64,000 nt of DNA. Source: Fibrobacterota bacterium. GTDB lineage: Bacteria; Fibrobacterota; Fibrobacteria; UBA11236. The notes under the pieces are model-generated. The model made no database searches. It was given only the letters and a program-made list of their open reading frames with translations, and was not told the DNA's origin. This document shows, piece after piece, positions 1-64,000 of this stretch. The stretch spans positions 124,001-188,000 of the forward strand of contig JAQBPO010000062.1 of NCBI GenBank assembly GCA_028287465.1, read 5' to 3'. Each line of letters opens with the position of its first letter. Position 1 is the stretch's first letter. A program made the position numbers and the translations under genes.

Positions 1-531
1 CTCATCGGATTCCGCTTCGTCGACATCTCAGAAATGGCCCCCTGGATCTACCTGCAATTGTTCGGGTGCGCCTACTTCGGCATCTATGCCGCCGGCATCT
101 TCGGCCTTCTCACCGACTATTCCGGATGGAGGGGTATCTTCCCCTTGCTGATGGTCCAGATCGCCATCGCCACCGCGGACAGCGGCGCCTATTTCACCGG
201 CCGCAGGTTCGGCAAGAACAAACTCGCCCCCTCCATCAGTTCCGGCAAGACCATCGAAGGCGCGCTGGGCGGTGCGGCGCTCACCGTCCTGGTCGTATCC
301 CTCCTCGGGCCCAAACTGCTTCACACGGGCTTCCTGGCCAACCTGGGCCTGGGCCTCATCCTCTGCCTCACCGCCATAGTCGGCGACCTCTTCATCTCCA
401 TCCTCAAGCGCTACACGGGCACCAAGGACTCGTCCAACCTGATCCCGGGCCATGGCGGCGTCCTCGACCGCTTCGACGCCCTCTTCTTCTCGGCCCCCGT
501 AGCCGTCTTCTACCTGCAACTCGTGCAGTAG
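1..531 (+). CDS. cdsA: Phosphatidate cytidylyltransferase, C-terminal part (CdsA)
   Basis: The reading frame is open from the first base of the window, so the N-terminal part is missing. CdsA is an integral inner-membrane enzyme that makes CDP-diacylglycerol from phosphatidate and CTP for phospholipid synthesis. The remaining 176 residues show several hydrophobic segments and the family signature near the C-terminus (KRYTGTKDSSNLIPGHGG followed by LDRFDA), which holds the metal- and substrate-binding acidic residues. In many bacteria cdsA is followed directly by dxr and rseP. Here those two genes occur only about 8.9 kb downstream, after a block of sensory genes. A composite repeat begins 38 bp after the stop codon. 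Assignment is secure; only the start is unknown. Confidence 0.93.
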   Translation, partial: LIGFRFVDISEMAPWIYLQLFGCAYFGIYAAGIFGLLTDYSGWRGIFPLLMVQIAIATADSGAYFTGRRFGKNKLAPSISSGKTIEGALGGAALTVLVVSLLGPKLLHTGFLANLGLGLILCLTAIVGDLFISILKRYTGTKDSSNLIPGHGGVLDRFDALFFSAPVAVFYLQLVQ

Positions 532-568
532 AACCAACCCCATTCTCCTCCGCTCTTCCGCTCCTCCC

Positions 569-667
569 CCCTGCACTCAACGCCCCCTGCATCCAACGCT
601 CCCTGCATCCAACGCTCCCTGTATCCCAACGCTCCCTGTATCCCAACGATCCCTGTATCCCAACGAT
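569..667 (+). repeat. 17-bp tandem repeats, left composite repeat
   Basis: Six head-to-tail units of 16-17 bp start with CCCTG and end with CAACG plus two bases; the last two units are identical (CCCTGTATCCCAACGAT). The same unit occurs in reverse orientation at 12414-12498. The array starts 38 bp after the cdsA stop. Units are contiguous, so this is not a CRISPR. It is part of a larger composite module running to 1095. Confidence 0.85.
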
Positions 668-678
668 CCCTGAAGCGC

Positions 679-693
679 GCCGCCGCAGGCGGC
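679..693 (+). repeat. GC hairpin of the left composite repeat
   Basis: A short perfect hairpin (GCCGCC, 3-nt loop, GGCGGC) follows the 17-bp repeats. Its stem is conserved but its loop is changed in the inverted copy at 12396-12410. The flanking words GAAGCGC and GCGCCC are also kept. The roughly 175 bp that follow (694-869) are less conserved between the two copies and I see no gene in them. Confidence 0.6.
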
Positions 694-869
694 CAACGCG
701 CCCTTGGCGACAAAGCCCCCTGAGCCTAACGCCCACCCGAACCGACCCACTCCCAGGGACCACCCCACCCCGGAAAAATCGAATCGTCCCCAGTCTTTTA
801 GACCCACCGACCCGACAAACCGACGGACGTTCCCCAAGGACGATTCATGGGACCTGCGGATCCCGGGGC

Positions 870-1095
870 GGGCGGGTCCCGGACGCGCCTGCCGGGCATG
901 AGAGCGCAGCCCTTTGGCAGGCCTGACGAGGGAGGGCGAGCGAGCGTCTGCGAGACCGCGCTGCGAGAGGCTTCCATTCGCGAGTGAGCGCGGCCGAAAC
1001 AAAGAACCGGCCCGAGGAAGGCCGGTTGAATCACCGTATCAGAATAGCCAATGGGCGGAGCGAACCCGCCCGGCAGGCGCGTCCGGGACCCGCCC
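870..1095 (+). repeat. 226-bp element closed by a 28-bp perfect inverted repeat (copy 1)
   Basis: Bases 870-897 are the exact reverse complement of 1068-1095. Between them lies a body that is closely matched, in the opposite orientation, by 12081-12251. It includes the inner hairpin 1005-1011/1021-1027 (AACCGGC...GCCGGTT). The terminal stem differs in sequence from that of copy 2, yet both are perfectly paired within themselves. It lies between the 3' ends of cdsA and the convergent lipoprotein gene. No transposase or credible ORF is inside. It could be a MITE-like element, a structured RNA or a terminator-type element. Confidence 0.8.
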
Positions 1096-1121
1096 AGCCG
1101 CGCGACCCACCGTCAAGAGCA

Positions 1122-1598
1122 TCAGTCCTTGCGGAACACCACCGGCTGCCCCTCTTCCACCACGGTCCAAGCCGACCCTTTCACATTGATCGCCTTGGTC
1201 TTGGACAACGGCTCCCGGCAGGCCGTCTCTCCGGTAGGCTGCATCGTCGCGGGATCCTTGTATTCGCACGTCGTCTTCACGCTCACCATGTTCCCGTTCT
1301 CGACCTTCCAGGTCCAATATTCCTTGGAGGTTTCCACGAAATCATTCGGGCTCGGTTGGCCGGTGGCCAGGCGCTGGGACAACAGCATGGTGCCCGCCGC
1401 GTCCACCTGCATGGTCAGCTTGATGTCCAGGGGAGGATTGGGCACGACGATATCGGCCCGCCAGATGCCGACCACGGTGGCCGCGGTGGCCGGCTGGGCG
1501 GTGTCATCGTCCGTCTTCTTGATTTGGGTCAGATCGCAGCCGGAAAAGGCCAGTCCAAGCGCCAATCCAAGACCGAGTTTGAGGGATACGTGACGCAT
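1122..1598 (-). CDS. Small lipoprotein of unknown function
   Basis: This encodes 158 residues. The start at 1598 is chosen because it is preceded by a good ribosome-binding site (AAGGA, 8 nt away) and because the protein then begins with a typical lipoprotein signal (MRHVSLK..., hydrophobic stretch, lipobox LAFSGC near residue 21). A longer in-frame start would bury the signal peptide. The mature part (GIWRADIVVPNPPLD..., LTMQVDAAGTML..., WTWKVENG) looks like a small beta-rich domain, but I do not recognise the family. It is divergent from the TonB receptor gene, and the 151-bp gap holds an inverted repeat that could be a shared operator. It is probably anchored in an envelope membrane. Confidence 0.7.
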   Translation of the reverse strand: MRHVSLKLGLGLALGLAFSGCDLTQIKKTDDDTAQPATAATVVGIWRADIVVPNPPLDIKLTMQVDAAGTMLLSQRLATGQPSPNDFVETSKEYWTWKVENGNMVSVKTTCEYKDPATMQPTGETACREPLSKTKAINVKGSAWTVVEEGQPVVFRKD

Positions 1599-1629
1599 GG
1601 CGGATTCCTTCCGGATGGGCCGGGATCGA

Positions 1630-1671
1630 ATTTGACCGGGCCTGGGCAATGGTATCAGGCGGCGGTCAAAT
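1630..1671. promoter_or_regulatory. Inverted repeat in divergent promoter region
   Basis: A perfect 9-bp inverted repeat (ATTTGACCG at 1630-1638, CGGTCAAAT at 1663-1671) with a 24-bp spacer lies between the divergent lipoprotein and TonB receptor starts. The geometry fits an operator, but no regulator gene is adjacent. Confidence 0.3.
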
Positions 1672-1749
1672 CCTTCAACCCCCAGTTCCGGAACTTCGGT
1701 CAAGGTTGCCAATTCCCCCTGTCGGACCATACAATGGAACGGGTATTCG

Positions 1750-4020
1750 ATGAAATTGGGAAAATTGGGAAACGCCTTCATCGCGGCCGGTCTGGCCCAT
1801 GCGGCGGCGATCCCCTGCCGGGCGGAAACGGATGTGGACCTCACCGCCCTGTCCCTGAAACGGATCATGGATCTGGACGTGACTTCGGTTTCCAAGCGCA
1901 CGCAGAAGATGCGGGACGTGGCGACCTCCATCTACGTCATCAACGAAGAGGATATCCGGCGGTCCGGGGCCACGCGCCTGCAGGACGTCCTGAAACTGGC
2001 GCCGGGAGCCTTCTTCAGCGATGCCTCCTATAGCATCACCGAACAGGGCCTGCGCGAAATCATGGGGGTATTCTCCAATACGATCGCCTATATCCTGGAT
2101 GGCGTGCCCATCACCAACCCCATCATCGGGGGCGTGTTCTTCAACGATCTGGACCTGCCCTTGGAGGACATCGAGCGGATCGAGATCATCAAAGGGCCCG
2201 GCGGAGTCATCTACGGCGCCAACTCGGCCAGCGGCATCATCAGCATTTTCACCAAACGCGGCGAATCCGCGCAGGGCCTCCGGGCATCCATGTCTGGAGG
2301 CACCCAGGGATACTTCGCGCCGTACGTCCGATACGGCGTGGAAGCGAAGGACGACCTTTTCCTGGACTTCTGGGGACGGTTCAAGACCCATCAAGGGTAC
2401 GACCGCAATCCCCTTTTTTCCGGAGACAGCATCGACGCCCCCATCGGCGGCGGCGGCGAGATTAGGACGGCCAACCATTTCACCGGGAGCGACGATGATC
2501 AGACGGCCTATTCCGGCGGCGTGAAATGGGAATACCAGCCCAGGGACGAATGGAAATGGTCGGGGCAGGTTCTGCAAACCAGGGTGGAGGACGGGCAGTA
2601 TTCGCTCCTGTTGTTTCCCTGGCCGGAAACGCAACCGCCCCCTGGATCCGACCTGAAAAGGCCGGACAGCGTATTCGTGAACCCGGAACGGATGGATCAG
2701 ACCATAGTCAATGCCAGGGTGGACGTCGCCCGTTCCGCCGGCGACGCCTGGTTCGTCAACACCTACCATTGGCGCAACCGCCACAAAGTGGCCTTCGCGA
2801 GCGGCATCCGGATGGGGTTCGACATTTCCGAAATCGAAGCCCAGCGCAACACCACCCTCGACCGGCATCACCTGAGCGCCGGAGCGAACGTCCGAAGGGT
2901 GCGATTCGTATTCGAGGACATGCGGGAGGACGGATCCGATTTCGTGAGCGATCCGCATAACCTGTCCCATCTCTTCGGCGCCTTCATCCAGGACGAGATG
3001 GAATTGGGGTCGCGGTGGCGCCTGACCTTCGGGGCCAAGGCCGAGACCTGGACCCTCATCAGCAGGGTCCCGGAAGTCTCGCCGAGCCTGCGCCTGACCT
3101 ACAAGCCGAGCGAGGAGATGACCTTCTGGGGCGCCGTATCCCGCAGCATCACCACGCCGACCTACGCGCAATGGGACATCGAAGTGAGGCAGGGCATGAT
3201 CCCCCCGGAATGGTACCTGAAACAGGTGCCCGGTTATCCGGGAAACGCTCCGGCCGCGGGTCACTACGTCGCCTTGGTTCCCGGGGATGACGTCCAACCG
3301 GTGAAGTTCTACAACCTCGAAGCGGGGCACCGGGGATCCCTGTCGACCAACCTGCAATGGGACCTCAGCGGTTTCTACGGATGGGTCCGGGGCCAGTTGG
3401 GCGCGGGGGTCGATTCGAGCCTGCAGACCGTGATTCCCTCCAAGGCCCATCCCCCCGATACCATCATGCCGGTATACGAGGCCAATCTTGCGGATTACGA
3501 AAGCTACGGCGGTGAGGCGATCCTCCGTTACCTGCCTTCGCGGTTCATGCGCCTGGAATTGTCCTATTCCCTTTTCCGCATCCGGAATTTCCAAGGCCGC
3601 GCCCTTCCGGGGGACACGACCGGCAAGACCTACCAGGTGGACATGGAGACCCCGGCTACGCCCGAACACGTGGGCCGCGCCAAGGTGTTCTGCGATCTGC
3701 CTTTCGGCTTCGATTTGTTCCTTAACGGGATCCTGTCCTCGCCCTTCTCCCGCGGGGAAGCGTTCAATTATTATGAACAGCTCCCCATGTCCCAGACACG
3801 GCTTCATGGGCAGTCGATCGTCGCGGACCCTCCTTCGGTCCAGTTCCAACTGGACTTCTCCTTGCAAAAGCACCTGTTCCGGGACCGCCTTTCCCTCTTG
3901 GTTTGGGGGCGGAACGTCCTCGCGGATCCGTTCGTCGAGAACTTCAACCAATACGGGTGGGTAAGCTTCCCGCACCAGACCCACCGGACCTTCGGGGGCG
4001 GATTGGTTTACCAATTTTAG
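1750..4020 (+). CDS. TonB-dependent outer-membrane receptor
   Basis: This 756-residue outer-membrane receptor takes up an unknown ligand with energy from TonB. A signal peptide occupies roughly residues 1-25. The plug domain follows (TSVSKRTQKMRDVATSIYVI, SGATRLQDVLKLAPG, IERIEIIKGPGGVIYG). A long C-terminal region with alternating hydrophobic and aromatic residues forms the beta-barrel and ends in ...GGLVYQF with the terminal Phe needed for barrel assembly. Length and layout match the colicin I/BtuB-like group with a D[LI][DE]VTSVSK leader. The ligand cannot be read from the sequence; the neighbouring periplasmic binding proteins and kinase may act on the same signal, but this is inference. 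Confidence 0.9.
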   Translation: MKLGKLGNAFIAAGLAHAAAIPCRAETDVDLTALSLKRIMDLDVTSVSKRTQKMRDVATSIYVINEEDIRRSGATRLQDVLKLAPGAFFSDASYSITEQGLREIMGVFSNTIAYILDGVPITNPIIGGVFFNDLDLPLEDIERIEIIKGPGGVIYGANSASGIISIFTKRGESAQGLRASMSGGTQGYFAPYVRYGVEAKDDLFLDFWGRFKTHQGYDRNPLFSGDSIDAPIGGGGEIRTANHFTGSDDDQTAYSGGVKWEYQPRDEWKWSGQVLQTRVEDGQYSLLLFPWPETQPPPGSDLKRPDSVFVNPERMDQTIVNARVDVARSAGDAWFVNTYHWRNRHKVAFASGIRMGFDISEIEAQRNTTLDRHHLSAGANVRRVRFVFEDMREDGSDFVSDPHNLSHLFGAFIQDEMELGSRWRLTFGAKAETWTLISRVPEVSPSLRLTYKPSEEMTFWGAVSRSITTPTYAQWDIEVRQGMIPPEWYLKQVPGYPGNAPAAGHYVALVPGDDVQPVKFYNLEAGHRGSLSTNLQWDLSGFYGWVRGQLGAGVDSSLQTVIPSKAHPPDTIMPVYEANLADYESYGGEAILRYLPSRFMRLELSYSLFRIRNFQGRALPGDTTGKTYQVDMETPATPEHVGRAKVFCDLPFGFDLFLNGILSSPFSRGEAFNYYEQLPMSQTRLHGQSIVADPPSVQFQLDFSLQKHLFRDRLSLLVWGRNVLADPFVENFNQYGWVSFPHQTHRTFGGGLVYQF

Positions 4021-4069
4021 ACCGGATGCGAGATTCGGACACGATAGGGGCGCGAAACCCATGATACTC

Positions 4070-4099
4070 TTGCACTATTCCCGCCGCCTCCTTTATGAT
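4070..4099 (+). promoter_or_regulatory. Sigma-70-like promoter for the CheX/CheY pair
   Basis: TTGCAC (4070-4075) and TATGAT (4094-4099) with an 18-bp spacer resemble -35 and -10 boxes. Transcription would start near 4106, ahead of the CheX-like gene. This favours the internal start at 4167 over the ATG at 4116. Confidence 0.4.
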
Positions 4100-4166
4100 A
4101 TAGTCGTAATGCAAAATGATATTTCCCAAACGGGGCCCCGGCCCCGCCTCTCCTTTGGAACTCCGA

Positions 4167-4709
4167 ATGACCCCGTCTGACCCCATCGAATCATCCCTGG
4201 CAAACATGGCCAGGACTTTCGAAGGTTGCGTAAGCTGGGCGGTGCGAGCGATCCTGGAATCGGAAATCAGGATCAAGACCCCATTCGAAGCGGTCGCCTC
4301 GGTTCCCGACGGCTCTTCGCTCTATTGCATCCTGCCCACGGCCAGCACGAAATACTACGCCCAACTCGTCGTAGGCGTCGAGGAAGACGATATCGAGATC
4401 CTGTTCCCCGGCGAAATGGATCCCCGGGTCCGCAAGGACGCCATCGGTGAAATGGCCAACGTGGTGTCGGGCCTGTTCGTCGCCGACGACCAGTTCATAG
4501 CCCGGTTCGGTTACCTGCGGCCTTCCACCCCCTTCTTCAGCGAAGGCGCCTTCACCGCCCGCAAGGATTGGGGCCTCAAAGGCCGGATAGAGGCCAACGG
4601 CAGGGAAATGGTCCTGCATTTTTCCATCCGCGAGCTGCAGGAAAATCCCGCGCCCGCTCCGAAAGCCGCCGACGGCGAAGCCTCGAAAATCGAAGGGAGC
4701 CCGGACTGA
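4167..4709 (+). CDS. CheX/CheC-type chemotaxis phosphatase-like protein
   Basis: This protein of 180 residues (197 if started at ATG 4116) shows the CheC/CheX/FliY-type phosphatase signature: acidic and asparagine residues in GEMANVVSGLFVADD, preceded by a pseudo-symmetric beta region (EDDIEILFPGEMDP). Such proteins dephosphorylate CheY~P. It is followed 17 bp later by a stand-alone CheY-like receiver, the obvious substrate. The membrane-bound CheA-like kinase encoded convergently just beyond would be the phosphodonor. I chose 4167 because the N-terminus MTPSDPIES resembles family starts and a promoter-like sequence lies just upstream of 4116. Neither start has a strong ribosome-binding site. 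Confidence 0.7.
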   Translation: MTPSDPIESSLANMARTFEGCVSWAVRAILESEIRIKTPFEAVASVPDGSSLYCILPTASTKYYAQLVVGVEEDDIEILFPGEMDPRVRKDAIGEMANVVSGLFVADDQFIARFGYLRPSTPFFSEGAFTARKDWGLKGRIEANGREMVLHFSIRELQENPAPAPKAADGEASKIEGSPD

Positions 4710-4726
4710 CGTCCGGCGCCAAGCAA

Positions 4727-5110
4727 ATGTCCAAACGGATAGTCATCGTCGACGACTCGATCTTCCTCATCAAGCAGCTTACCGCCTTCCTGGAAGTCGC
4801 CATGGGTTACAAGGTGGTTGGAACGGGATCGGACGGGAACCAGGGGGTAGCGCTCTACCGCGAGCACAAGCCCGATCTGATCACCCTGGACATCACCATG
4901 CCCAACAAGGACGGCATGGAAGCCCTGGCCGAAATCATGGAGGAATTCCCGGACGCCAGCGTGATGATGATCTCCGCGATCCGCGGCCAGGAAATGACCA
5001 AGTGCATCAAGATCGGCGCGAAGGCCTATATGGAAAAGCCCCTGCTTTTCAACGATGAGCAGTTCGTCCGCGACTTCAAGGCCTCCCTGGCCGAAGTCTT
5101 CGATTCCTGA
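4727..5110 (+). CDS. Single-domain response regulator (CheY-like)
   Basis: A 127-residue receiver domain with no output domain. The conserved residues are all visible: the acidic pair D9/D10 (IVDDS), phospho-acceptor D55 (LITLDITMP), S83 (MISAI) and K104 (YMEKP). It should be phosphorylated on D55 and act by protein-protein contact. It follows the CheX-like gene and converges with the CheA-like kinase, the two stop codons being 12 bp apart. These three genes make a compact phospho-relay: kinase with HPt domain, receiver, phosphatase. The output target is unknown. It need not be flagellar, since no motility gene is present in the window. Confidence 0.88.
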   Translation: MSKRIVIVDDSIFLIKQLTAFLEVAMGYKVVGTGSDGNQGVALYREHKPDLITLDITMPNKDGMEALAEIMEEFPDASVMMISAIRGQEMTKCIKIGAKAYMEKPLLFNDEQFVRDFKASLAEVFDS

Positions 5111-5122
5111 AAAGGGACTCCC

Positions 5123-7504
5123 TTACAAAGCCGGTTCGGCGAAGCCGATGGGCAGATTCAGGGTGATACGCGTTCCCTGGCCGGCCTGGGAGGACACCTT
5201 GATGCCTCCACCCGCGGTTCGGGCCCATACCGCCACCGCATCCATGCCCACGCCCATGCCCGAGATCTCGGTCGATTGATCCCGGGATGAGAGCCCGGGC
5301 AGGAAAATCAGTTCCTGCTTGGCCGTTTCGTCCATGGCGGCCAGGTCCTCCGGCTTCACGAGCCCTTTGGACAATGCCTTCTCCGAAAGGGTGGCGATGT
5401 CTATCCCATGGCCGTCATCCGAGACGGTGATGTCCCATCCGGCTTGCGAAGCGGCCAGGCTCAATTGGATCTTGCCGGTCCCGGATTTCCCGTGCAGCAG
5501 GCGGGTGGCCTCCATCTCGATGCCGTGATCGGCGGCATTGCGCAGGAGATGCACGAGCGGCTCGTCCAGGGCCGCGAAGAGGGAAGGCGAGACTTCCATG
5601 CCTTCCGGAACGGCTCGGAACTCCAGTCGCTTGCCCAGGCGCTCCCCCACCCTTTGCACCATGGCGCGGTATTTGTCCGCCAGCTTCTCTATCTTGACGT
5701 GATCGATGGAGCGGCAGGCGCGCAACAGCCTTTCGAGCAATTCGGGGGCCTCGCGGCCGGCTCCCGCCAGGATCCCGGAAGGCCCTCCGTTGCGCAAGGA
5801 GGCGCTCAGGGCGCGCAGCTCCCGTATCCGCGGTTCCGGGACAGGGACCGTGGCCTGGGCCTCGGGGCCGGCCAGGCTCTTGACCAGCGTCCGGATCTCG
5901 GCCAGGCACGCTTCCAAGCGCTCCACGTAGCGCGCCATGATCGCCCATTCGTCCGAGACCGGAGGGTGATTGGGACGCCGCAGCTCCTCCAAGGCCTCCT
6001 CGGCCTCGCGCGCCAGGCGCGAAAGGGATTCGAATCCGTAGGTGGCGGCCGTGCCCTTCAGGGTATGCAGATCCCGCGACATGGCCGCCGTCAGCTCGGC
6101 CAGGGCGGTTCCTCCCGCCGAAGGCGCGCGATGCACGCCTCCGCCCAGGTTGCGCAAACGCGCTTCCACGTCGGCCAGGAAATCCGGGATGAAAGCGGAA
6201 TACCGGACGATGCCCAGGATGGCCTTGACCTCGTTGTCGTGGCGCTCCTTCTCCTCCTTGATCATCCGTTCCACGCGCCGGGCGTCGGTCACGTCCTGGA
6301 CGAGCACCATGACCTTGTTGAAATTCTTCTCGCGGTCGAACATTTTCTGGTATCCCACCAGGATGATGCGATCCCCGGCGCCGCCGTCGGGCAGACGCAA
6401 TTCCCGCACCGGGCAAAGGCGCACGAGCTTCTCCCAGCGCAGCGCCCCGTGCCGCTTCCGGACCATGTCGAGCCAATCCATCCAATCCGCTTCCTGCGCC
6501 GCGTCCAGGCGGAGCAACTGCGCCAGGGTGCTTCGCGAGGCATCCTCCACGTCCAGGATCAGGTTGGTGGAAAGGGCGTAATCGGGATTGACCTTCCCGT
6601 CCAACCCCACCGTGAACAGGCCTTGTTCGATATTGTCCAGGATGTCCTTGATCTCCTGGATCTTCTCGGCGACCATGTCCTCCAACCGCTCCGTGTATTC
6701 CTTGACGGTACGGCGCATGGAATCGAAGTCGGCCGCCAAAAGGCCGATCTCGTCGTCCGAGGAGATGGAGACGGGCCTGGCATAGTCCCCGCCGGCGATG
6801 GCGTTCGCAGCCTTCTGCAGTTCCTCGATGGGCCGGGTGATGAGGATGGCCTGTCTCCGCGCCGCCAGGTAGGTGAACAGGGCGGCCAGGCCGCCCAGGA
6901 AGACCAGGGCGGCGATGGTGCGCGCCAGGGCCTGCCGGGAATCCCGCGAGGCGGAGGCCAGGGCGGCATGCATGCGCGAGGTGGTCAGGCCGTACCGGAC
7001 CACGCCCAGGATCCTGTCCTCCGAGCGGACCGGCGCCGCGAACTCGAAGATTTCGGACCCTTTCACGGACAGGCGCCGATGGGCGAGGCCTTGCAGGTTG
7101 GAGGCCCATAGGCTGGCGGTATCGTCCAGGGCGCCCGGGGCGGCGATGGCGCCTTCCGGATTGGCCGAATCGGCGAAGACCCATGGCTGGCGCTTGTCAT
7201 CCATGAAGATGCCGTAGACGACGTCCTCGTCATCCCTGACCGTGGAGGCGACCAGGCCCGCGACGGCGAGGAAGCCGTTGTCGGCCACCATCCCCTGGAG
7301 GGCCTGGCTGTTGTTGGTGACCAGGATGTTGCCCTTCGCGAACAGGGCATTGCGGATGGACTCGAAGGATGCGTCCTTCTGTCTCGCGGCCAGGGAGGCG
7401 TTGATCCAGATGACCGCCGCCAGGAATCCCGCCAATGCCGTCGCCAGAACCGTTACGGAGCTGAGGATGAGCTTTTTCTTGATGCTGCGGGCGGGGGCGC
7501 TCAT
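5123..7504 (-). CDS. Membrane sensor kinase with HPt and CheA-like ATPase domains
   Basis: 793 residues. A transmembrane segment (about 11-35) precedes a periplasmic sensor region (about 36-195) and a second transmembrane segment (about 195-217). A HAMP linker (about 218-272, PIEELQKAANAIAGGDYARP) and a PAS-like cytoplasmic region follow. An HPt domain carries the phospho-acceptor His480 (DLHTLKGTAATYGF), and a CheA-type HATPase follows with the N box (HLLRNAADHGIE, N656) and G box (DDGHGID near 696). It lacks the usual HisKA dimerisation/phosphorylation domain and the CheW-like P5 domain of CheA. Its start overlaps the stop of the binding-protein gene by 4 bp, so the two are co-transcribed. 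The receiver and phosphatase genes next door are probable partners. Confidence 0.85.
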   Translation of the reverse strand: MSAPARSIKKKLILSSVTVLATALAGFLAAVIWINASLAARQKDASFESIRNALFAKGNILVTNNSQALQGMVADNGFLAVAGLVASTVRDDEDVVYGIFMDDKRQPWVFADSANPEGAIAAPGALDDTASLWASNLQGLAHRRLSVKGSEIFEFAAPVRSEDRILGVVRYGLTTSRMHAALASASRDSRQALARTIAALVFLGGLAALFTYLAARRQAILITRPIEELQKAANAIAGGDYARPVSISSDDEIGLLAADFDSMRRTVKEYTERLEDMVAEKIQEIKDILDNIEQGLFTVGLDGKVNPDYALSTNLILDVEDASRSTLAQLLRLDAAQEADWMDWLDMVRKRHGALRWEKLVRLCPVRELRLPDGGAGDRIILVGYQKMFDREKNFNKVMVLVQDVTDARRVERMIKEEKERHDNEVKAILGIVRYSAFIPDFLADVEARLRNLGGGVHRAPSAGGTALAELTAAMSRDLHTLKGTAATYGFESLSRLAREAEEALEELRRPNHPPVSDEWAIMARYVERLEACLAEIRTLVKSLAGPEAQATVPVPEPRIRELRALSASLRNGGPSGILAGAGREAPELLERLLRACRSIDHVKIEKLADKYRAMVQRVGERLGKRLEFRAVPEGMEVSPSLFAALDEPLVHLLRNAADHGIEMEATRLLHGKSGTGKIQLSLAASQAGWDITVSDDGHGIDIATLSEKALSKGLVKPEDLAAMDETAKQELIFLPGLSSRDQSTEISGMGVGMDAVAVWARTAGGGIKVSSQAGQGTRITLNLPIGFAEPAL

Positions 7505-8544
7505 TTGATCACCCTGTCCACTTCCACCAGGGCCGCCTGGTTGACGTGCGCGCTCTTGCGGGCCTGCTCCAGGTTCAGGACCTTGTAGACGGCCAAAGGC
7601 TGCTCGACCTTGGGCTTGCCATCGATCTCCCAGTCGTCCTCCTTGAGGCGCAGGACCATGCCCGCCGCCTGCACGCCCAGGCCGTAATGGTCCGGCAGGA
7701 TGGCGAAGGTCCCGAAGTTCGCGCGGGTGGAGACGAAATTCTCGACGCCCACGAGGACCGGCTTATGGAAGCGCTCCAGGGCCGGAAGCCAACCGCCGCC
7801 GATGATCTCCGGAGTCAGGAAGAAATTGTCGTTGAGGATCCAAAGGGCGTCCACCTTGTCCCGGTCGCCCAGGCGGCGCATGCCGGTGCGGATCGCCCGG
7901 GCCACGTCCTTCCGATCCTCTTCGATCTCGTAAGGCACCAGTTCGATGTTCTCGTATTTGCACCACTTGGCGCTTTCGCGCACGAAGTCGGCCATGGAAG
8001 GCCGGAGGATGACGCCCACCTTGCGCACCGGTTCGGATACCAGGGAGCGCAGGTTCACGAAGATGGTGACGCCGGGAACCTCGTAGAAGATGCCGGTGGC
8101 GCGTTTCAATCCACCGATGGCCTTGTCGACGCGGATGGCCATCAGTGAAATGCTGGGAGGAAAAGGGACCGTGTCGCGCCATTGCTTCTGGACCGAGGCA
8201 TAGAGATTGATGGCGTCGTTGTCCATCAGGACCAGGGCCTTGGGGCGGGACTTGGCGATCGCCGCGGCGAGCCTGCCCGGGTCGGAGATGGACGGGGCCG
8301 CGCCGTCCGCCGAACCCAGGATCCGATCCTCGATTTCGAATTCAGGGCCCAGTTCGCGTATGAGCCCATTGGCCGTTTCCTTGAAATTAGCCCCGTCCGC
8401 GCGGAGGATCAGGATGCGGTCCGGTCCGCGCGCGGAAACGGCCTTTACGCCGGCTTCGGCGGGCGCGACGGGCGCGATATCGCCGGCGCCGGCCGACAAT
8501 ACGGCGCACAGCAGCGATGCCAGCAGCATTCGCGTCATTTCCAT
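7501..8544 (-). CDS. Periplasmic ABC-type substrate-binding protein
   Basis: 347 residues with an N-terminal signal peptide (MEMTRMLLASLLCAVLSAGA...) and the fold pattern of the ABC substrate-binding family related to TrpX/PF04392. Typical blocks are ALVLMDNDAINLY, FYEVPGVTIFVNLRSLV, KVGVILRPSM and DALWILNDNFFLTPE. No permease or ATPase gene is nearby. With the downstream sensor kinase overlapping it, the protein is more likely a ligand-sensing co-receptor than a transporter part; that role is inference. It overlaps the upstream gene by 10 bp, so all three minus-strand genes form one operon. Confidence 0.75.
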   Translation of the reverse strand: MEMTRMLLASLLCAVLSAGAGDIAPVAPAEAGVKAVSARGPDRILILRADGANFKETANGLIRELGPEFEIEDRILGSADGAAPSISDPGRLAAAIAKSRPKALVLMDNDAINLYASVQKQWRDTVPFPPSISLMAIRVDKAIGGLKRATGIFYEVPGVTIFVNLRSLVSEPVRKVGVILRPSMADFVRESAKWCKYENIELVPYEIEEDRKDVARAIRTGMRRLGDRDKVDALWILNDNFFLTPEIIGGGWLPALERFHKPVLVGVENFVSTRANFGTFAILPDHYGLGVQAAGMVLRLKEDDWEIDGKPKVEQPLAVYKVLNLEQARKSAHVNQAALVEVDRVIK

Positions 8545-9266
8545 GCATCCACTCCCAGCAGGGCAAGCGTCCCCGCGTCCAATGCCTTCAAGGCCGAGAG
8601 GACTTCCCGTTCACCCGAAAGGTTCGGGGCCGTTCCCGCGGGAGCGGCCCGGATCCCCGCGGCCACCAATCCCACCTTGCCTTTTTCCAATTTCGCCTCG
8701 ACCAGATGCGCTTGGGACTTCTTCTGGAACTCCCTGACGTTCGCTTCCGAGACAAGTACCGCGGCCACCGACTGGAAGATCAGAAGCGGCAGCAGATCCT
8801 CCACCTTGGTCACGCGGTTGACCCGGGGGGTCCCGGATACCAGATTCCCGACGAAGGCGTCCATCTCCTTGCGATCGAGCATTCCCACCACGCCGATGTC
8901 CGCTGCGGAAACCTTCGACGCTTCGAGGGGTTTGTCGATGGAAAGCAGGACGAAATTCTCGGTCGCGGAACCGTTGCGATTCCCTTGCAAGCGGGGCAGG
9001 TATTCCGGGAATTGGCGCAAGACCGCGTTCTGGGCGAGGATGGCCTGGGGATGCTCGCGCAGGACCAGGGCCTGCAGATCCGTAAGCCTCCCGAATACGG
9101 TTATCTCGAGGCCGGGGCATTTTTTCGCCAGGGCTTCCTGGATGGCCAGGGGACGGGCGAGGGAGGGGTAGAAAACGAAAACCTTGCTTCCAGCCAGGCA
9201 CGGTCGCGCGGAAATCGAAAAGATTATGATGACCGCAAGAATGCGGGCTAGCCTGGTCCGGGACAT
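8535..9266 (-). CDS. Exported solute-binding-like protein
   Basis: 243 residues with a clear signal peptide (MSRTRLARILAVIIIFSIS...CLAG). The mature part has alternating beta/alpha blocks (KVFVFYPSLARPLAIQEAL, NFVLLSIDKPLEASKVSAADIGVVGM, VEDLLPLLIFQSVAAVLVSEAN) like a periplasmic binding protein of the phosphonate/phosphate type. The family is not certain. It is the first gene of a three-gene operon with a second binding protein and the sensor kinase. A TATAAT box sits 9 nt upstream of the start codon and there is no ribosome-binding site, so the mRNA may be nearly leaderless. Confidence 0.6.
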   Translation of the reverse strand: MSRTRLARILAVIIIFSISARPCLAGSKVFVFYPSLARPLAIQEALAKKCPGLEITVFGRLTDLQALVLREHPQAILAQNAVLRQFPEYLPRLQGNRNGSATENFVLLSIDKPLEASKVSAADIGVVGMLDRKEMDAFVGNLVSGTPRVNRVTKVEDLLPLLIFQSVAAVLVSEANVREFQKKSQAHLVEAKLEKGKVGLVAAGIRAAPAGTAPNLSGEREVLSALKALDAGTLALLGVDAWK

Positions 9267-9275
9267 GTTTGGCGA

Positions 9276-9281
9276 ATTATA
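9276..9281 (-). promoter_or_regulatory. TATAAT -10 box close to the start codon
   Basis: On the minus strand these bases read TATAAT, a perfect -10 box, whose downstream end is only 9 nt from the ATG at 9266. The best -35 at normal spacing is weak (TGAATA). Transcription would begin about 3 nt ahead of the start codon. Confidence 0.45.
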
Positions 9282-9410
9282 TCATGCCGGATACGGCGTA
9301 TTCACTACGGAACGGGGTTTTCAGGAGCTTTTGGCACCCCGTCTGGGTTATCATCTGAAGGCGTTTCCTAGAATGATCCCGGCATTTGACATTTTTTATA
9401 TTGGACTCGG

Positions 9411-10685
9411 ATGGAAAAGAAGAATATCGCCTTGCTGGGCGCCACAGGCTCGATTGGGATGGCATCCCTCAAGGTCTTCCGCCAGCACCCGGAGCGTTTC
9501 CGCCTGGTGGCCGTGGCCGCGGGCCGCCAATGGGACAAATTGCTCCCCGTCATCAACGAATTCAAAGTGGAAAAGGTGTGCCTCTGGGATGCCGCCGCCG
9601 CAGCCGAGATGCGCAAGCATACCTCCGCGACGGTCCTGGAAGGCATGGAGGGCCTGCTGGAACTGGTTTCGCTCCGTGAAGTGGACTATGTCCTCAATGG
9701 GCTCGTTGGCGCCATCGGCTGCCGCCCGACCCTGGAAGCCATTTCCCACGGGAAGCATGTCGGCCTGGCGAACAAGGAAACCATGGTCATGGCCGGGGAG
9801 ATCATTAATGAGGCGCTGCGACGGAACCCCTCCAGCCGCCTCATCCCGATCGATTCCGAGCATTCCGCCATCTTCCAATGCCTGGCCGGCCGGCCGGTTT
9901 CCGAGGTGGAGCAGATCCAACTGACCGCATCCGGAGGCCCTTTCCGGGAACGGCCCATGGCCGCCTTCGAAAGCATCCGCAAGGCCGACGCCCTCAAGCA
10001 CCCCACCTGGGTCATGGGCGAGAAGATCACCATCGATTCGGCCACCCTGATGAACAAGGGCCTGGAAGTCATCGAGGCCCACTATCTCTTCAACGTGGCG
10101 ATGAAGGACATCAAGGTCGTCGTCCATCCGGCCTCCATCATCCATTCTTTCGTCCAGTTCCGGGACGGATCCCTGATGGCCCAATTGGGCTGCCCGGACA
10201 TGCAGCTCCCCATCCAATATGCCCTGACCTTCCCCGAACGGTGGCCGCTCCAGGTGGAACGCCTGGACATGACCCGGATCGGGAAGCTGGAATTCTTCCC
10301 GCCCGACCTCGACAAATTCCCCTGCCTTGCCCTGGCGTACCGCGCCGGCAACCTGGGGGGCACCGCCCCGGCCATCCTGAACGCGGCCAATGAGGCCGCG
10401 GTCGCGCGCTTCCTCGGGGAAACCCTCGCCTTTACGGATATCCCTCGAGTCATCGAAGCGGTCCTGGACGAAGCGGAAATCATCCCGAAGCCCACCCTGG
10501 AAAACGTCATCGAGGCGGACGCTTGGGCGCGCCAGGCGGCCACACGCATCATTTCAGCCCTGCCGCCGCATTCGCCGGCCCTCGCCATAGACGGGGTCCC
10601 GACGGCCGTTCCCGCTGCGACCGCGGGCTCCGCGGCCTCCGCGGCGCCTTCGCGACAATCGACCGCCAAAGCGGCCAAACGGTAG
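9411..10685 (+). CDS. dxr: 1-deoxy-D-xylulose 5-phosphate reductoisomerase
   Basis: Second enzyme of the MEP isoprenoid pathway, converting DXP to MEP with NADPH and a divalent metal. All key blocks are visible: the NADPH-binding loop (NIALLGATGSIG) at the very N-terminus, ANKETMVMAG, the acidic/Ser metal and substrate region (PIDSEHSAIFQCL), the flexible ASGGPFR loop, and ITIDSATLMNKGLEVIEAHY with HPASIIHSFVQF. The 424 residues include an extra Ala/Ser-rich tail of about 30 residues after the family end. It is followed 27 bp later by rseP, the usual order. No ribosome-binding site is evident, and a TATATT box ends 8 nt before the ATG. Confidence 0.97.
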   Translation: MEKKNIALLGATGSIGMASLKVFRQHPERFRLVAVAAGRQWDKLLPVINEFKVEKVCLWDAAAAAEMRKHTSATVLEGMEGLLELVSLREVDYVLNGLVGAIGCRPTLEAISHGKHVGLANKETMVMAGEIINEALRRNPSSRLIPIDSEHSAIFQCLAGRPVSEVEQIQLTASGGPFRERPMAAFESIRKADALKHPTWVMGEKITIDSATLMNKGLEVIEAHYLFNVAMKDIKVVVHPASIIHSFVQFRDGSLMAQLGCPDMQLPIQYALTFPERWPLQVERLDMTRIGKLEFFPPDLDKFPCLALAYRAGNLGGTAPAILNAANEAAVARFLGETLAFTDIPRVIEAVLDEAEIIPKPTLENVIEADAWARQAATRIISALPPHSPALAIDGVPTAVPAATAGSAASAAPSRQSTAKAAKR

Positions 10686-10712
10686 GGCTCTCCCCGCCGG
10701 AAAGGTTTTACC

Positions 10713-12044
10713 ATGCATCTCACAGGTTACTGGTCCCTCCTATATCAAGTCCCCGTCGGCCTCATCGGCCTGAGCCTGATGGTCTTCATCCACGAATTCG
10801 GGCATTTCGCCGTGGCCAAGTGGGTGGGCGTGAAGGTCCACACCTTCTCCATCGGCTTCGGCAAGAAGCTGATCAAGTTCAAGCGCGGCGACACCGAGTA
10901 CGCGCTTTCGGCGATCCCTTTCGGCGGCTACGTGGCCATGGCCGGGGAAAGCCCCGAGGACGGCGGCTACGGCAATACGGACGAGTTCCGGAACAAGTCC
11001 ATCCCCGCCCGCCTGGCCATCGCCGTCGCGGGCCCCGCCGCCAACCTGGCCTTCGCCTTCGTCATCCTTTTCGGGCTATACCTTTCCGGCGTGCAGGAAC
11101 CCAAGACCAACATGATCGTGGGCACCGTCGAGGAAGGTTCCGCCGGGGCCGCGGCCGGCATCAAGCCCGGGGATGAACTGCTCAAGCTCAACGGCAAGCC
11201 CATGGTCGATTGGGACGTATTCATGCAGGACGTGGCCATGGAAGGCGGCCACCCGGTGCCCGTGGAGATCCGCCGCGCCGGCAAGGACACCATCGTCAGC
11301 ATGACTTCGGAAATCAACCAGAAGTTCGGCATCGCATTCTCCGGCATCTCCGGCGAACGCGTGGTGGAAATCGACAAGGTCATCCCTGGCCGGCCCGCGG
11401 AAGGCGCGGGCCTCAAGGTGAACGATCGCATCCTTTCCGTGGAGGGCATCCGCATCCCTTCCGCCACCTCCCTGATCGAATTGGTGAACAATTCCAAGGG
11501 CGCGCAGATAACCTTCGGCCTCATCCGCGACGGCGCCAAGCAGGAGATCCAGGTGACCCCCGTAATGGACGAAGGCAGCAAGCGTTTCATCGTGGGCATC
11601 TACCCGCGGGAAATCGTGCCCACGGTGCTCGTGAAGCGCAGCGCCCCGGAAGCGTTCAAGAAGAGCATCGAGAAGAATTACGAGTCCGGGACCATGGTCC
11701 TGCGCACCATGTCCGGCATCGTCACCGGCAAGATCAAGATGAAGGCGCTTTCCGGGCCCATCGGCATCGTTCAGATGATCGCGGGGAGCCTGCGCCAGAG
11801 CCTGCAGAAGTTCCTGGAGTTCATGGCGCTGTTGAACACGAACCTGGCGGTGCTGAACATCCTGCCGTTGGCGATTACGGACGGCGGCGTGGTGATGTTC
11901 CTGCTGCTGGAGGCGATCCGGAAGAAGCCGTTGAGCTTGAACACCCAGCTTTTGATCAACAAGGTGGGGTTCAGCTTCTTTCTGCTGTTGTTCCTCTTCG
12001 TTACGTTCCAGGATATCATCCGGATACCCTGGTTCCTCAATTAA
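10713..12044 (+). CDS. rseP: Site-2 zinc metalloprotease, RseP family
   Basis: 443-residue intramembrane protease. The zinc-binding HEFGH motif (residues 27-31) lies in the first transmembrane helix. Two PDZ domains fill the periplasmic loop (about 125-300, including GTVEEGSAGAAAGIKPGDEL and VDKVIPGRPAEGAGLKVNDRI). The C-terminal helices carry the third-ligand region in the form LNILPLAITDGGVV, a variation on the common LNLLPxPxLDGG. RseP-type enzymes cleave anti-sigma factors and clear signal peptides. It is co-transcribed with dxr. Copy 2 of the inverted-stem element begins only 11 bp after the stop codon. Confidence 0.93.
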   Translation: MHLTGYWSLLYQVPVGLIGLSLMVFIHEFGHFAVAKWVGVKVHTFSIGFGKKLIKFKRGDTEYALSAIPFGGYVAMAGESPEDGGYGNTDEFRNKSIPARLAIAVAGPAANLAFAFVILFGLYLSGVQEPKTNMIVGTVEEGSAGAAAGIKPGDELLKLNGKPMVDWDVFMQDVAMEGGHPVPVEIRRAGKDTIVSMTSEINQKFGIAFSGISGERVVEIDKVIPGRPAEGAGLKVNDRILSVEGIRIPSATSLIELVNNSKGAQITFGLIRDGAKQEIQVTPVMDEGSKRFIVGIYPREIVPTVLVKRSAPEAFKKSIEKNYESGTMVLRTMSGIVTGKIKMKALSGPIGIVQMIAGSLRQSLQKFLEFMALLNTNLAVLNILPLAITDGGVVMFLLLEAIRKKPLSLNTQLLINKVGFSFFLLLFLFVTFQDIIRIPWFLN

Positions 12045-12055
12045 CGCTGTCCGGC

Positions 12056-12276
12056 CGGGGCGGGTGCCTCCCTGTCGGGCGGCGTCGCTCCGCCCAATGG
12101 CTAATCTGATACTTTGAGTCTACCGGCCTTCCTTGGGCCGGTTCTTTGTATCTGCCGCGCTCACTCGCGAATGGACGCCTCTCGCAGCGCGGTCGCGCAG
12201 ACGCTCGTTCACGCCCCATGCGTCAGGCCCGCCAAAGGGCTGCGCTCGCATGCCCGACAGGGAGGCACCCGCCCCG
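12056..12276 (-). repeat. 221-bp element closed by a 25-bp perfect inverted repeat (copy 2)
   Basis: Bases 12056-12080 are the exact reverse complement of 12252-12276. Read on the minus strand, the body matches copy 1 (870-1095) closely, including the inner hairpin 12122-12128/12136-12142. The closing stem shares only its ends (GGCGGGT and CGGGC) with copy 1; the middle is different but still perfectly paired. It begins directly after rseP. Confidence 0.8.
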
Positions 12277-12395
12277 TCCTTTTCCGTTGGGTCTGCGCGG
12301 TCGCTAAGAGTCGCGCGGTTGGGCTGGGTGGGGGTCGCTTCGGGGGAATGCGATGCCGATTGGGTTTTGAAGAGTGGGTCGATAGGGGCGCGGTG

Positions 12396-12498
12396 GCCGC
12401 CTTTGGCGGCGCGCTTCAGGAGTCGGTGAGATTCAGGGGTCGTTGGGACTCAGGGGGCGTTGGGATTCGGGGTGCAGCGAGATTCAGGGGCGTGTGGG
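12396..12498 (-). repeat. GC hairpin and 17-bp tandem repeats of the right composite repeat
   Basis: Reading from 12498 down, five 17-bp units (for example 12431-12447, ATTCAGGGGTCGTTGGG on the plus strand) end at 12414. The GCCGCC hairpin at 12396-12410 follows. Order and content mirror the left module, so 12056-12498 is a complete inverted copy. The stretch 12277-12395 is the variable spacer. In 12499-12797 I see no gene; it holds the chitinase leader with short hairpins, such as 12692-12706 with a GCCGC/GCGGC stem. Confidence 0.75.
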
Positions 12499-12797
12499 TT
12501 TTTTATTGACCAGTTTTTATGGTCATGCTTGCGGTCTTGAGGATCTTGAGGTCTGCGAAGGATAAAGACGGAACGGCGGGTTCCATTTTGGGTTTTTGCG
12601 TGGAAATACGTTTCACCATTTTCGCCTGGATCTTCATGCATTCCTGAGGCCATGCCCTATATTGATTACAGGGTTTCATTTTCCAATTCAAGCCGCTTCT
12701 TGCGGCCCTATATAGACGGCACCATGGCGGTGTCTCAGGGCAATCAAGGGCATTCCAACCTGCCGGAGTCTTTCCGGCGGGAGGGGAGGAGCATGTC

Positions 12798-14132
12798 ATG
12801 AAAAAACCAACCGGAATAACCAACCTATTGCGGCCGGAAGGGCGGGGCCTTTCGGCCATTGGCCGGGCGATGGCGCTTTTGCCGCTCATCGGCTTCGTCT
12901 TCGGGGTTGCGGCCCCCGTCACGGCGGCAACCACCCTGGAAGTCTCGGGCAGGGTGGTGGTGGGATACTGGCACAATTGGGAGAATGCCGCCGCGCCTTT
13001 CATCCGGCTCAAGGACGTTCCGGACTATTACAATGTGGTCTGCGTTTCCTTCGCCGAATCCACGTCCCCGTCGGACATGACCATGAAGTTCGCCCCGGAA
13101 CTCCAAAGCGAGGAATCCTTCATCGCCGACGTGAAGGCCCTGCAGGCCAAGGGCAAGAAGGTCCTATTGTCCCTGGGTGGGCAGAACGGCCATGCCGATC
13201 TGTCCCTGCCCGCGGAGAAGCAGAAATTCATCGAGTCCATGGACGCGATCATCAAACGGTACGGGCTGAACGGCCTGGACATCGACCTGGAAGGAGGCAG
13301 CATCCATCTGGGAGCCGGGGATACGGATTTCCGCAAGCCGGTTTCCCCGCTCATGGTCAACCTCATCGATGCCATCCGTACCTTGCGCGCGCGGAACGGC
13401 GAGTCGGCCTTCTGGATCACCGCGGCCCCGGAAATAGCCTATGTCCAGGGCGGGATCGCCGCCTTCGCGGGAATATGGGGAGCCTACCTTCCCCTGCTTT
13501 ACGGCCTCAAGGACGTGCTGACCTATGTCCATGTGCAATACTATAACGCCGGGGGCAACGATGCCTTGGACGGCAAGGTCTACAACCAGGGAACGGCGGA
13601 CTTCCTGGTGGCGATGACGGAGATGCTGCTCGCGGGCTTTCCCCTGGGCGGCAACAAGGACAATTTCTTTCCCGGGTTCGCCGAAAGCCAGGTCGCCTTC
13701 GGAATCCCCGCGGTGCCCGCTGCGGCATCCAGCGGATATATCGCCTACCCGGAAGTCCTGAAGGCCCTGGATTACCTGACCAAGGGGAAATCCTTCGGGG
13801 GTTCCTATGTCTTGCGTAAACCCGGCGGGTACCCAGGGCTGCGCGGCATCATGACCTGGTCCGTCAATTGGGATGCGCCTCAGGGGTATAAATTCGGGCA
13901 GACCTTCGCCGGCTATTTCACCGGGCTTCCTTCCATGCCTCCCGTAAACCTGACCCGTCCGGCCATCCGTTGGAAAGGGCGATCGGAGGGATCCTCCCTT
14001 GCGATCCTCGGCGTGAACGGAGCCTATCTCGGCCAAATCGGATCGGGAACCGGATCCATGCCCGGGTCCTGGCATGAAAGTGGCCTGGAACGGATTCCCA
14101 GGGGGGCCGTGCAGCGGGTCATCCGACCCTGA
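12798..14132 (+). CDS. Secreted GH18 chitinase-like glycoside hydrolase
   Basis: 444 residues with an N-terminal export signal (hydrophobic stretch about 24-45). A GH18 catalytic domain follows with VVVGYWHNW at its start and the catalytic signature NGLDIDLE (D161, D163 and the proton donor E165), plus the substrate-binding regions VQYYNAGG and IMTWSVNWD. It should hydrolyse beta-1,4-GlcNAc polymers through the substrate-assisted mechanism. The C-terminal about 50 residues (SSLAILGVNGAYLGQIG, GSWHESGLE, IPRG) look like a degenerate sorting or adhesion tail after the catalytic domain. A strong ribosome-binding site (GGGAGGGGAGGAG) precedes the ATG. The closest relatives appear to be the single-domain bacterial chitinases. 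Confidence 0.85.
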   Translation: MKKPTGITNLLRPEGRGLSAIGRAMALLPLIGFVFGVAAPVTAATTLEVSGRVVVGYWHNWENAAAPFIRLKDVPDYYNVVCVSFAESTSPSDMTMKFAPELQSEESFIADVKALQAKGKKVLLSLGGQNGHADLSLPAEKQKFIESMDAIIKRYGLNGLDIDLEGGSIHLGAGDTDFRKPVSPLMVNLIDAIRTLRARNGESAFWITAAPEIAYVQGGIAAFAGIWGAYLPLLYGLKDVLTYVHVQYYNAGGNDALDGKVYNQGTADFLVAMTEMLLAGFPLGGNKDNFFPGFAESQVAFGIPAVPAAASSGYIAYPEVLKALDYLTKGKSFGGSYVLRKPGGYPGLRGIMTWSVNWDAPQGYKFGQTFAGYFTGLPSMPPVNLTRPAIRWKGRSEGSSLAILGVNGAYLGQIGSGTGSMPGSWHESGLERIPRGAVQRVIRP

Positions 14133-14214
14133 GGCCCCTGGCCATGGCCCTGGAAAGGAAGGGTGGACACATTGGGCGCATCCGGCATATCCCGGATTAC
14201 TAAATTGAAGCCCT

Positions 14215-15498
14215 ATGAAAGTACTGATTATCGGAAACGGCGGCAGAGAGCACGCCATCGGCCGTAAACTCGCCTCCTCCCCCAAGAAGCCCACCCTCAT
14301 CTTCGCCCCCGGCAATCCCGGCATGGAAGATCTGGGTTCCTGCTTCTCGGTTTCCCCGGACGACTTCCGCGGCCTCCTCACCTTGGCCCAGGTCCAAAAG
14401 GTCGACGTCACCATAGTCGGACCGGAGCAGCCCCTCGTGGGCGGTATCGTGGACCTGTTCGAGGCGAACGGGTTGCGCATCTTCGGACCGGACCGCGCGG
14501 CCGCGGCCTTGGAGGGAAGCAAGGCCTTCGCCAAGGATTTCATGGGCCGGCACGGGATCCCCACCGCAATGTACCGGACCTTCCGCGCCCTGGAGCCGGC
14601 CAAGGCCCACCTGCGCGAAGTGGGCGCTCCCATCGTCATCAAGGCCAGCGGGTTGGCGGGCGGCAAGGGCGCCGTGGTCTGCATGACCCTCCCCGAGGCG
14701 GAAAGCGCCTTGCAGTCCATGCTCGGCCCCAAGGCCATGTTCGGCCTGGCCGGATCGGAAGTGGTGATGGAGGAATTCATGGAGGGCGAAGAAGCTTCCG
14801 TGTTCGCCCTTACCGATGGAGAGGCCTTCGTCCTGTTGCCGACCGCGCAGGATCACAAGCGCATCGGCGACGGGGATACCGGGCCCAATACCGGCGGCAT
14901 GGGCGCCTATGCTCCTGCGCCCCTCATGACGCCGGAACTGTTGGAAGAGGCCTCGCGCACCATCATCGCCCCCACCCTGGAAGGCATGCGCCGGGAAGGG
15001 ATACCCTACAAGGGCATCCTGTACGTGGGTCTCATGATCACGGCCAAGGGTCCCAAGGTGGTCGAGTTCAATTGCCGCTTGGGGGATCCGGAAACCCAGG
15101 TGGTCCTTCCCATCCTCCAGGAGGACTTCCTGGAATTGATCCTGGCCTCCCTGGACGGGCGCCTTGGGGACATGAAGGTGGCCCCTCCCAAGGAATGGGG
15201 CGCCGTGGTGGTCATGGCTTCCAAAGGTTACCCTGGTCCGTATGAAACCGGCATCCCCATTACCGGGTTGGAGTCCGTGCAATCCCTGACCCATTCCCAT
15301 GCCATCCACGCCGGTACAAAGCGCATGCAAGGCAAACTCGTTACGGCCGGAGGCCGGGTCCTGGGCATGGTCGGACAGGGCGCCACCCTTCCCGATGCCA
15401 TTCAGGCCGCCTATGCGGGAGTGGAGATGGTGACCTTCCCCGGCGCGCAATTTCGCACCGATATTGCGAAAAAAGGCCTCGCCAGATTGGTAACTTAG
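14215..15498 (+). CDS. purD: Phosphoribosylamine-glycine ligase (GARS)
   Basis: 427 residues, full length for PurD. It catalyses ATP-dependent joining of glycine to phosphoribosylamine in purine synthesis. It starts with the family N-terminus MKVLIIGNGGREHAI, has the linker FAPGNPG and continues with an ATP-grasp domain (VIKASGLAGGKGAVV, VVMEEFMEGEEASVF). The PurD signature RIGDGDTGPNTGGMGAY and the metal-binding VVEFNCRLGDPETQ block are both visible. It ends 5 bp before the next gene, so the two are co-transcribed. A TANNNT hexamer lies 8 nt before the ATG and the ribosome-binding site is weak. Confidence 0.97.
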   Translation: MKVLIIGNGGREHAIGRKLASSPKKPTLIFAPGNPGMEDLGSCFSVSPDDFRGLLTLAQVQKVDVTIVGPEQPLVGGIVDLFEANGLRIFGPDRAAAALEGSKAFAKDFMGRHGIPTAMYRTFRALEPAKAHLREVGAPIVIKASGLAGGKGAVVCMTLPEAESALQSMLGPKAMFGLAGSEVVMEEFMEGEEASVFALTDGEAFVLLPTAQDHKRIGDGDTGPNTGGMGAYAPAPLMTPELLEEASRTIIAPTLEGMRREGIPYKGILYVGLMITAKGPKVVEFNCRLGDPETQVVLPILQEDFLELILASLDGRLGDMKVAPPKEWGAVVVMASKGYPGPYETGIPITGLESVQSLTHSHAIHAGTKRMQGKLVTAGGRVLGMVGQGATLPDAIQAAYAGVEMVTFPGAQFRTDIAKKGLARLVT

Positions 15499-15503
15499 GG
15501 GCC

Positions 15504-16454
15504 ATGCGCCTTTCCCCTTCCCCCGAGCCCGGCGCCTTAGGCCGGGTCCTGGTCCTGGTCCTTCTCGCCGCATGGTTCGCCATGCCCGCTCCCGTCGACG
15601 CCGAACCTGCGGTCGCCGTCGTGAAGCCCGGTTCCGCTGCTAAGAACGGTTCCGCCGCTAAGAGCGGTTCCGCTTCCAAACCGGCTGCCGGTTCCGTTCC
15701 CAAGCCGATCAAATCCCCCGCCCCAGGCGTGGCCACCATTCCTGCGCCGGTTCCGGTCCCCATCGATACGGTTCCGGCCCTGCGGAATCTGGGGCAAAAA
15801 GCGCTGAAAGTGCCGGAAAAACTGTTGTTCGACGTGATTTGGGGAGGATGGAGCTTCCGCTGGATAACCGCAGGCAGGGCCACCTTGGAGCTGCTTCCCA
15901 CGGAAGTCCCGACCGAATGGAAAATCCAGTCCCTGGCCTGGTGCAATGGTTTCTTCCAAAGCATCTATCCCGTCCGCGATACGGTCTCCTCCGTCATTGA
16001 CTCCCGTGGCATCTATCCCAACCGCTTCGACAAGCATCTGCACGAGGGCAATTACCACGCTGCCATCTCCGCCAGGTACGATCAGCAGGCTCATGTCCTC
16101 AAAACCCAGGATACGACCCTGGCCATCGAGCCCTTCACCCATGACGTTCTCTCCGCCTTCTACTTCATCCGCACCCAGAAGATCCGGCCCGGGGATACCC
16201 TCGATTTGGCCGCGGTTTCAGGCAAAAAGAAGTACAACCTGAAGGTCCTGTGCCACGGGCGGGAGACCATCACGGTCCCGGCCGGCAAATTCAATACCTT
16301 GGTGGTGGAGCCCGTCCTCAAAGGGGACGGACTGTTCAAGGCCAAGGGCAAACTGACCATCTGGGTCACGGACGACGAGTTCCATACCCCCGTGAAGATG
16401 CAAAGCAAGATCCCCGTGGGCTCCATAAAGGCCGAGTTGGTATCGAAGTCGTGA
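15504..16454 (+). CDS. Exported DUF3108 domain protein
   Basis: 316 residues. A signal peptide (about 1-34) is followed by a low-complexity Ala/Lys/Ser/Pro linker (about 40-90) and a DUF3108 domain (about 105-315). The domain shows LLFDVIWGGWSFRWITAGRA, SLAWCNGFFQSIYPVRDT, DVLSAFYFIRTQ and the closing IWVTDDEFHTPVKMQSKIPVGSIKAEL. DUF3108 proteins are periplasmic or outer-membrane associated and their molecular role is not established. The gene follows purD by 5 bp but is functionally unrelated as far as can be seen. The Ala-rich linker resembles that of the exported protein at the far right end of the window. Confidence 0.8.
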   Translation: MRLSPSPEPGALGRVLVLVLLAAWFAMPAPVDAEPAVAVVKPGSAAKNGSAAKSGSASKPAAGSVPKPIKSPAPGVATIPAPVPVPIDTVPALRNLGQKALKVPEKLLFDVIWGGWSFRWITAGRATLELLPTEVPTEWKIQSLAWCNGFFQSIYPVRDTVSSVIDSRGIYPNRFDKHLHEGNYHAAISARYDQQAHVLKTQDTTLAIEPFTHDVLSAFYFIRTQKIRPGDTLDLAAVSGKKKYNLKVLCHGRETITVPAGKFNTLVVEPVLKGDGLFKAKGKLTIWVTDDEFHTPVKMQSKIPVGSIKAELVSKS

Positions 16455-16573
16455 TCCGTTTTTCCCCCGGAAAACCGGGGCCGATGGCGGAATTCGATCC
16501 TTACTAGTGTAAAATTCGATTATATTCTGGTTACTTCCATTGCTTCGATTCTTCCAACCAAGGAGACCATGTG

Positions 16574-17173
16574 ATGACCGAACACCTGGACGATACGCAA
16601 GACGACAAGTACCCCAACCCCAGCACCGTTCCCGCCGAGAACATCGAAGACGATGAATTCGACCGCGATGAGGCCCCGGCCAGCGTTCCCGCTCCGTCGG
16701 CTGAAAAGGACGAAGACGACCTGTGGGATTTGGACGATGATGCCCAGACCTCGGACTCGCCCAGCGATTCCCTGCCCGCCACCACCGCCGCTTCCGCCGC
16801 CAAGAAACCGGCGGCCAGGAAAAGCGCTCCCAAGGCCAAGCCTGCAGCCAAACCCGCTGCTACCAAGAAGGTGGCCGCCAAGGCCAAGCCCGCAGCGACC
16901 AAGAAGGCCGCCGCCAAGCCCGTAACGACTAAAAAGACCGCAGCCAAGGCCAAACCCGCTTCCAAAAAGGCGGCCGCCAAGCCGGTCGCCACCAAGAAGA
17001 AGGCCGCTCCGAAGGCCAAGGCCAAGGCCAAGGCTAAGCCCGCCAAGAAGGCCGTAGCGACCAAGAAGGTCGCAGCCAAGGCCAAGCCCGCCAAGAAAGC
17101 TCCCAAGGCCAAAGCCAAGGCCAAGCCCGCGGCAAAAGTCTCGGCGAAAAAAGGCAAGGGCAAGAAGAAGTAA
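16574..17173 (+). CDS. Histone H1-like Lys/Ala/Pro-rich protein
   Basis: 199 residues in two opposite halves. The first about 70 are acidic (NIEDDEFDRDEAP, EKDEDDLWDLDDDAQ). From about residue 75 to the end the protein is a string of PAKKA/AAKPKA-type repeats made almost only of Lys, Ala, Pro and Thr, ending KKGKGKKK. Such tails are found in bacterial H1-like proteins (compare HctB, BpH1) that bind DNA without sequence specificity. The acidic head is unusual and may tune binding or contact a partner. ATG 16574 is chosen because AAGGAG lies 8 nt upstream; the GTG at 16571 is an alternative. A strong terminator follows. Confidence 0.75.
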   Translation: MTEHLDDTQDDKYPNPSTVPAENIEDDEFDRDEAPASVPAPSAEKDEDDLWDLDDDAQTSDSPSDSLPATTAASAAKKPAARKSAPKAKPAAKPAATKKVAAKAKPAATKKAAAKPVTTKKTAAKAKPASKKAAAKPVATKKKAAPKAKAKAKAKPAKKAVATKKVAAKAKPAKKAPKAKAKAKPAAKVSAKKGKGKKK

Positions 17174-17203
17174 CCGCCCGGTTACCCTTCCCTATCTAAA
17201 CGC

Positions 17204-17239
17204 GCCCCTCCGGTCTTTGGCCGGAGGGGCCGTTTTTTT
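17204..17239 (+). terminator. Rho-independent terminator of the H1-like gene
   Basis: A perfect 10-bp stem (GCCCCTCCGG at 17204-17213, CCGGAGGGGC at 17221-17230) is followed by CG and seven T. It lies 31 bp after the stop codon and separates this gene from the convergent kinase gene. Confidence 0.92.
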
Positions 17240-17296
17240 CCGGGCGATTAAAGGACGGGGATGCGGAAGGGGAAACGGCGGCGGGACCCGCGCGAC

Positions 17297-19270
17297 CTAT
17301 TTGAAGAGCCGGAACCGGAGGGACTTTTCCCCTGGGCCCAGGTTTACGACCGTATCGATGGGCGGGAAGCTGCGATGGGTGATTTGCAGCTTATGCCGGC
17401 CTGGATTCAATTCCTTGTCCTTGACCGGGGTCGTGCCCATGAACCGGCCGTCCACGATCACTTCGGCGAAGGGCGGCGCGGAGGTGATGGTCAGCAGGGT
17501 CTTGTTGGATGGGGCTTTCGCGGCGGGCCCATCGCCGCCATTGCCACCCACGAATTTCGCGGCGGACTCCTCATTGCCGGGCTCATCGACCGGGGTTTTA
17601 TTCCCCTTCGGATTAGGGGGGATTCTGTCGACCCTAGGCTGTTTGACAACGGGATCCTTGATGGGCTGCGGCTGCACGACGACAGGCGGCCCTGATACGA
17701 TCACCTCGGCCGTTCCTTGCTTGGACCCGTCCTGCAGGGATATCGCGCGGATATGGGTCTGGCCGGTTTTCTGGGCCCAGACCTCGCCGTCCTGGACGGA
17801 TGCGACGGTAGGATCTTCGCTTTCCCAGCGGACGTTCGCGGGCGCTTCCTGAGGCTGGATTTCGACGATGAACCGGCGCTTCTGGCCGGCCTGCAATTCC
17901 ATGGAACCCGGTTGGAGCGACACGGATATCACATTGGTATTGCGGACGGGTTGCTGCTTGACTTCGGCCTGCTTGGGCGTACCGTTCCCCAGGACCACGA
18001 ACAAGGCGGCGGCGAGCAAGGCGACGGCCACGACTCCCGCCCCGATCCACATGAAGGCGTTCTTCTTGCCGTCCGTTGCCCCGGTGCGATTCCCGCTGAA
18101 ATCATTGTCATCCCCGTTCGGGGGGCCGGGCTGCCAAGTGCCTGGCCGTACTCCGGAACCGGAACCCTGACGCACTCCGGTGCCGGGCCTGACGCCCGTT
18201 CCCGGCCGGATGCCGGTTCCGGGCTTGGCGGACGCGCCGGACTTGCCGCGCTCCACCTTCATGCCGGGCTTGAGGGGGGCCTTTCCGGTTAGGGCCTCAT
18301 CGGGTCCGGGAGCCGGGGTCAGATCCACCACGGTCTGGTTTCCCGCCATGTTCCCGGTCTTGTCCAACAGGTCGCGGGTGGCTTCCGTCAGATCGAGCAG
18401 GCCCTTCTGGTTCAGATAGCTGCGCAATTGGAGGGACAGCCAGCGCGCGCCCTTGCCGCGATTGGCCGGTTCCTTCTGAAGCAAGGTATCCACCAGGTTT
18501 TCCAGGAACGGATCGGCGTCCGGGATGATGGAACTGACGGGAGCATGGGGCAAATCGCAGATATGCCGCATGATGGTGGGGATGTTCGCGCCGGAGAAAG
18601 GCTTGCGTCCCGTCAGGCAGTAATAGAACACCGCTCCCAGGGAGAACATGTCGGTGAGATGGCTCGGTTTCTTACCTTCGATCTGCTCCGGGGACATGAA
18701 GTTGGGGGAGCCCAGGATGCTGCCCGTCTGGGTCAGGTTCTGCTCGCTGATATGGGCGATGCCGAAATCGGCGATCTTGAGGACGCCGTCCGCCTTGAAC
18801 ATCATGTTCTCGGGCTTGATGTCCCGATGCACCACGCCGAACTTCTCCGCCGTGATGAGGCCGTCCGCCGCCTGGCAGATGACGGCGGCCGAGACTTCCG
18901 GCGACATGGGCTGCCCGCCCAGCAGGTTCAAGACGAACTGCAGGTTGGGCCCGTCGATGTATTCCATCACCAGGTACTGGGCATCGTCTTCCAGGCCATA
19001 GTCGAAGATCTCGACGATGTTGGGATTGCGCAGGCTGGCCGCGGTCTTGGCTTCGACCGTGAACCGATCCAGGAGATTGGCGTTGCCGGAGAGGTGGGAG
19101 TGGATGACCTTGATGGCCACCATGCGGTTCAGGGCGGGATCCTCGGCCAGGTAAACGGTCGCCATGGCCCCCTGGCCGAGTTTGGTCAGGGCATTGTAGC
19201 GGCCGAATTTAAGCTGGGCAGGGCCCTTTCCCGGTCTAGACATGCGCGGCGCCGCCCGAGGTAACATCAT
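17297..19270 (-). CDS. Transmembrane Ser/Thr protein kinase with PEGA domain
   Basis: 657 residues. The N-terminal Hanks-type kinase (about 22-290) is complete: Gly-rich loop KLGQGAMATVYLAED, catalytic Lys54 (VAIKVI), HRDIKPEN (148-155), DFG (168-170) and GSPNFMSPEQ. A Gly/Pro/Arg-rich linker, one transmembrane helix (WIGAGVVAVALLAAALFVVL), a bacterial Ig-like (Big_2) segment (VSLQPGSMELQAGQKRRF, TVASVQDGEVWAQKTG) and a C-terminal PEGA domain (ITSAPPFAEVIVDGRFMGTT) follow. The kinase is cytoplasmic and the rest extracytoplasmic. It is divergent from clpV. Kinase/FHA pairs control T6SS assembly in other bacteria, and an FHA protein is encoded at 61.5-63.1 kb; a link here is inference. The start may instead be the second Met at 19267. 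Confidence 0.88.
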   Translation of the reverse strand: MMLPRAAPRMSRPGKGPAQLKFGRYNALTKLGQGAMATVYLAEDPALNRMVAIKVIHSHLSGNANLLDRFTVEAKTAASLRNPNIVEIFDYGLEDDAQYLVMEYIDGPNLQFVLNLLGGQPMSPEVSAAVICQAADGLITAEKFGVVHRDIKPENMMFKADGVLKIADFGIAHISEQNLTQTGSILGSPNFMSPEQIEGKKPSHLTDMFSLGAVFYYCLTGRKPFSGANIPTIMRHICDLPHAPVSSIIPDADPFLENLVDTLLQKEPANRGKGARWLSLQLRSYLNQKGLLDLTEATRDLLDKTGNMAGNQTVVDLTPAPGPDEALTGKAPLKPGMKVERGKSGASAKPGTGIRPGTGVRPGTGVRQGSGSGVRPGTWQPGPPNGDDNDFSGNRTGATDGKKNAFMWIGAGVVAVALLAAALFVVLGNGTPKQAEVKQQPVRNTNVISVSLQPGSMELQAGQKRRFIVEIQPQEAPANVRWESEDPTVASVQDGEVWAQKTGQTHIRAISLQDGSKQGTAEVIVSGPPVVVQPQPIKDPVVKQPRVDRIPPNPKGNKTPVDEPGNEESAAKFVGGNGGDGPAAKAPSNKTLLTITSAPPFAEVIVDGRFMGTTPVKDKELNPGRHKLQITHRSFPPIDTVVNLGPGEKSLRFRLFK

Positions 19271-19341
19271 TCCGTGAGGGGAATCATGTTTGGGAACGGC
19301 CCTTTCAGTTTCAAATTTAAAAAAGAACGGGAGTTTTCCGG

Positions 19342-19373
19342 GCCGGTTCCTCGCGGAAGAACCGGCTTTTTTT
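19342..19373 (+). terminator. Terminator-like hairpin in the clpV leader
   Basis: A perfect stem GCCGGTTC (19342-19349)/GAACCGGC (19359-19366) is followed by seven T (19367-19373), ending 46 nt before the clpV ATG on the clpV strand. There is no plus-strand gene between 17173 and clpV that would need termination here, so it may act as an attenuator of clpV. Confidence 0.8.
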
Positions 19374-19419
19374 AACTTTTGGGGGCCAGCAAAGTGCCGT
19401 AAAACCCTTGGAGCACCGC

Positions 19420-22239
19420 ATGATTTCCAATTCCCCCCGCGCCATCCTCGAAAAGCTGAACAAGTACACCAAGAGCCTGCTCGAAGGCGCGGTCGGGTCC
19501 GCCGTGAACCGCTCCCATTACGAAATCACCCATAGCCACCTGCTCTTGCAGGCGTTGGAAGAGGGCAAGGGCGATCTCTCCTACATCCTCGCGACCTTCA
19601 AGATCAACGAGGGCCTTTTCAAGACCGCCCTGCAGCAGGAACTTAAGGAATTGCGCATGGGCAATACCGGCCGTCCGGTCTTTTCGCCCACCTTCATGAA
19701 CCTGCTGGAAGCGGCATGGGCTGAGTCCTCCCTGAATCTGGGACAGGCGAGCATCCGCACGGCGGGCATGGTCCTGGCCCTCAAGAAAATGGCGGGCTCC
19801 ATCTCCCGCGGCCTTTCCGATCAGCTCGCCATGATCAATACGGAAACCCTCCTGTCCAAGTTCGGCGAGATCACCTCCCATTCCAAGGAGACGGAAGAGG
19901 CGCCCGAGGCCGGCGCGCGCGGCGAGGACGGCGCTCCCGCGGAAGGCTCCAACCTCCAGCGCTTCACGGTCAACTTCACCGAGATGGCCCGCAAGGGCAA
20001 GGTCGACCCCATCTTCGGGCGCGACAACGAGATCCGCATGGTCATCGACATCCTTTCCCGCCGCCGCAAGAACAACCCCATCATGGTGGGCGAAGCGGGC
20101 GTGGGCAAGACGGCCGTGATCGAAGGCCTTGCCCTGCGCATCGCCCAAGGTCAGGTCCCGGACATCCTCAAGAACGTGGAAATCCGCGGGCTGGACATGG
20201 GCCTGATGGCCGCCGGCGCGGGCGTGCGCGGCGAGTTCGAGAACCGCCTCAAGGGCGTCATCAAGGAGGTCAAGTCCTCCGTCACTCCCGTCATCCTCTT
20301 CATCGACGAGACCCATACCATCATCGGCGCGGGCGGCGAAGCCGGCCAGAACGACGCGGCCAACCTGCTGAAGCCGGAAATGGCGCGCGGCGAGCTCAAG
20401 ATCATGGGCGCCACCACCTTGACCGAGTTCCGCAAGTATTTCGAAAAGGATCCGGCCATGGCCCGCCGCTTCCAGATGGTCAAGGTCGAGGAACCGGATC
20501 CCGAGACCGCCGCCATCATGTTGCGCGGTCTCCGCGTCAACTACGAGAAGTTCCACGGCGTGAAGATCACCTATGAGGGCATCAAGGCCGCCTGCGAGCT
20601 GTCCCACAAGTACATCGCCGGCCGCCAGCTGCCGGACAAGGCCGTGGATCTGCTCGACACCGCCGCCGCGCGCGTGAAGATGGGCCTGACCGCCAAGCCC
20701 CCGGTCCTGGTCAACCTGGACCAGGCCGTCGAGAACCTGAAGATCGAAATCGCCGCCCTGGAAAAGGATGAGTCCACAGGCGTCCTCTCAGACAGGGAAA
20801 TCCTGGGAAAATGCCGCGAGAGCCTGGAAGCCGTCACCGCCCAGGCCGCCGAGGTTGAGACCAAGTGGAAGGCCGAACTGGAAGCCGTGAAGGAAATCAT
20901 CGCCATCCAGGACAAGCTGTCCCCGCCGGCCAAGGATGCCAAGGGCGCGAAGTCGAAGGATGCCAAGCCTGCCGATCCCAAGGGAGAGGCCTCGATTGAA
21001 CCCGTCGCCCTCAAGCCGGAAGAAGTGGCCGCCCTCCGCGCCGAAATGGACTTGAAATGGAAGGCCCTCGAAGCCACCCAGGGCGAATCCCCCATGGTCC
21101 ACGCCCACGTCTCCCGCGAAGTGATCGCCCAGATCATCGCGGAATGGACCGGCATCCCCGCCGGCAGCATGCTCAAGAACGAGGCCCAGGCCCTGATCGA
21201 CCTGGAGAAGACCATCAACGAGAAGGTGGTGGGCCAGGAAGGGGGCGTCCAGGAGATAGCGTCCACCCTGCGCAGCGCCAAGCTCGGCCTCGGCAATCCG
21301 GAAGCGCCCATGGGCGTATTCCTCATCACCGGCCCCTCCGGCGTGGGCAAGACCGAGGTCGCGCGCACCATCTCGGACGTGCTCTTCGGCGGCGAGAAGT
21401 TCGTGGTCACGATCAACATGTCGGAATATCAGGACAGCATGTCCATCACCCAGCTGAAGGGCGCCAGCGCCGGTTACGTAGGCTACGGGGACGGCGGCGT
21501 GCTCACGGAAGGCGTGCGCAAGCGCCCCTATACCGTGGTCATCCTGGACGAGGTGGAAAAGGCCCACAAGGACGTGCTCAACATGTTCTACCAGGTGTTC
21601 GACAAGGGAACCCTGCGGGACGGCGAAGGCCGCGACATCAACTTCCGCAATACCGTCATCATCATGACCAGCAACCTGGGTCTGGACACCATCACCCGCA
21701 TGGCCAACGACGGCAATGCCTATACCCTGGACGATATCCGCGAAGGCATCCTGCAGGAGCTGACCGATCATTTCGCCCCGGCCCTGTTGGCGCGCTGCAA
21801 GGTGATCCCTTTCCTGCCCCTTGACTCCGAGGTCCTGAAGCGCATCGTCTTCCTCAAGCTGATGAAGCTGGGCAAGCGCCTGATGGAAAAGCACAGGCTG
21901 GCCTTCGCCGTGGCCCCGGAAGTGGTCCGGGACATCGTCATGCTCTGCACCACCTCCCAAAGCGGCGCGCGCAATATCGACACCATCATCGATCAGAAGC
22001 TGATGCCGGAGATTTCCAAGAACATCCTCATCCACATGGCCGAGGACAAGGTGTTCACCCATCTCTTCCTCGCTTCGGACGAGAAGACCGGATTCCAGTG
22101 CAGCTTCTCCGTGGGCGACTTCCAGATGCCCGAATCCTCCCAGGACGGCGAGTCCGCGGAGGCGGGCGAAACCGAATCGGAAGACGAGGCCATGATCCTG
22201 GATCGTACCAAGGCCGCGACTGCGGAAGAGGCCGGGTAA
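19420..22239 (+). CDS. clpV: T6SS sheath-recycling ATPase ClpV (TssH)
   Basis: 939-residue class-I Clp/Hsp100 unfoldase that disassembles contracted T6SS sheaths. The N-domain occupies about 1-160. The first AAA+ module has Walker A GEAGVGKT (about residue 223) and [15 protein letters not shown]; the second has GPSGVGKT (about 638) and [11 protein letters not shown]. ClpV-type rather than ClpB-type features are [37 protein letters not shown] and [21 protein letters not shown] long Lys/Ala-rich insert lies between the modules around the coiled-coil region. ATG 19420 is chosen over the TTG at 19408 because GGAG is correctly spaced before it. It lies 235 bp upstream of vgrG1; other core tss genes are absent from the window. 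Confidence 0.93.
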
Positions 22240-22326
22240 TAACCGGAGACTTCGGCCGCCCATCCGATGGGATGGCGGCCTGCCAGGCTGGCGGGATTCG
22301 ACCCGAGGAGGCCGTGATCGCATTTT

Positions 22327-22367
22327 GGGAAAGGCCGGTTCGGGGAGACCCTGTCCGGCCCTTTCCC
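22327..22367 (+). promoter_or_regulatory. Stable hairpin between clpV and vgrG1
   Basis: GGGAAAGGCCGG (22327-22338) pairs with CCGGCCCTTTCCC (22355-22367) with one bulged C. No T-tract follows, so it may be an mRNA processing or attenuation element rather than a terminator. Its core word AAAGGCCGGTTC recurs upstream of vgrG2 (43218-43229). Confidence 0.45.
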
Positions 22368-22474
22368 ATGTGACCCCTATCACAACGCCTGACCGCGTTT
22401 TTGGCTTTCTTTTAGTGTAATACGGATTTTCGGCACGACGTGCCCCAACCACGGTCTAATGCCCGAGGGAAACC

Positions 22475-24589
22475 ATGGCTTCAGCGGATACATCGATTTT
22501 CACCCTTCAAGTAGGCGCCTTTCCCCTGGATACCTTCCGGGTGATCGACTTCATCGGTCGGGAAGCGCTTTCCGAATGCTTCTCCTTCACCATCCGGGCC
22601 GTGGCTTTCGACATCGACGTCAAGTTCGACGATGCCATCGGCGTGGCCGCAACCCTGACCGTGGGCGGGGGGGAATACGAGATCAAGCACTACGGCAACA
22701 TCACGAGCTTCACCCAGGTTCCGGATAGCGACGGCACGGTCATGCTCAACTCCACCTACGAGTTCATCCTCGAGCCGCGCTATAGGATCGCCTCCTATAT
22801 GATCCAGAGCCGGATCTTCCAGAACAAGACGGTCCTCGAGATAGTCGAGGAAGTGCTGGGGGCCTATTACTACAAGGACACGGATTTCAAGTTCGATGCC
22901 CAGTTCGAGGTGAAGGGCCAGGACTACGCCAAGCGCGAATTCACCGTGCAGTACAATGAATCCGATCTCGATTTCGTCCAGCGCCTGCTGGAGGATGAGG
23001 GCCTCTTCTTCTTCTGGAACCACGAGGGCGACCGCGAGGTCATGATCATCACCAACAAGAAGGACGCGGTCAAACCCGTCCCCAACACCCCCAAGCTCCC
23101 CTTCCGCCCCGAAACCGGCATGCACCAGGAAAAAGGGGAATACGTCGATTCGATGCTGAAAAGCATGAAGATCGTCACCGGCCGCGCGACCATGAAGGAC
23201 TACAACTACAGGACGCCGGACACCAAGGTCATCGGCCATTACGAGATGGAAGGTCCCGGCGAGTATTACCATTTCGGCGATCACGTCAAGACGACGGACG
23301 AGGCCAAGCGCCTGGCGCAGATCCGCACGGAGATGTTCGCCTGCGAACGGGAGATCTACCGGGGCACGGGCATCGCGCGCTCCATCCGGCCGGGATACCG
23401 CTTCACCCTGGAACTGGCGGGTGCGGAAGGCTTCAACGGCGACTATATGATCACGCGCGTCACCCACCGCGGCGATATCGTGCAGGCCGCGGACGACGGC
23501 ACGGTGGAGAAGACCACCAAACCCATCCCCCATTACACCAACAGTTTCGAAGCCATTCCCGCCCTCGTGCAGTTCCGTCCCCAGTTGATGACGCCCAAGC
23601 CCAAGGCCCCGGGCATCCTCACCGCCAAGGTCGACGGCCAGAAGGGCTCCTACGCCTACCTGGACGAGGAAGGCCGCTACCGCATGAAGCTGTTCTTCGA
23701 CCGGACCGAGGACCAGGACGGCAAGGCGAGCAAGGCCATCCGCCTGGCCCAACCCTATGCGGGCGCCGGCTACGGCATGCATTTCCCCCTGCACACGGAT
23801 ACGGAAATCGTAGTGGGCTTCGTGGACGGCGATCTCGATCGGCCCATCGGCCTGGGCGCGGTCCCCAATCCGGGGAAGGGCACGCCGGTCAAGGCGGGCA
23901 ACAATTCCCAGAACATGATCAAGTCCCACTCCGGGCATTCCGTCACCTTGGACGACAAGCAGGGCAAGACCGGCATCCATATCGTCACTTCCGGTGGCCA
24001 CGCCATGGGCCTGGACGACAGCGCGGATACCAAGGGCTGGACCGTGAAGACCTCGGGCGGCAACGCCTTGGCGGCGGACGACAAGAACAAGAACATCGAC
24101 TTCAAGACCACCGGGGGCATGGAGCTCAAGCTCGACGACCAGGGTACGACCATTACCCTGGTGACCACCGGCAAGAACACCCTGGAGATGAAGGACGGCG
24201 GCCATGTCGTCACCCTGAAGGACGGGAGCGGGAACATCTCGCTCACCATGAACGGGGATTCCGGCAAGGTGGAGCTTAAGGCGAGCCAGGAAATCAAGCT
24301 TACCGTGGGCGCCAGCAGCCTGACCATGGGCATGGACGGGACCATCAAGCTCGACGGCAAGGACATCACCATCAGCGGATCCGCCAGCGTCATGGTGGAC
24401 GGCGGTCCCAAGGTCACCATGAAGGGCGTCGACGCCTCCGTCAGCGGGACCGGTTCGGTGAACATCGCCGGCGGTACGGTGACTTCCGAGGCCAAGACCC
24501 TGAACACCATCAAAGGCGCGGCCATCATGTCCGACGCCTCCGCGGTCAACACCGTCAAGGGCGGCGCCGCCGTCATGCTGAATCCCTGA
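22475..24589 (+). CDS. vgrG: T6SS spike protein VgrG (copy 1)
   Basis: 704 residues. The N-terminal part is the gp27/phage-tail-hub-like region (SECFSFTIRAVAF, IEPRYRI-like LEPRYRIASYMIQ, FTVQYNESDLDFVQRLLEDEG). An OB-fold gp5 domain follows (ILTAKVDGQKGSYAYLDEEG, FPLHTDTEIVVGFVDGD, DRPIGLGAVPNPGKGTPV near 463). The C-terminus is a beta-helix of short repeats rich in TTGG, DD and LxMxDGG motifs. No extra effector domain is fused. A good ribosome-binding site (GAGGGA) precedes the start. It heads an operon with two DUF2169 adaptors and leads into the RHS cassettes, which suggests that those effectors ride on this spike. Confidence 0.95.
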   Translation: MASADTSIFTLQVGAFPLDTFRVIDFIGREALSECFSFTIRAVAFDIDVKFDDAIGVAATLTVGGGEYEIKHYGNITSFTQVPDSDGTVMLNSTYEFILEPRYRIASYMIQSRIFQNKTVLEIVEEVLGAYYYKDTDFKFDAQFEVKGQDYAKREFTVQYNESDLDFVQRLLEDEGLFFFWNHEGDREVMIITNKKDAVKPVPNTPKLPFRPETGMHQEKGEYVDSMLKSMKIVTGRATMKDYNYRTPDTKVIGHYEMEGPGEYYHFGDHVKTTDEAKRLAQIRTEMFACEREIYRGTGIARSIRPGYRFTLELAGAEGFNGDYMITRVTHRGDIVQAADDGTVEKTTKPIPHYTNSFEAIPALVQFRPQLMTPKPKAPGILTAKVDGQKGSYAYLDEEGRYRMKLFFDRTEDQDGKASKAIRLAQPYAGAGYGMHFPLHTDTEIVVGFVDGDLDRPIGLGAVPNPGKGTPVKAGNNSQNMIKSHSGHSVTLDDKQGKTGIHIVTSGGHAMGLDDSADTKGWTVKTSGGNALAADDKNKNIDFKTTGGMELKLDDQGTTITLVTTGKNTLEMKDGGHVVTLKDGSGNISLTMNGDSGKVELKASQEIKLTVGASSLTMGMDGTIKLDGKDITISGSASVMVDGGPKVTMKGVDASVSGTGSVNIAGGTVTSEAKTLNTIKGAAIMSDASAVNTVKGGAAVMLNP

Positions 24590-24612
24590 CCGGGACGGAG
24601 CCGGCCTGAGCC

Positions 24613-25731
24613 ATGTCTTCCGAAACCAGAGAAAAGCCGAAGCCCAAGGTCGCGCACGCCATCCTGCCCGGCCAGGACGAGGAGGGGAACCCCATCTTCT
24701 CCATGCTCGTCAAGCGCACCTATGATTTCACGGCGAACGGGATCGCGACCCGGGCGGAGCAGGACGAAAAGCTCCGTCCCATCGACGAGTATTACGATAT
24801 GGGGGACCCGCAGACCGCCACGGTGAAATACGAGTCGGACCTGGTCCCCTTCAAGGCCCTCACCGACGTGGTCTTCATCGGAAAGGCCATGGCCACCGGC
24901 GGCGTTCCCGTCACCGCCATGGACGTGGGCATCCAGGTGGAAGGCGCGGGTGCCAAGATCGTCCGGGTCATCGGCAACCGGCGCTGCGTCTTCCAGCCCA
25001 ACCGGCCGCCCTTGTTCACGCCTCCGGAACCTTTCACGGAAATGGAGATCCGCTACGACTACGCCTTCGGCGGCAAGGACAAGAAGAGCCTTCCCGACGG
25101 ACCGTTCCATTATCCCCGCAACGATATGGGCCGCGGCCTGATCCTGAAAAACAGGAAGGAGATCGTGGACGGCCTGGAATTGCCGAACATCGAGGACCCG
25201 GCCGATCTCCTGGTTCCCGAAGGCATCGTCCTGGACATCCCCGAAGCGTGGCCGCGCGCGCCCATGCCCCAGGGCCTGGGCTGGTTCCAACGCACCTGGT
25301 ATCCGCGCTCCTTCTATGCCGGTTCAATCCCCCCGTACGTGAATACGGACACCCTGACCAAGGAGGAATTCCTTGGGTTGATTTGGAAGCAGCATATCGT
25401 CCTGGCCCGCAAGAGCAAGCTGCCGGGCTTCCATACCCGCTTTCTGCAAGGCGCCTCGCCCGGCCTCTCCTTCCCCAACCTGAAGGGAAACGAAACCATC
25501 CGACTGCGCGGCCTTAGCGCGGAGGGCATGCTCAAGTTCACTTTGCCCGGAGAGACCCCCAGCTTGCGCCTGGACATCGGCGACGGCTACAAGCATCTCG
25601 ATCCGGTCCTGCATACCATCTGCGTACGCGGGGAGGACCGCCAGGTCGACCTGGTCTGGCGCGGCTCCCTCCCCTACCCCGGCATCGAATACCTGGCCGA
25701 GATGACCACGCTCGCGGCGGAGTCGGACTGA
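24613..25731 (+). CDS. DUF2169 T6SS effector-adaptor protein
   Basis: 372 residues spanning the DUF2169 family: VKRTYDFT near the N-terminus, VVFIGKAMATGGVPVTAMDV, IRVIGNR-like IVRVIGNRRC, DYAFGGKD, NDMGRG and a C-terminal GEDRQVDLVWRGSLPYPGI. DUF2169 proteins are found next to VgrG and PAAR/RHS genes and are thought to help load cargo on the spike. Its stop overlaps the next start by one base, so it is translationally coupled to a second, diverged member of the same family. Confidence 0.85.
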   Translation: MSSETREKPKPKVAHAILPGQDEEGNPIFSMLVKRTYDFTANGIATRAEQDEKLRPIDEYYDMGDPQTATVKYESDLVPFKALTDVVFIGKAMATGGVPVTAMDVGIQVEGAGAKIVRVIGNRRCVFQPNRPPLFTPPEPFTEMEIRYDYAFGGKDKKSLPDGPFHYPRNDMGRGLILKNRKEIVDGLELPNIEDPADLLVPEGIVLDIPEAWPRAPMPQGLGWFQRTWYPRSFYAGSIPPYVNTDTLTKEEFLGLIWKQHIVLARKSKLPGFHTRFLQGASPGLSFPNLKGNETIRLRGLSAEGMLKFTLPGETPSLRLDIGDGYKHLDPVLHTICVRGEDRQVDLVWRGSLPYPGIEYLAEMTTLAAESD

Positions 25732-26804
25732 TGGCCATCCAGAAGATTTTCCTGCCCGGCCAATCCCCGACGGGCGAACCCATCTACAGCCTCATCACCA
25801 AGCGCACCTACGATATCGTCCCCGGCGGAAAGTGCACGCGCGCCAAGGAAGACAAGAAGTTGTTCCCCGCCGACAAGCATTGGGGCGATCCGATGAACTC
25901 GTCGGTCCGCTTCGAAACCGATCATATCCCCTACAAGCTGCAGACGGACGTGGCCTTCGACGGCAAGGCCTATTCCCTGGGCGGCGTCCCCGTCCAGAAC
26001 CTGACCTGCGCCATCGTCATCGGCAAGGCCCGCAAGGAGGTCCTGGTGGTCGGGGACCGGATCTGCCGTTGGATGGACGGAGGCAGGATCGCCGCGACGC
26101 CTCCGGCGCTTTTCGCCACCATGGAGCTGCGGAGCGAGAACGCCTACGGGGGCGTGGACGTCTGGAGCGATCCCAAGATGCCCTACTCCTACCCGCGCAA
26201 CCATCTGGGCAAGGGGTTCGTGGTCAAGCCCAATCCCAAGTCCCTGTTCAACCTGGAATTGCCCAATATCGAGGATCCCAAGGATCGCATGACGGCCGAG
26301 CGGCTGTGCATCATGGAAATGAAGTTCTGGGAGAAGCAGCCCCTTCCCGCAGGGCTCGGTTGGATCTCCAAGATCGCGCCGCCCCGGAGCAGCCTGGCGG
26401 GCGTGATGCCCGGGGACGTGGCCCTGGAAAAGGAATTGCGGGAGGCCAATGCCGCCCTGCTGGACGCGAAGAACCGCGAGCTCTACATGGCCCATCCCCT
26501 TCCGCGCATGGATTTCCGGTACTTCAACGGCGCCGCCCTGACCCTGCCCTATATGGCCGGCGACGAAGGCATCCGCTTGGAGAACCTTTCGCCGGAAGGC
26601 GTGCTGGAATTCCAGCTGCCCGGCGAGGTCCCCAAGGTGCATATCGACATGGGCCTGGGCCCCCAGGATCCCCAGGCCTTCCTGCATACGGTGCAGATCC
26701 GCGGCGAGGATCGCCAGGTGGACCTGGTCTGGCGCGCCTGCGTGTCCTACCCGGGCATGGACTGGCTGCCGCAAATGACCAAACTCGATCTAACGGTGGA
26801 ATGA
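25731..26804 (+). CDS. DUF2169 T6SS effector-adaptor protein (second copy)
   Basis: 357 residues, homologous along its length to the preceding gene: ITKRTYDIVPGGK, VAFDGKAYSLGGVPVQNL, NAYGGVDVWSDP, NHLGKG and GEDRQVDLVWRACVSYPGM. The core is shared but the mid-region before MDFRYFNGAALTLPYM is different, consistent with each adaptor serving a different cargo. Two RHS cassettes follow, so a one-adaptor-per-effector arrangement is possible but not shown by the sequence. Confidence 0.85.
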   Translation: MAIQKIFLPGQSPTGEPIYSLITKRTYDIVPGGKCTRAKEDKKLFPADKHWGDPMNSSVRFETDHIPYKLQTDVAFDGKAYSLGGVPVQNLTCAIVIGKARKEVLVVGDRICRWMDGGRIAATPPALFATMELRSENAYGGVDVWSDPKMPYSYPRNHLGKGFVVKPNPKSLFNLELPNIEDPKDRMTAERLCIMEMKFWEKQPLPAGLGWISKIAPPRSSLAGVMPGDVALEKELREANAALLDAKNRELYMAHPLPRMDFRYFNGAALTLPYMAGDEGIRLENLSPEGVLEFQLPGEVPKVHIDMGLGPQDPQAFLHTVQIRGEDRQVDLVWRACVSYPGMDWLPQMTKLDLTVE

Positions 26805-26811
26805 GGGACGC

Positions 26812-27207
26812 ATGGCCACATACGCTTTCCAGCAGAACAAATTCATCTTCATCTTCGCCGGGCTCATGCTGCTCGCGGGAGCGGTCTACTACGCGTACAG
26901 GATCGCGGACGGCGCCTTCCTGACCGAATCGGAATCGGTCGCCAAGGTGGTCGGGAAGGAGCATGTCCCCTTCTCGGAGCAATACCGGATGCAGAACATC
27001 GGGGGCGTGAACCGCACCGTCAAGATCGCCGTGCCCGAGACCTGGCTGCTGCTCGTGGACCTCAACGGGAGCGGGGCCCGAGCCGGCGTGGATCCCGAAG
27101 AATTCAGGACCATCCCGGCCGGAACCGAAGTCAGGGTGAGATACAAGCGGCGGCGGATCTCGGGTAACCTGCAAGTGACGCGGTTCCTGGGAAGGGCCGG
27201 AGGCTGA
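26812..27207 (+). CDS. Small single-pass membrane protein in the T6SS operon
   Basis: 131 residues. One transmembrane helix lies near the N-terminus (FIFIFAGLMLLAGAVYYAYRI, about 11-31). The rest is a soluble beta-rich domain (AKVVGKEHVPFSEQY, TWLLLVDLNGSG, GTEVRVRYKRRRISG). I do not recognise the family. It sits 7 bp after the second DUF2169 gene and 1 bp before the next start, so it belongs to the operon. Possible roles are an immunity protein of a lost effector or an accessory factor; neither can be chosen from the sequence. Confidence 0.6.
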   Translation: MATYAFQQNKFIFIFAGLMLLAGAVYYAYRIADGAFLTESESVAKVVGKEHVPFSEQYRMQNIGGVNRTVKIAVPETWLLLVDLNGSGARAGVDPEEFRTIPAGTEVRVRYKRRRISGNLQVTRFLGRAGG

Positions 27208-27208
27208 T

Positions 27209-27709
27209 ATGCCTTTGTTTCCGGCCGTCTCCATCCGGCTAAAGGAAGATTCAATGAGCGAGGCGGAACGCATTCTGAAATTGGTAGATGCATATAAGAG
27301 CGACAAGGGCGGTCAAGCCGGCGAGGCGGCGCTCAACCAGTTGCTTGCCGCGAGCGACGAGGAGCTTGGGTACTTGTTCTTCCCAAGTGAAAAATCCAAA
27401 TGGGAAGCAGCCGCGGAGATTCTGTACCGAATCGGATTCCCAAAATTGACAACCCGGATACCGCAGCTCTTGGAGTGGTTCCAAGATCTGAATTGGCCGG
27501 GAATTGATGTCATCACGAATTTGTTGCGAAACGTTTCGCATGAAGAATTGCTCATGCAAATGGAAAAGGCCGTCCGAATCGCCCACGCCGAAGAGGACGA
27601 AAAATGGATAGGTGGATTGAAACGCTTGACCCTGACTCTTGGCCTTGATGCCGACTGGTTTTCGGATCCCCTTCTAACCGCCGCTTTGCTCAAGAACGAT
27701 TTTTACTAG
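27209..27709 (+). CDS. DUF5071-type immunity-like protein fused to a PAAR-like remnant (copy A)
   Basis: The DUF5071-like domain (IPQLLEWFQDLNWPGIDVITNLL) begins at the internal Met at 27254, which has its own AAGGAAG site and matches the start of the sister gene at 32682. The frame, however, extends upstream to ATG 27209, which has a strong GGAGG site, and adds MPLFPAVS, exactly the first eight residues of the PAAR-like proteins encoded at 27829 and 33257. This gene therefore appears to be joined in frame to the stump of a lost PAAR-like gene. The total is 166 residues, or 151 from the internal start. DUF5071 proteins occur as immunity-like genes near toxins. No matching toxin lies upstream here. 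Confidence 0.7.
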   Translation: MPLFPAVSIRLKEDSMSEAERILKLVDAYKSDKGGQAGEAALNQLLAASDEELGYLFFPSEKSKWEAAAEILYRIGFPKLTTRIPQLLEWFQDLNWPGIDVITNLLRNVSHEELLMQMEKAVRIAHAEEDEKWIGGLKRLTLTLGLDADWFSDPLLTAALLKNDFY

Positions 27710-27890
27710 TCATCGTCTCATAAAATGGAAACTAAACCACGCTTAATGGGACTCACCGGCGCCAATGCCGCATTGAAAGGTCGGAAGCCAAATTCGGTGT
27801 AGGGACCGAATAATTCCGGAAATCAGCCATGCCATTATTTCCAGCAGTCTCCATGGGTTCGGGCATCGTTGGGCTGGACATCCACGCCCA
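27235..27890 (+). repeat. Direct repeat A (near-identical to 32663-33318)
   Basis: This stretch covers the DUF5071 gene, the following 119-bp gap and about 20 codons of the PAAR-like gene. It matches 32663-33318 at a constant offset of 5428 bp with few substitutions and no indel seen. Similarity drops sharply after the codons for GLDIHAQ, with many synonymous changes further on. Confidence 0.85.
27792..27811 (+). promoter_or_regulatory. Short hairpin upstream of PAAR-like gene A
   Basis: ATTCGGT (27792-27798) pairs with ACCGAAT (27805-27811) across a 6-nt loop, 17 nt before the PAAR-like start. The identical hairpin stands before copy B (33220-33239). There is no T-tract. It might affect translation or transcript stability. 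Confidence 0.35.
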
Positions 27891-28644
27891 GATCATCCCG
27901 CCCGCCCCGGCGCCCATCCCCACTCCCGAGCCCTATGCGGGCACCATCTTCATGTGGATGACCCCGAAGTTCCCCATGGTCAACGTCTTCGTGAACAGCA
28001 CCCCCGCCTGCGCCGTGGGGGCCATGGGCTATTCCGCCCATATCCCCTTCGGGGTTCCGGTGCTGCCCACCAACCCGTCCTATTGGGGCCGTTACCTGAC
28101 CCACGTGGCCATGGGTCTGACCCTGGCCGGCCTCACCATCTTCGCCAACATGGCCATCGCGGCCTTGTCCTCCCTGCTGCCCTTGCCCAAGGCGGCGGAG
28201 GATTTCGTGAAGGACGTGACCGGTATCGATACCACGGATTCCATGACCTTCTGCAATACCACTATGGCGGCCTTCGCCTCGTTTACCCAGTGGCAGACTT
28301 GGGTGAAGTTGTTGATGCCGCCGATGCCCTTCCCGGGGGCGCAGGGGTCCACGGCGCTGGGCAGTCCCAACGTGACCATCAACGGCGGGGCTATGGCTTT
28401 CATCTGTCCTTTGGCGGCGACGTCTTGCAGCGATATCCCGGTGGTGCCGAATGCGGTGACGGTGGGGTTCTCGAACGTGATGGTCGGGATCAGCATCGGG
28501 GCATTGGTTAAGGGGTTGGCGGTGAATGCGGCAAAGGCGGGGGTGGGACTGGGAGTGAGCAAAGGTGTGGCCAAATTGACGTCCCCCAAGCCAAAGTCTC
28601 CTGCAGGCGAAGGAGAGGAAACGTGCGGCTGTCCCCCCGGATGA
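27829..28644 (+). CDS. PAAR-like spike-tip protein preceding RHS toxin A
   Basis: 271 residues. It contains two PAAR-like blocks (FVNSTPACAVGAMGYSAHIP about residue 50 and INGGAMAFICPLAATSCSDI about 180) separated by a hydrophobic region that may form helices (AMGLTLAGLTIFANMAIAAL). The C-terminus ends in a Cys-rich ETCGCPPG. PAAR-like domains cap the VgrG spike and recruit RHS cargo. In many systems this domain is the N-terminus of the RHS protein itself; here it is a separate gene 31 bp upstream of RHS A, with the hydrophobic segments that normally need a chaperone. The first 20 codons are AT-rich and nearly identical to copy B; the rest is GC-rich. Confidence 0.8.
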   Translation: MPLFPAVSMGSGIVGLDIHAQIIPPAPAPIPTPEPYAGTIFMWMTPKFPMVNVFVNSTPACAVGAMGYSAHIPFGVPVLPTNPSYWGRYLTHVAMGLTLAGLTIFANMAIAALSSLLPLPKAAEDFVKDVTGIDTTDSMTFCNTTMAAFASFTQWQTWVKLLMPPMPFPGAQGSTALGSPNVTINGGAMAFICPLAATSCSDIPVVPNAVTVGFSNVMVGISIGALVKGLAVNAAKAGVGLGVSKGVAKLTSPKPKSPAGEGEETCGCPPG

Positions 28645-28675
28645 CGCCCATTCCCGGAAACCCCATGAGGATACC

Positions 28676-31600
28676 GTGCCCATAGATATCGGCTCAGGCG
28701 CAGTGCTGCAGGACGTCGAGGAGATTTCCATTCCCGGACGTTATCCCTTGAAATGGACGCGGCATTACCATTCCACGGTGAATACCGAATCGGACTCTCC
28801 CTTCGGAGTGGGCTGGGCGTCCCCGTATTCCGCCAGGCTCACTCGGCAGGGAAAGGAGTACAGGTTTGTCACCCCTTCCGGCGGTACCGTCCTGTTTCCG
28901 GACCCACAAGACCTCATCGATCACCTGGGAACGTTGCGCGATCTGAAGAGCCGCCATGAAATCACGCGGGTAGGCTCGCAGTTGCTCATCACGAATTGGA
29001 CCGTGAACGGAAAGTTGACCCGGTATTATTTTCAACCGGGCCGCAACGGACAATGGTGGCCGCTCAGGAGCCTCGAAGACGCGACCGGGCAAGGCATCGA
29101 GTTGGCCTGGGACGAACAGGGCCGGCTGAAAGGCCTGCGCCAGAAGCTCGAGAAGCGGACCCTTGCCGTGGCCTACGCCGCAACGGGACTAATCGCTTCC
29201 GTCTCCTTCCGCCATGCGGACGGACGCCAAACCATCATGTGCCGTTATGAATATGACCCGAACGGAAGACTGTCGGCCGCATTCGACGCCCTGGGCCACG
29301 CCACGCGCTACGAATATACGGCAGAAGGCCTGCTTTTCCGCGAACTTGAAAAAGACGGCGCCGTGTTTACCTACAAGTACGATGACCAAGGCCGTTGCAT
29401 CCGTTACGGAGGCTTGGACAATTACAATCTGAAAGTCTTGCGATACTTCGACCATACCGGATGGACGGAAGTCACCAATAGCTACGGGAAGACACGCCGG
29501 TATGAACGGTTGCCGAGCGGACAAATCATCCAGGAAATAGATCCTTCGGGCGGGTTTACGCATACGGAATACGACGGGTTCTTCCGCATCAGATCCACTA
29601 CGGGGCCGATGGGTGAAAAGACCGCTTATGAGTATGATGAGTCCGGAAATCGGACCAGGGTTATCAATGCGCTGGGCCATGAAACGGTTTACGAATACAA
29701 TGATCGGCATTTGATCACGTGCGAAATCGATCCGATGGGCGGGCGTTGGGAGCGAACCTATGATGAACGGAATCGCACCCTTTCGGCCAAGGACCCGATG
29801 GGGTACGAGTATGCCGTCGAATATGACCAGGCAGGCAATCCCGTCCAATTGAAAAAACCCGATGGCGCCATCAGTCGGAGGCGGTTCTCGGACAACGGGG
29901 ATTTGATCGAATCGTCGGATTGGGAGGGGCGGTTAACGACGCTGGGCCGTGATGGGTTCGGGCGAATCGTCCATCGCCGGGATCCGGACGGCACAACCTT
30001 GGCATTTCAATATGATCTTGTTGGCCGAATGACTCTTGTCGCGGATGAACAGGGCCGGAATGATCGCTACGATTTCGACGCCATCGGTAATATGACCCGC
30101 TGGTCGAGTTCGACCGCGATGTCCGTGCAATATCGCTACGGCACCTGCAAAAGGCTTCTCGAAAAAAAAGCGGAGTCCGGCGCACCTACCAAATATCGCT
30201 GGGGTAGTGAACCGGACCGCCTTGAATCCGTGATAAATGAAAAAGGAGAAATCTACACTTTTACGTATGACGCGAATGATCGGGTAATGAGGGAAACCGG
30301 CTTCGACACGGGGTCCATTTCCTTCAAATTCGATCTTTCCGGGCGATGCATCGGAAAGACGAATGCTCTTGGGCAATCCGTTGATTGGCAGCTGGACGCA
30401 ATCGGCCAATTGATCGGCGAGAGCCTTCCGGATAATGAAAAATCCTCTTTCCAGTATGATTCCCTTGGAAACGTCATTTCTGCGGAAAACGCCTGGGCCA
30501 AGCTGGCTTTCGAACGGGATGCAACCGGTCGCTTACTTACCGAGGAGCAGAACGGGTTCGCCCTTCACCGCAAATACGATGCCGCTGATCAGGTGATGTC
30601 CTTGGAAACCGATGCGGGAATCCGGATTTCCTATGCTTACGACGGCAATGGGATGATCTCATCGGTGAATGCGAATGGTTTGGGTACCTACGAATTCACG
30701 CGCAATGCTCGCAGTCAAGCAACAGCCATTAACCTGCCGGGAGGTATGCGCCTCGAACATACCTATGACGCCAGAGGCAGATTATTGCGTCAAGCCGTGG
30801 GCGACGCGGAATCAAGCACGGCAAAATCAGATCCTTTGCTAGAGCGTAATTATGCTTTTGACGATTCCGACTTGCTTCTCTCCATCACGGATGGGCGCTG
30901 GGGGAAGGCGCGTTATGGCTATAATCCCGACCAACGGCTGATTCAATTCGCCAGCGAACCTATGCGGATCGAATATGACCTGGATGTATCGGGCGACCCC
31001 GTCGCCACCGTCATGAACGGAGAAAAACGCCGCGAGTCTTCCTATGGGCCAGGCGGGATGCTGCTCACGCATGGAGATATCCAGTATGCCTATGACGCCG
31101 CCGGTAGGTTGGTTTCCAAATCGGATTCCAAACATGGCAATGCTTCCGGAAAGTGGCAATACCATTGGGATGCTAAGGACCGCCTCCGCAAACTGACTAC
31201 TCCGGAAGGCGAATCCTGGGAATACGAATACGACCCTTTTGGAAGAAGAATCACCAAAAAGGGGCCGAATCGTAATATCCATTTCGTCTGGGACAGGGCC
31301 GTTCTTGTCCATGAGGTAGAGGAAGGCCAGGAAACCAAAACCTGGGGATTCGAGCCAGGCGGATTCAAACCGCTTTTCAAGATCCAATCAGGCAATCTCT
31401 TTTCCATGATACGCGATCACCTGGGCACTCCCCGGGAAATGGTGAACGCGAATGGAAATATCGAATGGAGTATTTTTTTGGACCCGTGGGGAAATCCGAT
31501 TGCCGGAACGGGAAACCTGGAGGACTGCCCGTTCAGGTATCAAGGGCAATATTTCGATTCGGAGTCGGGGCTTCATTACAATAATTACCGGTACTTTGAT

Positions 31601-32020
31601 CCCGGTAGCGGTCGATATATTTCGCAGGATCCAATAAGACTGAAAGGGGGGATTTCACCTTATCAGTATGTTCACAACCCTATTCATTGGATTGATCCCC
31701 TTGGCCTTTGCGCCGACAAAGCGACATTAAAACCGGAAGCCAAATATTTAGGAAGTAAGAAGCACGGCATTGAATGGAAGGAAGGGCCAGCAACGGCCAA
31801 CAAGACGGGAATACCTCAAGGTCAGTGGGGGAGCAAAGCCGATCTTGCCCACGCAGGAGAGCAAGCTGCGACTCTGAAGCCCGGAGAAGGTGCTACCTTT
31901 AGCTTGCCTCCGGGATCAAGTTCCGTCGTTCACCTGCCTGACGGCAGTACGGTTCCCGCGACTCAAATGTGGGTACGGAACAATGGAACCGGGACATTTC
32001 ATGGCTACCCAATGGAATAG
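28676..32020 (+). CDS. RHS-repeat T6SS effector A with unassigned C-terminal toxin
   Basis: 1114 residues from a GTG start (GAGGAT upstream; the MPI N-terminus matches RHS B). The RHS/YD-repeat shell runs from the N-terminus to about residue 1012, with many G..YDxxGR/G..xxYxYD units and the core-closing block YFDSESGLHYNNYRYFDPGSG, ISQDP, WIDPLGLC, after which the toxin is cleaved off and stored inside the shell. The 102-residue tail (1013-1114) has HGIEWKEGPATANKTG, PQGQWGSKADLAHAGEQ, VVHLPDGSTVPATQ and TFHGYP. I do not recognise its family; four His residues suggest a small metal-free nuclease or other enzyme, but that is speculation. The next gene is the likely immunity gene. Confidence 0.88.
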   Translation: MPIDIGSGAVLQDVEEISIPGRYPLKWTRHYHSTVNTESDSPFGVGWASPYSARLTRQGKEYRFVTPSGGTVLFPDPQDLIDHLGTLRDLKSRHEITRVGSQLLITNWTVNGKLTRYYFQPGRNGQWWPLRSLEDATGQGIELAWDEQGRLKGLRQKLEKRTLAVAYAATGLIASVSFRHADGRQTIMCRYEYDPNGRLSAAFDALGHATRYEYTAEGLLFRELEKDGAVFTYKYDDQGRCIRYGGLDNYNLKVLRYFDHTGWTEVTNSYGKTRRYERLPSGQIIQEIDPSGGFTHTEYDGFFRIRSTTGPMGEKTAYEYDESGNRTRVINALGHETVYEYNDRHLITCEIDPMGGRWERTYDERNRTLSAKDPMGYEYAVEYDQAGNPVQLKKPDGAISRRRFSDNGDLIESSDWEGRLTTLGRDGFGRIVHRRDPDGTTLAFQYDLVGRMTLVADEQGRNDRYDFDAIGNMTRWSSSTAMSVQYRYGTCKRLLEKKAESGAPTKYRWGSEPDRLESVINEKGEIYTFTYDANDRVMRETGFDTGSISFKFDLSGRCIGKTNALGQSVDWQLDAIGQLIGESLPDNEKSSFQYDSLGNVISAENAWAKLAFERDATGRLLTEEQNGFALHRKYDAADQVMSLETDAGIRISYAYDGNGMISSVNANGLGTYEFTRNARSQATAINLPGGMRLEHTYDARGRLLRQAVGDAESSTAKSDPLLERNYAFDDSDLLLSITDGRWGKARYGYNPDQRLIQFASEPMRIEYDLDVSGDPVATVMNGEKRRESSYGPGGMLLTHGDIQYAYDAAGRLVSKSDSKHGNASGKWQYHWDAKDRLRKLTTPEGESWEYEYDPFGRRITKKGPNRNIHFVWDRAVLVHEVEEGQETKTWGFEPGGFKPLFKIQSGNLFSMIRDHLGTPREMVNANGNIEWSIFLDPWGNPIAGTGNLEDCPFRYQGQYFDSESGLHYNNYRYFDPGSGRYISQDPIRLKGGISPYQYVHNPIHWIDPLGLCADKATLKPEAKYLGSKKHGIEWKEGPATANKTGIPQGQWGSKADLAHAGEQAATLKPGEGATFSLPPGSSSVVHLPDGSTVPATQMWVRNNGTGTFHGYPME

Positions 32021-32032
32021 TGGAGAGACTAC

Positions 32033-32560
32033 ATGGACTTCTTGATTCAAGCTTCGAACCCGAAATTCGCCGGTCATCACGATGATGGAGACCAAAATCT
32101 TGATGAAGCAATCGAGTCTTCATTTCCATTGGAGACCGAGAGCGCCTTTCTGGTTTGGCATCATATTCCCATTGCGTTGAGCTACAAGTATGACATCAGC
32201 GTGATTGCGGTGGACCTGATTGCATTGCTTTCCAAGCTATTGCGGGAACCGGCCGGCACCCATGAGGTGGAATGGCCATCCAACACCTTTCATGCCCGCT
32301 GGAAAATGATTTGGAATGGCGAGGGATTGACGATTGAGTCGGATTGGAAATCGGTGGTCGGTGGTTTGGAAGCGCAGTTGAACGCAAGCGGTCAACTCAG
32401 GCTTTCAAAAAAAGAATTCGTTTCGGAATGGAAAGAGGTTTTGAAACGGACTATTGAGGGGCTTAAAAGCAATGGCTATGAACCGCATCTGATAGTTGGC
32501 ATGGAAGACCTGGCTCAACTGATTGATAAAATCCCGGGCGTTGGACTCTTGTACCATTAA
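32033..32560 (+). CDS. Putative immunity protein for RHS toxin A
   Basis: 175 residues with no signal peptide or membrane helix, hence cytoplasmic. It begins 12 bp after the RHS A stop with GGAGAG in front. Visible features are an acidic N-terminal part (GHHDDGDQNLDEAIESSF), WHHIPIALSYKYDI and a C-terminal amphipathic region (EFVSEWKEVLKRTIEGLKSNG). The family is not recognised. The position directly after the variable toxin tip is the classical place for a cognate immunity gene. The base composition is lower in GC than the VgrG/DUF2169 genes, as for RHS A itself. Confidence 0.6.
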   Translation: MDFLIQASNPKFAGHHDDGDQNLDEAIESSFPLETESAFLVWHHIPIALSYKYDISVIAVDLIALLSKLLREPAGTHEVEWPSNTFHARWKMIWNGEGLTIESDWKSVVGGLEAQLNASGQLRLSKKEFVSEWKEVLKRTIEGLKSNGYEPHLIVGMEDLAQLIDKIPGVGLLYH

Positions 32561-32662
32561 TTGCGTCCATTCGAACCCAATCAAAAGACCCACCCTGCAA
32601 TGCCCCTTATACCAATCTCCATCCCCTGACTTCTACTCTAAAAGGGATTTCCGGAAAAAAAC

Positions 32663-33318
32663 CCGGCTAAAGGAAGATTCCATGAGCGATTCGGAACGCA
32701 TTCTGAAATTGGTAGATGCATATAAGGGCGACAAGGGCGGTCAAGCCGGTGAGGCGGCGCTCAACCAGTTGCTTGCCGCGAGCGACGAGGAGCTTGGGTA
32801 CTTGTTCTTCCCAAGTGAAAAATCCAAATGGGAAGCAGCCGCGGAGATTCTGTACCGAATCGGATTCCCAAGATTGACAACCCGGATACCTCAGCTCTTG
32901 GAGTGGTTCCAAGATCTGAATTGGCCGGGAATCGATGTCATCACGAATTTGTTGCGAAACGTTTCGCATGAAGAATTGCTCATGCAAATGGAAAAGGCCG
33001 TCCGAATCGCGCACGCCGAAGAGGACGAACAATGGATAGGTGGATTGAAACGCTTGACCCTGACTCTTGGCCTTGATGCCGACAGGTTTTCGGATCCCCT
33101 CCTAACCGCCGATTTGCTCAAGAACGTTTTTTACTAGTCATCGTCTCATAAAATGGAAAATAAACCACGCTTAAGGGAACTCACCGGCGCCAATGCCGAA
33201 TCGAAAGGCCGGACGCCCGATTCGGTGTAGGGACCGAATAATTCCGGAAATTAGTCATGCCATTATTTCCAGCAGTCTCCATGGGTTCGGGCATCGTTGG
33301 GCTGGACATCCACGCCCA
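32663..33318 (+). repeat. Direct repeat B (near-identical to 27235-27890)
   Basis: This is the second copy of the DUF5071 gene, gap and start of the PAAR-like gene, at a constant distance of 5428 bp from copy A. Upstream of CCGGCT at 32663 the two contexts are unrelated. Confidence 0.85.
32682..33137 (+). CDS. DUF5071-type immunity-like protein (copy B)
   Basis: 151 residues, nearly identical to 27254-27709 at DNA and protein level (MSDSERILKLVDAYKGDKGG versus MSEAERILKLVDAYKSDKGG). ATG 32682 is supported by AAGGAAG. It is cytoplasmic and mostly helical, with the DUF5071-like core LLEWFQDLNWPGIDVI. It lies after the RHS A immunity gene and before PAAR-like B, so it is not next to a toxin tip of its own. 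It is either an orphan immunity gene carried with the cassette or a fixed accessory of the PAAR-like gene. Confidence 0.75.
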   Translation: MSDSERILKLVDAYKGDKGGQAGEAALNQLLAASDEELGYLFFPSEKSKWEAAAEILYRIGFPRLTTRIPQLLEWFQDLNWPGIDVITNLLRNVSHEELLMQMEKAVRIAHAEEDEQWIGGLKRLTLTLGLDADRFSDPLLTADLLKNVFY

Positions 33319-34057
33319 GGTCATTCCGCCCGCCCCCGCGCCCATTCCCACGCCGGCACCGTACGCCGGCACCATCTTCATGTGGATGACGCCCAAGTTC
33401 CCCATGGTCAACGTCTTCGTCAACAGCACCCCGGCCTGCGCCGTGGGCGCCATGGGCTATTCCGCCCATATCCCCCTCGGGGTCCCGGTGCTGCCCACCA
33501 ACCCGTCCTATTGGGGCCGTTACCTGACCCACGTGGCCATGGGGCTGACCTTGGCCGGCCTCACCATCTTCGCCAATATGGCCATCGCGGCCCTGTCCTC
33601 CCTGCTGCCCTTGCCCAAGGCCGCGGAGGATTTCGTCAAGGATGTGACCGGCATCGATACTACGGATTCCATGACCTTCTGCAATACCACCATGGCGGCC
33701 TTCGCCTCTTTTACGCAGTGGCAGACCTGGGTGAAGTTGTTGATGCCGCCCATGCCCTTCCCGGGGGCGCAGGGATCCACGGCAATCGGGAGCCCGAACG
33801 TGACCATCAACGGGGGGGCGATGGCTTTCATCTGCCCGTTGGCGGCGACTTCGTGCAGCGATATCCCGGTGGTGCCGAATGCGATGACGGTGGGGTTTTC
33901 GAACGTGATGGTGGGGATCAGCATCGGGGCGTTGGTTAAGGCGTTGGCGGTGAGCGCGGCGCAGGCGGGGATCCAGAAAGGGCTGAGCAAGGGCGTGGAG
34001 AAATTGACGGCGCCGCCGGCTGCCGCTAAGGAAGGCCAGAAGGATTGCGGATGTTGA
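33257..34057 (+). CDS. PAAR-like spike-tip protein preceding RHS toxin B
   Basis: 266 residues, nearly the same protein as copy A up to the last about 45 residues, but encoded with many synonymous differences after codon 20. Both PAAR-like blocks and the hydrophobic stretch are conserved; the C-terminus ends QKDCGC. It lies 18 bp upstream of RHS B. High protein conservation with saturated silent differences shows that the body of the gene was duplicated well before the recent exchange of the upstream repeat. Confidence 0.8.
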   Translation: MPLFPAVSMGSGIVGLDIHAQVIPPAPAPIPTPAPYAGTIFMWMTPKFPMVNVFVNSTPACAVGAMGYSAHIPLGVPVLPTNPSYWGRYLTHVAMGLTLAGLTIFANMAIAALSSLLPLPKAAEDFVKDVTGIDTTDSMTFCNTTMAAFASFTQWQTWVKLLMPPMPFPGAQGSTAIGSPNVTINGGAMAFICPLAATSCSDIPVVPNAMTVGFSNVMVGISIGALVKALAVSAAQAGIQKGLSKGVEKLTAPPAAAKEGQKDCGC

Positions 34058-34075
34058 ACGCAGCACGAGAATTCC

Positions 34076-37000
34076 ATGCCGATTAATGTCGCTTCGGGTG
34101 CAGTCCATTTCGACAAGCAGGACATCCGGATTACGGGGAGGTTCACACTACACTGGGGACGAAGCTACCATTCTGGCCTGACCGGGGACATGGACTCGCC
34201 CTTCGGACAGGGATGGACCAATGTGTGCTTCGCGAAACTCACCCGCTCCGGGAAGGATTACCGTTTCCAAAGCCCATCGGGGTCGATCATCCAATTTCCG
34301 GACCCGGATGATTCCGTTGAGCGACAAGGGACGATCCGGGATTTAGGCAGCTTTCATGAGATCTCCCGCCAAGGATTCCAGCTTCGGGTCACCCAATGGG
34401 GATTAGACGGAAGTATCACGAGATACCATTTCCAACCGGAAAGAAACGGACAATGGTGGCCATTAAGGTCGGTTGAGGATGCGACAGGCAATGGGCTGGA
34501 ACTGGCTTGGGATGAACAGGGCAGGCTCAAAGGTCTTAGGCAGAAACTGGAAAAAAGGACGCTCGCGGTATCCTACACCACCGGGGGGCGCATCGCTTCG
34601 GTCGCCTTCCGGTATCCCGATGGAAGACAACAGATCCTCGCCCGTTATGACTATGACCCGAATGGGCGATTGTCCGCCGCCATCGATGCGCAGGGATTTT
34701 CGGAACGCTATGAGTACGATCCTTCAGGAAGGATAAGCCGAGAGATAGCCAAGGATGGGGGCATCCTCACCTTCAAATATGATGACAAGGGACGATGCAT
34801 CCGTCTATGCGGGTTGGACAATTACAATCTGAAGGTGCTGAAATACCTGGATCATATCCAATGGACCGAGGTTAAAAACAGCATTGGCAATACCACTCGA
34901 TATCAGTGGCTTGCATCCGGCCAAGTCACCCTTGAAATGAGTCCGTCCGGTGGAAAGACGGAAACCTCGTATGATGAGCATGGGCGCATCATATCCAAAG
35001 TCGGCCCATTGGGTGACAAAACCGAATTCGTATTCGATGGGGATGGAAACCGTTCCAAGATAATTGATGCGCTGGGGCAAGAAACCTCATTCAAGTACAA
35101 CGCATCCCATTTGCCCGTCGAATACGTCGATACGGCCGGCGGGAGCTGGAAAAAGGTCTACGACGAAGCCAACCGGGTTGTCTGTGCATCGGATCCTGCC
35201 GGATCTAAATGGACTGTGGAATACGACAAGTCAGGCAACGCGGTCACCATCGAAAGGCCTGACGGAGCGACCAGAAAGCAACGGTATGCCGAATCCGGTC
35301 GCCTTGAGGAGACCACGGATTGGGAGGGTCGTAAGGCCTCCTTTATCCACGATGAATTCGGCCGAACCGTTCTACGTCGCGACCCTGATGGATCTACGAC
35401 TTCCTTCGAATATGACCTATCCGGAAGGCCGCTGAAAATCGCATCATCCGGAGGCAAATCCGTCGTCTACGCCTATAATGCGGCGGGAAATGCCGTCCGC
35501 ATGGATAAATCCGGCGAGACTCCTATCCATTACAGGTACGGAACCTGCCGAAGGCTTCTGGAACGTAAGGATGGCGCAGGAAATGCGATTCGATATACCT
35601 GGGGTACCGAGCCTGATCGATTGGAAACGGTTTTCAATGAAATCGGTGAAGCATACCGATTCACCTATGATGCAGCGGAACGCGTTTCCATGGAAACGGG
35701 ATTCGACGGCAGGAAAACGGTATTCAAATACGACCTTTCGGGCCGATGTATCGAAAAGACCAATGGCTTGGGTCAGCGGATTTCATTCAAGCATGACCTT
35801 CTTGGCCGGATTGTGGAAGAAGACGCTGAAGGCGATGAGCCATCCGTTTTTACATATGACAAACACGGCAACCTCGCGACCGCGGCCAATTCCTGGGGCA
35901 GCCTGGTTTTCGAGCGGGACGATCTTGGCCGCGTTATAAGCGAATCCCAAGACGGATTCAAGATTCTGAGGCGCTATGATCCCCTCGGGAAGGTACTCGG
36001 ACTGGAGTCGGATGCCGGGATCGAATTCGAATACACCTACGACAAGAACGGTCTGGTAGCTGGAATCGATGCGAACGGTCTTGGCCGATACGCCTTCGAA
36101 CGAAATGAACGGAGCCAGATTTCCGCCAGAACGCTTCCAGGCGGACTCCGGCTCGAGAACGCCTATGATTCGCGCGGCCGGTTGTTGAAACAGGCGATAT
36201 CGGGTCCAGGGATGGATCCGTTGCAACCACTAACCATCGTAAAACGGGATTATGCCTACGGCGAATCCGATCTCCTTCACAGTATTGAAGACGGGCTTTG
36301 GGGCAAATCCACCTACTCTCATGATGAGGCGCGGAGACTCGTACAATTCGCGACGGCGGAAGGACAAACGGCCTTTCGACTAGCTCCAACGGGCGATATC
36401 GAATCAACCAGGTCGAACGCCGATTCCGAAGTGACTTTCGCTTATGGCCCTGGCGGAAGACTGGTGCGGCAGGGGGAATCCGATTACTTCTACGATGCCG
36501 CCGGACGATTGGTCTTGAAGTCAACCATAGACAGGTTTGGATCCCGGTCGGAGTGCACGTATTCCTGGGATGCTAAGGATCGTCTCAGGTCGTTCAAGAG
36601 CGCCGAGGGTACCTTTTGGGAATATACCTATGACCCGCTCGGCAGGAGATCATCCAAGAAAGGCCCTGAAAAGGAAATCAGGTATATCTGGGACGAGAGC
36701 GTTCTTCTCCATGAAATGGAGAAGAACGGTAAAACCGTGACTTGGGGTTTCGACCCACACAGCTTCAAACCGCTTCTCAAGATCGATGGCGGGTCGCTTC
36801 TTTCAATCATCCATGACCATCTCGGTACTCCCCGGGAAATGCTGGACGCCAAGGGGAAAATCGTATGGGCGACCCGGTTTGATCCATGGGGCAACCCGAT
36901 TGCAGGAAAAGGCCGATTGGACGATTGCCCATTCCGGTTCCAAGGCCAATATTTCGATGGGGAATCCGGACTACATTACAATAGGTTCCGGTATTACGAT

Positions 37001-37510
37001 CCCAAGGTAGCAAGATTCATTTCGCAGGACCCGGCCAGGCTTACCGGAGGAATCTCGGCCTATCAGTATGTGCATAATCCGCTCCATTGGATCGACCCTC
37101 TAGGGCTGTGCGGAGAAGAGGAAAAGCCTGCGGAAACTACATTCAGAGGGGAACGCTCCAGCAATGACCCCGAAAAGGTGTTCCAAGAAGGGTTAAAATC
37201 CAAAGGCGACAACATGGACCTTCTACGGCATTGCGAAGGTAACAAACCGGATACAGGGTATCTGTCGTCCTCCCAGGATATCGGTATTGCCGAAGGTTTT
37301 GCGGGAAAGAATGGATACGTCTACGAAATCGAGACCAACAAGGGGATTAATGCGAATGAGACCTTGGGTTCGGCTTCTCCCTTTCCCGAGCAAAAAGAGG
37401 TTTCCGTCCCAACAGCGATCCAGCCGGGTGAGATCAAGGGCGCATACCCCGTTAAAGGGGGGAAGATGACCGGTGAATATATACCCAACCCGAATTTCGG
37501 AGGTGGCTGA
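34076..37510 (+). CDS. RHS-repeat T6SS effector B with ADP-ribosyltransferase-like toxin
   Basis: 1144 residues. The RHS/YD shell (1 to about 1012) is the same length as in RHS A and closes with ISQDP...WIDPLGLC. The 132-residue tail (1013-1144) has the layout of an R-S-E class mono-ADP-ribosyltransferase: R1024 in FRGERSS, the serine motif YLSSSQD (S1064-S1066), a hydrophobic GYVYEIET strand, and PEQKEVSVP with Q1106 and catalytic-type E1108 (QxE). In this class ExE usually marks arginine as target, whereas QxE occurs in enzymes modifying other residues, including the pierisin/scabin group that modifies guanine in DNA. The target here is inference. It overlaps the next start by one base. Confidence 0.85.
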   Translation: MPINVASGAVHFDKQDIRITGRFTLHWGRSYHSGLTGDMDSPFGQGWTNVCFAKLTRSGKDYRFQSPSGSIIQFPDPDDSVERQGTIRDLGSFHEISRQGFQLRVTQWGLDGSITRYHFQPERNGQWWPLRSVEDATGNGLELAWDEQGRLKGLRQKLEKRTLAVSYTTGGRIASVAFRYPDGRQQILARYDYDPNGRLSAAIDAQGFSERYEYDPSGRISREIAKDGGILTFKYDDKGRCIRLCGLDNYNLKVLKYLDHIQWTEVKNSIGNTTRYQWLASGQVTLEMSPSGGKTETSYDEHGRIISKVGPLGDKTEFVFDGDGNRSKIIDALGQETSFKYNASHLPVEYVDTAGGSWKKVYDEANRVVCASDPAGSKWTVEYDKSGNAVTIERPDGATRKQRYAESGRLEETTDWEGRKASFIHDEFGRTVLRRDPDGSTTSFEYDLSGRPLKIASSGGKSVVYAYNAAGNAVRMDKSGETPIHYRYGTCRRLLERKDGAGNAIRYTWGTEPDRLETVFNEIGEAYRFTYDAAERVSMETGFDGRKTVFKYDLSGRCIEKTNGLGQRISFKHDLLGRIVEEDAEGDEPSVFTYDKHGNLATAANSWGSLVFERDDLGRVISESQDGFKILRRYDPLGKVLGLESDAGIEFEYTYDKNGLVAGIDANGLGRYAFERNERSQISARTLPGGLRLENAYDSRGRLLKQAISGPGMDPLQPLTIVKRDYAYGESDLLHSIEDGLWGKSTYSHDEARRLVQFATAEGQTAFRLAPTGDIESTRSNADSEVTFAYGPGGRLVRQGESDYFYDAAGRLVLKSTIDRFGSRSECTYSWDAKDRLRSFKSAEGTFWEYTYDPLGRRSSKKGPEKEIRYIWDESVLLHEMEKNGKTVTWGFDPHSFKPLLKIDGGSLLSIIHDHLGTPREMLDAKGKIVWATRFDPWGNPIAGKGRLDDCPFRFQGQYFDGESGLHYNRFRYYDPKVARFISQDPARLTGGISAYQYVHNPLHWIDPLGLCGEEEKPAETTFRGERSSNDPEKVFQEGLKSKGDNMDLLRHCEGNKPDTGYLSSSQDIGIAEGFAGKNGYVYEIETNKGINANETLGSASPFPEQKEVSVPTAIQPGEIKGAYPVKGGKMTGEYIPNPNFGGG

Positions 37511-37935
37511 TGCCAGAAAAATATCCCGTGAAGATTCTAGAGCCCTCCGGAAATACCGTTGATTCTGAATTGGAGGCATGGGAAGAATCCCCATCCGACA
37601 ACGATTCGGTCATGCTTCAACTTAAGGTTTCCGATGGCGATTTCAGTAGTACGGCTGAGGATTATTTTTCCGCCCTGGTGGAAATACGAAGGCAGCTGGA
37701 AAAACATGGGAGAATGCTGGTTGCGTATGGCGCGAGTTTGAACGTTTATCCGTCTCCCATGAGTCGCAGCATGGGCACGGGCGAAAAGGCTTATAAGTTG
37801 ACTCTAGGCCTACAGGCTAAGACTTCCGACCTTGTTTCGATTTTCGAATCAGGGCCGGATGTCAACCCGAGTACGGTCGAGGAGCAGGAGGAGTTCTTCA
37901 GAAAATGGTTGCAGAGCCTGAAAAAAGAAGGTTAA
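37510..37935 (+). CDS. Putative immunity protein for RHS toxin B
   Basis: 141 residues, cytoplasmic, with its ATG overlapping the RHS B stop by one base (TGATG), so the two are translationally coupled. Visible blocks are EDYFSALVEIRRQLEKHGRMLVAYG-type helices (the longest around residues 50-74), YPSPMSRSMGTGEKAYKL and a C-terminal EEFFRKWLQSLKK. The pattern with SRSMGTG and a final charged helix is seen in uncharacterised genes next to RHS toxins, but I cannot name the family. Coupling and position make immunity against the ADP-ribosyltransferase tip the most likely role. Confidence 0.65.
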   Translation: MPEKYPVKILEPSGNTVDSELEAWEESPSDNDSVMLQLKVSDGDFSSTAEDYFSALVEIRRQLEKHGRMLVAYGASLNVYPSPMSRSMGTGEKAYKLTLGLQAKTSDLVSIFESGPDVNPSTVEEQEEFFRKWLQSLKKEG

Positions 37936-38390
37936 GCACCGTTTGAATTTAGTGTTTCCATCCGTAACCGATTACGGATTTCCATGAGGATCTTGCCTAA
38001 CATGTTCAAACCCGCGCCGTCCTTTCCGCATCCCCAGTAAGAATCATGATCAGCCTTCTCGATGATTTCCTGATCTCCGGTGTCGAGAAGGATGGTCCGG
38101 ATATCCGTATGGGTGCGGAACTTTTCGAGAACCGCCTCGCGCATGATAGAGTCCTTCACCAATTCCCAATCAGGCCGAAGGGTGAACGCCCGATTTCGGC
38201 CCAGATTTGCGGCTTCTTTCGGAGATGGGGCATTTCTTATCTTTTCCTCCGGTTCCGCTCCTTCGAATTTCATGGCTTGGAAGTAATGCTCACTGGTCGG
38301 CCAGAATTTCCCTTTCAATTCGAAACCATGCGGCGAAAAATTGGAAAAGCAGCCGAACGCTTCCCGTACCGAGTAGAAGTACAAAGACAC
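37932..38390 (-). CDS. NADAR-domain protein (YbiA family)
   Basis: 152 residues covering one NADAR domain: FGCFSNFSPHGFELKGKFW, PTSEHYFQAMKF, KEAANLGR, ILLDTGDQEIIE and the end SYWGCGKDGAGLNMLGKIL. NADAR enzymes cleave N-glycosidic or ADP-ribose bonds; members paired with DarT-type toxins remove ADP-ribose from guanine. This gene converges with the putative RHS B immunity gene (4-bp overlap of ends) and lies next to an ADP-ribosyltransferase-like toxin, so an antidote role is an attractive inference. GTG start with a perfect AAGGAGG ribosome-binding site (38395-38401) and a hairpin just upstream. Confidence 0.88.
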   Translation of the reverse strand: MSLYFYSVREAFGCFSNFSPHGFELKGKFWPTSEHYFQAMKFEGAEPEEKIRNAPSPKEAANLGRNRAFTLRPDWELVKDSIMREAVLEKFRTHTDIRTILLDTGDQEIIEKADHDSYWGCGKDGAGLNMLGKILMEIRNRLRMETLNSNGA

Positions 38391-38404
38391 GAATCCTCCT
38401 TATC

Positions 38405-38425
38405 TTCGCACGATTTCAGTGCGAA
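38405..38425 (-). promoter_or_regulatory. Perfect hairpin upstream of the NADAR ribosome-binding site
   Basis: TTCGCAC (38405-38411) and GTGCGAA (38419-38425) form a 7-bp palindrome with a 7-nt loop, starting 3 nt before the AAGGAGG site on the minus strand. It could be an operator or an RNA hairpin that influences translation. Confidence 0.35.
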
Positions 38426-38593
38426 AGGGCGACGGTCGAATCCGACCTATATTTCGCATTCACCGGCGAGCCATAAATATACCGATTTTGAGAGCTGGGG
38501 AGTGAAATCGCAAGATCCATCTATTCCGGACAGACAAGTACGGTTGTAAAAATGCAGACGGGCGCAAGCCCGCCGAGCGGGTAATACGAGAAC

Positions 38594-39001
38594 ATGGTAA
38601 AATCAGATAAAATTCATGTAAAGGACTTGGGTCGATCGGATTTCGAGCGCTTCCCGGTTTGGACTTGGGACGATGCCATGGAAGGGTACCATCCGATTCT
38701 AGGTGACGGAGACCTTCCTGACGAATATGGCACCCTTTTCATCTTGGCGACCTTCACCCTCCCTTCCGGCAAAACCCTACCAGGATATCTGGTCGGATCG
38801 GAGACCTTTTACGCATTCGGGATTTTCATTGGCGAAAAAGAATATTCCTTCAATCTGAATTTGCCGGACATTGCAAATGCCACGATTTCGGAAATATCAA
38901 GGGAGTCCGGAGACGGACCGGTTTTGCCCCTGCAGTACAAGGCGGATTTTCATTGGGCTGATCAGCCCCCCATTTCTGGGGTGATTCAATCGGTCCAATG
39001 A
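38594..39001 (+). CDS. Orphan immunity-like protein
   Basis: 135 residues, cytoplasmic, low-GC compared with the T6SS core. Visible features are FPVWTWDDAMEGYHP, a beta-rich middle (GTLFILATFTLPSGKTLPGYL) and AFGIFIGEKEYSFNLN. It resembles small uncharacterised proteins found after RHS or contact-dependent toxins, but the family is not certain. It is the first of a row of similar small genes without toxins between the NADAR gene and the cysteine desulfurase. No strong ribosome-binding site is seen. A GNRA-like hairpin (CGGGC GCAA GCCCG) lies about 20-30 nt upstream. Confidence 0.55.
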   Translation: MVKSDKIHVKDLGRSDFERFPVWTWDDAMEGYHPILGDGDLPDEYGTLFILATFTLPSGKTLPGYLVGSETFYAFGIFIGEKEYSFNLNLPDIANATISEISRESGDGPVLPLQYKADFHWADQPPISGVIQSVQ

Positions 39002-39161
39002 GCCCGGTGTCCCAAGGGCACGGGCACCAGGGAAAAATCCATCCGCGCTTGGCCAAAAGCTGGCCACGGCCAAACGGCATTGGCTACATTTAACTCCCGG
39101 AAAAGCCGCCAAGATCCAAGAGGCCGAGGCCAAAAAGAAGGAAGGTGGTTGTAGTGGATAA
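39000..39161 (+). pseudogene. Possible toxin-tail remnant
   Basis: One frame across this stretch reads as a plausible protein tail (GKNPSALGQKLATAKRHWLH, KAAKIQEAEAKKKEGG) ending in TAA at 39159-39161. No start codon or upstream core exists. The stop overlaps the start of the next remnant, as real toxin-immunity pairs do. It may be the last piece of a displaced RHS toxin. The evidence is only coding-like appearance and position. Confidence 0.25.
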
Positions 39162-39332
39162 GGCAAAGCTCCCTTCCCTTACGGAGGAAGAAAATACCAG
39201 GTTGGAAGCTTCCTTCAAAGCCGAAAACCCTTGCAGGCTTCCGAAAGCGAAGATGATAAATCGGTATTGGGCGATGTGATGGATATGATCGTGGATGAAT
39301 ACGCCCCGTATAATCTCAATTTACCGAAGTAG
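39154..39332 (+). pseudogene. Frameshifted small immunity-like gene
   Basis: From GTG 39154 the frame reads MDKAKLPSLTEEENTRLEAS and loses sense after about residue 25. A second frame then continues with ASESEDDKSVLGDVMDMIVD and EYAPYNLNLPK to a TAG at 39330-39332. A single-base deletion (or two-base insertion) around 39230 would explain this. The intact product would be about 59 residues. It lies among orphan immunity-like genes. Confidence 0.4.
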
Positions 39333-39336
39333 CGTC

Positions 39337-39594
39337 ATGGAACCAGGCTACACCATCGGAACCTGCTACGCTTGCAACCAGGGAGAGGTCCACATCGCCA
39401 AATCCTTAAGCGATGGGAAATGGTTTTTGGTTTGCGAGGAATGCTTTACGGAATGGCCGGACCCTGAATCCGTCCGGAAGCTGCGAAACGCTACATTCGA
39501 TTCCCATGGCCGTTACCGGTATGTAACACGTGAAGAAATATCGGGTCATCCTTGGAAAGACACCGTAGAAAACAAGGCGGATATTGATGAATAA
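39337..39594 (+). CDS. Small zinc-ribbon-like orphan immunity candidate
   Basis: 85 residues. Two CxxC pairs (CYAC and CEEC, about 23 residues apart) suggest a zinc ribbon. The context KWFLVCEECFTEWPDPESV and a C-terminal EEISGHPWKD match a type of small protein often found beside RHS and other polymorphic toxins. ATG 39337 is preferred over ATG 39295 because homology-like sequence starts here. Its end overlaps the next start by 8 bp. The function is unproven. Confidence 0.55.
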   Translation: MEPGYTIGTCYACNQGEVHIAKSLSDGKWFLVCEECFTEWPDPESVRKLRNATFDSHGRYRYVTREEISGHPWKDTVENKADIDE

Positions 39595-39946
39595 AGACGC
39601 ACCCATTCCTGTCTTTGGGGCCAGAGCCGCGATCCGCATGCGATTCACAGGGGATATTAAGGACTTGGCGTCCAAACTCGCCTCAGGCCTCATGCTCCCG
39701 GAGTTCCGGATTGGACCGCGCGAAGACCCGCCCCATGACGTCCTAGGATTGGCGGAGGCCCTCGGTTGGGAGGTTTGGTTGGAACACGGACCGGACAACG
39801 CGTCCTACCCATACTCTTTGAAAATGGAGACCTCGGATTCTTTTCGAGAAATTAGCAGCAACCGGATGCATGACCTCTCGCCATGGCTCGCCCGGTACGT
39901 TTCCTCCGTCTGCAAAATTGAGTCCTTGATTGGATCGTCCCCATGA
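39587..39946 (+). CDS. Orphan immunity-like protein
   Basis: 119 residues from ATG 39587 (TTG 39584 also possible), overlapping the upstream gene by 8 bp and the downstream gene by 4 bp, so this is a tightly coupled trio. Visible parts are MRFTGDIKDLASKLASGL, PEFRIGPREDPPHDVLGLAE and ALGWEVWLE. The type resembles small cytoplasmic immunity-like proteins that pair with polymorphic toxins. I cannot assign a family. Confidence 0.5.
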   Translation: MNKDAPIPVFGARAAIRMRFTGDIKDLASKLASGLMLPEFRIGPREDPPHDVLGLAEALGWEVWLEHGPDNASYPYSLKMETSDSFREISSNRMHDLSPWLARYVSSVCKIESLIGSSP

Positions 39947-40305
39947 ACGCATTTTCAGATTATCTCCTCCCCGAATCCGCCCGGCCGGAATGGCTCACCT
40001 ACCCTCCGCAATTGACCCGCATGGTTTCCGAAGGCAAGGTGGACATCACCCCTTGGCATATTATGAAGTTTGAATGGGTGGCCAAGACCATGTCCGGATT
40101 GCTGGACCGGTATGGAAGGAATGTGGTGCCATTCGCGCACAGGCAGAACAATGATGATGTCGCCGTTTTTGAAAAAGGGTCCGTGGATAAGGTCCTGGTC
40201 ATCCATGATTTCGCGGACCGAGGTTCGGAGATCGAGGAAGTGTATCCCGACTTCCAAACCTGGCTGGATTCGGCGGAAGCCGAATCCAGGGATTGGAACT
40301 CCTGA
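39943..40305 (+). CDS. SMI1/KNR4 (SUKH)-like immunity protein
   Basis: 120 residues. The block VVPFAHRQNNDDVAVFEKGS followed by KVLVIHDFADRG and FQTWLDSAEAE is characteristic of SUKH-superfamily immunity proteins, which protect cells against diverse nuclease and deaminase toxins. It overlaps the previous gene by 4 bp and its stop directly touches the TTG start of the cysteine desulfurase gene. No cognate toxin is present, so it probably defends against toxins of relatives. Confidence 0.7.
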   Translation: MNAFSDYLLPESARPEWLTYPPQLTRMVSEGKVDITPWHIMKFEWVAKTMSGLLDRYGRNVVPFAHRQNNDDVAVFEKGSVDKVLVIHDFADRGSEIEEVYPDFQTWLDSAEAESRDWNS

Positions 40306-41517
40306 TTGCTTTACCTCGACCATAACGCCACCACCCCCCTGGACCCCCGCGTCCTCGACGCCATGCTTCCCTGGCTCCGGGACAAATGGGGCAACGCCTC
40401 CAGCCGCGACCATGCCTATGGCTGGGACGCCCGGGATGCGGTCGAAGAGGCCCGATTCCAGGTGGCCGGGCTCCTCAATGCCGGACACCATGAAATCGTA
40501 TTCACCAGCGGCGCGACGGAAAGCATCCATATCGTCCTGAACGGGATGTTCCCGCCGCATACGTACCCGTCCGGTTACCCAGACCCGGGTGGGGCACCTG
40601 GGGTTTCGGTTGGCGGAGGGACGGATTCCGGTCTTGCCCTCTCCGCGGTCGAGCATGAGGCGCTCCTGGGCGCGGCCGGGACCCTGAAAGCTCGTGGAGT
40701 CCCGGTGGACATCCTTGGCGTCGACGCCAGGGGGCGTCTCGATCCCGCAGCCTTGGAGGGGGTCCTCAGCGCGCGGAAGCCCCGGCTCCTCGCCCTCATG
40801 GCCGCGAACAATGAGACCGGCGTAACCTTCCCCCTTGCGGAGTGCGCGGCCCGGGCCCATGCCCACGGTGCCCTTTTTCTGACCGATGCCGCCCAGGGCC
40901 TGGCATCCATCAGTTTGGACGCGGCGGCGCAAGGATTCGATTTCGCCGCCCTCTCGGCCCATAAGTTCTATGGGCCCAAGGGCATCGGCGCCTTGTACGT
41001 ACGCGGCGGGCCCGCCGCCATCCCTTTGGAACCCTCCCTGGCCGGAGGCGGCCAGGAAGGCGGCCTGCGTCCCGGTACCTTGAACGTGCCTGCCATCGTG
41101 GGTTTCGGCGAGGCATGCCGTCTGGCGCTTGCGGAACGGGATGGGGAATCCGCTCGCGCGCGCGGTCTGCGGGATCGCTTCGAAGCGGAACTGATGGCCC
41201 GGTTCCCGGAAGTCCGGGTCAATGGGGATCGGGAGGCTCGCTTGGCGAATACCTCCAACCTGCTTTTCCCGGGAGCGGACGCTCGGACCCTGATCCGGGG
41301 CATGCATGATGTCGCGGCCTCCACCCGGTCCGCTTGCAGCAGCGGTGCTTCCGGTCCCAGCCATGTCCTGAAGGCGATTGGGCTTGCCGACGGCGATGCC
41401 TATGCCTCCATCCGCTTCAGCCTGGGACGCTTCACGACCGCGGCGGAAATCGACGAGGCCGTGGCCAAATGTTCCGCGGCCTACCTCACCCTCCGGTCTT
41501 CGCCCGGAATCGCCTGA
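40306..41517 (+). CDS. Cysteine desulfurase (NifS/IscS family)
   Basis: 403 residues from a TTG start that directly follows the upstream stop. It is a PLP enzyme that removes sulfur from cysteine. Visible features are YLDHNATTPLDPRVLDAML at the N-terminus, the SGATES loop (VFTSGATESIH), AANNETGV, PLP lysine in LSAHKFYGPKG and the mobile active-site Cys in STRSACSSG. All catalytic elements are intact. It has no scaffold (IscU/SufU) or tRNA-thiolation gene next to it, and sits between two T6SS cargo islands. It may be an ordinary housekeeping gene against which the islands accumulated. An in-operon role in DNA or tRNA modification cannot be supported. Confidence 0.92.
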   Translation: MLYLDHNATTPLDPRVLDAMLPWLRDKWGNASSRDHAYGWDARDAVEEARFQVAGLLNAGHHEIVFTSGATESIHIVLNGMFPPHTYPSGYPDPGGAPGVSVGGGTDSGLALSAVEHEALLGAAGTLKARGVPVDILGVDARGRLDPAALEGVLSARKPRLLALMAANNETGVTFPLAECAARAHAHGALFLTDAAQGLASISLDAAAQGFDFAALSAHKFYGPKGIGALYVRGGPAAIPLEPSLAGGGQEGGLRPGTLNVPAIVGFGEACRLALAERDGESARARGLRDRFEAELMARFPEVRVNGDREARLANTSNLLFPGADARTLIRGMHDVAASTRSACSSGASGPSHVLKAIGLADGDAYASIRFSLGRFTTAAEIDEAVAKCSAAYLTLRSSPGIA

Positions 41518-41535
41518 AAGGCCCGGTTCCCGCCC

Positions 41536-42249
41536 ATGGAAGAAGCCATCGCCCTGACCTGGAAGACCATGACGGATCGCCTGCGCAACCTGCGCTTCGG
41601 CGCCCTCGCGAGCCTGGCATCCCTCGTCCTGATGCTGATCCTGGCGATCGCCTTCCGGAGGGGATGGGTATTGGGCGGCCTGCCTGCCCTCATCCTGTTG
41701 GGGACCTGGTTCGTCCATCGCGAGCAGAAGCTCCTGTTCGGATGGGAGGATCGCGTTCTTGCGCTTTGGGGCGCGTCCAACCTGTGCATGGGCATCCTGT
41801 CCCAGACCTTGTCCAATCATCCGCATTCCCTCAAGAAATCCCTGAAGAGCATGGCCGCGAACCTGCCGGAGAATCCGGATTTCATCACCCCGCCGGAAGG
41901 CCATATCCTCGCGCACCGCAGGCTTTTCTGGACGCGCAGCCTGCTGCAGGATATCCGGTTCCTCCGCGCCGCGGCCTTCAACCTGACCCTGGCCGTTCTG
42001 CCCGTGAGCATCTGGTCGGTATGGTCGGAGGGCTGGCCGGGGTTGCTCCTGGGGTTGACTCCCGTTTGCGCGCTCCCCATTATGGACTCCCTGATGACCC
42101 AGTTGAAAATCCGCGCCTGGAAAAAACGCCTGGCTGGCGAGAAACCCGGTAGCGACGCGTCCTTGCCCGATTACCAAGCCCGTCTCGCCGCTTTGGATTG
42201 GAGCCGGATACCGCCCCGCCAGCAGGCGGCCATCCGGTCCGCGCTTTAA
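41536..42249 (+). CDS. Membrane protein of unknown function
   Basis: 237 residues with hydrophobic segments at about 22-40 (FGALASLASLVLMLILAIAF), 46-60 (GGLPALILLGTWF) and 150-185 (AAAFNLTLAVLPVSIW, GLLLGLTPVCALPI), so it lies in the inner membrane with charged cytoplasmic ends. It follows the cysteine desulfurase by 18 bp and is probably co-transcribed. No family recognised. Codon use is GC-rich like the chromosomal genes, unlike the RHS/immunity block. Confidence 0.65.
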   Translation: MEEAIALTWKTMTDRLRNLRFGALASLASLVLMLILAIAFRRGWVLGGLPALILLGTWFVHREQKLLFGWEDRVLALWGASNLCMGILSQTLSNHPHSLKKSLKSMAANLPENPDFITPPEGHILAHRRLFWTRSLLQDIRFLRAAAFNLTLAVLPVSIWSVWSEGWPGLLLGLTPVCALPIMDSLMTQLKIRAWKKRLAGEKPGSDASLPDYQARLAALDWSRIPPRQQAAIRSAL

Positions 42250-42442
42250 GAAACCCAAATCCCATCCTCGGGGACGGCCGATGTGGACCGCACGGGCGCG
42301 AAAGCCGGAACCGGTCCTCCCGCTCAGGGCTACGGCCCGGGAATGTTACCTTTACCGCTTCGGCATTATTTTACTTCAGGCTTTTGGCATTTAGTCTTAT
42401 CGCCCGTCAGCCCATTCACCGCGATTTCCGGAGTGACCCTTG

Positions 42443-43081
42443 ATGAATCCCCTCGACGCCATCCTCGAATTCCAGGACGCGGATTTCCTGCCCACGCCCT
42501 ATGACGGATCCGGCCAGGACCGGAACTGGTCACCCCTGTTGGAAGATGCGTTCTATGCCGATTTCCTGAAGGAATACAACGGCCTCTATGCCTTCGATCG
42601 CGCCCTGCATCTGTTCGGGGTCGATCCCGCGCGGCCCTATCACGACCTTTCCGTGCGCAACGCCCCTTCGGCCTTATGGCGCGGATCGTACGGGGACATG
42701 CTGAAGGACGTCTGCTTCTTCGCCGAGGACCTGTTCGGCCATCTGTTCGGACTGCGAGGCCCGGAAGCGGTCGTCTTCGATCCCGAATCCGGCAACCTCG
42801 ATACCCTCGCGGAGGGGTTCGACGGCTGGCTCAGGTTCATCGGGGAGGACACGGATTACGCGACGGGCCAGAGCTTGTCCCAGGCATGGTCCGAAGAAAA
42901 GGATGTCATCCCTTTCGATTCGCGGCTGGCCCCCAGGACCCCGTTCATCCTGGGAGGGGAGTTCGAGTTGGATAACCTGCGCCCGCTCGGGTGGCTCGAG
43001 AACCAGGAGTTCATGGCCGAGGTCTACGAAAAGGTCAAGGATCTCCCGGAAGGGTCCGAGATCGAGATCGACGCGCTATAG
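42443..43081 (+). CDS. SUKH/SMI1-like protein upstream of vgrG2
   Basis: 212 residues from ATG 42443. NGLYAFDRALHLFGVD, MLKDVCFFAEDLFGHLFGLR, VVFDPESGNLDTLAEGFDGW and a GGEFELDNLRPLGWLE end are typical of the SMI1/KNR4-like family used as immunity proteins or spike-associated accessories. In contrast to the orphan genes at 38.6-40.3 kb it is GC-rich. It stands 181 bp upstream of vgrG2 on the same strand. It may be an immunity protein or a conserved accessory of this VgrG locus. Confidence 0.65.
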   Translation: MNPLDAILEFQDADFLPTPYDGSGQDRNWSPLLEDAFYADFLKEYNGLYAFDRALHLFGVDPARPYHDLSVRNAPSALWRGSYGDMLKDVCFFAEDLFGHLFGLRGPEAVVFDPESGNLDTLAEGFDGWLRFIGEDTDYATGQSLSQAWSEEKDVIPFDSRLAPRTPFILGGEFELDNLRPLGWLENQEFMAEVYEKVKDLPEGSEIEIDAL

Positions 43082-43262
43082 AGGGCATGGCTACCCGCGC
43101 CCCGCCTTCCGGGGAGGGTATTGCCGGCCTGGTCATTTATCCCGCCTTGTGAGCCCGGTCACCGACTGGGCGGCGCGGGAAATCTACTATTATTGACCAT
43201 GCACCCGGTCCGACCCCAAAGGCCGGTTCCGGGGATGGGAAAACCTAGCCCGAAAGGGAACC

Positions 43263-45443
43263 ATGCCCTCCTCGACAAGCCTGAAGTTCGGACTCAAGAT
43301 CGGTTCCCATCCCCCGGATAAATTCCGCGTTCTGGAATTCACCCTGAACGAAGCGGTCTCCGAGTGCTTCCACCTGCATATCGAGGCGACGTGCGAGGAC
43401 GGCGAAGTCCCTTACGGGGACATGATCGGCATGGAAGCGACCCTGAAGGTGGAAGGCAAGGATTTCCCCATCTCCCACCATGGAATCGTCACCGAGTTCA
43501 ACCAATACCCGGACACGGGCGGGAACTTCGGCCATGAGACCTACCTCTACGATATCGTCATCGAACCGCGATTCCGCCTCCTTTCCTACAATACATCGAG
43601 CCGCATCTTCCTGAAGAAGAAGATCAAGGACATCGTGGAGGAGGTGCTCCATGCCAACGACTTCGCGTCGGTCCATTATGAACTCCAGCTCACCGGGACC
43701 CCGCGCGAGCGCGAATACACCGTTCAGTACAACGAAACCGATCTCGATTTCGTCTGCCGGTTGCTGGAGGACGAAGGCATCCACTTCTATTTCGATCATT
43801 CGGGCGACCACGACAAGCTGATCCTGGCGGACAGCGTGGATGCGGTCAAGCCCATCCCGGAAACCCCGGCGGTGGACCTGATGGGCGACGCGGGCCTGTC
43901 CCACCTCGCTTCCGAGGCGGAATTCCCGGATCACATCTCCAGGATGCGCCGCACCCAGCGGATGGTGACGGGCAAGGTGACGATCAAGGACTATAATGAC
44001 CGCACCCCTGCCGTGAACATCCTGGGGAAAGCCTCCAGGCCGGGCCAGGGCGAAGCCTATCATTACGGGCCCCAGGCCCTGAACACGACCGAGGCGGAGC
44101 GCATCGCCAACCTGCGCGCGGAAATGCACGCCTGCTCCAGGGTGCAACTGGAAGGGGAAGGCATCTGCCGCGCCTTCCGGGCGGGCATGCGTTACGAGCT
44201 CAGGGATTCCGGCGGGCTAACCTCCTTCGAGGGCAAGTACACCCTGCTGCGCGTGGTCCATCACGGCGACCAACGCGAAGGGTTCGAAAGCGACGAGGCC
44301 AAGAGCATCTACTCCAACACCTTCCAGTGCATGCCCGCGGACGTGGTCTACCGGCCCGCCCTGCGCACCCCCAAGCCACGCATCCACGGCATCCTCTCCG
44401 CCAGGGTCGATGGCGTGGAAGGCCAATACGCCTACCTGGACGACGACGGCCGCTACCATGCCAAGATGCCCTTCGATCTCACCAGCCTCAAGGACGGCCA
44501 GGCCAGCCTGCCCATCCGCATGAACCAGCCCTACGGGGGCCCCAATTACGGCATGCATTTCCCGGTCCACAACGGGAACGAGATGGTGCTGGGCTTCGAG
44601 GACGGCGATCCGGACCGGCCCATCATGCTGGGCACGGTGCCGAACCCGGGCAACGGCTCCCCGGTCAACAAGCGCAACCCTTCCGAGAGCATCATCCGCA
44701 CCGCCTCCGGGCACCAGATCCGCCTGGACGACAAGGACGACAAGACGGTCATCGAGATCACCACCAAGGGCAAGCACGTCATCACCCTGAACGACGATGC
44801 GGACCATCAGGAGATCCGCATCAAGACCACGGACGGGAACGAGCTGGTCTTCGACGACAAAGGCAAGAACATCCGCCTGTGCACGCCCGGCGGCGCCCAT
44901 GCCATGAAGATGGATTACGATAAGAAGGTCTTCTCGGTCGAGACCAAGTACGGCCATAAGCTGGTCATGGACGACGAGGCCAAGGCCATCGCCATGCTGA
45001 CCAAGGAGGGCCATACCCTCCAGTTGAACGACGAGAAGAAGCTGCTCACCCTCCAGGACGGCAAGGGCAAGCATGTCTTCCAGATCGACGCGGGAGGAAG
45101 CGTGGTCTCCATCGTCACCGAGGGGGATCTGGAATTCAAGGCCAAGGGGGCGCTCAACATCGAGGCCAAGGAAATCAACATCGAGGCCAAGCAGGGCGCC
45201 GTGAACCTGAAGGCCAAGCAGGACCTGATGCTGGACGGGATGAACGTGAACGCCAAGGCCAAGCAGAAGATAGCCCTGGAAGCCTCCATGGACGCCAGCC
45301 TCAAGGGGCTCAACCTCAAGATGGAGGGCAAGGTCAACGTGGAATCCAAGGCCGGCGTGCAGAACAAGATGACCGGGGTGATGACCAATGTGGAATCCTC
45401 GGCCATCAATACCCTCAAGGGCGCCATGGTGATGATCAACTGA
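43263..45443 (+). CDS. vgrG: T6SS spike protein VgrG (copy 2)
   Basis: 726 residues, same architecture as VgrG1: hub region (SECFHLHIEATCEDGE, IVIEPRFRLLSYNTSSRIF, EYTVQYNETDLDFVCRLLED), OB-fold (GILSARVDGVEGQYAYLDDD, MHFPVHNGNEMVLGFEDGD, TVPNPGNGSPVNK near 458) and a C-terminal beta-helix of short repeats that becomes strongly Lys/Ala-rich (FKAKGALNIEAKEINIEAKQ). No fused effector domain. It overlaps the following DUF2169 gene by one base. The two VgrGs diverge in the needle region, as expected if each carries its own set of adaptors and effectors. Confidence 0.95.
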   Translation: MPSSTSLKFGLKIGSHPPDKFRVLEFTLNEAVSECFHLHIEATCEDGEVPYGDMIGMEATLKVEGKDFPISHHGIVTEFNQYPDTGGNFGHETYLYDIVIEPRFRLLSYNTSSRIFLKKKIKDIVEEVLHANDFASVHYELQLTGTPREREYTVQYNETDLDFVCRLLEDEGIHFYFDHSGDHDKLILADSVDAVKPIPETPAVDLMGDAGLSHLASEAEFPDHISRMRRTQRMVTGKVTIKDYNDRTPAVNILGKASRPGQGEAYHYGPQALNTTEAERIANLRAEMHACSRVQLEGEGICRAFRAGMRYELRDSGGLTSFEGKYTLLRVVHHGDQREGFESDEAKSIYSNTFQCMPADVVYRPALRTPKPRIHGILSARVDGVEGQYAYLDDDGRYHAKMPFDLTSLKDGQASLPIRMNQPYGGPNYGMHFPVHNGNEMVLGFEDGDPDRPIMLGTVPNPGNGSPVNKRNPSESIIRTASGHQIRLDDKDDKTVIEITTKGKHVITLNDDADHQEIRIKTTDGNELVFDDKGKNIRLCTPGGAHAMKMDYDKKVFSVETKYGHKLVMDDEAKAIAMLTKEGHTLQLNDEKKLLTLQDGKGKHVFQIDAGGSVVSIVTEGDLEFKAKGALNIEAKEINIEAKQGAVNLKAKQDLMLDGMNVNAKAKQKIALEASMDASLKGLNLKMEGKVNVESKAGVQNKMTGVMTNVESSAINTLKGAMVMIN

Positions 45444-46549
45444 TGGAGTGGCTCTCGCATTTCATACCGGGCAACGCGGCGGACGGCTCCCCGATCCTAT
45501 CGGTGCTGGGCAAGAGGACCTATACCCTGCGGAACGGAAAACCCGCCCTCGCGGCCGAAGAGCAGGAACCCTTCCTGGAGGCCGACGTCTTCTGGGGGGC
45601 CGGCAACCCGCAATCGGACGCGGTCAGGCTGGAATCGGACCTGATCGCCTTCAAGCCCATGACCGACGTCATCGTCCTGTCCAAGGCCCATGCCCCTTCC
45701 GGACGCCCGGTGAAGCAACTCGACGTGGGCGTGCAGGTGGGGCAATCCCGGAAGATCATCCGCGTCATCGGCAATCGCAAGGCCTTCGTCACCCTCACCG
45801 GTATCGCTTTCACGGAACCGGAGGCCTTCTCCGAGATGCCCATCGATTATTCCCGGGCCTACGGGGGCTCGGACGCCTTGAGCGCCGAGGGGATCGCCTA
45901 CACCTACCTGAAGAACGCCGCGGGCCGCGGGTTCGTGATCAAGGATACCCCCAAGGTCGTACAGGATCTCCTGCTCCCCAATGTCGAGGATCCGCAACGG
46001 CTGCTCACTCCCCAGAACCTGGTCCTGGGCGAATACGGGAAATGGAAATCCGCCCCCGATCCCGTGGGCTTCGGCTATACCGGCAAGGGCTTCCATCCCC
46101 GCTTCACCTTCGCGGGCCTGCCTCCGGACCATTGGGCCGAGGCGGAAGCGGAACGCAAGCAGTCCCTGAAGAAGGCCCCGGAAATCGGGTCCAAGCCTTC
46201 GGCCATCCCCCCGTCCATGGCGCCCATGCTCAACCCGCGCTTTTTCAACGGCGCCTCCAAGGGCCTATCCCTCCCCTTCCTCAAGGGGGACGAGTCCATC
46301 AAACTGGCCCATCTGGATCCGGCCATCCCCCAGTTCACCTTCAACCTGCCAGGGGTGCGCCCCCGGGCCTGGCTGGACGTGGGCCAGGGTCCGGAGGAAA
46401 TGGACATGGTCTTGCATACGGTGGTGATCGACAAGGAATCGGACCGCCTCACCATGGTCTGGCGGGGATGCGCCTATTACGGCGGCCTTGAAGCCATGAA
46501 GGCCTTCACCAACCTGGAGTACGGGGTCAAGGAGGATCACCATGGGTAA
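45443..46549 (+). CDS. DUF2169 T6SS effector-adaptor protein (third copy)
   Basis: 368 residues. Family blocks: VLGKRTYTLRNGKPALA, DVIVLSKAHAPSGRPVKQLDV, IIRVIGNRKAF, RAYGGSDALSAEG, NAAGRGFVIKD and SDRLTMVWRGCAYYGG. The start overlaps the vgrG2 stop by one base and the end overlaps the PAAR gene by 8 bp, so spike, adaptor and tip effector are translated together. This strongly links the adaptor to the PAAR-M23 effector. The LGKRTYTL N-terminal strand is shared with the two copies downstream of vgrG1. Confidence 0.85.
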   Translation: MEWLSHFIPGNAADGSPILSVLGKRTYTLRNGKPALAAEEQEPFLEADVFWGAGNPQSDAVRLESDLIAFKPMTDVIVLSKAHAPSGRPVKQLDVGVQVGQSRKIIRVIGNRKAFVTLTGIAFTEPEAFSEMPIDYSRAYGGSDALSAEGIAYTYLKNAAGRGFVIKDTPKVVQDLLLPNVEDPQRLLTPQNLVLGEYGKWKSAPDPVGFGYTGKGFHPRFTFAGLPPDHWAEAEAERKQSLKKAPEIGSKPSAIPPSMAPMLNPRFFNGASKGLSLPFLKGDESIKLAHLDPAIPQFTFNLPGVRPRAWLDVGQGPEEMDMVLHTVVIDKESDRLTMVWRGCAYYGGLEAMKAFTNLEYGVKEDHHG

Positions 46550-48230
46550 GCCGGCGGCCCGCATGGGCGACACGACCGCCCATGGCGGCACCATCGTCCT
46601 GGGGAATCCGACCCTGCTGATCGGCAAGATGCCGGCCTCCACCCTCGGCGACATGCATGTCTGCCCCATGTGCACGGGCCCGGTCCCCCATGTCGGCGGC
46701 CCCATCACCTTGGGCAGCACCGGCGTTTTCCTGGGCAAGAAGCCCGCCGCGCGCGTTTCGGATCTTTCCGTATGCGTGGGACCTCCCTCCATGCCCGCCA
46801 TGGGTTGCATGACCGTGCTTATCGGCGAAGCGGGCAGCGGTTCCCAGGCCGGGAGCGCGTCCGCGGCGGCGGCGGCCCAGGCATCGAAGATCAAGGGTCC
46901 TAAGGCCGTCGAGGCCTTCCCCGTTGGCGAACCTTCGGAAGCGGCGGAGAGCCATGAGATCCTGGTGGAGTTCACGGACTCGGCGGGGAATCCTCTTTCG
47001 GGCGTGGCCTACCTGATCAAGGATCCGGACAAACGGGACATCGTCGGCATGAGCACCATGGACGGCGCCGCATCCCATGGAGGCTATGCCAAAAAAGGCG
47101 ATTACGAGTTGATCGTGAAATGCCTGGCCGATGTGAAATGGGAGAAGGCGGAGGCCGGTCTCAAGGATTCGGTCAAGTACTCGGCCAAGGCCGATGCGTT
47201 CGCCGACGGCGAGGCCGCGACCGTCATGATCATGGAACTGTGCGGCGGGACGCGCCGCCTGCTGGAAACCGTCGAATGCAAGGTCCAGGGGGAAAAGATC
47301 TCCGGGGAATGGAAATGGAAGAAAGCCTATCTTCCTCCGGCCGGCAATCCGCCGATGATGGACCATCCGGTTTTCTTTGTCTACGCGGTTTCCGGGGGAC
47401 AGGTGGGCGTATCCGGCCCGCTCAAGCTCTCCGACAAGCTATCGGTGCAGGTGCGGGACTCTGAAGGAGCCGCCAAGAAGCGGATGGACTACGAGCTCCA
47501 CCTCTCGAACGGGGAAGTGCGCACGGGGAAGCTGGACGATTCGGGCAAGGTGACGGCGGAGGGGCTGCCTCCTGGGAACCATACCCTCAAGCTCGTGCAA
47601 CCGGGGACGGCGGATGCGGCGGCGGCGAACCGGCCGGCGCCCAAGGCGAAGCATTCCGGTTTCGGGGATTTGAAAGAGGCGGAGCGGGAACAGGAGGAGA
47701 AAGAAAAGAACCCTGATGAGAATGTGGATCCGAAAGGAGCGGAGAAGGTAAGCGGGAAAGGGCATCGTTTTCCGCTCAAGGATAAGCCGATGGTGAGCTA
47801 CAAGAACCCTCCGCTTTCATACGGCTCCCACAGGTCTAGCAAAAAGGTGAAAAACAGGAAACACGCCGGTTGCGACTTGTATGCTCCGGTCGGAACGGAA
47901 GTGCTTGCGGTAGCCGACGGGATCGTCGTGGCCGCGAAACCGTTTTATGCCGGAACCCATGAGGTGGCGGTCGATCATGGCCCATTCACGGTGCGGTACG
48001 GCGAAATCAAATCCGACATGCCGCATGGAATCAAGGTTGGCGCCAAGGTTTCCAAAGGCCAGATTATCGGCCATGTGGGGCAACTGGAAAACATCAAGCA
48101 AAGCATGCTGCACTTCGAGCTCTATGACAATTCCGCCAAGGGCGAACTTTCGGACTTGGGAAACCCGCCCTACTTCCGCAGGAAAGACAATATCGATCCC
48201 GAGTCCTTTTTGAATGAGTTGGAAACATGA
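46542..48230 (+). CDS. PAAR-tipped M23 peptidase effector
   Basis: 562 residues. The N-terminal about 100 residues form a PAAR/DUF4150-like tip (MGKPAARMGDTTAHGGTIVL, GDMHVCPMCTGPVPHVGGPI). Two beta-sandwich modules follow (about 140-170 and 305-355; ILVEFTDSAGNPLSGVAYLI, LSVQVRDSEGAAKKRMDYEL), then a Glu/Lys-rich hinge (about 375-410) and an M23/LytM peptidase (about 415-560). The latter has H441 and D445 (HAGCD) and H524 in MLHFELY as zinc ligands. The first His of the usual HxH is Met522. It should cut peptidoglycan cross-bridges in the target periplasm. Four exported small proteins follow as immunity candidates. Confidence 0.88.
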   Translation: MGKPAARMGDTTAHGGTIVLGNPTLLIGKMPASTLGDMHVCPMCTGPVPHVGGPITLGSTGVFLGKKPAARVSDLSVCVGPPSMPAMGCMTVLIGEAGSGSQAGSASAAAAAQASKIKGPKAVEAFPVGEPSEAAESHEILVEFTDSAGNPLSGVAYLIKDPDKRDIVGMSTMDGAASHGGYAKKGDYELIVKCLADVKWEKAEAGLKDSVKYSAKADAFADGEAATVMIMELCGGTRRLLETVECKVQGEKISGEWKWKKAYLPPAGNPPMMDHPVFFVYAVSGGQVGVSGPLKLSDKLSVQVRDSEGAAKKRMDYELHLSNGEVRTGKLDDSGKVTAEGLPPGNHTLKLVQPGTADAAAANRPAPKAKHSGFGDLKEAEREQEEKEKNPDENVDPKGAEKVSGKGHRFPLKDKPMVSYKNPPLSYGSHRSSKKVKNRKHAGCDLYAPVGTEVLAVADGIVVAAKPFYAGTHEVAVDHGPFTVRYGEIKSDMPHGIKVGAKVSKGQIIGHVGQLENIKQSMLHFELYDNSAKGELSDLGNPPYFRRKDNIDPESFLNELET

Positions 48231-48832
48231 ACCGATTATACGGGATTTTTTTGCCTCTTCTGGCAAGCTTCTTCCTATCCGGATGCCGGCAGGATCCGGG
48301 AAATGACCGGCCCGCAAAAGGAAGTAAGGAGAATTCCTTCCCCGATTCCGCCTGGAAATTCGGTGACCTTATCAAAACCGTCCACGGCAATGGATTCACA
48401 TCCGTAACGGAGAACAACCTGGACTCGATACTCTCAGCAGGTTTTTTTTCGAAGAGCGATACCGGATCCGGTTTCCGCATCTTGACAATGAAGGATCCGG
48501 GCAAATCCGTTTCCATGGAATTCACTTACCTGAAAGGGCAGGCGGGCCGTGACTCCCTGGTTTCCGGGAACATCAAGACCTGCGAGGATGCGCGTCGGAA
48601 CTTCAAGCGTGCGGATACGTTGTTGCTGCATTTGCTGAACGGTCAAGGAAGCCCTACCAAATACGAAGGCGATTGGAATTACACCAACCTTGCGGAATCG
48701 GTATACAACCGGGATGGGTATTCCTGGATTCTGGACGGCGGATTCGGCCTCCACCTGGGTTGGGACAATTCCGATACCAATTGCATCGAAGTCTCGATTT
48801 ACGGGAACTCCGATGGAGACGATGAGGAATAG
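48227..48832 (+). CDS. Lipoprotein, putative immunity against the M23 effector
   Basis: 201 residues with a lipoprotein signal (MNRLYGIFLPLLASFFLSGC, lipobox LSGC). It overlaps the effector gene by 4 bp. The mature part contains FTSVTENNLDSILSAGFF and GGFGLHLGWDNSDTNCIEVS. The family is not recognised. A periplasmic lipid-anchored inhibitor directly coupled to a peptidoglycan hydrolase is the standard arrangement for T6SS amidase and peptidase effectors, so this is the best candidate for the cognate immunity protein. Confidence 0.65.
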   Translation: MNRLYGIFLPLLASFFLSGCRQDPGNDRPAKGSKENSFPDSAWKFGDLIKTVHGNGFTSVTENNLDSILSAGFFSKSDTGSGFRILTMKDPGKSVSMEFTYLKGQAGRDSLVSGNIKTCEDARRNFKRADTLLLHLLNGQGSPTKYEGDWNYTNLAESVYNRDGYSWILDGGFGLHLGWDNSDTNCIEVSIYGNSDGDDEE

Positions 48833-48839
48833 ACGCATT

Positions 48840-49622
48840 ATGAGATTATTGTGCAGTCTGATCTTCATTTGTTTTCTTATGGGATGCGGGAAATCGAAAG
48901 CCAGATCCAATCCCGGATCCCAGGGGATCGATGGGGCCACCCCGCTCCCCCATCCGGAAAATGGCGTAAATCCGTCCAGGACGACCCTGAAATTCATGGA
49001 TGATTCCCGCGCCAATCCCGGTATCGCCGTATTCATCGATGGCATAAAGGCGGCCTTCGATTCGGGAGACCAAGCCAAGGTATTGGGCTCCTTTTCCGAC
49101 ATCATCGAATTCGACCCAGGCCATTCAAAGGGAAAGGATGGCGTAATCGAGATTTGGGGATTGGATGGCACCCAAGAGAAACTCCATACGCTGGGAGCCC
49201 TGGTTTCCGGATTGCTCTCGAATGGAGGATGCCTGCGGAAAGAGGAGGAAGTCGATAGCACCTATACGGCGCCATTCTATAACTGCATCGATTCCGCCAC
49301 CTCCGCCCGTTGCTCCGAATCCGGGTGCGGGGTCGCCGACCGGCATGGAGCGGACCTTTTTGCGGAACCCAAACCGGATATGTCTCCGATTTACCGGCTG
49401 GAAGCCAATGAAATCATTCCAGCTTCGGCGGATACGATCTGCACCCCGGGTTTCAAAACCTGTGATTGGACCCGGATAACCACCTTCGAAGGGAAAACCG
49501 GCTTTCTTCCGATCGGAAAACTATCGACCGAAAGCGATGGGCTGATTTGGCTCGTCAAAGAATCCGGTGGTTGGAAAATCAGGGTACTGAGGTCCAAATC
49601 GATTCCGAGGGATGACGTTTGA
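48840..49622 (+). CDS. Lipoprotein with SH3-like C-terminal region
   Basis: 260 residues from ATG 48840 (GAGGAA upstream; an alternative ATG at 48822 overlaps the previous stop). Lipobox FLMGC near residue 16. The C-terminal third (SPIYRLEANEIIPASADTIC, WTRITTFEGKTGFLPIGKL) resembles a bacterial SH3 fold. Two Cys-rich patches (NCIDSATSARCSESGCGV) may form disulfides in the periplasm. It may be an immunity protein or peptidoglycan-associated. It overlaps the next gene. Confidence 0.6.
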   Translation: MRLLCSLIFICFLMGCGKSKARSNPGSQGIDGATPLPHPENGVNPSRTTLKFMDDSRANPGIAVFIDGIKAAFDSGDQAKVLGSFSDIIEFDPGHSKGKDGVIEIWGLDGTQEKLHTLGALVSGLLSNGGCLRKEEEVDSTYTAPFYNCIDSATSARCSESGCGVADRHGADLFAEPKPDMSPIYRLEANEIIPASADTICTPGFKTCDWTRITTFEGKTGFLPIGKLSTESDGLIWLVKESGGWKIRVLRSKSIPRDDV

Positions 49623-50257
49623 AAACCATTTTCCAACGCTTCCGATGTCCACCACTTCCGGGACTTGCTTGCCTTTCCATATGCGCAATTTTGCTTCTCG
49701 CATGCCAAAAAAAAGAATCCGGAAGCCGAGGCGGCCTATCCAGGCCCGAACCAACCGGTCAAGGTTTCCTGGTTGCGAAGGATTCCAATAAAATCAACCT
49801 CCTGGTTGATTCCAATCTCATCGGCTTGTTCGATTCAATCGGACCGGCCCTGCCCGGCGATCTGAATGGGGACGGGGTCTTCGACACCTCCTTCGCGGTC
49901 CATGCCGTTTCAGCGGCGAAAGTGGCCGGCGCTCCCATTTCGAAGGTGACGATCGACACGACGAGCCCGTATGAGGATTTGTGCGGAGGTTGGGGGCTTT
50001 TCACCCTTTTGAGCCGAAAGGATCAGGGTCCCGTGCGATGGGAACGGATCTATTTTTGCGGCCAGCAATCGAGGATCCAGGAATTCGGTTGGGTCGGTTC
50101 GGAAAGGTTGGATACCCTTCCCTATCCGGATTTAAAGGCAAAAGCCGGAGCCCACGTAAGCCATGTCATCTCCTTGTTTTCGCAAGCGGGCATTCCCGTA
50201 TACCTGTTCTGGGACGGGAACTCGTTCAAGATCCATGAGCCCGATGAAGCACCTTAG
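49619..50257 (+). CDS. Lipoprotein of unknown function in the effector island
   Basis: 212 residues from TTG 49619, which overlaps the previous stop (TTTGA arrangement). Lipoprotein signal with LSICAILLLAC. The mature protein holds LPGDLNGDGVFDTSFAVHAV, a calcium-binding-like DxNxDG loop, plus an alternating beta pattern. No family recognised. It is the third exported protein in a row behind the M23 effector. Confidence 0.55.
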   Translation: MKTIFQRFRCPPLPGLACLSICAILLLACQKKESGSRGGLSRPEPTGQGFLVAKDSNKINLLVDSNLIGLFDSIGPALPGDLNGDGVFDTSFAVHAVSAAKVAGAPISKVTIDTTSPYEDLCGGWGLFTLLSRKDQGPVRWERIYFCGQQSRIQEFGWVGSERLDTLPYPDLKAKAGAHVSHVISLFSQAGIPVYLFWDGNSFKIHEPDEAP

Positions 50258-50804
50258 CCTGTTCCGTCCGGCCCTCATGTATACGTTGGTTTGCCTTTCC
50301 TCCGGATTCACCCGGCCCCAATCGACTCAGGAACCGGATTCCAGGCAGGCCTTGCCGTCAATCCTGTCGGGCCTGGAAATGGAACCCACCGATTCCCTGG
50401 TCGTGGATACCTTGCGGTGCAAGGACCGATATTCCGGCGATCGGATCCGGGAACTCAACAAGGCCATGCGGACCGGGGTTTTCAGCGCCTATGAATGCAT
50501 GCGGACCCTCAAAGTCTACAAGCGCTCCCAAGGGGATGGATTTCCGGTCGCGATGACGAGCCTCGTCGATTTTCCGGCTGGGAACGGGAAAAAGGTCGCG
50601 AACATTATGGAGAAGAACGGCAAAGGGTATTTCGTTTCCAAGGTTTTCAACCGATACCGGTGGCATCTCGGCGGAAACACCTTGATCCTGACCGAATCGT
50701 TTTCCCACGACCCCGATCCATTGTACGCCCGGATGGACAGCCTCGCGGAAATCGGCGCCGAGGAAATGGATCACCCGAACAAAGGCATAGAACATGTCCG
50801 GTGA
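50244..50804 (+). CDS. Exported protein of unknown function
   Basis: 186 residues from ATG 50244 (ATG 50235 also possible). The N-terminus is a weak signal peptide (MKHLSLFRPALMYTLVCLSS) without a lipobox Cys. Two Cys (LRCKDRYSG and AYECMRTL) could form one disulfide. It overlaps the preceding gene by 14 bp and the metallopeptidase gene by 11 bp. It may be immunity for the neighbouring effectors or an accessory; the family is unknown. Confidence 0.55.
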   Translation: MKHLSLFRPALMYTLVCLSSGFTRPQSTQEPDSRQALPSILSGLEMEPTDSLVVDTLRCKDRYSGDRIRELNKAMRTGVFSAYECMRTLKVYKRSQGDGFPVAMTSLVDFPAGNGKKVANIMEKNGKGYFVSKVFNRYRWHLGGNTLILTESFSHDPDPLYARMDSLAEIGAEEMDHPNKGIEHVR

Positions 50805-52647
50805 AGACGAAGCCGTACTCGACCGCCCCGCCGACGCCGCCGTCGTCGAGGCCCCCGCGGTAACGGGCGGCGATCATACCGTGGTGCTCCATGAAGAACC
50901 GCCCACCTACGCCTTGTCCGTCGAGTACGGCGATTTCGACGCCTTGTTCCAGGATGGCGCCACCGTGGCGGGCCGCCAGGAGCGCATGCAGGCCATCGGG
51001 TTCTACTACGGGGCCGTGGACGGGGACGAGGGACCCATCACGCGCCGTTGCGCCCGGCATCTGCGCGAGGAGACCAACCATGCCGCCGGGCATGACCTGA
51101 CCGACGAGGAGTTCGCGGAGGAATTCCAACGGCGCCTGCGCTGCGTGGTAAGGAAGGCGGACGGCAGTCTGGAACCGGAAACCGATTTCACGGCCGAGGC
51201 CCGCCTGGTCTTCCCCGGATCGTTCACCTTCCGGGAAAACACCCAGTTGGGCGATCCGCAGACGCGCCACCGGTACAATGCGGAACAACGGATGTGGGAC
51301 GGGAACCGGGGATTAAGCCGGATACCGGTCGTGGCCCAGGTGCGGAATCCGGCCGGCGAGCCGGTCCAAGGCGTAAAGGTGTGCTTCGAGTTCATCCCGC
51401 CATTTGATCCGCCCGAGGGCCAGAAGGACTACCTCTCGCACATTTCCGGTACCTCCGAAAAGACGCGCTCCCCGCGCCAATACGTGCGTAGGAAGCTGCC
51501 CCATGAAGCCCATCCGCCTTTCGGCTTCAACTGCCTTGAGAACAAGGGCGGGAAGATTCCCGCCGATGTCCTGGGCCACCTGATCGCCCAAGGCGCCGTC
51601 CCCGGCTTCCCTTATGAAGCCGGTACGGAAGGCCGCCCCAACGCCTTCAGCGTAACCCTGGATTCAGATGCCGAAGGCAAGGCCGGCGTGGTCCTGTTGC
51701 CCTCCCGCATGGGCGGCGACTGCTACAAACTGAAGGTCCACGTGATCACGGACGGCCGTGAACCGCTACCGGCCGAAACCATCACCGGCGGGCTGCTTAC
51801 GGTATGGCGCAACCTCCGCCTTTGCCGGATCGTGACCAAGCCGCCTCAGGCCGGATTCGCGGGCAACCCTCCCATCGCGGCGCGCATGACCGGCGCCCTG
51901 GGCCATATCAGCATCCATGCCATGCGGAAGGAATACGCCAAGGCCTTCCATATCCTGGAAGCCGATCACCGCGCCGCATCCCCTCTGACCATGACCGAAC
52001 ACTCCTATCTCGAAGCGATCCGGTATGCGAAGCGCGGAGTGGCCAATCCCTTGAATTGGAACCTGGACGTCCTCATCAAGGAGGATTTCCATAGCCCTTT
52101 CCTGGTATGGCTGGAAACGGACACGGCCTACAATGCCAACCGGGGCGCCGGCGCGGCGCTGGACCTGACCGTAGCGGCGACGTGGAATACGGTCAACGCC
52201 CTGATAACCGCCGTCCTGGATCGCTTTCTCCAATATTGGAACGGAGGCGCCCTGCCCGGCCTGACCGTCATCCGCAGTGAGGTCGGTGATTCCTACTCCT
52301 ATTGGAACCATCCCAATCGGCCCACCTATGCCGGCGGCAGCAGTTGGCGCGCGACGACCAGCGGCGTGGCCGTGCGCTACCGCGGCTGCCTTGTGTACTA
52401 TCCGGACGCCATCTACAATACGACCATGCCCTATAACCTGACCACCAATACCATGCACGAGATGGGGCATACCCTGTTCCTGCGGCATCAGAATACCTCT
52501 GGGGCATTGGGCAGCGAAGCGGGCGGGTTCCCGGCCAATCACGATTCGGAAGACTGGTGCCTGATGGGCTACCTCCGTCTGACGACGGCGGATTATTGCG
52601 GTAAATGCCTTCTGAAGCTCCGCGGATGGAATGAAGCCGCGATTTGA
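50794..52647 (+). CDS. Zinc metallopeptidase, candidate T6SS effector
   Basis: 617 residues without a signal peptide. The N-terminal part has a peptidoglycan-binding-like motif (RQERMQAIGFYYGAVDGDEG, about 60-80). A beta-sandwich-like section follows (IPVVAQVRNPAGEPVQGVKV). The C-terminal domain carries HEMGHTLFLRH (H555, E556, H559, H565) and a later CLMGY that could be a Met-turn, with the layout of a metzincin-like zincin but Phe where metzincins have Gly. The lack of an export signal and its place in a vgrG operon point to T6SS delivery. Two large lipoproteins, one with a damaged signal, follow. Confidence 0.8.
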   Translation: MSGEDEAVLDRPADAAVVEAPAVTGGDHTVVLHEEPPTYALSVEYGDFDALFQDGATVAGRQERMQAIGFYYGAVDGDEGPITRRCARHLREETNHAAGHDLTDEEFAEEFQRRLRCVVRKADGSLEPETDFTAEARLVFPGSFTFRENTQLGDPQTRHRYNAEQRMWDGNRGLSRIPVVAQVRNPAGEPVQGVKVCFEFIPPFDPPEGQKDYLSHISGTSEKTRSPRQYVRRKLPHEAHPPFGFNCLENKGGKIPADVLGHLIAQGAVPGFPYEAGTEGRPNAFSVTLDSDAEGKAGVVLLPSRMGGDCYKLKVHVITDGREPLPAETITGGLLTVWRNLRLCRIVTKPPQAGFAGNPPIAARMTGALGHISIHAMRKEYAKAFHILEADHRAASPLTMTEHSYLEAIRYAKRGVANPLNWNLDVLIKEDFHSPFLVWLETDTAYNANRGAGAALDLTVAATWNTVNALITAVLDRFLQYWNGGALPGLTVIRSEVGDSYSYWNHPNRPTYAGGSSWRATTSGVAVRYRGCLVYYPDAIYNTTMPYNLTTNTMHEMGHTLFLRHQNTSGALGSEAGGFPANHDSEDWCLMGYLRLTTADYCGKCLLKLRGWNEAAI

Positions 52648-52729
52648 AATCCCCTGACTCTGCATCCTCCTGGCATTCTCCGGCTGCCGCCAGGATCGAA
52701 CCCTTCCCCAGCCGGCAAGGCGGACCTAC

Positions 52730-54226
52730 ATGAGAATCGGCGATTTGGAAATCCTCGCCTCCTTGAACCGGGATGGCGATGCCTACTCTTCCCAGGAAGA
52801 TGTGTATCTCAAGGTCGTCTTGAAGAACCTGGGGGACGGGCCCGCGGCCATTCCCTACCTGCTTGAACATCCGGCCGAATACGTCCTGAAGGACAAAGGG
52901 ACGGGTTCGGAAAAGAAGGCCGCCTATGCGCCTCCCGCCACTCCCGGCACCCCTGAGCCGGATCCGCATCCGGAAGCCTCGGTCGGGCCCGGGGACAGCG
53001 TGGTCTATAACCTTCTCGTGCGATTCCCCCTGGGATTCATACCGGCAGGGACGTATTCCCTGCGTTACGCCTTCGATTTTCCCGGGCTCCCGTTCGCATC
53101 CGATTGGATGGATTTCACCGTGCTCGGCCTCAAGGTAGGCGGAATCGACCTCAATCCATCCTCTACCGGTCCGAGCGAAAGGCTCCACCTGGCCTGGATC
53201 GATCTCGCCGCCAAACCGCAACGCATCCTGTTCCAGCGCTCCTTCATCGGCGAGCAGAGGCCGCTGGTGCCGCGCACCCTGGTCGTGGGCGCGGCCGATG
53301 CCCCCGGCGCTCCCACGTCCTCGATATCCCCTTCCGGTATGGACGCCGAGGTCGTATGGATCGGATGGGTCGCGCAGGGTCAGTTGGCCCTGACCCGGGT
53401 GACCGGAAACGATTCCGTAAAAGGCCGGACCTTCCCCCTGCCGGCCAAGACCGCATGGAGCCTGGTCCCGAACCTGAATTATTCCGAGGCGCCCGGCGGC
53501 TCCAACGCGGTGCTGTCCGGTCTCCTGATGGGAAAGGACGGCCAGGGATATTCCTTTACCGGATTCACCCTGGCGGATTCCTCCGGCCCGGCCTGGCTCC
53601 AGCCTTTCCGCCTGCCCGCGGGCGACATGCTCGCCGCCAGGCTGATCCCCTTCTCCCCCCATCGCCGCATGGCCCTCTGGATCCGGAAGGGCGCGGATTC
53701 CCTTAAGGTGGAAGGGATGGAATGGGACGATACCAAGGGCTTCGGACCCTTGTCCCGGCTCGCGGAAATTCCGGCGTCGGCGGGCGTTTTCAAAAGCCTG
53801 GACGCGTGCATGACCGGCTCCCGCATGGTCTGGGGCGTCGCCCTGCACAAGGAGGTCGCGCCCGGAAAACCGGGAACCCTGTCCCTGGTCACCCATGGCT
53901 GGAATGCCCTGGAAAGCCGCACCGCGGCCGGAGTCCCGAAAACACGGAGCTTCCAATCCAGGCCGGGTCCCCTTCGCATCGTTCTGAAATTCGCGGAAGG
54001 AGCCAAAGCCTGGGTCCTTGAACGCGATGCCGACGGAACGTGGCTGCAGGCGGAAGAGCGCGACACCCTCATCGCGGTGGAAAGCCCCCGCGGTACCGGC
54101 TCTGAAAGCCTGTTCTTCCGCAACCGCAGCATCCCGAAAATCCTTAGGCTCAATCCGGAAACCGGATTCGAATCCAAGGGCGTCGCAATCCCGGTTGAAG
54201 GCGAGGACGACCGCGATGAAGACTGA
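52730..54226 (+). CDS. Lipoprotein-type immunity candidate with damaged signal peptide
   Basis: 498 residues from ATG 52730. Upstream, in the same frame, the DNA reads LCILLAFSGCRQDRTLPQP, a lipoprotein signal end with lipobox, but a TGA precedes it and no start codon fits. A TTG at 52644, overlapping the previous stop, starts MKSP in another frame. One base lost near 52655 would join the two. The mature region (DVYLKVVLKNLGDGP, YVLKDKGTGSEKKAAY) is homologous to the next gene. It is either a recent frameshift mutant or a sequencing error. The likely role is to block the metallopeptidase. Confidence 0.65.
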   Translation: MRIGDLEILASLNRDGDAYSSQEDVYLKVVLKNLGDGPAAIPYLLEHPAEYVLKDKGTGSEKKAAYAPPATPGTPEPDPHPEASVGPGDSVVYNLLVRFPLGFIPAGTYSLRYAFDFPGLPFASDWMDFTVLGLKVGGIDLNPSSTGPSERLHLAWIDLAAKPQRILFQRSFIGEQRPLVPRTLVVGAADAPGAPTSSISPSGMDAEVVWIGWVAQGQLALTRVTGNDSVKGRTFPLPAKTAWSLVPNLNYSEAPGGSNAVLSGLLMGKDGQGYSFTGFTLADSSGPAWLQPFRLPAGDMLAARLIPFSPHRRMALWIRKGADSLKVEGMEWDDTKGFGPLSRLAEIPASAGVFKSLDACMTGSRMVWGVALHKEVAPGKPGTLSLVTHGWNALESRTAAGVPKTRSFQSRPGPLRIVLKFAEGAKAWVLERDADGTWLQAEERDTLIAVESPRGTGSESLFFRNRSIPKILRLNPETGFESKGVAIPVEGEDDRDED

Positions 54227-55904
54227 TGCTCCCGTCGGCATGATCGCATTCCGGCTTCCCCGGAAGAAACTCCTTCCCTGGATCCTTCTCGGATCGGTGA
54301 TTTCCATTCTCAGCGTGGGATGCGATAAGGGGAAACGGGAGTCGATCCATATGAAGGCCAAGTCGGTCGCGTCTCCCGCCATCCGATATGGATCCGGGAA
54401 GATCGAAGTCGGCCTCCGGCTCGGAAAAGGCAGAACCGATTTTTCCGCGCAAGAGGATATCAACCTGGTATTCTCGGTCCGCAATCATGGAACCAAAGCC
54501 GGGCCCTACCCGGTTTTCCCGGGCCATAAAGCCACCTGGATCCTCAAAAACAAATCCACCGGTTCCGAACGGATCGAGGAATACCGGCCCAAAGCCCTTT
54601 CGGACCTGCCCTGGATGGGGATCCCGGGGGACAGGGAAGATACCCTGCCGGCTTCGGAAACCCGATCCTTTTCCCTACGGATCCAGGATTACCTCGGCGA
54701 TCTGGAGCAGGGCGGGTACGCCCTCAAGTACCGGCTCGACTCGGCCACGGAGGCTTTCGAATCCCCCTGGTTGGATTTCTCCGTTTCAGGATCCTCCATC
54801 CGGGATTATGCCGCGGTCCCCTCCAACCCGGGCGTTTCGAAATTCCTCCGCATAGCCTGGCGTGATGCGGGTTCCAATCCTCCCCGCATCCTGTACCACC
54901 GCAAGGAAACCGACCGGAACCGGATCAATCCCTCGACCACGGTGGTCGTTGGGAATTGCGGGCCCGAATCGGATCCGGTTCCCGCCACCACCCATGCCGG
55001 AAGGGATTATCCTCCGGATGCGATCGCCTGGATTTCAGGGGACAGTCTTCTCCTCGCGAGGATCGACGATCATGGAACCGTCCATACCTCGTCCATGCCC
55101 ATGCCCTCGACAACGCCCGCGAAGATTGTGCCCTTCCTCATCGTCCCGGGAAACGACAATGGGGATTCCACCCTGGCGGGAGCGATCCTATCGCAGGACG
55201 ATAAGGGTCCGGTGATCCACGGCTTCGTGATTTCCGGAAAATCCGGAATCCGATGGACCTCCCCAAGCAGGCTGGCCGGCCTCGCCCCCCAAGCCATCCG
55301 ATTGATTCCCGTGGACCAGACCCATTGCCTCCTCCTTTGGGCCACCCCGGAGGGCTGGAGCCTTCGCATCCGGACCCTTTCCTGGTCCCTGGAGGGGGAC
55401 TTCGGTCTTCCCGCGGAAATCGCCATCATTCCCCGCTCGCCTTCGGACTGGCTCGCCATGGATGTCAAAATCGAAGGCGCAGCGCTTCAGTGGGGTGCAT
55501 TGACGCGGTATCATGGCCCCAGGGATGCGAAGGGTGGATTGGACCTGTGGACGGGAAAGGTTCCGGACATGGCGGCCATGGCTTCGCCCCAGGACAAACC
55601 GTTTCGCAGCCTCATCCAAGTCAGGGAAAACCTGCTCGACGCGGATTTGAGGTTCGATGCGGAAGGGATACCCTGGACCCTCCAGCATGATACGGCGGGT
55701 TACTGGATCCATTCCGATCATGGCTGGGAAAGCCCTACCCTGATCGCCGGTTCCCGTGAATCCGGCCTGGGAAGGCTTTACTTCCGGAAAGGCAGCGCCC
55801 CGATTTTCATCGCCCGCCACCCGAAGCGCGGGATCGAAGTCAAAGCGGTCTCCTACCCGAGCGGTCTGGAGGCGGTGCCGGAAAGGGTAGAGGATAACGA
55901 ATAG
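54216..55904 (+). CDS. Large lipoprotein, paralogue of the preceding gene
   Basis: 562 residues from ATG 54216 (10 bp inside the previous gene). The lipoprotein signal WILLGSVISILSVGC is intact. An immunoglobulin-like first domain (INLVFSVRNHGTKAGPYPVF, TWILKNKSTGSER) matches the preceding gene, as do a propeller-like repeat region (GPVIHGFVISGKSGIRWTS, LLLWATPEGWSLRI) and the C-terminus (LYFRKGSAPIFIARHPKRG). Tandem duplication of a periplasmic inhibitor next to its effector is a known pattern in T6SS islands. The specific target is inference. Confidence 0.7.
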   Translation: MKTDAPVGMIAFRLPRKKLLPWILLGSVISILSVGCDKGKRESIHMKAKSVASPAIRYGSGKIEVGLRLGKGRTDFSAQEDINLVFSVRNHGTKAGPYPVFPGHKATWILKNKSTGSERIEEYRPKALSDLPWMGIPGDREDTLPASETRSFSLRIQDYLGDLEQGGYALKYRLDSATEAFESPWLDFSVSGSSIRDYAAVPSNPGVSKFLRIAWRDAGSNPPRILYHRKETDRNRINPSTTVVVGNCGPESDPVPATTHAGRDYPPDAIAWISGDSLLLARIDDHGTVHTSSMPMPSTTPAKIVPFLIVPGNDNGDSTLAGAILSQDDKGPVIHGFVISGKSGIRWTSPSRLAGLAPQAIRLIPVDQTHCLLLWATPEGWSLRIRTLSWSLEGDFGLPAEIAIIPRSPSDWLAMDVKIEGAALQWGALTRYHGPRDAKGGLDLWTGKVPDMAAMASPQDKPFRSLIQVRENLLDADLRFDAEGIPWTLQHDTAGYWIHSDHGWESPTLIAGSRESGLGRLYFRKGSAPIFIARHPKRGIEVKAVSYPSGLEAVPERVEDNE

Positions 55905-56033
55905 CCTTCCCCCAAGGTATGTGATGCCCATCACCTGAACCCCCGGCCCACGTGATCAGCGACACCCGGGACCTCCGCAAAGTGCTATTTTTCCGCGGGT
56001 TGCCGGCCAACCGGGATTTGAAACGGAGATTGG

Positions 56034-56942
56034 GTGTTTACTCGCGATCGGCCCCATTTGGATGCGGCGCTCATCGTCCGGGATCGGACTCGATGGACGG
56101 CCATATCCAGGCATGAGGCCGTCCACCTGAGCCGGGTCCATCCGGTGGCCGTCCTCTACCGTTCGCAAAGCCGCGATGTCGCTTCCTGGTTCGATACCTC
56201 CAACCGGTTCTACAAGACCGATGGACCCTATCTCTACGATTCCCTCCGGTACTACCTCCTCGCAGGCTCCGAGAAACCCTGGCTTAAGAGCCTGGGTAAG
56301 CTGACCCAATCGGAGCCCGTGGAATGGGAACCCTTGGAGGCCATGGATGAGTCGGGCGAGCCCGTTCCGTTGGGATCCCCGGTCAGGAAGGAAAAGCCCA
56401 AGCATCCGATCGAATTCCGATTGACCGACGGCGCAGGCAAGTCCATCGCTGACGCCGAGTATGAGGTCGTGCTTCCGGACGGAACGGTACGCCGCGGAAA
56501 ATCGGACGCGGACGGCTTCGTACGCATTCCGGACAATCTCCATCCCGGCGAGGCGCGCCTGAAGCTGATCCCGAAGCATATCCACCACGCAGCGGATGCG
56601 AGCCGGGGAGGGGGGGAAACAGCCTCGCCTGAGCCCAACGGAATCCAAGCGGCTTTGGAAGGGATTGACGTTTCCACCCTCATCGACGCGGCCCAGGCAA
56701 TCCGGAATGCCGACATTCCCAAGGTCCCGGACATCCCTAAAATCCCCAGACCGGTGGAAATCCTACTCACCAATGAAAACGGCCACCCGATGATCGATAC
56801 CCCCTTCCGGTTGCGGTTCCCGGACGGCAAGATTGAAAGCGGAAATTCGGACAAAGCGGGCCTCATCCGCTTTCCGGACAATACGCAGGCGGGCGACATG
56901 TTGTTATCGCTGCCAGGGCTCGACCGGGGAGCTGCGTCATGA
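56034..56942 (+). CDS. Protein with two beta-sandwich modules, effector accessory
   Basis: 302 residues from GTG 56034 (CGGAGA upstream). No signal peptide. The first about 110 residues are unassigned. Two related modules follow: IEFRLTDGAGKSIADAEYEV with LPDGTVRRGKSDADGFVRIP (about 123-175), and VEILLTNENGHPMIDTPFRL with FPDGKIESGNSDKAGLIRFP (about 241-290). The same module occurs in the PAAR-M23 effector and in the protein encoded at 59232-60308. A Pro/Ile linker (IPKVPDIPKIPRP) joins the two. It overlaps the next gene by 4 bp. It probably acts as a spike adaptor or carrier for the following OmpA-type effector. Confidence 0.6.
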   Translation: MFTRDRPHLDAALIVRDRTRWTAISRHEAVHLSRVHPVAVLYRSQSRDVASWFDTSNRFYKTDGPYLYDSLRYYLLAGSEKPWLKSLGKLTQSEPVEWEPLEAMDESGEPVPLGSPVRKEKPKHPIEFRLTDGAGKSIADAEYEVVLPDGTVRRGKSDADGFVRIPDNLHPGEARLKLIPKHIHHAADASRGGGETASPEPNGIQAALEGIDVSTLIDAAQAIRNADIPKVPDIPKIPRPVEILLTNENGHPMIDTPFRLRFPDGKIESGNSDKAGLIRFPDNTQAGDMLLSLPGLDRGAAS

Positions 56943-58684
56943 TTGAACATAGGTTCGGTATCGGCGAGCTCGGCGAGGGTATCTCCTTCGATGTCGACGA
57001 AATCCATAAAATCACCTTGCTGACTTCCCGTCGATTCCGGTTCGCGGGGATGTTCTTCGATACCGGCAAATGCTTTCTCCTCCCTGTGGCCATCCCCGGC
57101 ATCCGCCGAATCACGGAGATACATGCGGAAAACCCGAGCGTAAACCTCCTCATCGTAGGGCATACGGATACGTCCGGCACGGAAGAGTTCAATCTCAAGC
57201 TCTCCTTGGAGCGGGCCGAGGCGGTGGCCGCCTACCTGACCGACGATGCCGAAACCTGGATCCGGCACTTCGATGAGAAGGAGGAGCCCAAGCGCTGGGG
57301 CACAAGGGAAATCCAGTTCATGCTCCGACGCACAACGGATGCGGAAGGACCTTTCCTGGTGGGTCCTGCGGACGGCAAGGCCGGCCCGGAAACCGAAACG
57401 GCCATCCGCCGGTTCCAATCCTTCCACGGCCTGGCCGTCGACGGGGTAGCCGGACCGATGACGCGGAAGGCCCTGGTAGAGGCCTACATGTCCTTGGACC
57501 GGACGTCCTTACCCAAGGATGCCAAGGTGACCGCTCACGGATGCGGGGAATCCTTTCCGGTGGCGGAAGTCAAGGATGGCGCCAAGAGCCCGCAGGATCG
57601 CCGCGCGGAGGTGTTCTTCTTCGATGGCGACATTGATCCGGCGCCTCCCGGCAAGACTTCCAAAAAGGGCTCGAAGGAATATCCCAAGTGGGCGGCCGCC
57701 GCCACGGAAACCGTGGACCTGGTTCTGGCGGAATTGATCCAGGGCTTCGACTTCGATTTGCCCAACCAGAAGGTTCAGGTTCTCGAGCCCGGGCCTGAAC
57801 CCGATGCCGGAGGGGACGACGCGCCCATCCTTGTGGCGGCCAACGACGACCGCCTGGTGGCCAAACTGGTCCAGGAAGCGCGGGACCAGAACAAGAAGCG
57901 CGGCAAGGATGATTCCGATACTAGCGCGGACGGCGATTTCATTCCTTTCAGAATGGTGGACAAACCGGCCCGGCCGGACATCCGCATGGATCACGGGTTC
58001 CTTGACGATGGCAATGGGAACCTGGACAAGTCCAAAATGCGGGAGGCCACCTTCAGCGACGGCCTTTCCTACATGAAATGGTCCGCGAAATTGGAGGCGG
58101 CGGAGATTTTGCGGCCGGACCTCTTCGACGCCACCCAGACCTACCGCCATTTCCTGGACGCGACCGGAACCGAATTCCGCTTCAAGTACGACAAGTTCGC
58201 GGAAAAGGACAAGGCCGGCGGCAAGTCGGTGGAATCGGCCCTGGAAGATACCATCGCCGCCGCGTTGGAACTCAGCGATGCGCAGAAGAAGCCCGACTTC
58301 TCCATGCAGACCGACCCCATCGGCGTAGGCGGATTCAACGGACGATATCCCTATCCCGGCACCGAGAATTGGCAGAAGGCCATCGGCGCCCATGTCATCT
58401 GGCTCGAGGCGCATGTGACCGTGGAGATAAAGGAAGACAAGCGGTTTTTCAGGATCGACATGACCCTGCATGCCGAGGACCGCTACAATTTCAATCCGGG
58501 AGCCAAGGACATCGCCACCGGTACGCCGGATGCGGACAACGGCGTGTTCGAGTTGACCGGGCTCGGCAAGGAGTTCGACAGCACCTCCACCCTGCGCCGG
58601 CACATCGAGTTTTCCGCGGGCAAGGATCCCATCGCCGATTTCCGGAAACCGCCGGGCGATCGGAAAGTGACGAAACCGAGGTGA
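56939..58684 (+). CDS. OmpA/peptidoglycan-binding backbone with C-terminal payload
   Basis: 581 residues, no signal peptide. An OmpA-like peptidoglycan-binding domain (about 30-105; MFFDTGKCFLLPVAIPGI, LLIVGHTDTSGTEEFNLKLS) is followed by a PG_binding_1 domain (about 138-183; DGKAGPETETAIRRFQSFHG). A conserved linker comes next (SPQDRRAEVFFFDGD, APPGKTSKKG), then a payload region from about 330 to the end. The payload ends with AEDRYNFNPGAKDIATGTPD and NGVFELTGLGKEF, a block seen at the end of some polymorphic toxins. Its activity is unknown. The immediately following lipoprotein is the immunity candidate. Confidence 0.75.
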   Translation: MIEHRFGIGELGEGISFDVDEIHKITLLTSRRFRFAGMFFDTGKCFLLPVAIPGIRRITEIHAENPSVNLLIVGHTDTSGTEEFNLKLSLERAEAVAAYLTDDAETWIRHFDEKEEPKRWGTREIQFMLRRTTDAEGPFLVGPADGKAGPETETAIRRFQSFHGLAVDGVAGPMTRKALVEAYMSLDRTSLPKDAKVTAHGCGESFPVAEVKDGAKSPQDRRAEVFFFDGDIDPAPPGKTSKKGSKEYPKWAAAATETVDLVLAELIQGFDFDLPNQKVQVLEPGPEPDAGGDDAPILVAANDDRLVAKLVQEARDQNKKRGKDDSDTSADGDFIPFRMVDKPARPDIRMDHGFLDDGNGNLDKSKMREATFSDGLSYMKWSAKLEAAEILRPDLFDATQTYRHFLDATGTEFRFKYDKFAEKDKAGGKSVESALEDTIAAALELSDAQKKPDFSMQTDPIGVGGFNGRYPYPGTENWQKAIGAHVIWLEAHVTVEIKEDKRFFRIDMTLHAEDRYNFNPGAKDIATGTPDADNGVFELTGLGKEFDSTSTLRRHIEFSAGKDPIADFRKPPGDRKVTKPR

Positions 58685-58686
58685 CC

Positions 58687-59235
58687 ATGTTCTACCCGCG
58701 ATCTCCCTATCCACCTTTCCGGAAGACGGCCGTCCGGCTGGCGTTAGGCCTGGTGGTCGGCTGTTCGATATGCCTCACGGCCTGCAACCGGCGGCAACCC
58801 GAATCCGAAACGAAAGCGAAGGAGGAGCCCATGGAAATACGCATCCACGAGGATACCGCAGGACTGGGCTCGAAAATGCGCCTTCCCGCACCCGCAGTCT
58901 CGGTGCGGTGGGCGGAAATCCCGCGTTCCAATCCGCGCGGCATCGGCCCGACGGATACGCGCCTTTTCGTCCTGGCCGAAGTAACGGACCAGGATCGCCC
59001 CAAATGGATCGAGGCTTTCGGCGAACCCATCCGGCGAAGCGGGTTCCATCTACCGCCCGATGTGGCGGAGCGGCTCCTTCCCCCGGAACTGCTTGCCCAA
59101 TGCCCTTTGGATTCCAGCGGGCGCGCCGTTCCCGGAACCCTTTACCGCCCCTCGGCCCTGGCGGCAGCCACCTATGAAGGCGCCGTCGCGGCCGGATTGG
59201 GGAACCACCTGATCCTGGAATTCCTCTCCCGATGA
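58687..59235 (+). CDS. Lipoprotein, putative immunity protein
   Basis: 182 residues from ATG 58687, 2 bp after the effector stop. The signal peptide ends in a lipobox (VVGCSICLTAC). The mature protein has MEIRIHEDTAGLGSKMRLPA and GPTDTRLFVLAEVTDQDRPK; no family recognised. Position directly after an envelope-targeted effector and lipid anchoring suggest a periplasmic immunity protein. It overlaps the next start by 4 bp. Confidence 0.65.
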   Translation: MFYPRSPYPPFRKTAVRLALGLVVGCSICLTACNRRQPESETKAKEEPMEIRIHEDTAGLGSKMRLPAPAVSVRWAEIPRSNPRGIGPTDTRLFVLAEVTDQDRPKWIEAFGEPIRRSGFHLPPDVAERLLPPELLAQCPLDSSGRAVPGTLYRPSALAAATYEGAVAAGLGNHLILEFLSR

Positions 59236-60308
59236 CCGAGATAAAAGCGACGCCGGCCCAGTTGGCGAAAGGGATCAAGGTGCCCATCGGGCTCCCCGCG
59301 GTCATCAAGGTCGTCCGTTCCCGCAGCCGCGTGCGCCTTTACGGCATGTTCTTCGATCTCAACAAAAGTTTTCTGTTGCCATCCGCCATGGAAGGCATCC
59401 GCGGCGTTAAGAGCCAGTACGATGCGCATCCCGGAAGCAATCTCCTCATCATCGGCCATACGGACACCTCCGGTCAGGATGCCTACAACCTCACCCTCTC
59501 CCTGGAACGGGCCGATGCCATGGCAGCCTACCTGACCGACAAGCGGGAAGCCTGGGAGGCTTTTTTCGGGGAGGCCAAGCCGGAGGAGAAGCGCTGGGGA
59601 ACCCGGGAAATCCAGTTGATGCTTTCGGTCCTGCCCGAGGGCGGAAATCCGTTCTTCACGGGCGAAGCGGCAGGCGCGAACGACGGCGAGACCCAGGCCG
59701 CGGTGAAGGCGTTCCAGCAGGCCAAAGGCCTCAAGGTGGACGGCATCGCGGGACCCGCTACGCGCAAGGCGCTCATCGCGGATTACATGGCCATGGACGG
59801 CACCACCCTGCCGCCGGACCTGACGCCCACCACCCATGGCTGCGGAGAGAACTTCCCCGCCGTGGAAACCGAAGACGGCAAGCGCAGCCCGGACGACCGG
59901 CGCGTCGAGATCCTCTTTTTCGACGGCGATATCGTTCCGGCGCCTCCGGGCAAGACCTCCAAGAAGGGCTCCACCCAATACCCCGCATGGCTCGCCGGAG
60001 TGAGCGAGACCCTGGACTTCGATGCCGGAGGCGGGGCGCTCGCGCCCCGGAGCCTGCATATTTCCGTTATCGCGGTGACGGAAAATAACCTTACACCCCT
60101 CGCCGACACGCCTTACAAGCTGAGACTCAATGATGGAAAGACCTTTTCCAAGGTGACCGATGCCAACGGGCTCGTAGAACAGGACGAAGTCCGTCCCGGG
60201 GATCATGAACTTGAAATTGCCGGGGGCAAGACCCGTGTGCCCGGCATCCCCAAGGACCTTGCGAACCTGAAATGGGTGGTCCTGGGCGCCGCCGAACCGG
60301 AGAAATGA
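59232..60308 (+). CDS. OmpA/peptidoglycan-binding backbone without payload
   Basis: 358 residues, no signal peptide. The first about 260 residues parallel the protein encoded at 56939-58684: OmpA-like (MFFDLNKSFLLPSAMEGI, LLIIGHTDTSGQDAYNLTLS), PG_binding_1 (NDGETQAAVKAFQQAKGLKV), then THGCGENFPAVETEDGKRSP and APPGKTSKKG. Instead of a toxin it ends with one beta-sandwich module (ISVIAVTENNLTPLADTPYK, LNDGKTFSKVTDANGLVEQD). It overlaps the next gene by 4 bp, so backbone and payload appear to be split over two coupled genes here. Confidence 0.75.
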   Translation: MTEIKATPAQLAKGIKVPIGLPAVIKVVRSRSRVRLYGMFFDLNKSFLLPSAMEGIRGVKSQYDAHPGSNLLIIGHTDTSGQDAYNLTLSLERADAMAAYLTDKREAWEAFFGEAKPEEKRWGTREIQLMLSVLPEGGNPFFTGEAAGANDGETQAAVKAFQQAKGLKVDGIAGPATRKALIADYMAMDGTTLPPDLTPTTHGCGENFPAVETEDGKRSPDDRRVEILFFDGDIVPAPPGKTSKKGSTQYPAWLAGVSETLDFDAGGGALAPRSLHISVIAVTENNLTPLADTPYKLRLNDGKTFSKVTDANGLVEQDEVRPGDHELEIAGGKTRVPGIPKDLANLKWVVLGAAEPEK

Positions 60309-61480
60309 CCATGGCCGGATTCACAGCGTTTTTCAGTTCCCAGGGGAAAGCGGTCAACCTCGCCGAAGCGGGAGACAAGGTCAACATCGTCTTCACCAAT
60401 CCGCCCGTAAGCGCGGACAACGTCGAGGTAGCCGTCATCGAGGCCCCGGAGGGCAAGGAAGCCAAGGAAGAACGGGAGCTGGTGACGATTTTCGGGAACT
60501 TCCGCGACTCCCTGTTCAACCTCGAAAAGTTCCGGATTGTTTCCCAAGGCCGCAGCGACCCCATCCGCAAGCCCGTATTCACGGTGAGTTTCGGCGGCGT
60601 CGACAATACGTTCGACCTGCCGGTGGACAAGGACGAAGGCGGGCTTTTCGATCTGCGGCTGGACATCAAAGGGCGGATCGCGGGCAAGGAGGTCAAGGAC
60701 AAGAACGTAGCCCTGTTGCACGTTGCATTCAAGAGGGATGTCGTGGTCATCCCCATCGCCAACGGCAGAGTGGACAAGGCGTTCGCCTTCATCCGTACCT
60801 TCATGCCGCAGTGGCGGGCCCTGGCGCCGGCCACGCGCGTCATCGTGGAAATGGCCATCGATCCCAAGTCATTGGACCTGCCCCTGGTGAAATCCGACTA
60901 CGACGAATTCCTGCGCGCGATTTCCGAAGCGGCGCGCTTGGCCCATGGCGGGGCGGTCATCCTGTGCGTGGGTCACGGAGACGACGGCACCCGCGCCGCG
61001 GACGGAACCCTGAATACCGTCGCTTGGACAAACCTCGTGCCGGAAGACCGCAAGGAAGATGCCGAAGGCCGTTTCTTCTATCGGATGAACATCACGGAGG
61101 TGGACATGACCGACGGACTGCCGCCGGCCCCGCCCTTGAAAAGCAGGACACCGAGGAACCCCATCAAGCTGAACGCCTTATCCGAATTGGGGGACAAGCT
61201 GAACGCCATTGTCCCGAAAATCGAGGAGCTCCGCTTCCATACCTGCAATGTCGGCGGCAATGCGACCTTTTGCCAGCTTCTGGCCGATCGAATCCAGATA
61301 CCGGTCCGCTCCCAGAAGGATTTCATCAAGTACGAGGGGTTTCCGGGAAGGCCGGGAATGTTCTGCTTTTACGATGGAGACGATGCGAAACCTCGGCAGG
61401 AATCGGAGAAAACGGAATTGCCCATGTCCAAGCTCACGGCGTTTTTCCGGCCCGGAACCCCGCCTCCGCGGTTCCCCTAG
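60305..61480 (+). CDS. Caspase-like (His/Cys) candidate effector
   Basis: 391 residues from ATG 60305 (ATGA overlap with the upstream stop), no signal peptide. An N-terminal beta-rich region (1-130) precedes a region with the His-Gly...Cys layout of clan-CD-like peptidases: GGAVILCVGHGDDGTRA (H224) and LRFHTCNVGGNATFCQLLAD (C314). The CNVG block followed by the LADRIQIPV helix and strand recalls DUF4347-type domains. Activity on protein is inference. It is the last plus-strand gene of the island and no immunity gene follows; the next gene converges 15 bp away. Confidence 0.65.
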   Translation: MTMAGFTAFFSSQGKAVNLAEAGDKVNIVFTNPPVSADNVEVAVIEAPEGKEAKEERELVTIFGNFRDSLFNLEKFRIVSQGRSDPIRKPVFTVSFGGVDNTFDLPVDKDEGGLFDLRLDIKGRIAGKEVKDKNVALLHVAFKRDVVVIPIANGRVDKAFAFIRTFMPQWRALAPATRVIVEMAIDPKSLDLPLVKSDYDEFLRAISEAARLAHGGAVILCVGHGDDGTRAADGTLNTVAWTNLVPEDRKEDAEGRFFYRMNITEVDMTDGLPPAPPLKSRTPRNPIKLNALSELGDKLNAIVPKIEELRFHTCNVGGNATFCQLLADRIQIPVRSQKDFIKYEGFPGRPGMFCFYDGDDAKPRQESEKTELPMSKLTAFFRPGTPPPRFP

Positions 61481-61495
61481 CCACAGACCGGGGCC

Positions 61496-63058
61496 TCAGC
61501 CCTTCGCACCCGCCTTCGCGGCGGCCGGCCTTTCGAACCCGTACTTCGCCCGGTTCCTGTCTATCAGGATCATTGCGATGATCTTGGGGACGTACTCGCG
61601 CGTCTCCGGGGACATCATCCCCATTCTATAGATGTACCAGAAATCCCGATCGTTCACGGGATCCTCGATGCGCCGCAGGGTCTTGCGCATCTTCCCCGCC
61701 CCGGCATTGTAGGCCGCCATGGCCAGGGCCGCATCGCCGAACTCGGAATACAGGAGATGCAGGTACTTCGCCGCGGCGCGGGTGGCCAGGCGCGGGCGCG
61801 TGCGTTCGTCCGAGGCCGCCGGAGCCGTCCTCCATTCGTCGGGCACCTTGAGATCGAATTCCTTCGCGGTCTCGGGCACCATCTGCCAAAGGCCGCGGGC
61901 GTCGTTGCCGCTCTGGGCCGCGGAATCGAACAGGCTTTCCTGCATGGCGATATAGAGGAAGTCCGCAGGGAGGTTCTTGCGGGCCAGCTCCTGGCGGATC
62001 AGGGCCTCAAAGCGCGGCTTGCGGCGGAAACAACGTTCCAGGGTGGCGCGGTTCCCCGGCTTGGTGAAGTATTCGATCTGGCCCTGCACGGTCTTGATGA
62101 AGCTCTCGGGGACGATGAACCCTTTCTTGCCCAGCTCTTCCAATACCTGGTGGACGTCCGTTCCCAAGGGCATGCGGTAGGTGGGCGCGCGGTCGGGCAG
62201 CTTCAGCTTTTCGCGGAGTTGGAACAATTGCCTTTCCGCCGCGAGCAATTGATGAACGACCTTGGTCCTTTCGGGGGATTGCTCCTCCCCGTTGACGGAA
62301 AAACCGTCCAGGCCCTTTTCCAGATCATGGATCTGGCTGATCAAATCGCCCTGCTTCTTTATCTTGGAACGATAACTGAAGTTCTGGAACCCGAGCACGG
62401 AGAGGGCGATGAAAGCCGCCGTTCCGAGCACGCCGCCGATCCAGAGGATGCGTTTGCGCGAGCTCGACAACCGGCTTCCCACGCTTCCCACCCAATCCGC
62501 CACCCGTTCCGGCATTACGCCTCCTTGCAGCAGGCGCGCCAGCCGCTCCGGGTCGCGCATCAGGCCCTGCATCACTTCCTGCGGACTGTTGGTGCTGCGC
62601 AACCGCCTCGCCATCTCCAGGATAAGGCTCTTGTTCCCGTTGCCTCCGAGCTTGGACTTGGGCTTGGCCAACAGGCCCATTTCGACCGCCGCCATGGAAG
62701 TGGTCTCGCGCGCCTTGGCCAGCAAGGTATCCCTGCCGCCCTCATCGGCCACGTCCATGACCTCCACGCGCATGGCGGGACCGTTCGGCCCAAGGCTGAT
62801 GATTTCGCCTCCGAGCAATTCCCGTTCGGTCACGCGCACCTTGCCCACGAAGGTGCCATTGGTGCTGTCCAGGTCGCGCAGCCATAGGCTTTGGCTTTTC
62901 AGGGCGACCAGGGCATGCCGGCCGGAAACGATGCCGGCATCGTCCCCGGTGAAGGCGAGGTCGTTGCCATGGCTGCGTCCCAGGGTGATGGAGGAGTGGA
63001 CCTCCACCTTCCTGACATCCGCCGAACCGCTCAGCACTTCCAGGAAAAACCGTTTCAC
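61496..63058 (-). CDS. FHA domain-transmembrane-lytic transglycosylase fusion
   Basis: 520 residues from GTG 63058, chosen because GGAGG is 5-6 nt upstream; longer in-frame starts lack support. A cytoplasmic FHA domain (about 1-95; TLGRSHGNDLAF, SGRHALVAL, LRDLDSTNGTFVG) binds phospho-threonine. After a linker comes one transmembrane helix (ILWIGGVLGTAAFIALSVLG), a coiled-coil-like region (KIKKQGDLISQIHDLEKGLD) and a C-terminal SLT lytic transglycosylase with the catalytic Glu in IAMQESLFDSAAQS plus GLWQMVPETA and AYNAGAGKMRK. This would couple threonine phosphorylation inside the cell to peptidoglycan opening outside the inner membrane, for example for T6SS assembly. Confidence 0.85.
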   Translation of the reverse strand: MKRFFLEVLSGSADVRKVEVHSSITLGRSHGNDLAFTGDDAGIVSGRHALVALKSQSLWLRDLDSTNGTFVGKVRVTERELLGGEIISLGPNGPAMRVEVMDVADEGGRDTLLAKARETTSMAAVEMGLLAKPKSKLGGNGNKSLILEMARRLRSTNSPQEVMQGLMRDPERLARLLQGGVMPERVADWVGSVGSRLSSSRKRILWIGGVLGTAAFIALSVLGFQNFSYRSKIKKQGDLISQIHDLEKGLDGFSVNGEEQSPERTKVVHQLLAAERQLFQLREKLKLPDRAPTYRMPLGTDVHQVLEELGKKGFIVPESFIKTVQGQIEYFTKPGNRATLERCFRRKPRFEALIRQELARKNLPADFLYIAMQESLFDSAAQSGNDARGLWQMVPETAKEFDLKVPDEWRTAPAASDERTRPRLATRAAAKYLHLLYSEFGDAALAMAAYNAGAGKMRKTLRRIEDPVNDRDFWYIYRMGMMSPETREYVPKIIAMILIDRNRAKYGFERPAAAKAGAKG

Positions 63059-63155
63059 GAGACCTCCGACCCGTCTATGATACCCGAAAGCCCGCGGGGC
63101 GGCAATCGCCCAGATCACCCGTTTTACGGGCGGAAAGATGCGGGAATTCACCGGG

Positions 63156-63203
63156 AAAAAGGGGACCTTCCTCTCAGGCCCCAAATCAGCGGGGCGAGGA
63201 AGG
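63156..63203 (-). terminator. Terminator of the TPR-like exported protein gene
   Basis: On the minus strand CCTTCCTC (63203-63196) pairs with GAGGAAGG (63173-63166), and an inner GCCCC/GGGGC stem lies between. The hairpin is followed by TCCCC and five T (63160-63156). It starts 13 bp after the stop codon. The T-tract is short and slightly displaced. Confidence 0.6.
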
Positions 63204-63216
63204 CTCTTGACTAAGG

Positions 63217-63996
63217 TTATTCCGCGAGCTCGATTTTGTGCTGGGTGGGCTCGGGGTCGTTCAGGAGGATATAGAGCAACCCGATGGTCCCCACCGCGAC
63301 GACGGCGCCGCCGGTGATCATGTAGGCCTTTTTGTGCGAGGACCCTTGGCTCGCCACGGGAGCGGCGGGCGCCGGAGCCGCGATGGGTTCGGCTACCGGC
63401 TTGACCGTATCCGCGGGCACGGCCTTCGCCTTGGCGACATTGGGGTTCTTGTTCTCGAACTCTTCCTGCACGTTCCGGAAGATCAGGTAGATCATGTCGC
63501 TCGCGTACATGTCCAGGATCTTGGCGGTAGGCTCGATGTAGATCAACTGGGCCATGTAGTAACGGCCCTTTTCCCGGGTGGCCGGGGTGGCCGCGTACAT
63601 GACGCCCAGATGCTTGAAGATGAATACGCTGTCCGCATGGGTCAACGGGATTTTCTTGCTCTTAAGCGCCGTTTCCATGGTCCGGATGGCCTGATCGAAA
63701 TCCCCGTCGAGGTAGGTCGCATGGAGTTTGGCCGTGTCCATCACGACCTTGGCGGGGACCGGTTTCGCCGCGGTCGAGGCCGGCGGCGCGCCGGGAGACG
63801 GCTTTGCCGCGGTTGCGGCGGGTTTCGCGGCGGCGGTCGGTGCCGCGGCTGGGGCCGGAGCCGTCTTGGCCTGGGCCTTGGCGGCGGGAACGGCCGGAGG
63901 CGGAGCCGTGGTTCCGACGAAATCCTCGGGGGATTTGGCGAATGCGCCCGACGCGGAAAGCCAGGTCAAAACCGCCAGAACGATGCGCAGCCTCAT
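63217..63996 (-). CDS. Exported TPR-like protein with C-terminal membrane anchor
   Basis: 259 residues. Signal peptide (MRLRIVLAVLTWLSASGAFA), a long Ala/Pro/Lys linker (about 30-85), a helical TPR-like domain (about 88-180; LHATYLDGDFDQAIRTMETA, IFKHLGVMYAATPATREKGR, YYMAQLIYIEPTAKILDMYA), another Ala/Pro linker, and a C-terminal transmembrane helix (AYMITGGAVVAVGTIGLLYI) with a short acidic end. It is probably in the periplasm, tethered by the C-terminal helix. The function is unknown; TPR-like domains usually mediate protein contacts. The start lies 4 bp from the window edge, so the upstream context is not visible. Confidence 0.7.
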   Translation of the reverse strand: MRLRIVLAVLTWLSASGAFAKSPEDFVGTTAPPPAVPAAKAQAKTAPAPAAAPTAAAKPAATAAKPSPGAPPASTAAKPVPAKVVMDTAKLHATYLDGDFDQAIRTMETALKSKKIPLTHADSVFIFKHLGVMYAATPATREKGRYYMAQLIYIEPTAKILDMYASDMIYLIFRNVQEEFENKNPNVAKAKAVPADTVKPVAEPIAAPAPAAPVASQGSSHKKAYMITGGAVVAVGTIGLLYILLNDPEPTQHKIELAE

Positions 63997-64000
63997 GGGT

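What the first reader, a model, noticed from the sequence alone, without database searches (positions are those of the whole stretch)
37132..38390. T6SS RHS ADP-ribosyltransferase toxin paired with a NADAR enzyme
The sequence shows an RHS C-terminal tail with the R-S-E layout (FRGERSS, YLSSSQD, PEQKE), a coupled putative immunity gene and, converging on it, a NADAR-domain gene with a very strong ribosome-binding site. Known biology: QxE-type enzymes of the pierisin/scabin group modify guanine, and NADAR enzymes partnered with DarT-type toxins remove ADP-ribose from guanine. Inference: the toxin ADP-ribosylates guanine in nucleic acid, and the cell has two defence layers, a binding immunity protein and an enzyme that erases the damage. 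A NADAR eraser paired with a T6SS RHS toxin would be a new arrangement as far as I know.
Basis: partly seen in the sequence, partly recalled or inferred. Interest (0 to 1): 0.87.

Follow-up and report, generated by a model that had tools for sequence, protein, structure and literature searches.

The report
T6SS DNA/RNA-modifying toxin with matched eraser
A bacterium carries an injected toxin that probably attaches ADP-ribose to guanine in a rival's DNA or RNA, and beside it lie two separate protective genes, one that should plug the toxin and one whose enzyme family removes exactly that damage; the same trio recurs in an unrelated bacterium.

Summary
RHS gene 34076-37510 ends, after a PxxxxDPxGL release motif, in a Scabin-like ADP-ribosyltransferase tail (Pfam 3e-14; nearest solved structure the toxin TreX, 1.6e-14) with the R / S-x-S / Q-x-E signature. 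The convergent gene is a YbiA-type NADAR with its catalytic residues intact, the only NADAR in the 5.8-Mb genome and absent from its genus, family and order. T6SS genes (TssH, VgrG) are in the window. Linkage is partial: two Acidobacteriota with tail and TriX have no NADAR. TriX-linked tails split into Q-x-E (guanine type) and E-x-E (arginine type); NADAR sits only beside Q-x-E tails, and an arginine-ADP-ribose hydrolase lies near one E-x-E tail (suggestive, n=7). NADAR antitoxins (DarTG1, YarT-YbiA) and enzymatic ARG immunity are known; NADAR as a second layer beside a TreX/TriX pair was not found in the papers held. Activity is untested.

The parts
34076..37111 (+). RHS shell/core of the effector, ending in the PxxxxDPxGL release motif (37079-37108)
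   Evidence: 14 RHS repeats, DUF6531, Rhs_assc_core; core 38-74% identical per 100 aa to neighbouring RHS 28676-32020, dropping to about 20-25% after the motif
37112..37507 (+). C-terminal toxin: TreX/Scabin-like ADP-ribosyltransferase, R1024, S1064-S1066, Q1106-x-E1108
   Evidence: PF22596 3.4e-14; PDB TreX 1.6e-14, ScARP, Scabin; motif positions
37510..37935 (+). TriX-family immunity gene
   Evidence: TriX 8s2m_A phmmer 6.6e-13, profile 9e-26; homologues downstream of related tails in L004, L007, L024, L005, L016, L034
37932..38390 (-). YbiA-type NADAR ADP-ribosyl/N-glycosyl hydrolase; E34, K41, E111, D116, W119 present
   Evidence: PF08719 1.8e-41; E. coli YbiA 2b3w 3.5e-40; only NADAR in genome; residue map from PMC11543638
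38395..38401 (-). Shine-Dalgarno AAGGAGG of the NADAR gene, 4 nt before the GTG start
   Evidence: sequence shown
38405..38425 (-). perfect 7-bp dyad TTCGCAC-N7-GTGCGAA just upstream of the NADAR SD, operator-like; function unknown
19408..22239 (+). TssH/ClpV, T6SS ATPase
   Evidence: TIGR03345 1049.5 bits, above cut-off
22475..24589 (+). VgrG/TssI spike
   Evidence: TIGR03361 329 bits, above cut-off
24613..26804 (+). two DUF2169 genes (often found with T6SS PAAR/RHS effectors)
   Evidence: PF09937 3e-55 and 4e-57

Best explanation
An antibacterial T6SS RHS effector of the TreX/TriX family. The RHS shell carries a Scabin-like ART tail that is released in the prey and, because it has the Q-x-E form of the ART signature, most probably ADP-ribosylates guanine in DNA or RNA. 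Self-protection has two layers: the TriX homologue binds and blocks the toxin, and the convergent YbiA-type NADAR, which has its own ribosome-binding site, hydrolyses ADP-ribose-guanine adducts left by toxin that escapes the first layer or arrives from kin. Shown here: homologies, catalytic residues, T6SS genes, recurrence of the trio. Inferred: substrate, eraser action, order of the layers.
For: Tail and immunity match the two partners of one solved complex, TreX-TriX. Q-x-E (QKE) as in the guanine enzymes ScARP/Scabin, while TreX itself has E-x-E. NADARs hydrolyse ScARP-made guanosine ADP-ribose on DNA and RNA (PMC11543638, PMC11125620, PMC11833690). The NADAR has the ligand-binding and catalytic residues named there. 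It is the sole NADAR of the genome and none of the other 10 held genomes of its genus, family and order has one; no other genome of 168 in the phylum has a Scabin-like domain. The trio recurs on Methylobacterium plasmid NZ_AP014705: tail 48%, TriX 40%, NADAR 51% identical, contiguous, same order, NADAR overlapping the immunity stop; the chance of that record's only NADAR lying within 1.5 kb is about 0.003. None of about 35 other NADAR loci examined lies beside such a tail or TriX gene.
Against: NADAR is missing beside the tail+TriX of Thermoanaerobaculia L007 (and in its whole genome) and of Acidobacteriota G427, so TriX alone can suffice. The Methylobacterium tail is truncated and lacks the catalytic Arg. 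NADAR orientation differs between the two cases, and the two NADARs are not clearly sisters (AU p 0.087). NCBIfam also scores the protein as a riboflavin-intermediate N-glycosidase above cut-off. No biochemistry.
Confidence: 0.6

Rival explanations
1. The toxin-immunity pair is real, but the NADAR is an unrelated passenger: a YbiA-type housekeeping or anti-phage gene that landed in a T6SS island rich in foreign genes.
For: TIGR02464 riboflavin N-glycosidase above cut-off; convergent, separate transcription unit; two related cassettes lack it; close NADAR homologues sit in unrelated contexts; small ORFs all along 32-39 kb have the same low GC, i.e. may be foreign.
Against: No NADAR in sister genomes, so not housekeeping in this lineage; recurrence next to tail+TriX in another phylum; the known NADAR activity fits the Q-x-E motif; NF053876 anti-phage NADAR model far below cut-off.
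Confidence: 0.25
2. The tail modifies protein (arginine, as expected of its E-x-E relatives, or asparagine as in C3-type Q-x-E enzymes), and NADAR plays no part or acts on free ADP-ribose derivatives.
For: Nearest solved relative TreX carries E-x-E; Q-x-E is also found in C3-type enzymes that modify asparagine (PMC7764402).
Against: The characterised Q-x-E members of the Scabin-like family (Scabin, ScARP, pierisin) modify guanine; the aromatic + Q-x-E context (FPEQKE here, WADQVE in Scabin) follows Scabin.
Confidence: 0.2
3. NADAR is the main antitoxin of a YarT-YbiA-like toxin-antitoxin module and TriX is a leftover orphan.
For: YarT-YbiA precedent, an Rhs-CT-like ART with a YbiA antitoxin (PMC11125620).
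Against: TriX is directly coupled to the toxin stop and recurs with the related RHS tails, NADAR does not; the toxin is RHS-fused, not a free small ART.
Confidence: 0.07

Closest known systems
TreX-TriX (Xenorhabdus bovienii ART effector and immunity protein; PDB 8s2m, 8s2n, 9gco)
   Same: Both toxin tail and immunity gene are homologous to the two partners
   Different: TreX signature is E-x-E, here Q-x-E; no NADAR reported with it in what I could read (the primary paper, PMC11606950, is not held)
YarT-YbiA (myxobacterial ART / YbiA NADAR toxin-antitoxin, PMC11125620)
   Same: An ART resembling Rhs-CT toxins next to a YbiA-family NADAR that rescues from it
   Different: YarT is a free-standing H-Y-E ART, no RHS, no TriX, not secreted; here an R-S-E, Q-x-E Scabin-like tail on a T6SS RHS
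DarTG1 (DarT1 + NADAR)
   Same: Guanine ADP-ribosylation reversed by NADAR
   Different: DarT1 is an unrelated ARTD enzyme; its NADAR is of the BC4488 family (Asp), here YbiA family (Glu E111)
Tre1-Tri1 / Imm-ARG (enzymatic immunity by ADP-ribosylglycohydrolase)
   Same: Polymorphic ART toxin guarded by an enzyme that removes the mark (PMC3482391)
   Different: Eraser acts on arginine and is the immunity protein itself; here the eraser is NADAR and an extra gene beside TriX
Tre23, RhsP2, RhsF (Rhs T6SS ARTs acting on RNA)
   Same: RHS T6SS ART toxins acting on nucleic acid
   Different: Other ART subfamilies and immunity proteins, no linked NADAR reported; RhsP2 marks 2'-OH, reversed by PARG and not NADAR (PMC11833690)

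Membership tests
TreX/TriX RHS effector-immunity family | C-terminal ART tail homologous to TreX | tested here: met
   phmmer 1.6e-14 to 8s2m_B
TreX/TriX RHS effector-immunity family | adjacent TriX homologue | tested here: met
   6.6e-13 single, 9e-26 profile
TreX/TriX RHS effector-immunity family | toxicity neutralised by TriX | not testable with these tools
   needs bench test
Scabin-like guanine ADP-ribosyltransferases | Scabin-like domain over curated cut-off | tested here: met
   PF22596 53.3 bits vs 27
Scabin-like guanine ADP-ribosyltransferases | R, S-x-S, Q-x-E signature | tested here: met
   R1024, S1064-S1066, Q1106/E1108
Scabin-like guanine ADP-ribosyltransferases | modification of guanine N2 | not testable with these tools
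   needs mass spectrometry
YbiA-subfamily NADAR | NADAR domain and conserved E, K, E (YbiA) rather than D, plus D and W | tested here: met
   PF08719 142.5 bits vs 35.1; E34, K41, E111, D116, W119
YbiA-subfamily NADAR | hydrolysis of guanine-ADP-ribose | not testable with these tools
   activity known for relatives only (PMC11125620, PMC11833690)
YarT-YbiA toxin-antitoxin | free-standing HYD1-clade H-Y-E ART | tested here: not met
   RHS-fused R-S-E Scabin-like tail
DarTG1 | DarT toxin plus BC4488-type NADAR (Asp) | tested here: not met
   no DarT domain in the neighbouring ORFs scanned; Glu at E111
T6SS effector | T6SS machinery and spike encoded nearby | tested here: met
   TssH and VgrG above cut-off, DUF2169
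recurrent RHS-ART/NADAR module | NADAR linked to related tails in other genomes | tested here: inconclusive
   present on the Methylobacterium plasmid, absent in L007/G168 and G427

The most novel reading that the evidence does not exclude
TreX/TriX-family effectors come in two target classes, Q-x-E (guanine) and E-x-E (arginine), and their loci repeatedly and independently recruit the matching eraser as a second immunity layer: NADAR beside Q-x-E tails, ADP-ribosylarginine hydrolase beside E-x-E tails, so that the neighbouring eraser predicts the toxin's target.
Probability: 0.33. Interest if true: 0.75.

Novelty: new variant of a known kind. Interest (0 to 1): 0.6.

Why it matters
What bacterial NADARs outside DarT operons do is stated as open in the literature (PMC11125620). 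A NADAR tied to a secreted guanine-type toxin would give the YbiA branch a role in interbacterial warfare, would be the first NADAR in an RHS effector locus that I could find, and would show layered immunity (block the enzyme, then erase the damage). It also suggests a simple rule, eraser type predicts toxin target, that is directly testable in E. coli K-12.

Tried and rejected
Relatives were looked for in 151-168 genomes of the own phylum (none), in genome contigs with tail patterns (two loci), viral contigs (none), phages (only a distant toxin match), plasmids. Actinobacterial Scabin-like ARTs have no NADAR of the profile used within about 6 kb. At genome level, 7 of 7 actinobacterial genomes with a Scabin-like ART have a NADAR somewhere, against about 10 of 272 without, but this is confounded by lineage and genome size, assumes the smaller sample is the first part of the larger one, and those NADARs are of another subfamily; I do not count it. 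Common descent of the two cassette NADARs was tested: the best tree separates them, AU p 0.087, so independent recruitment is favoured, not shown. Q-x-E versus E-x-E against NADAR: 2/3 vs 0/4, Fisher p 0.14. The primary TreX paper is not held, so TreX's own target was not checked.

Full report
The observation. The window contains a T6SS island: TssH/ClpV at 19408-22239, VgrG at 22475-24589 and two DUF2169 genes. Two RHS genes follow, 28676-32020 and 34076-37510. Their cores are 38-74% identical per 100 residues, and identity falls to about 20-25% right after the shared NPxHWIDPLGLC motif, the usual border between RHS shell and exchangeable toxin. The second RHS tail (37112-37507, 132 aa) is the one reported. 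It matches Pfam Scabin-like at 3.4e-14 and, among solved proteins, TreX 1.6e-14, ScARP 6.7e-8 and Scabin 1.5e-6. The catalytic letters are R1024 (FRG), S1064-S1066 (YLSSS) and Q1106-x-E1108 (EQKE).

The immunity gene. ORF 37510-37935 starts at the toxin's stop. Pfam has nothing, but the protein is homologous to TriX, the immunity protein solved together with TreX (8s2m chain A): 6.6e-13 alone, 9e-26 with a four-member profile.

The NADAR. ORF 37932-38390 on the other strand is a NADAR (1.8e-41), closest among solved proteins to E. coli YbiA (3.5e-40). Mapped by sequence to the residues shown to bind ADP-ribose or to matter in catalysis (PMC11543638), it has E34, K41, E111, D116 and W119; the Glu at E111 puts it in the YbiA subfamily. 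Its SD, AAGGAGG, stands four bases before the GTG start, and a perfect 7-bp dyad (38405-38425) lies just upstream. It is the only NADAR in the 5.8-Mb genome. Of 168 genomes of the phylum eight have one (this genome included), none of the others in the same genus, family or order. A Scabin-like domain occurs in this genome only. Tail, immunity and NADAR genes are 49-52% GC against 60% for the window, but so are the neighbouring small ORFs.

Recurrence. A tblastn of plasmids found a relative on a 1.57-Mb Methylobacterium aquaticum plasmid, NZ_AP014705. Reading the unannotated DNA (L004) shows, behind another RHS gene, a displaced tail (48% identical, N-terminally truncated so that the catalytic Arg is missing), then a TriX homologue (40%), then a NADAR (51%) whose start overlaps the immunity stop. 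It is the only NADAR of that record. The probability that a single NADAR falls within 1.5 kb of the cassette by chance is about 0.003 there. The immunity and NADAR genes have stayed intact while the toxin decayed, as expected for protective genes. Orientation differs: co-directional there, convergent here. About 35 other NADAR loci examined on plasmids and in three phyla have no such tail or TriX gene at their side.

Limits of the linkage. A Thermoanaerobaculia MAG (L007) has an RHS tail 50-53% identical plus a TriX homologue 51% identical, but no NADAR anywhere in its genome as held. Acidobacteriota genome G427 has a decayed tail (stop codons, catalytic Glu replaced) and an intact TriX homologue, again without a NADAR in the genome. 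So TriX is the constant partner and NADAR an optional one.

Motif and eraser. Tails in loci with a TriX homologue split by the ART signature: Q-x-E in the window (QKE), Methylobacterium (QLE) and Thermoanaerobaculia (QAE); E-x-E in TreX (EAE), Agrobacterium larrymoorei (ELE), a Streptomyces plasmid (EEE) and another actinobacterial genome (EKE). In Scabin, ScARP and pierisin Q-x-E goes with guanine; in ARTs generally E-x-E goes with arginine (established knowledge; PMC7764402, also notes that Q-x-E occurs in asparagine-modifying C3-type enzymes). NADAR appears beside two of three Q-x-E tails and none of four E-x-E tails, though the TreX context itself could not be inspected. About 3 kb downstream of the Agrobacterium E-x-E tail, past an IS66 element, lies an ADP-ribosylglycohydrolase related to DraG and Tri1, an arginine eraser. 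The pattern is attractive, but with seven loci it is not significant (p 0.14).

How it most likely works. Delivered by the T6SS spike, the RHS shell releases the tail in the prey cell (PxxxxDPxGL cleavage, established for RHS effectors). The tail uses NAD to ADP-ribosylate, most probably, guanine in DNA or RNA. In the producer and its kin the TriX homologue blocks the enzyme; NADAR, made from its own start signals, removes adducts that form anyway. The first half follows from homology; the substrate and the eraser step are inference from the motif, from NADAR biochemistry (PMC11543638, PMC11125620, PMC11833690) and from the recurring gene order.

What is known. NADAR as antitoxin of DarT1, NADAR/YbiA as antitoxin of the free-standing Rhs-CT-like ART YarT, reversal of ScARP marks on DNA and RNA by NADARs, and enzymatic immunity by ADP-ribosylglycohydrolases for polymorphic ARTs (in 2012 called the only enzymatic immunity known, PMC3482391) are all published. 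I found no report of a NADAR in an RHS/T6SS effector locus, with the caveat that the library is incomplete. I therefore class this as a new variant of a known kind: a TreX/TriX effector-immunity pair with an added, target-matched eraser.

Noticed in passing
window 28676-33137: A second RHS effector with an unrelated, unassigned C-terminal tail and a following 175-aa ORF of no known family (putative immunity), then a DUF5071 gene; another DUF5071 gene lies at 27209-27709.
   Followed up: partly
window 43263-48230: A second VgrG, a DUF2169 gene and a PAAR protein with an M23 peptidase domain: a likely T6SS peptidoglycan-cutting effector.
   Followed up: no
window 38405-38425: Perfect dyad TTCGCAC-N7-GTGCGAA immediately upstream of the NADAR SD, with a terminator-like hairpin at 38557-38574; could be an operator. 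No second exact copy in the window or in loci from other genomes.
   Followed up: partly
L005 9595-10545: ADP-ribosylglycohydrolase (DraG/Tri1-like) about 3 kb downstream of an E-x-E TreX-like RHS tail on Agrobacterium larrymoorei plasmid NZ_CP039693, separated by an IS66 element.
   Followed up: partly
L016 and L034: TriX-family immunity genes follow E-x-E Scabin-like toxins on a Streptomyces plasmid and in another actinobacterial genome, so the TriX family reaches Gram-positives.
   Followed up: partly
L009 (Priestia koreensis plasmid NZ_CP061869): One of the closest NADARs (62%) lies among a SUFU-family gene and an HNH/colicin-DNase-like gene, a possible toxin/immunity island.
   Followed up: partly
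L024 4740-5398 (genome G427): Decayed TreX-like tail with stops and a lost catalytic Glu next to an intact TriX homologue: immunity kept after the toxin died.
   Followed up: yes
genomes G587, G692, G725, G810, G898, G916, G933: All seven actinobacterial genomes with a Scabin-like ART also hold a NADAR elsewhere, against a low rate in others; confounded by lineage and genome size.
   Followed up: partly
window 17297-19270: Ser/Thr protein kinase with Big_2 and PEGA domains beside the T6SS genes, possibly a T6SS regulator.
   Followed up: no
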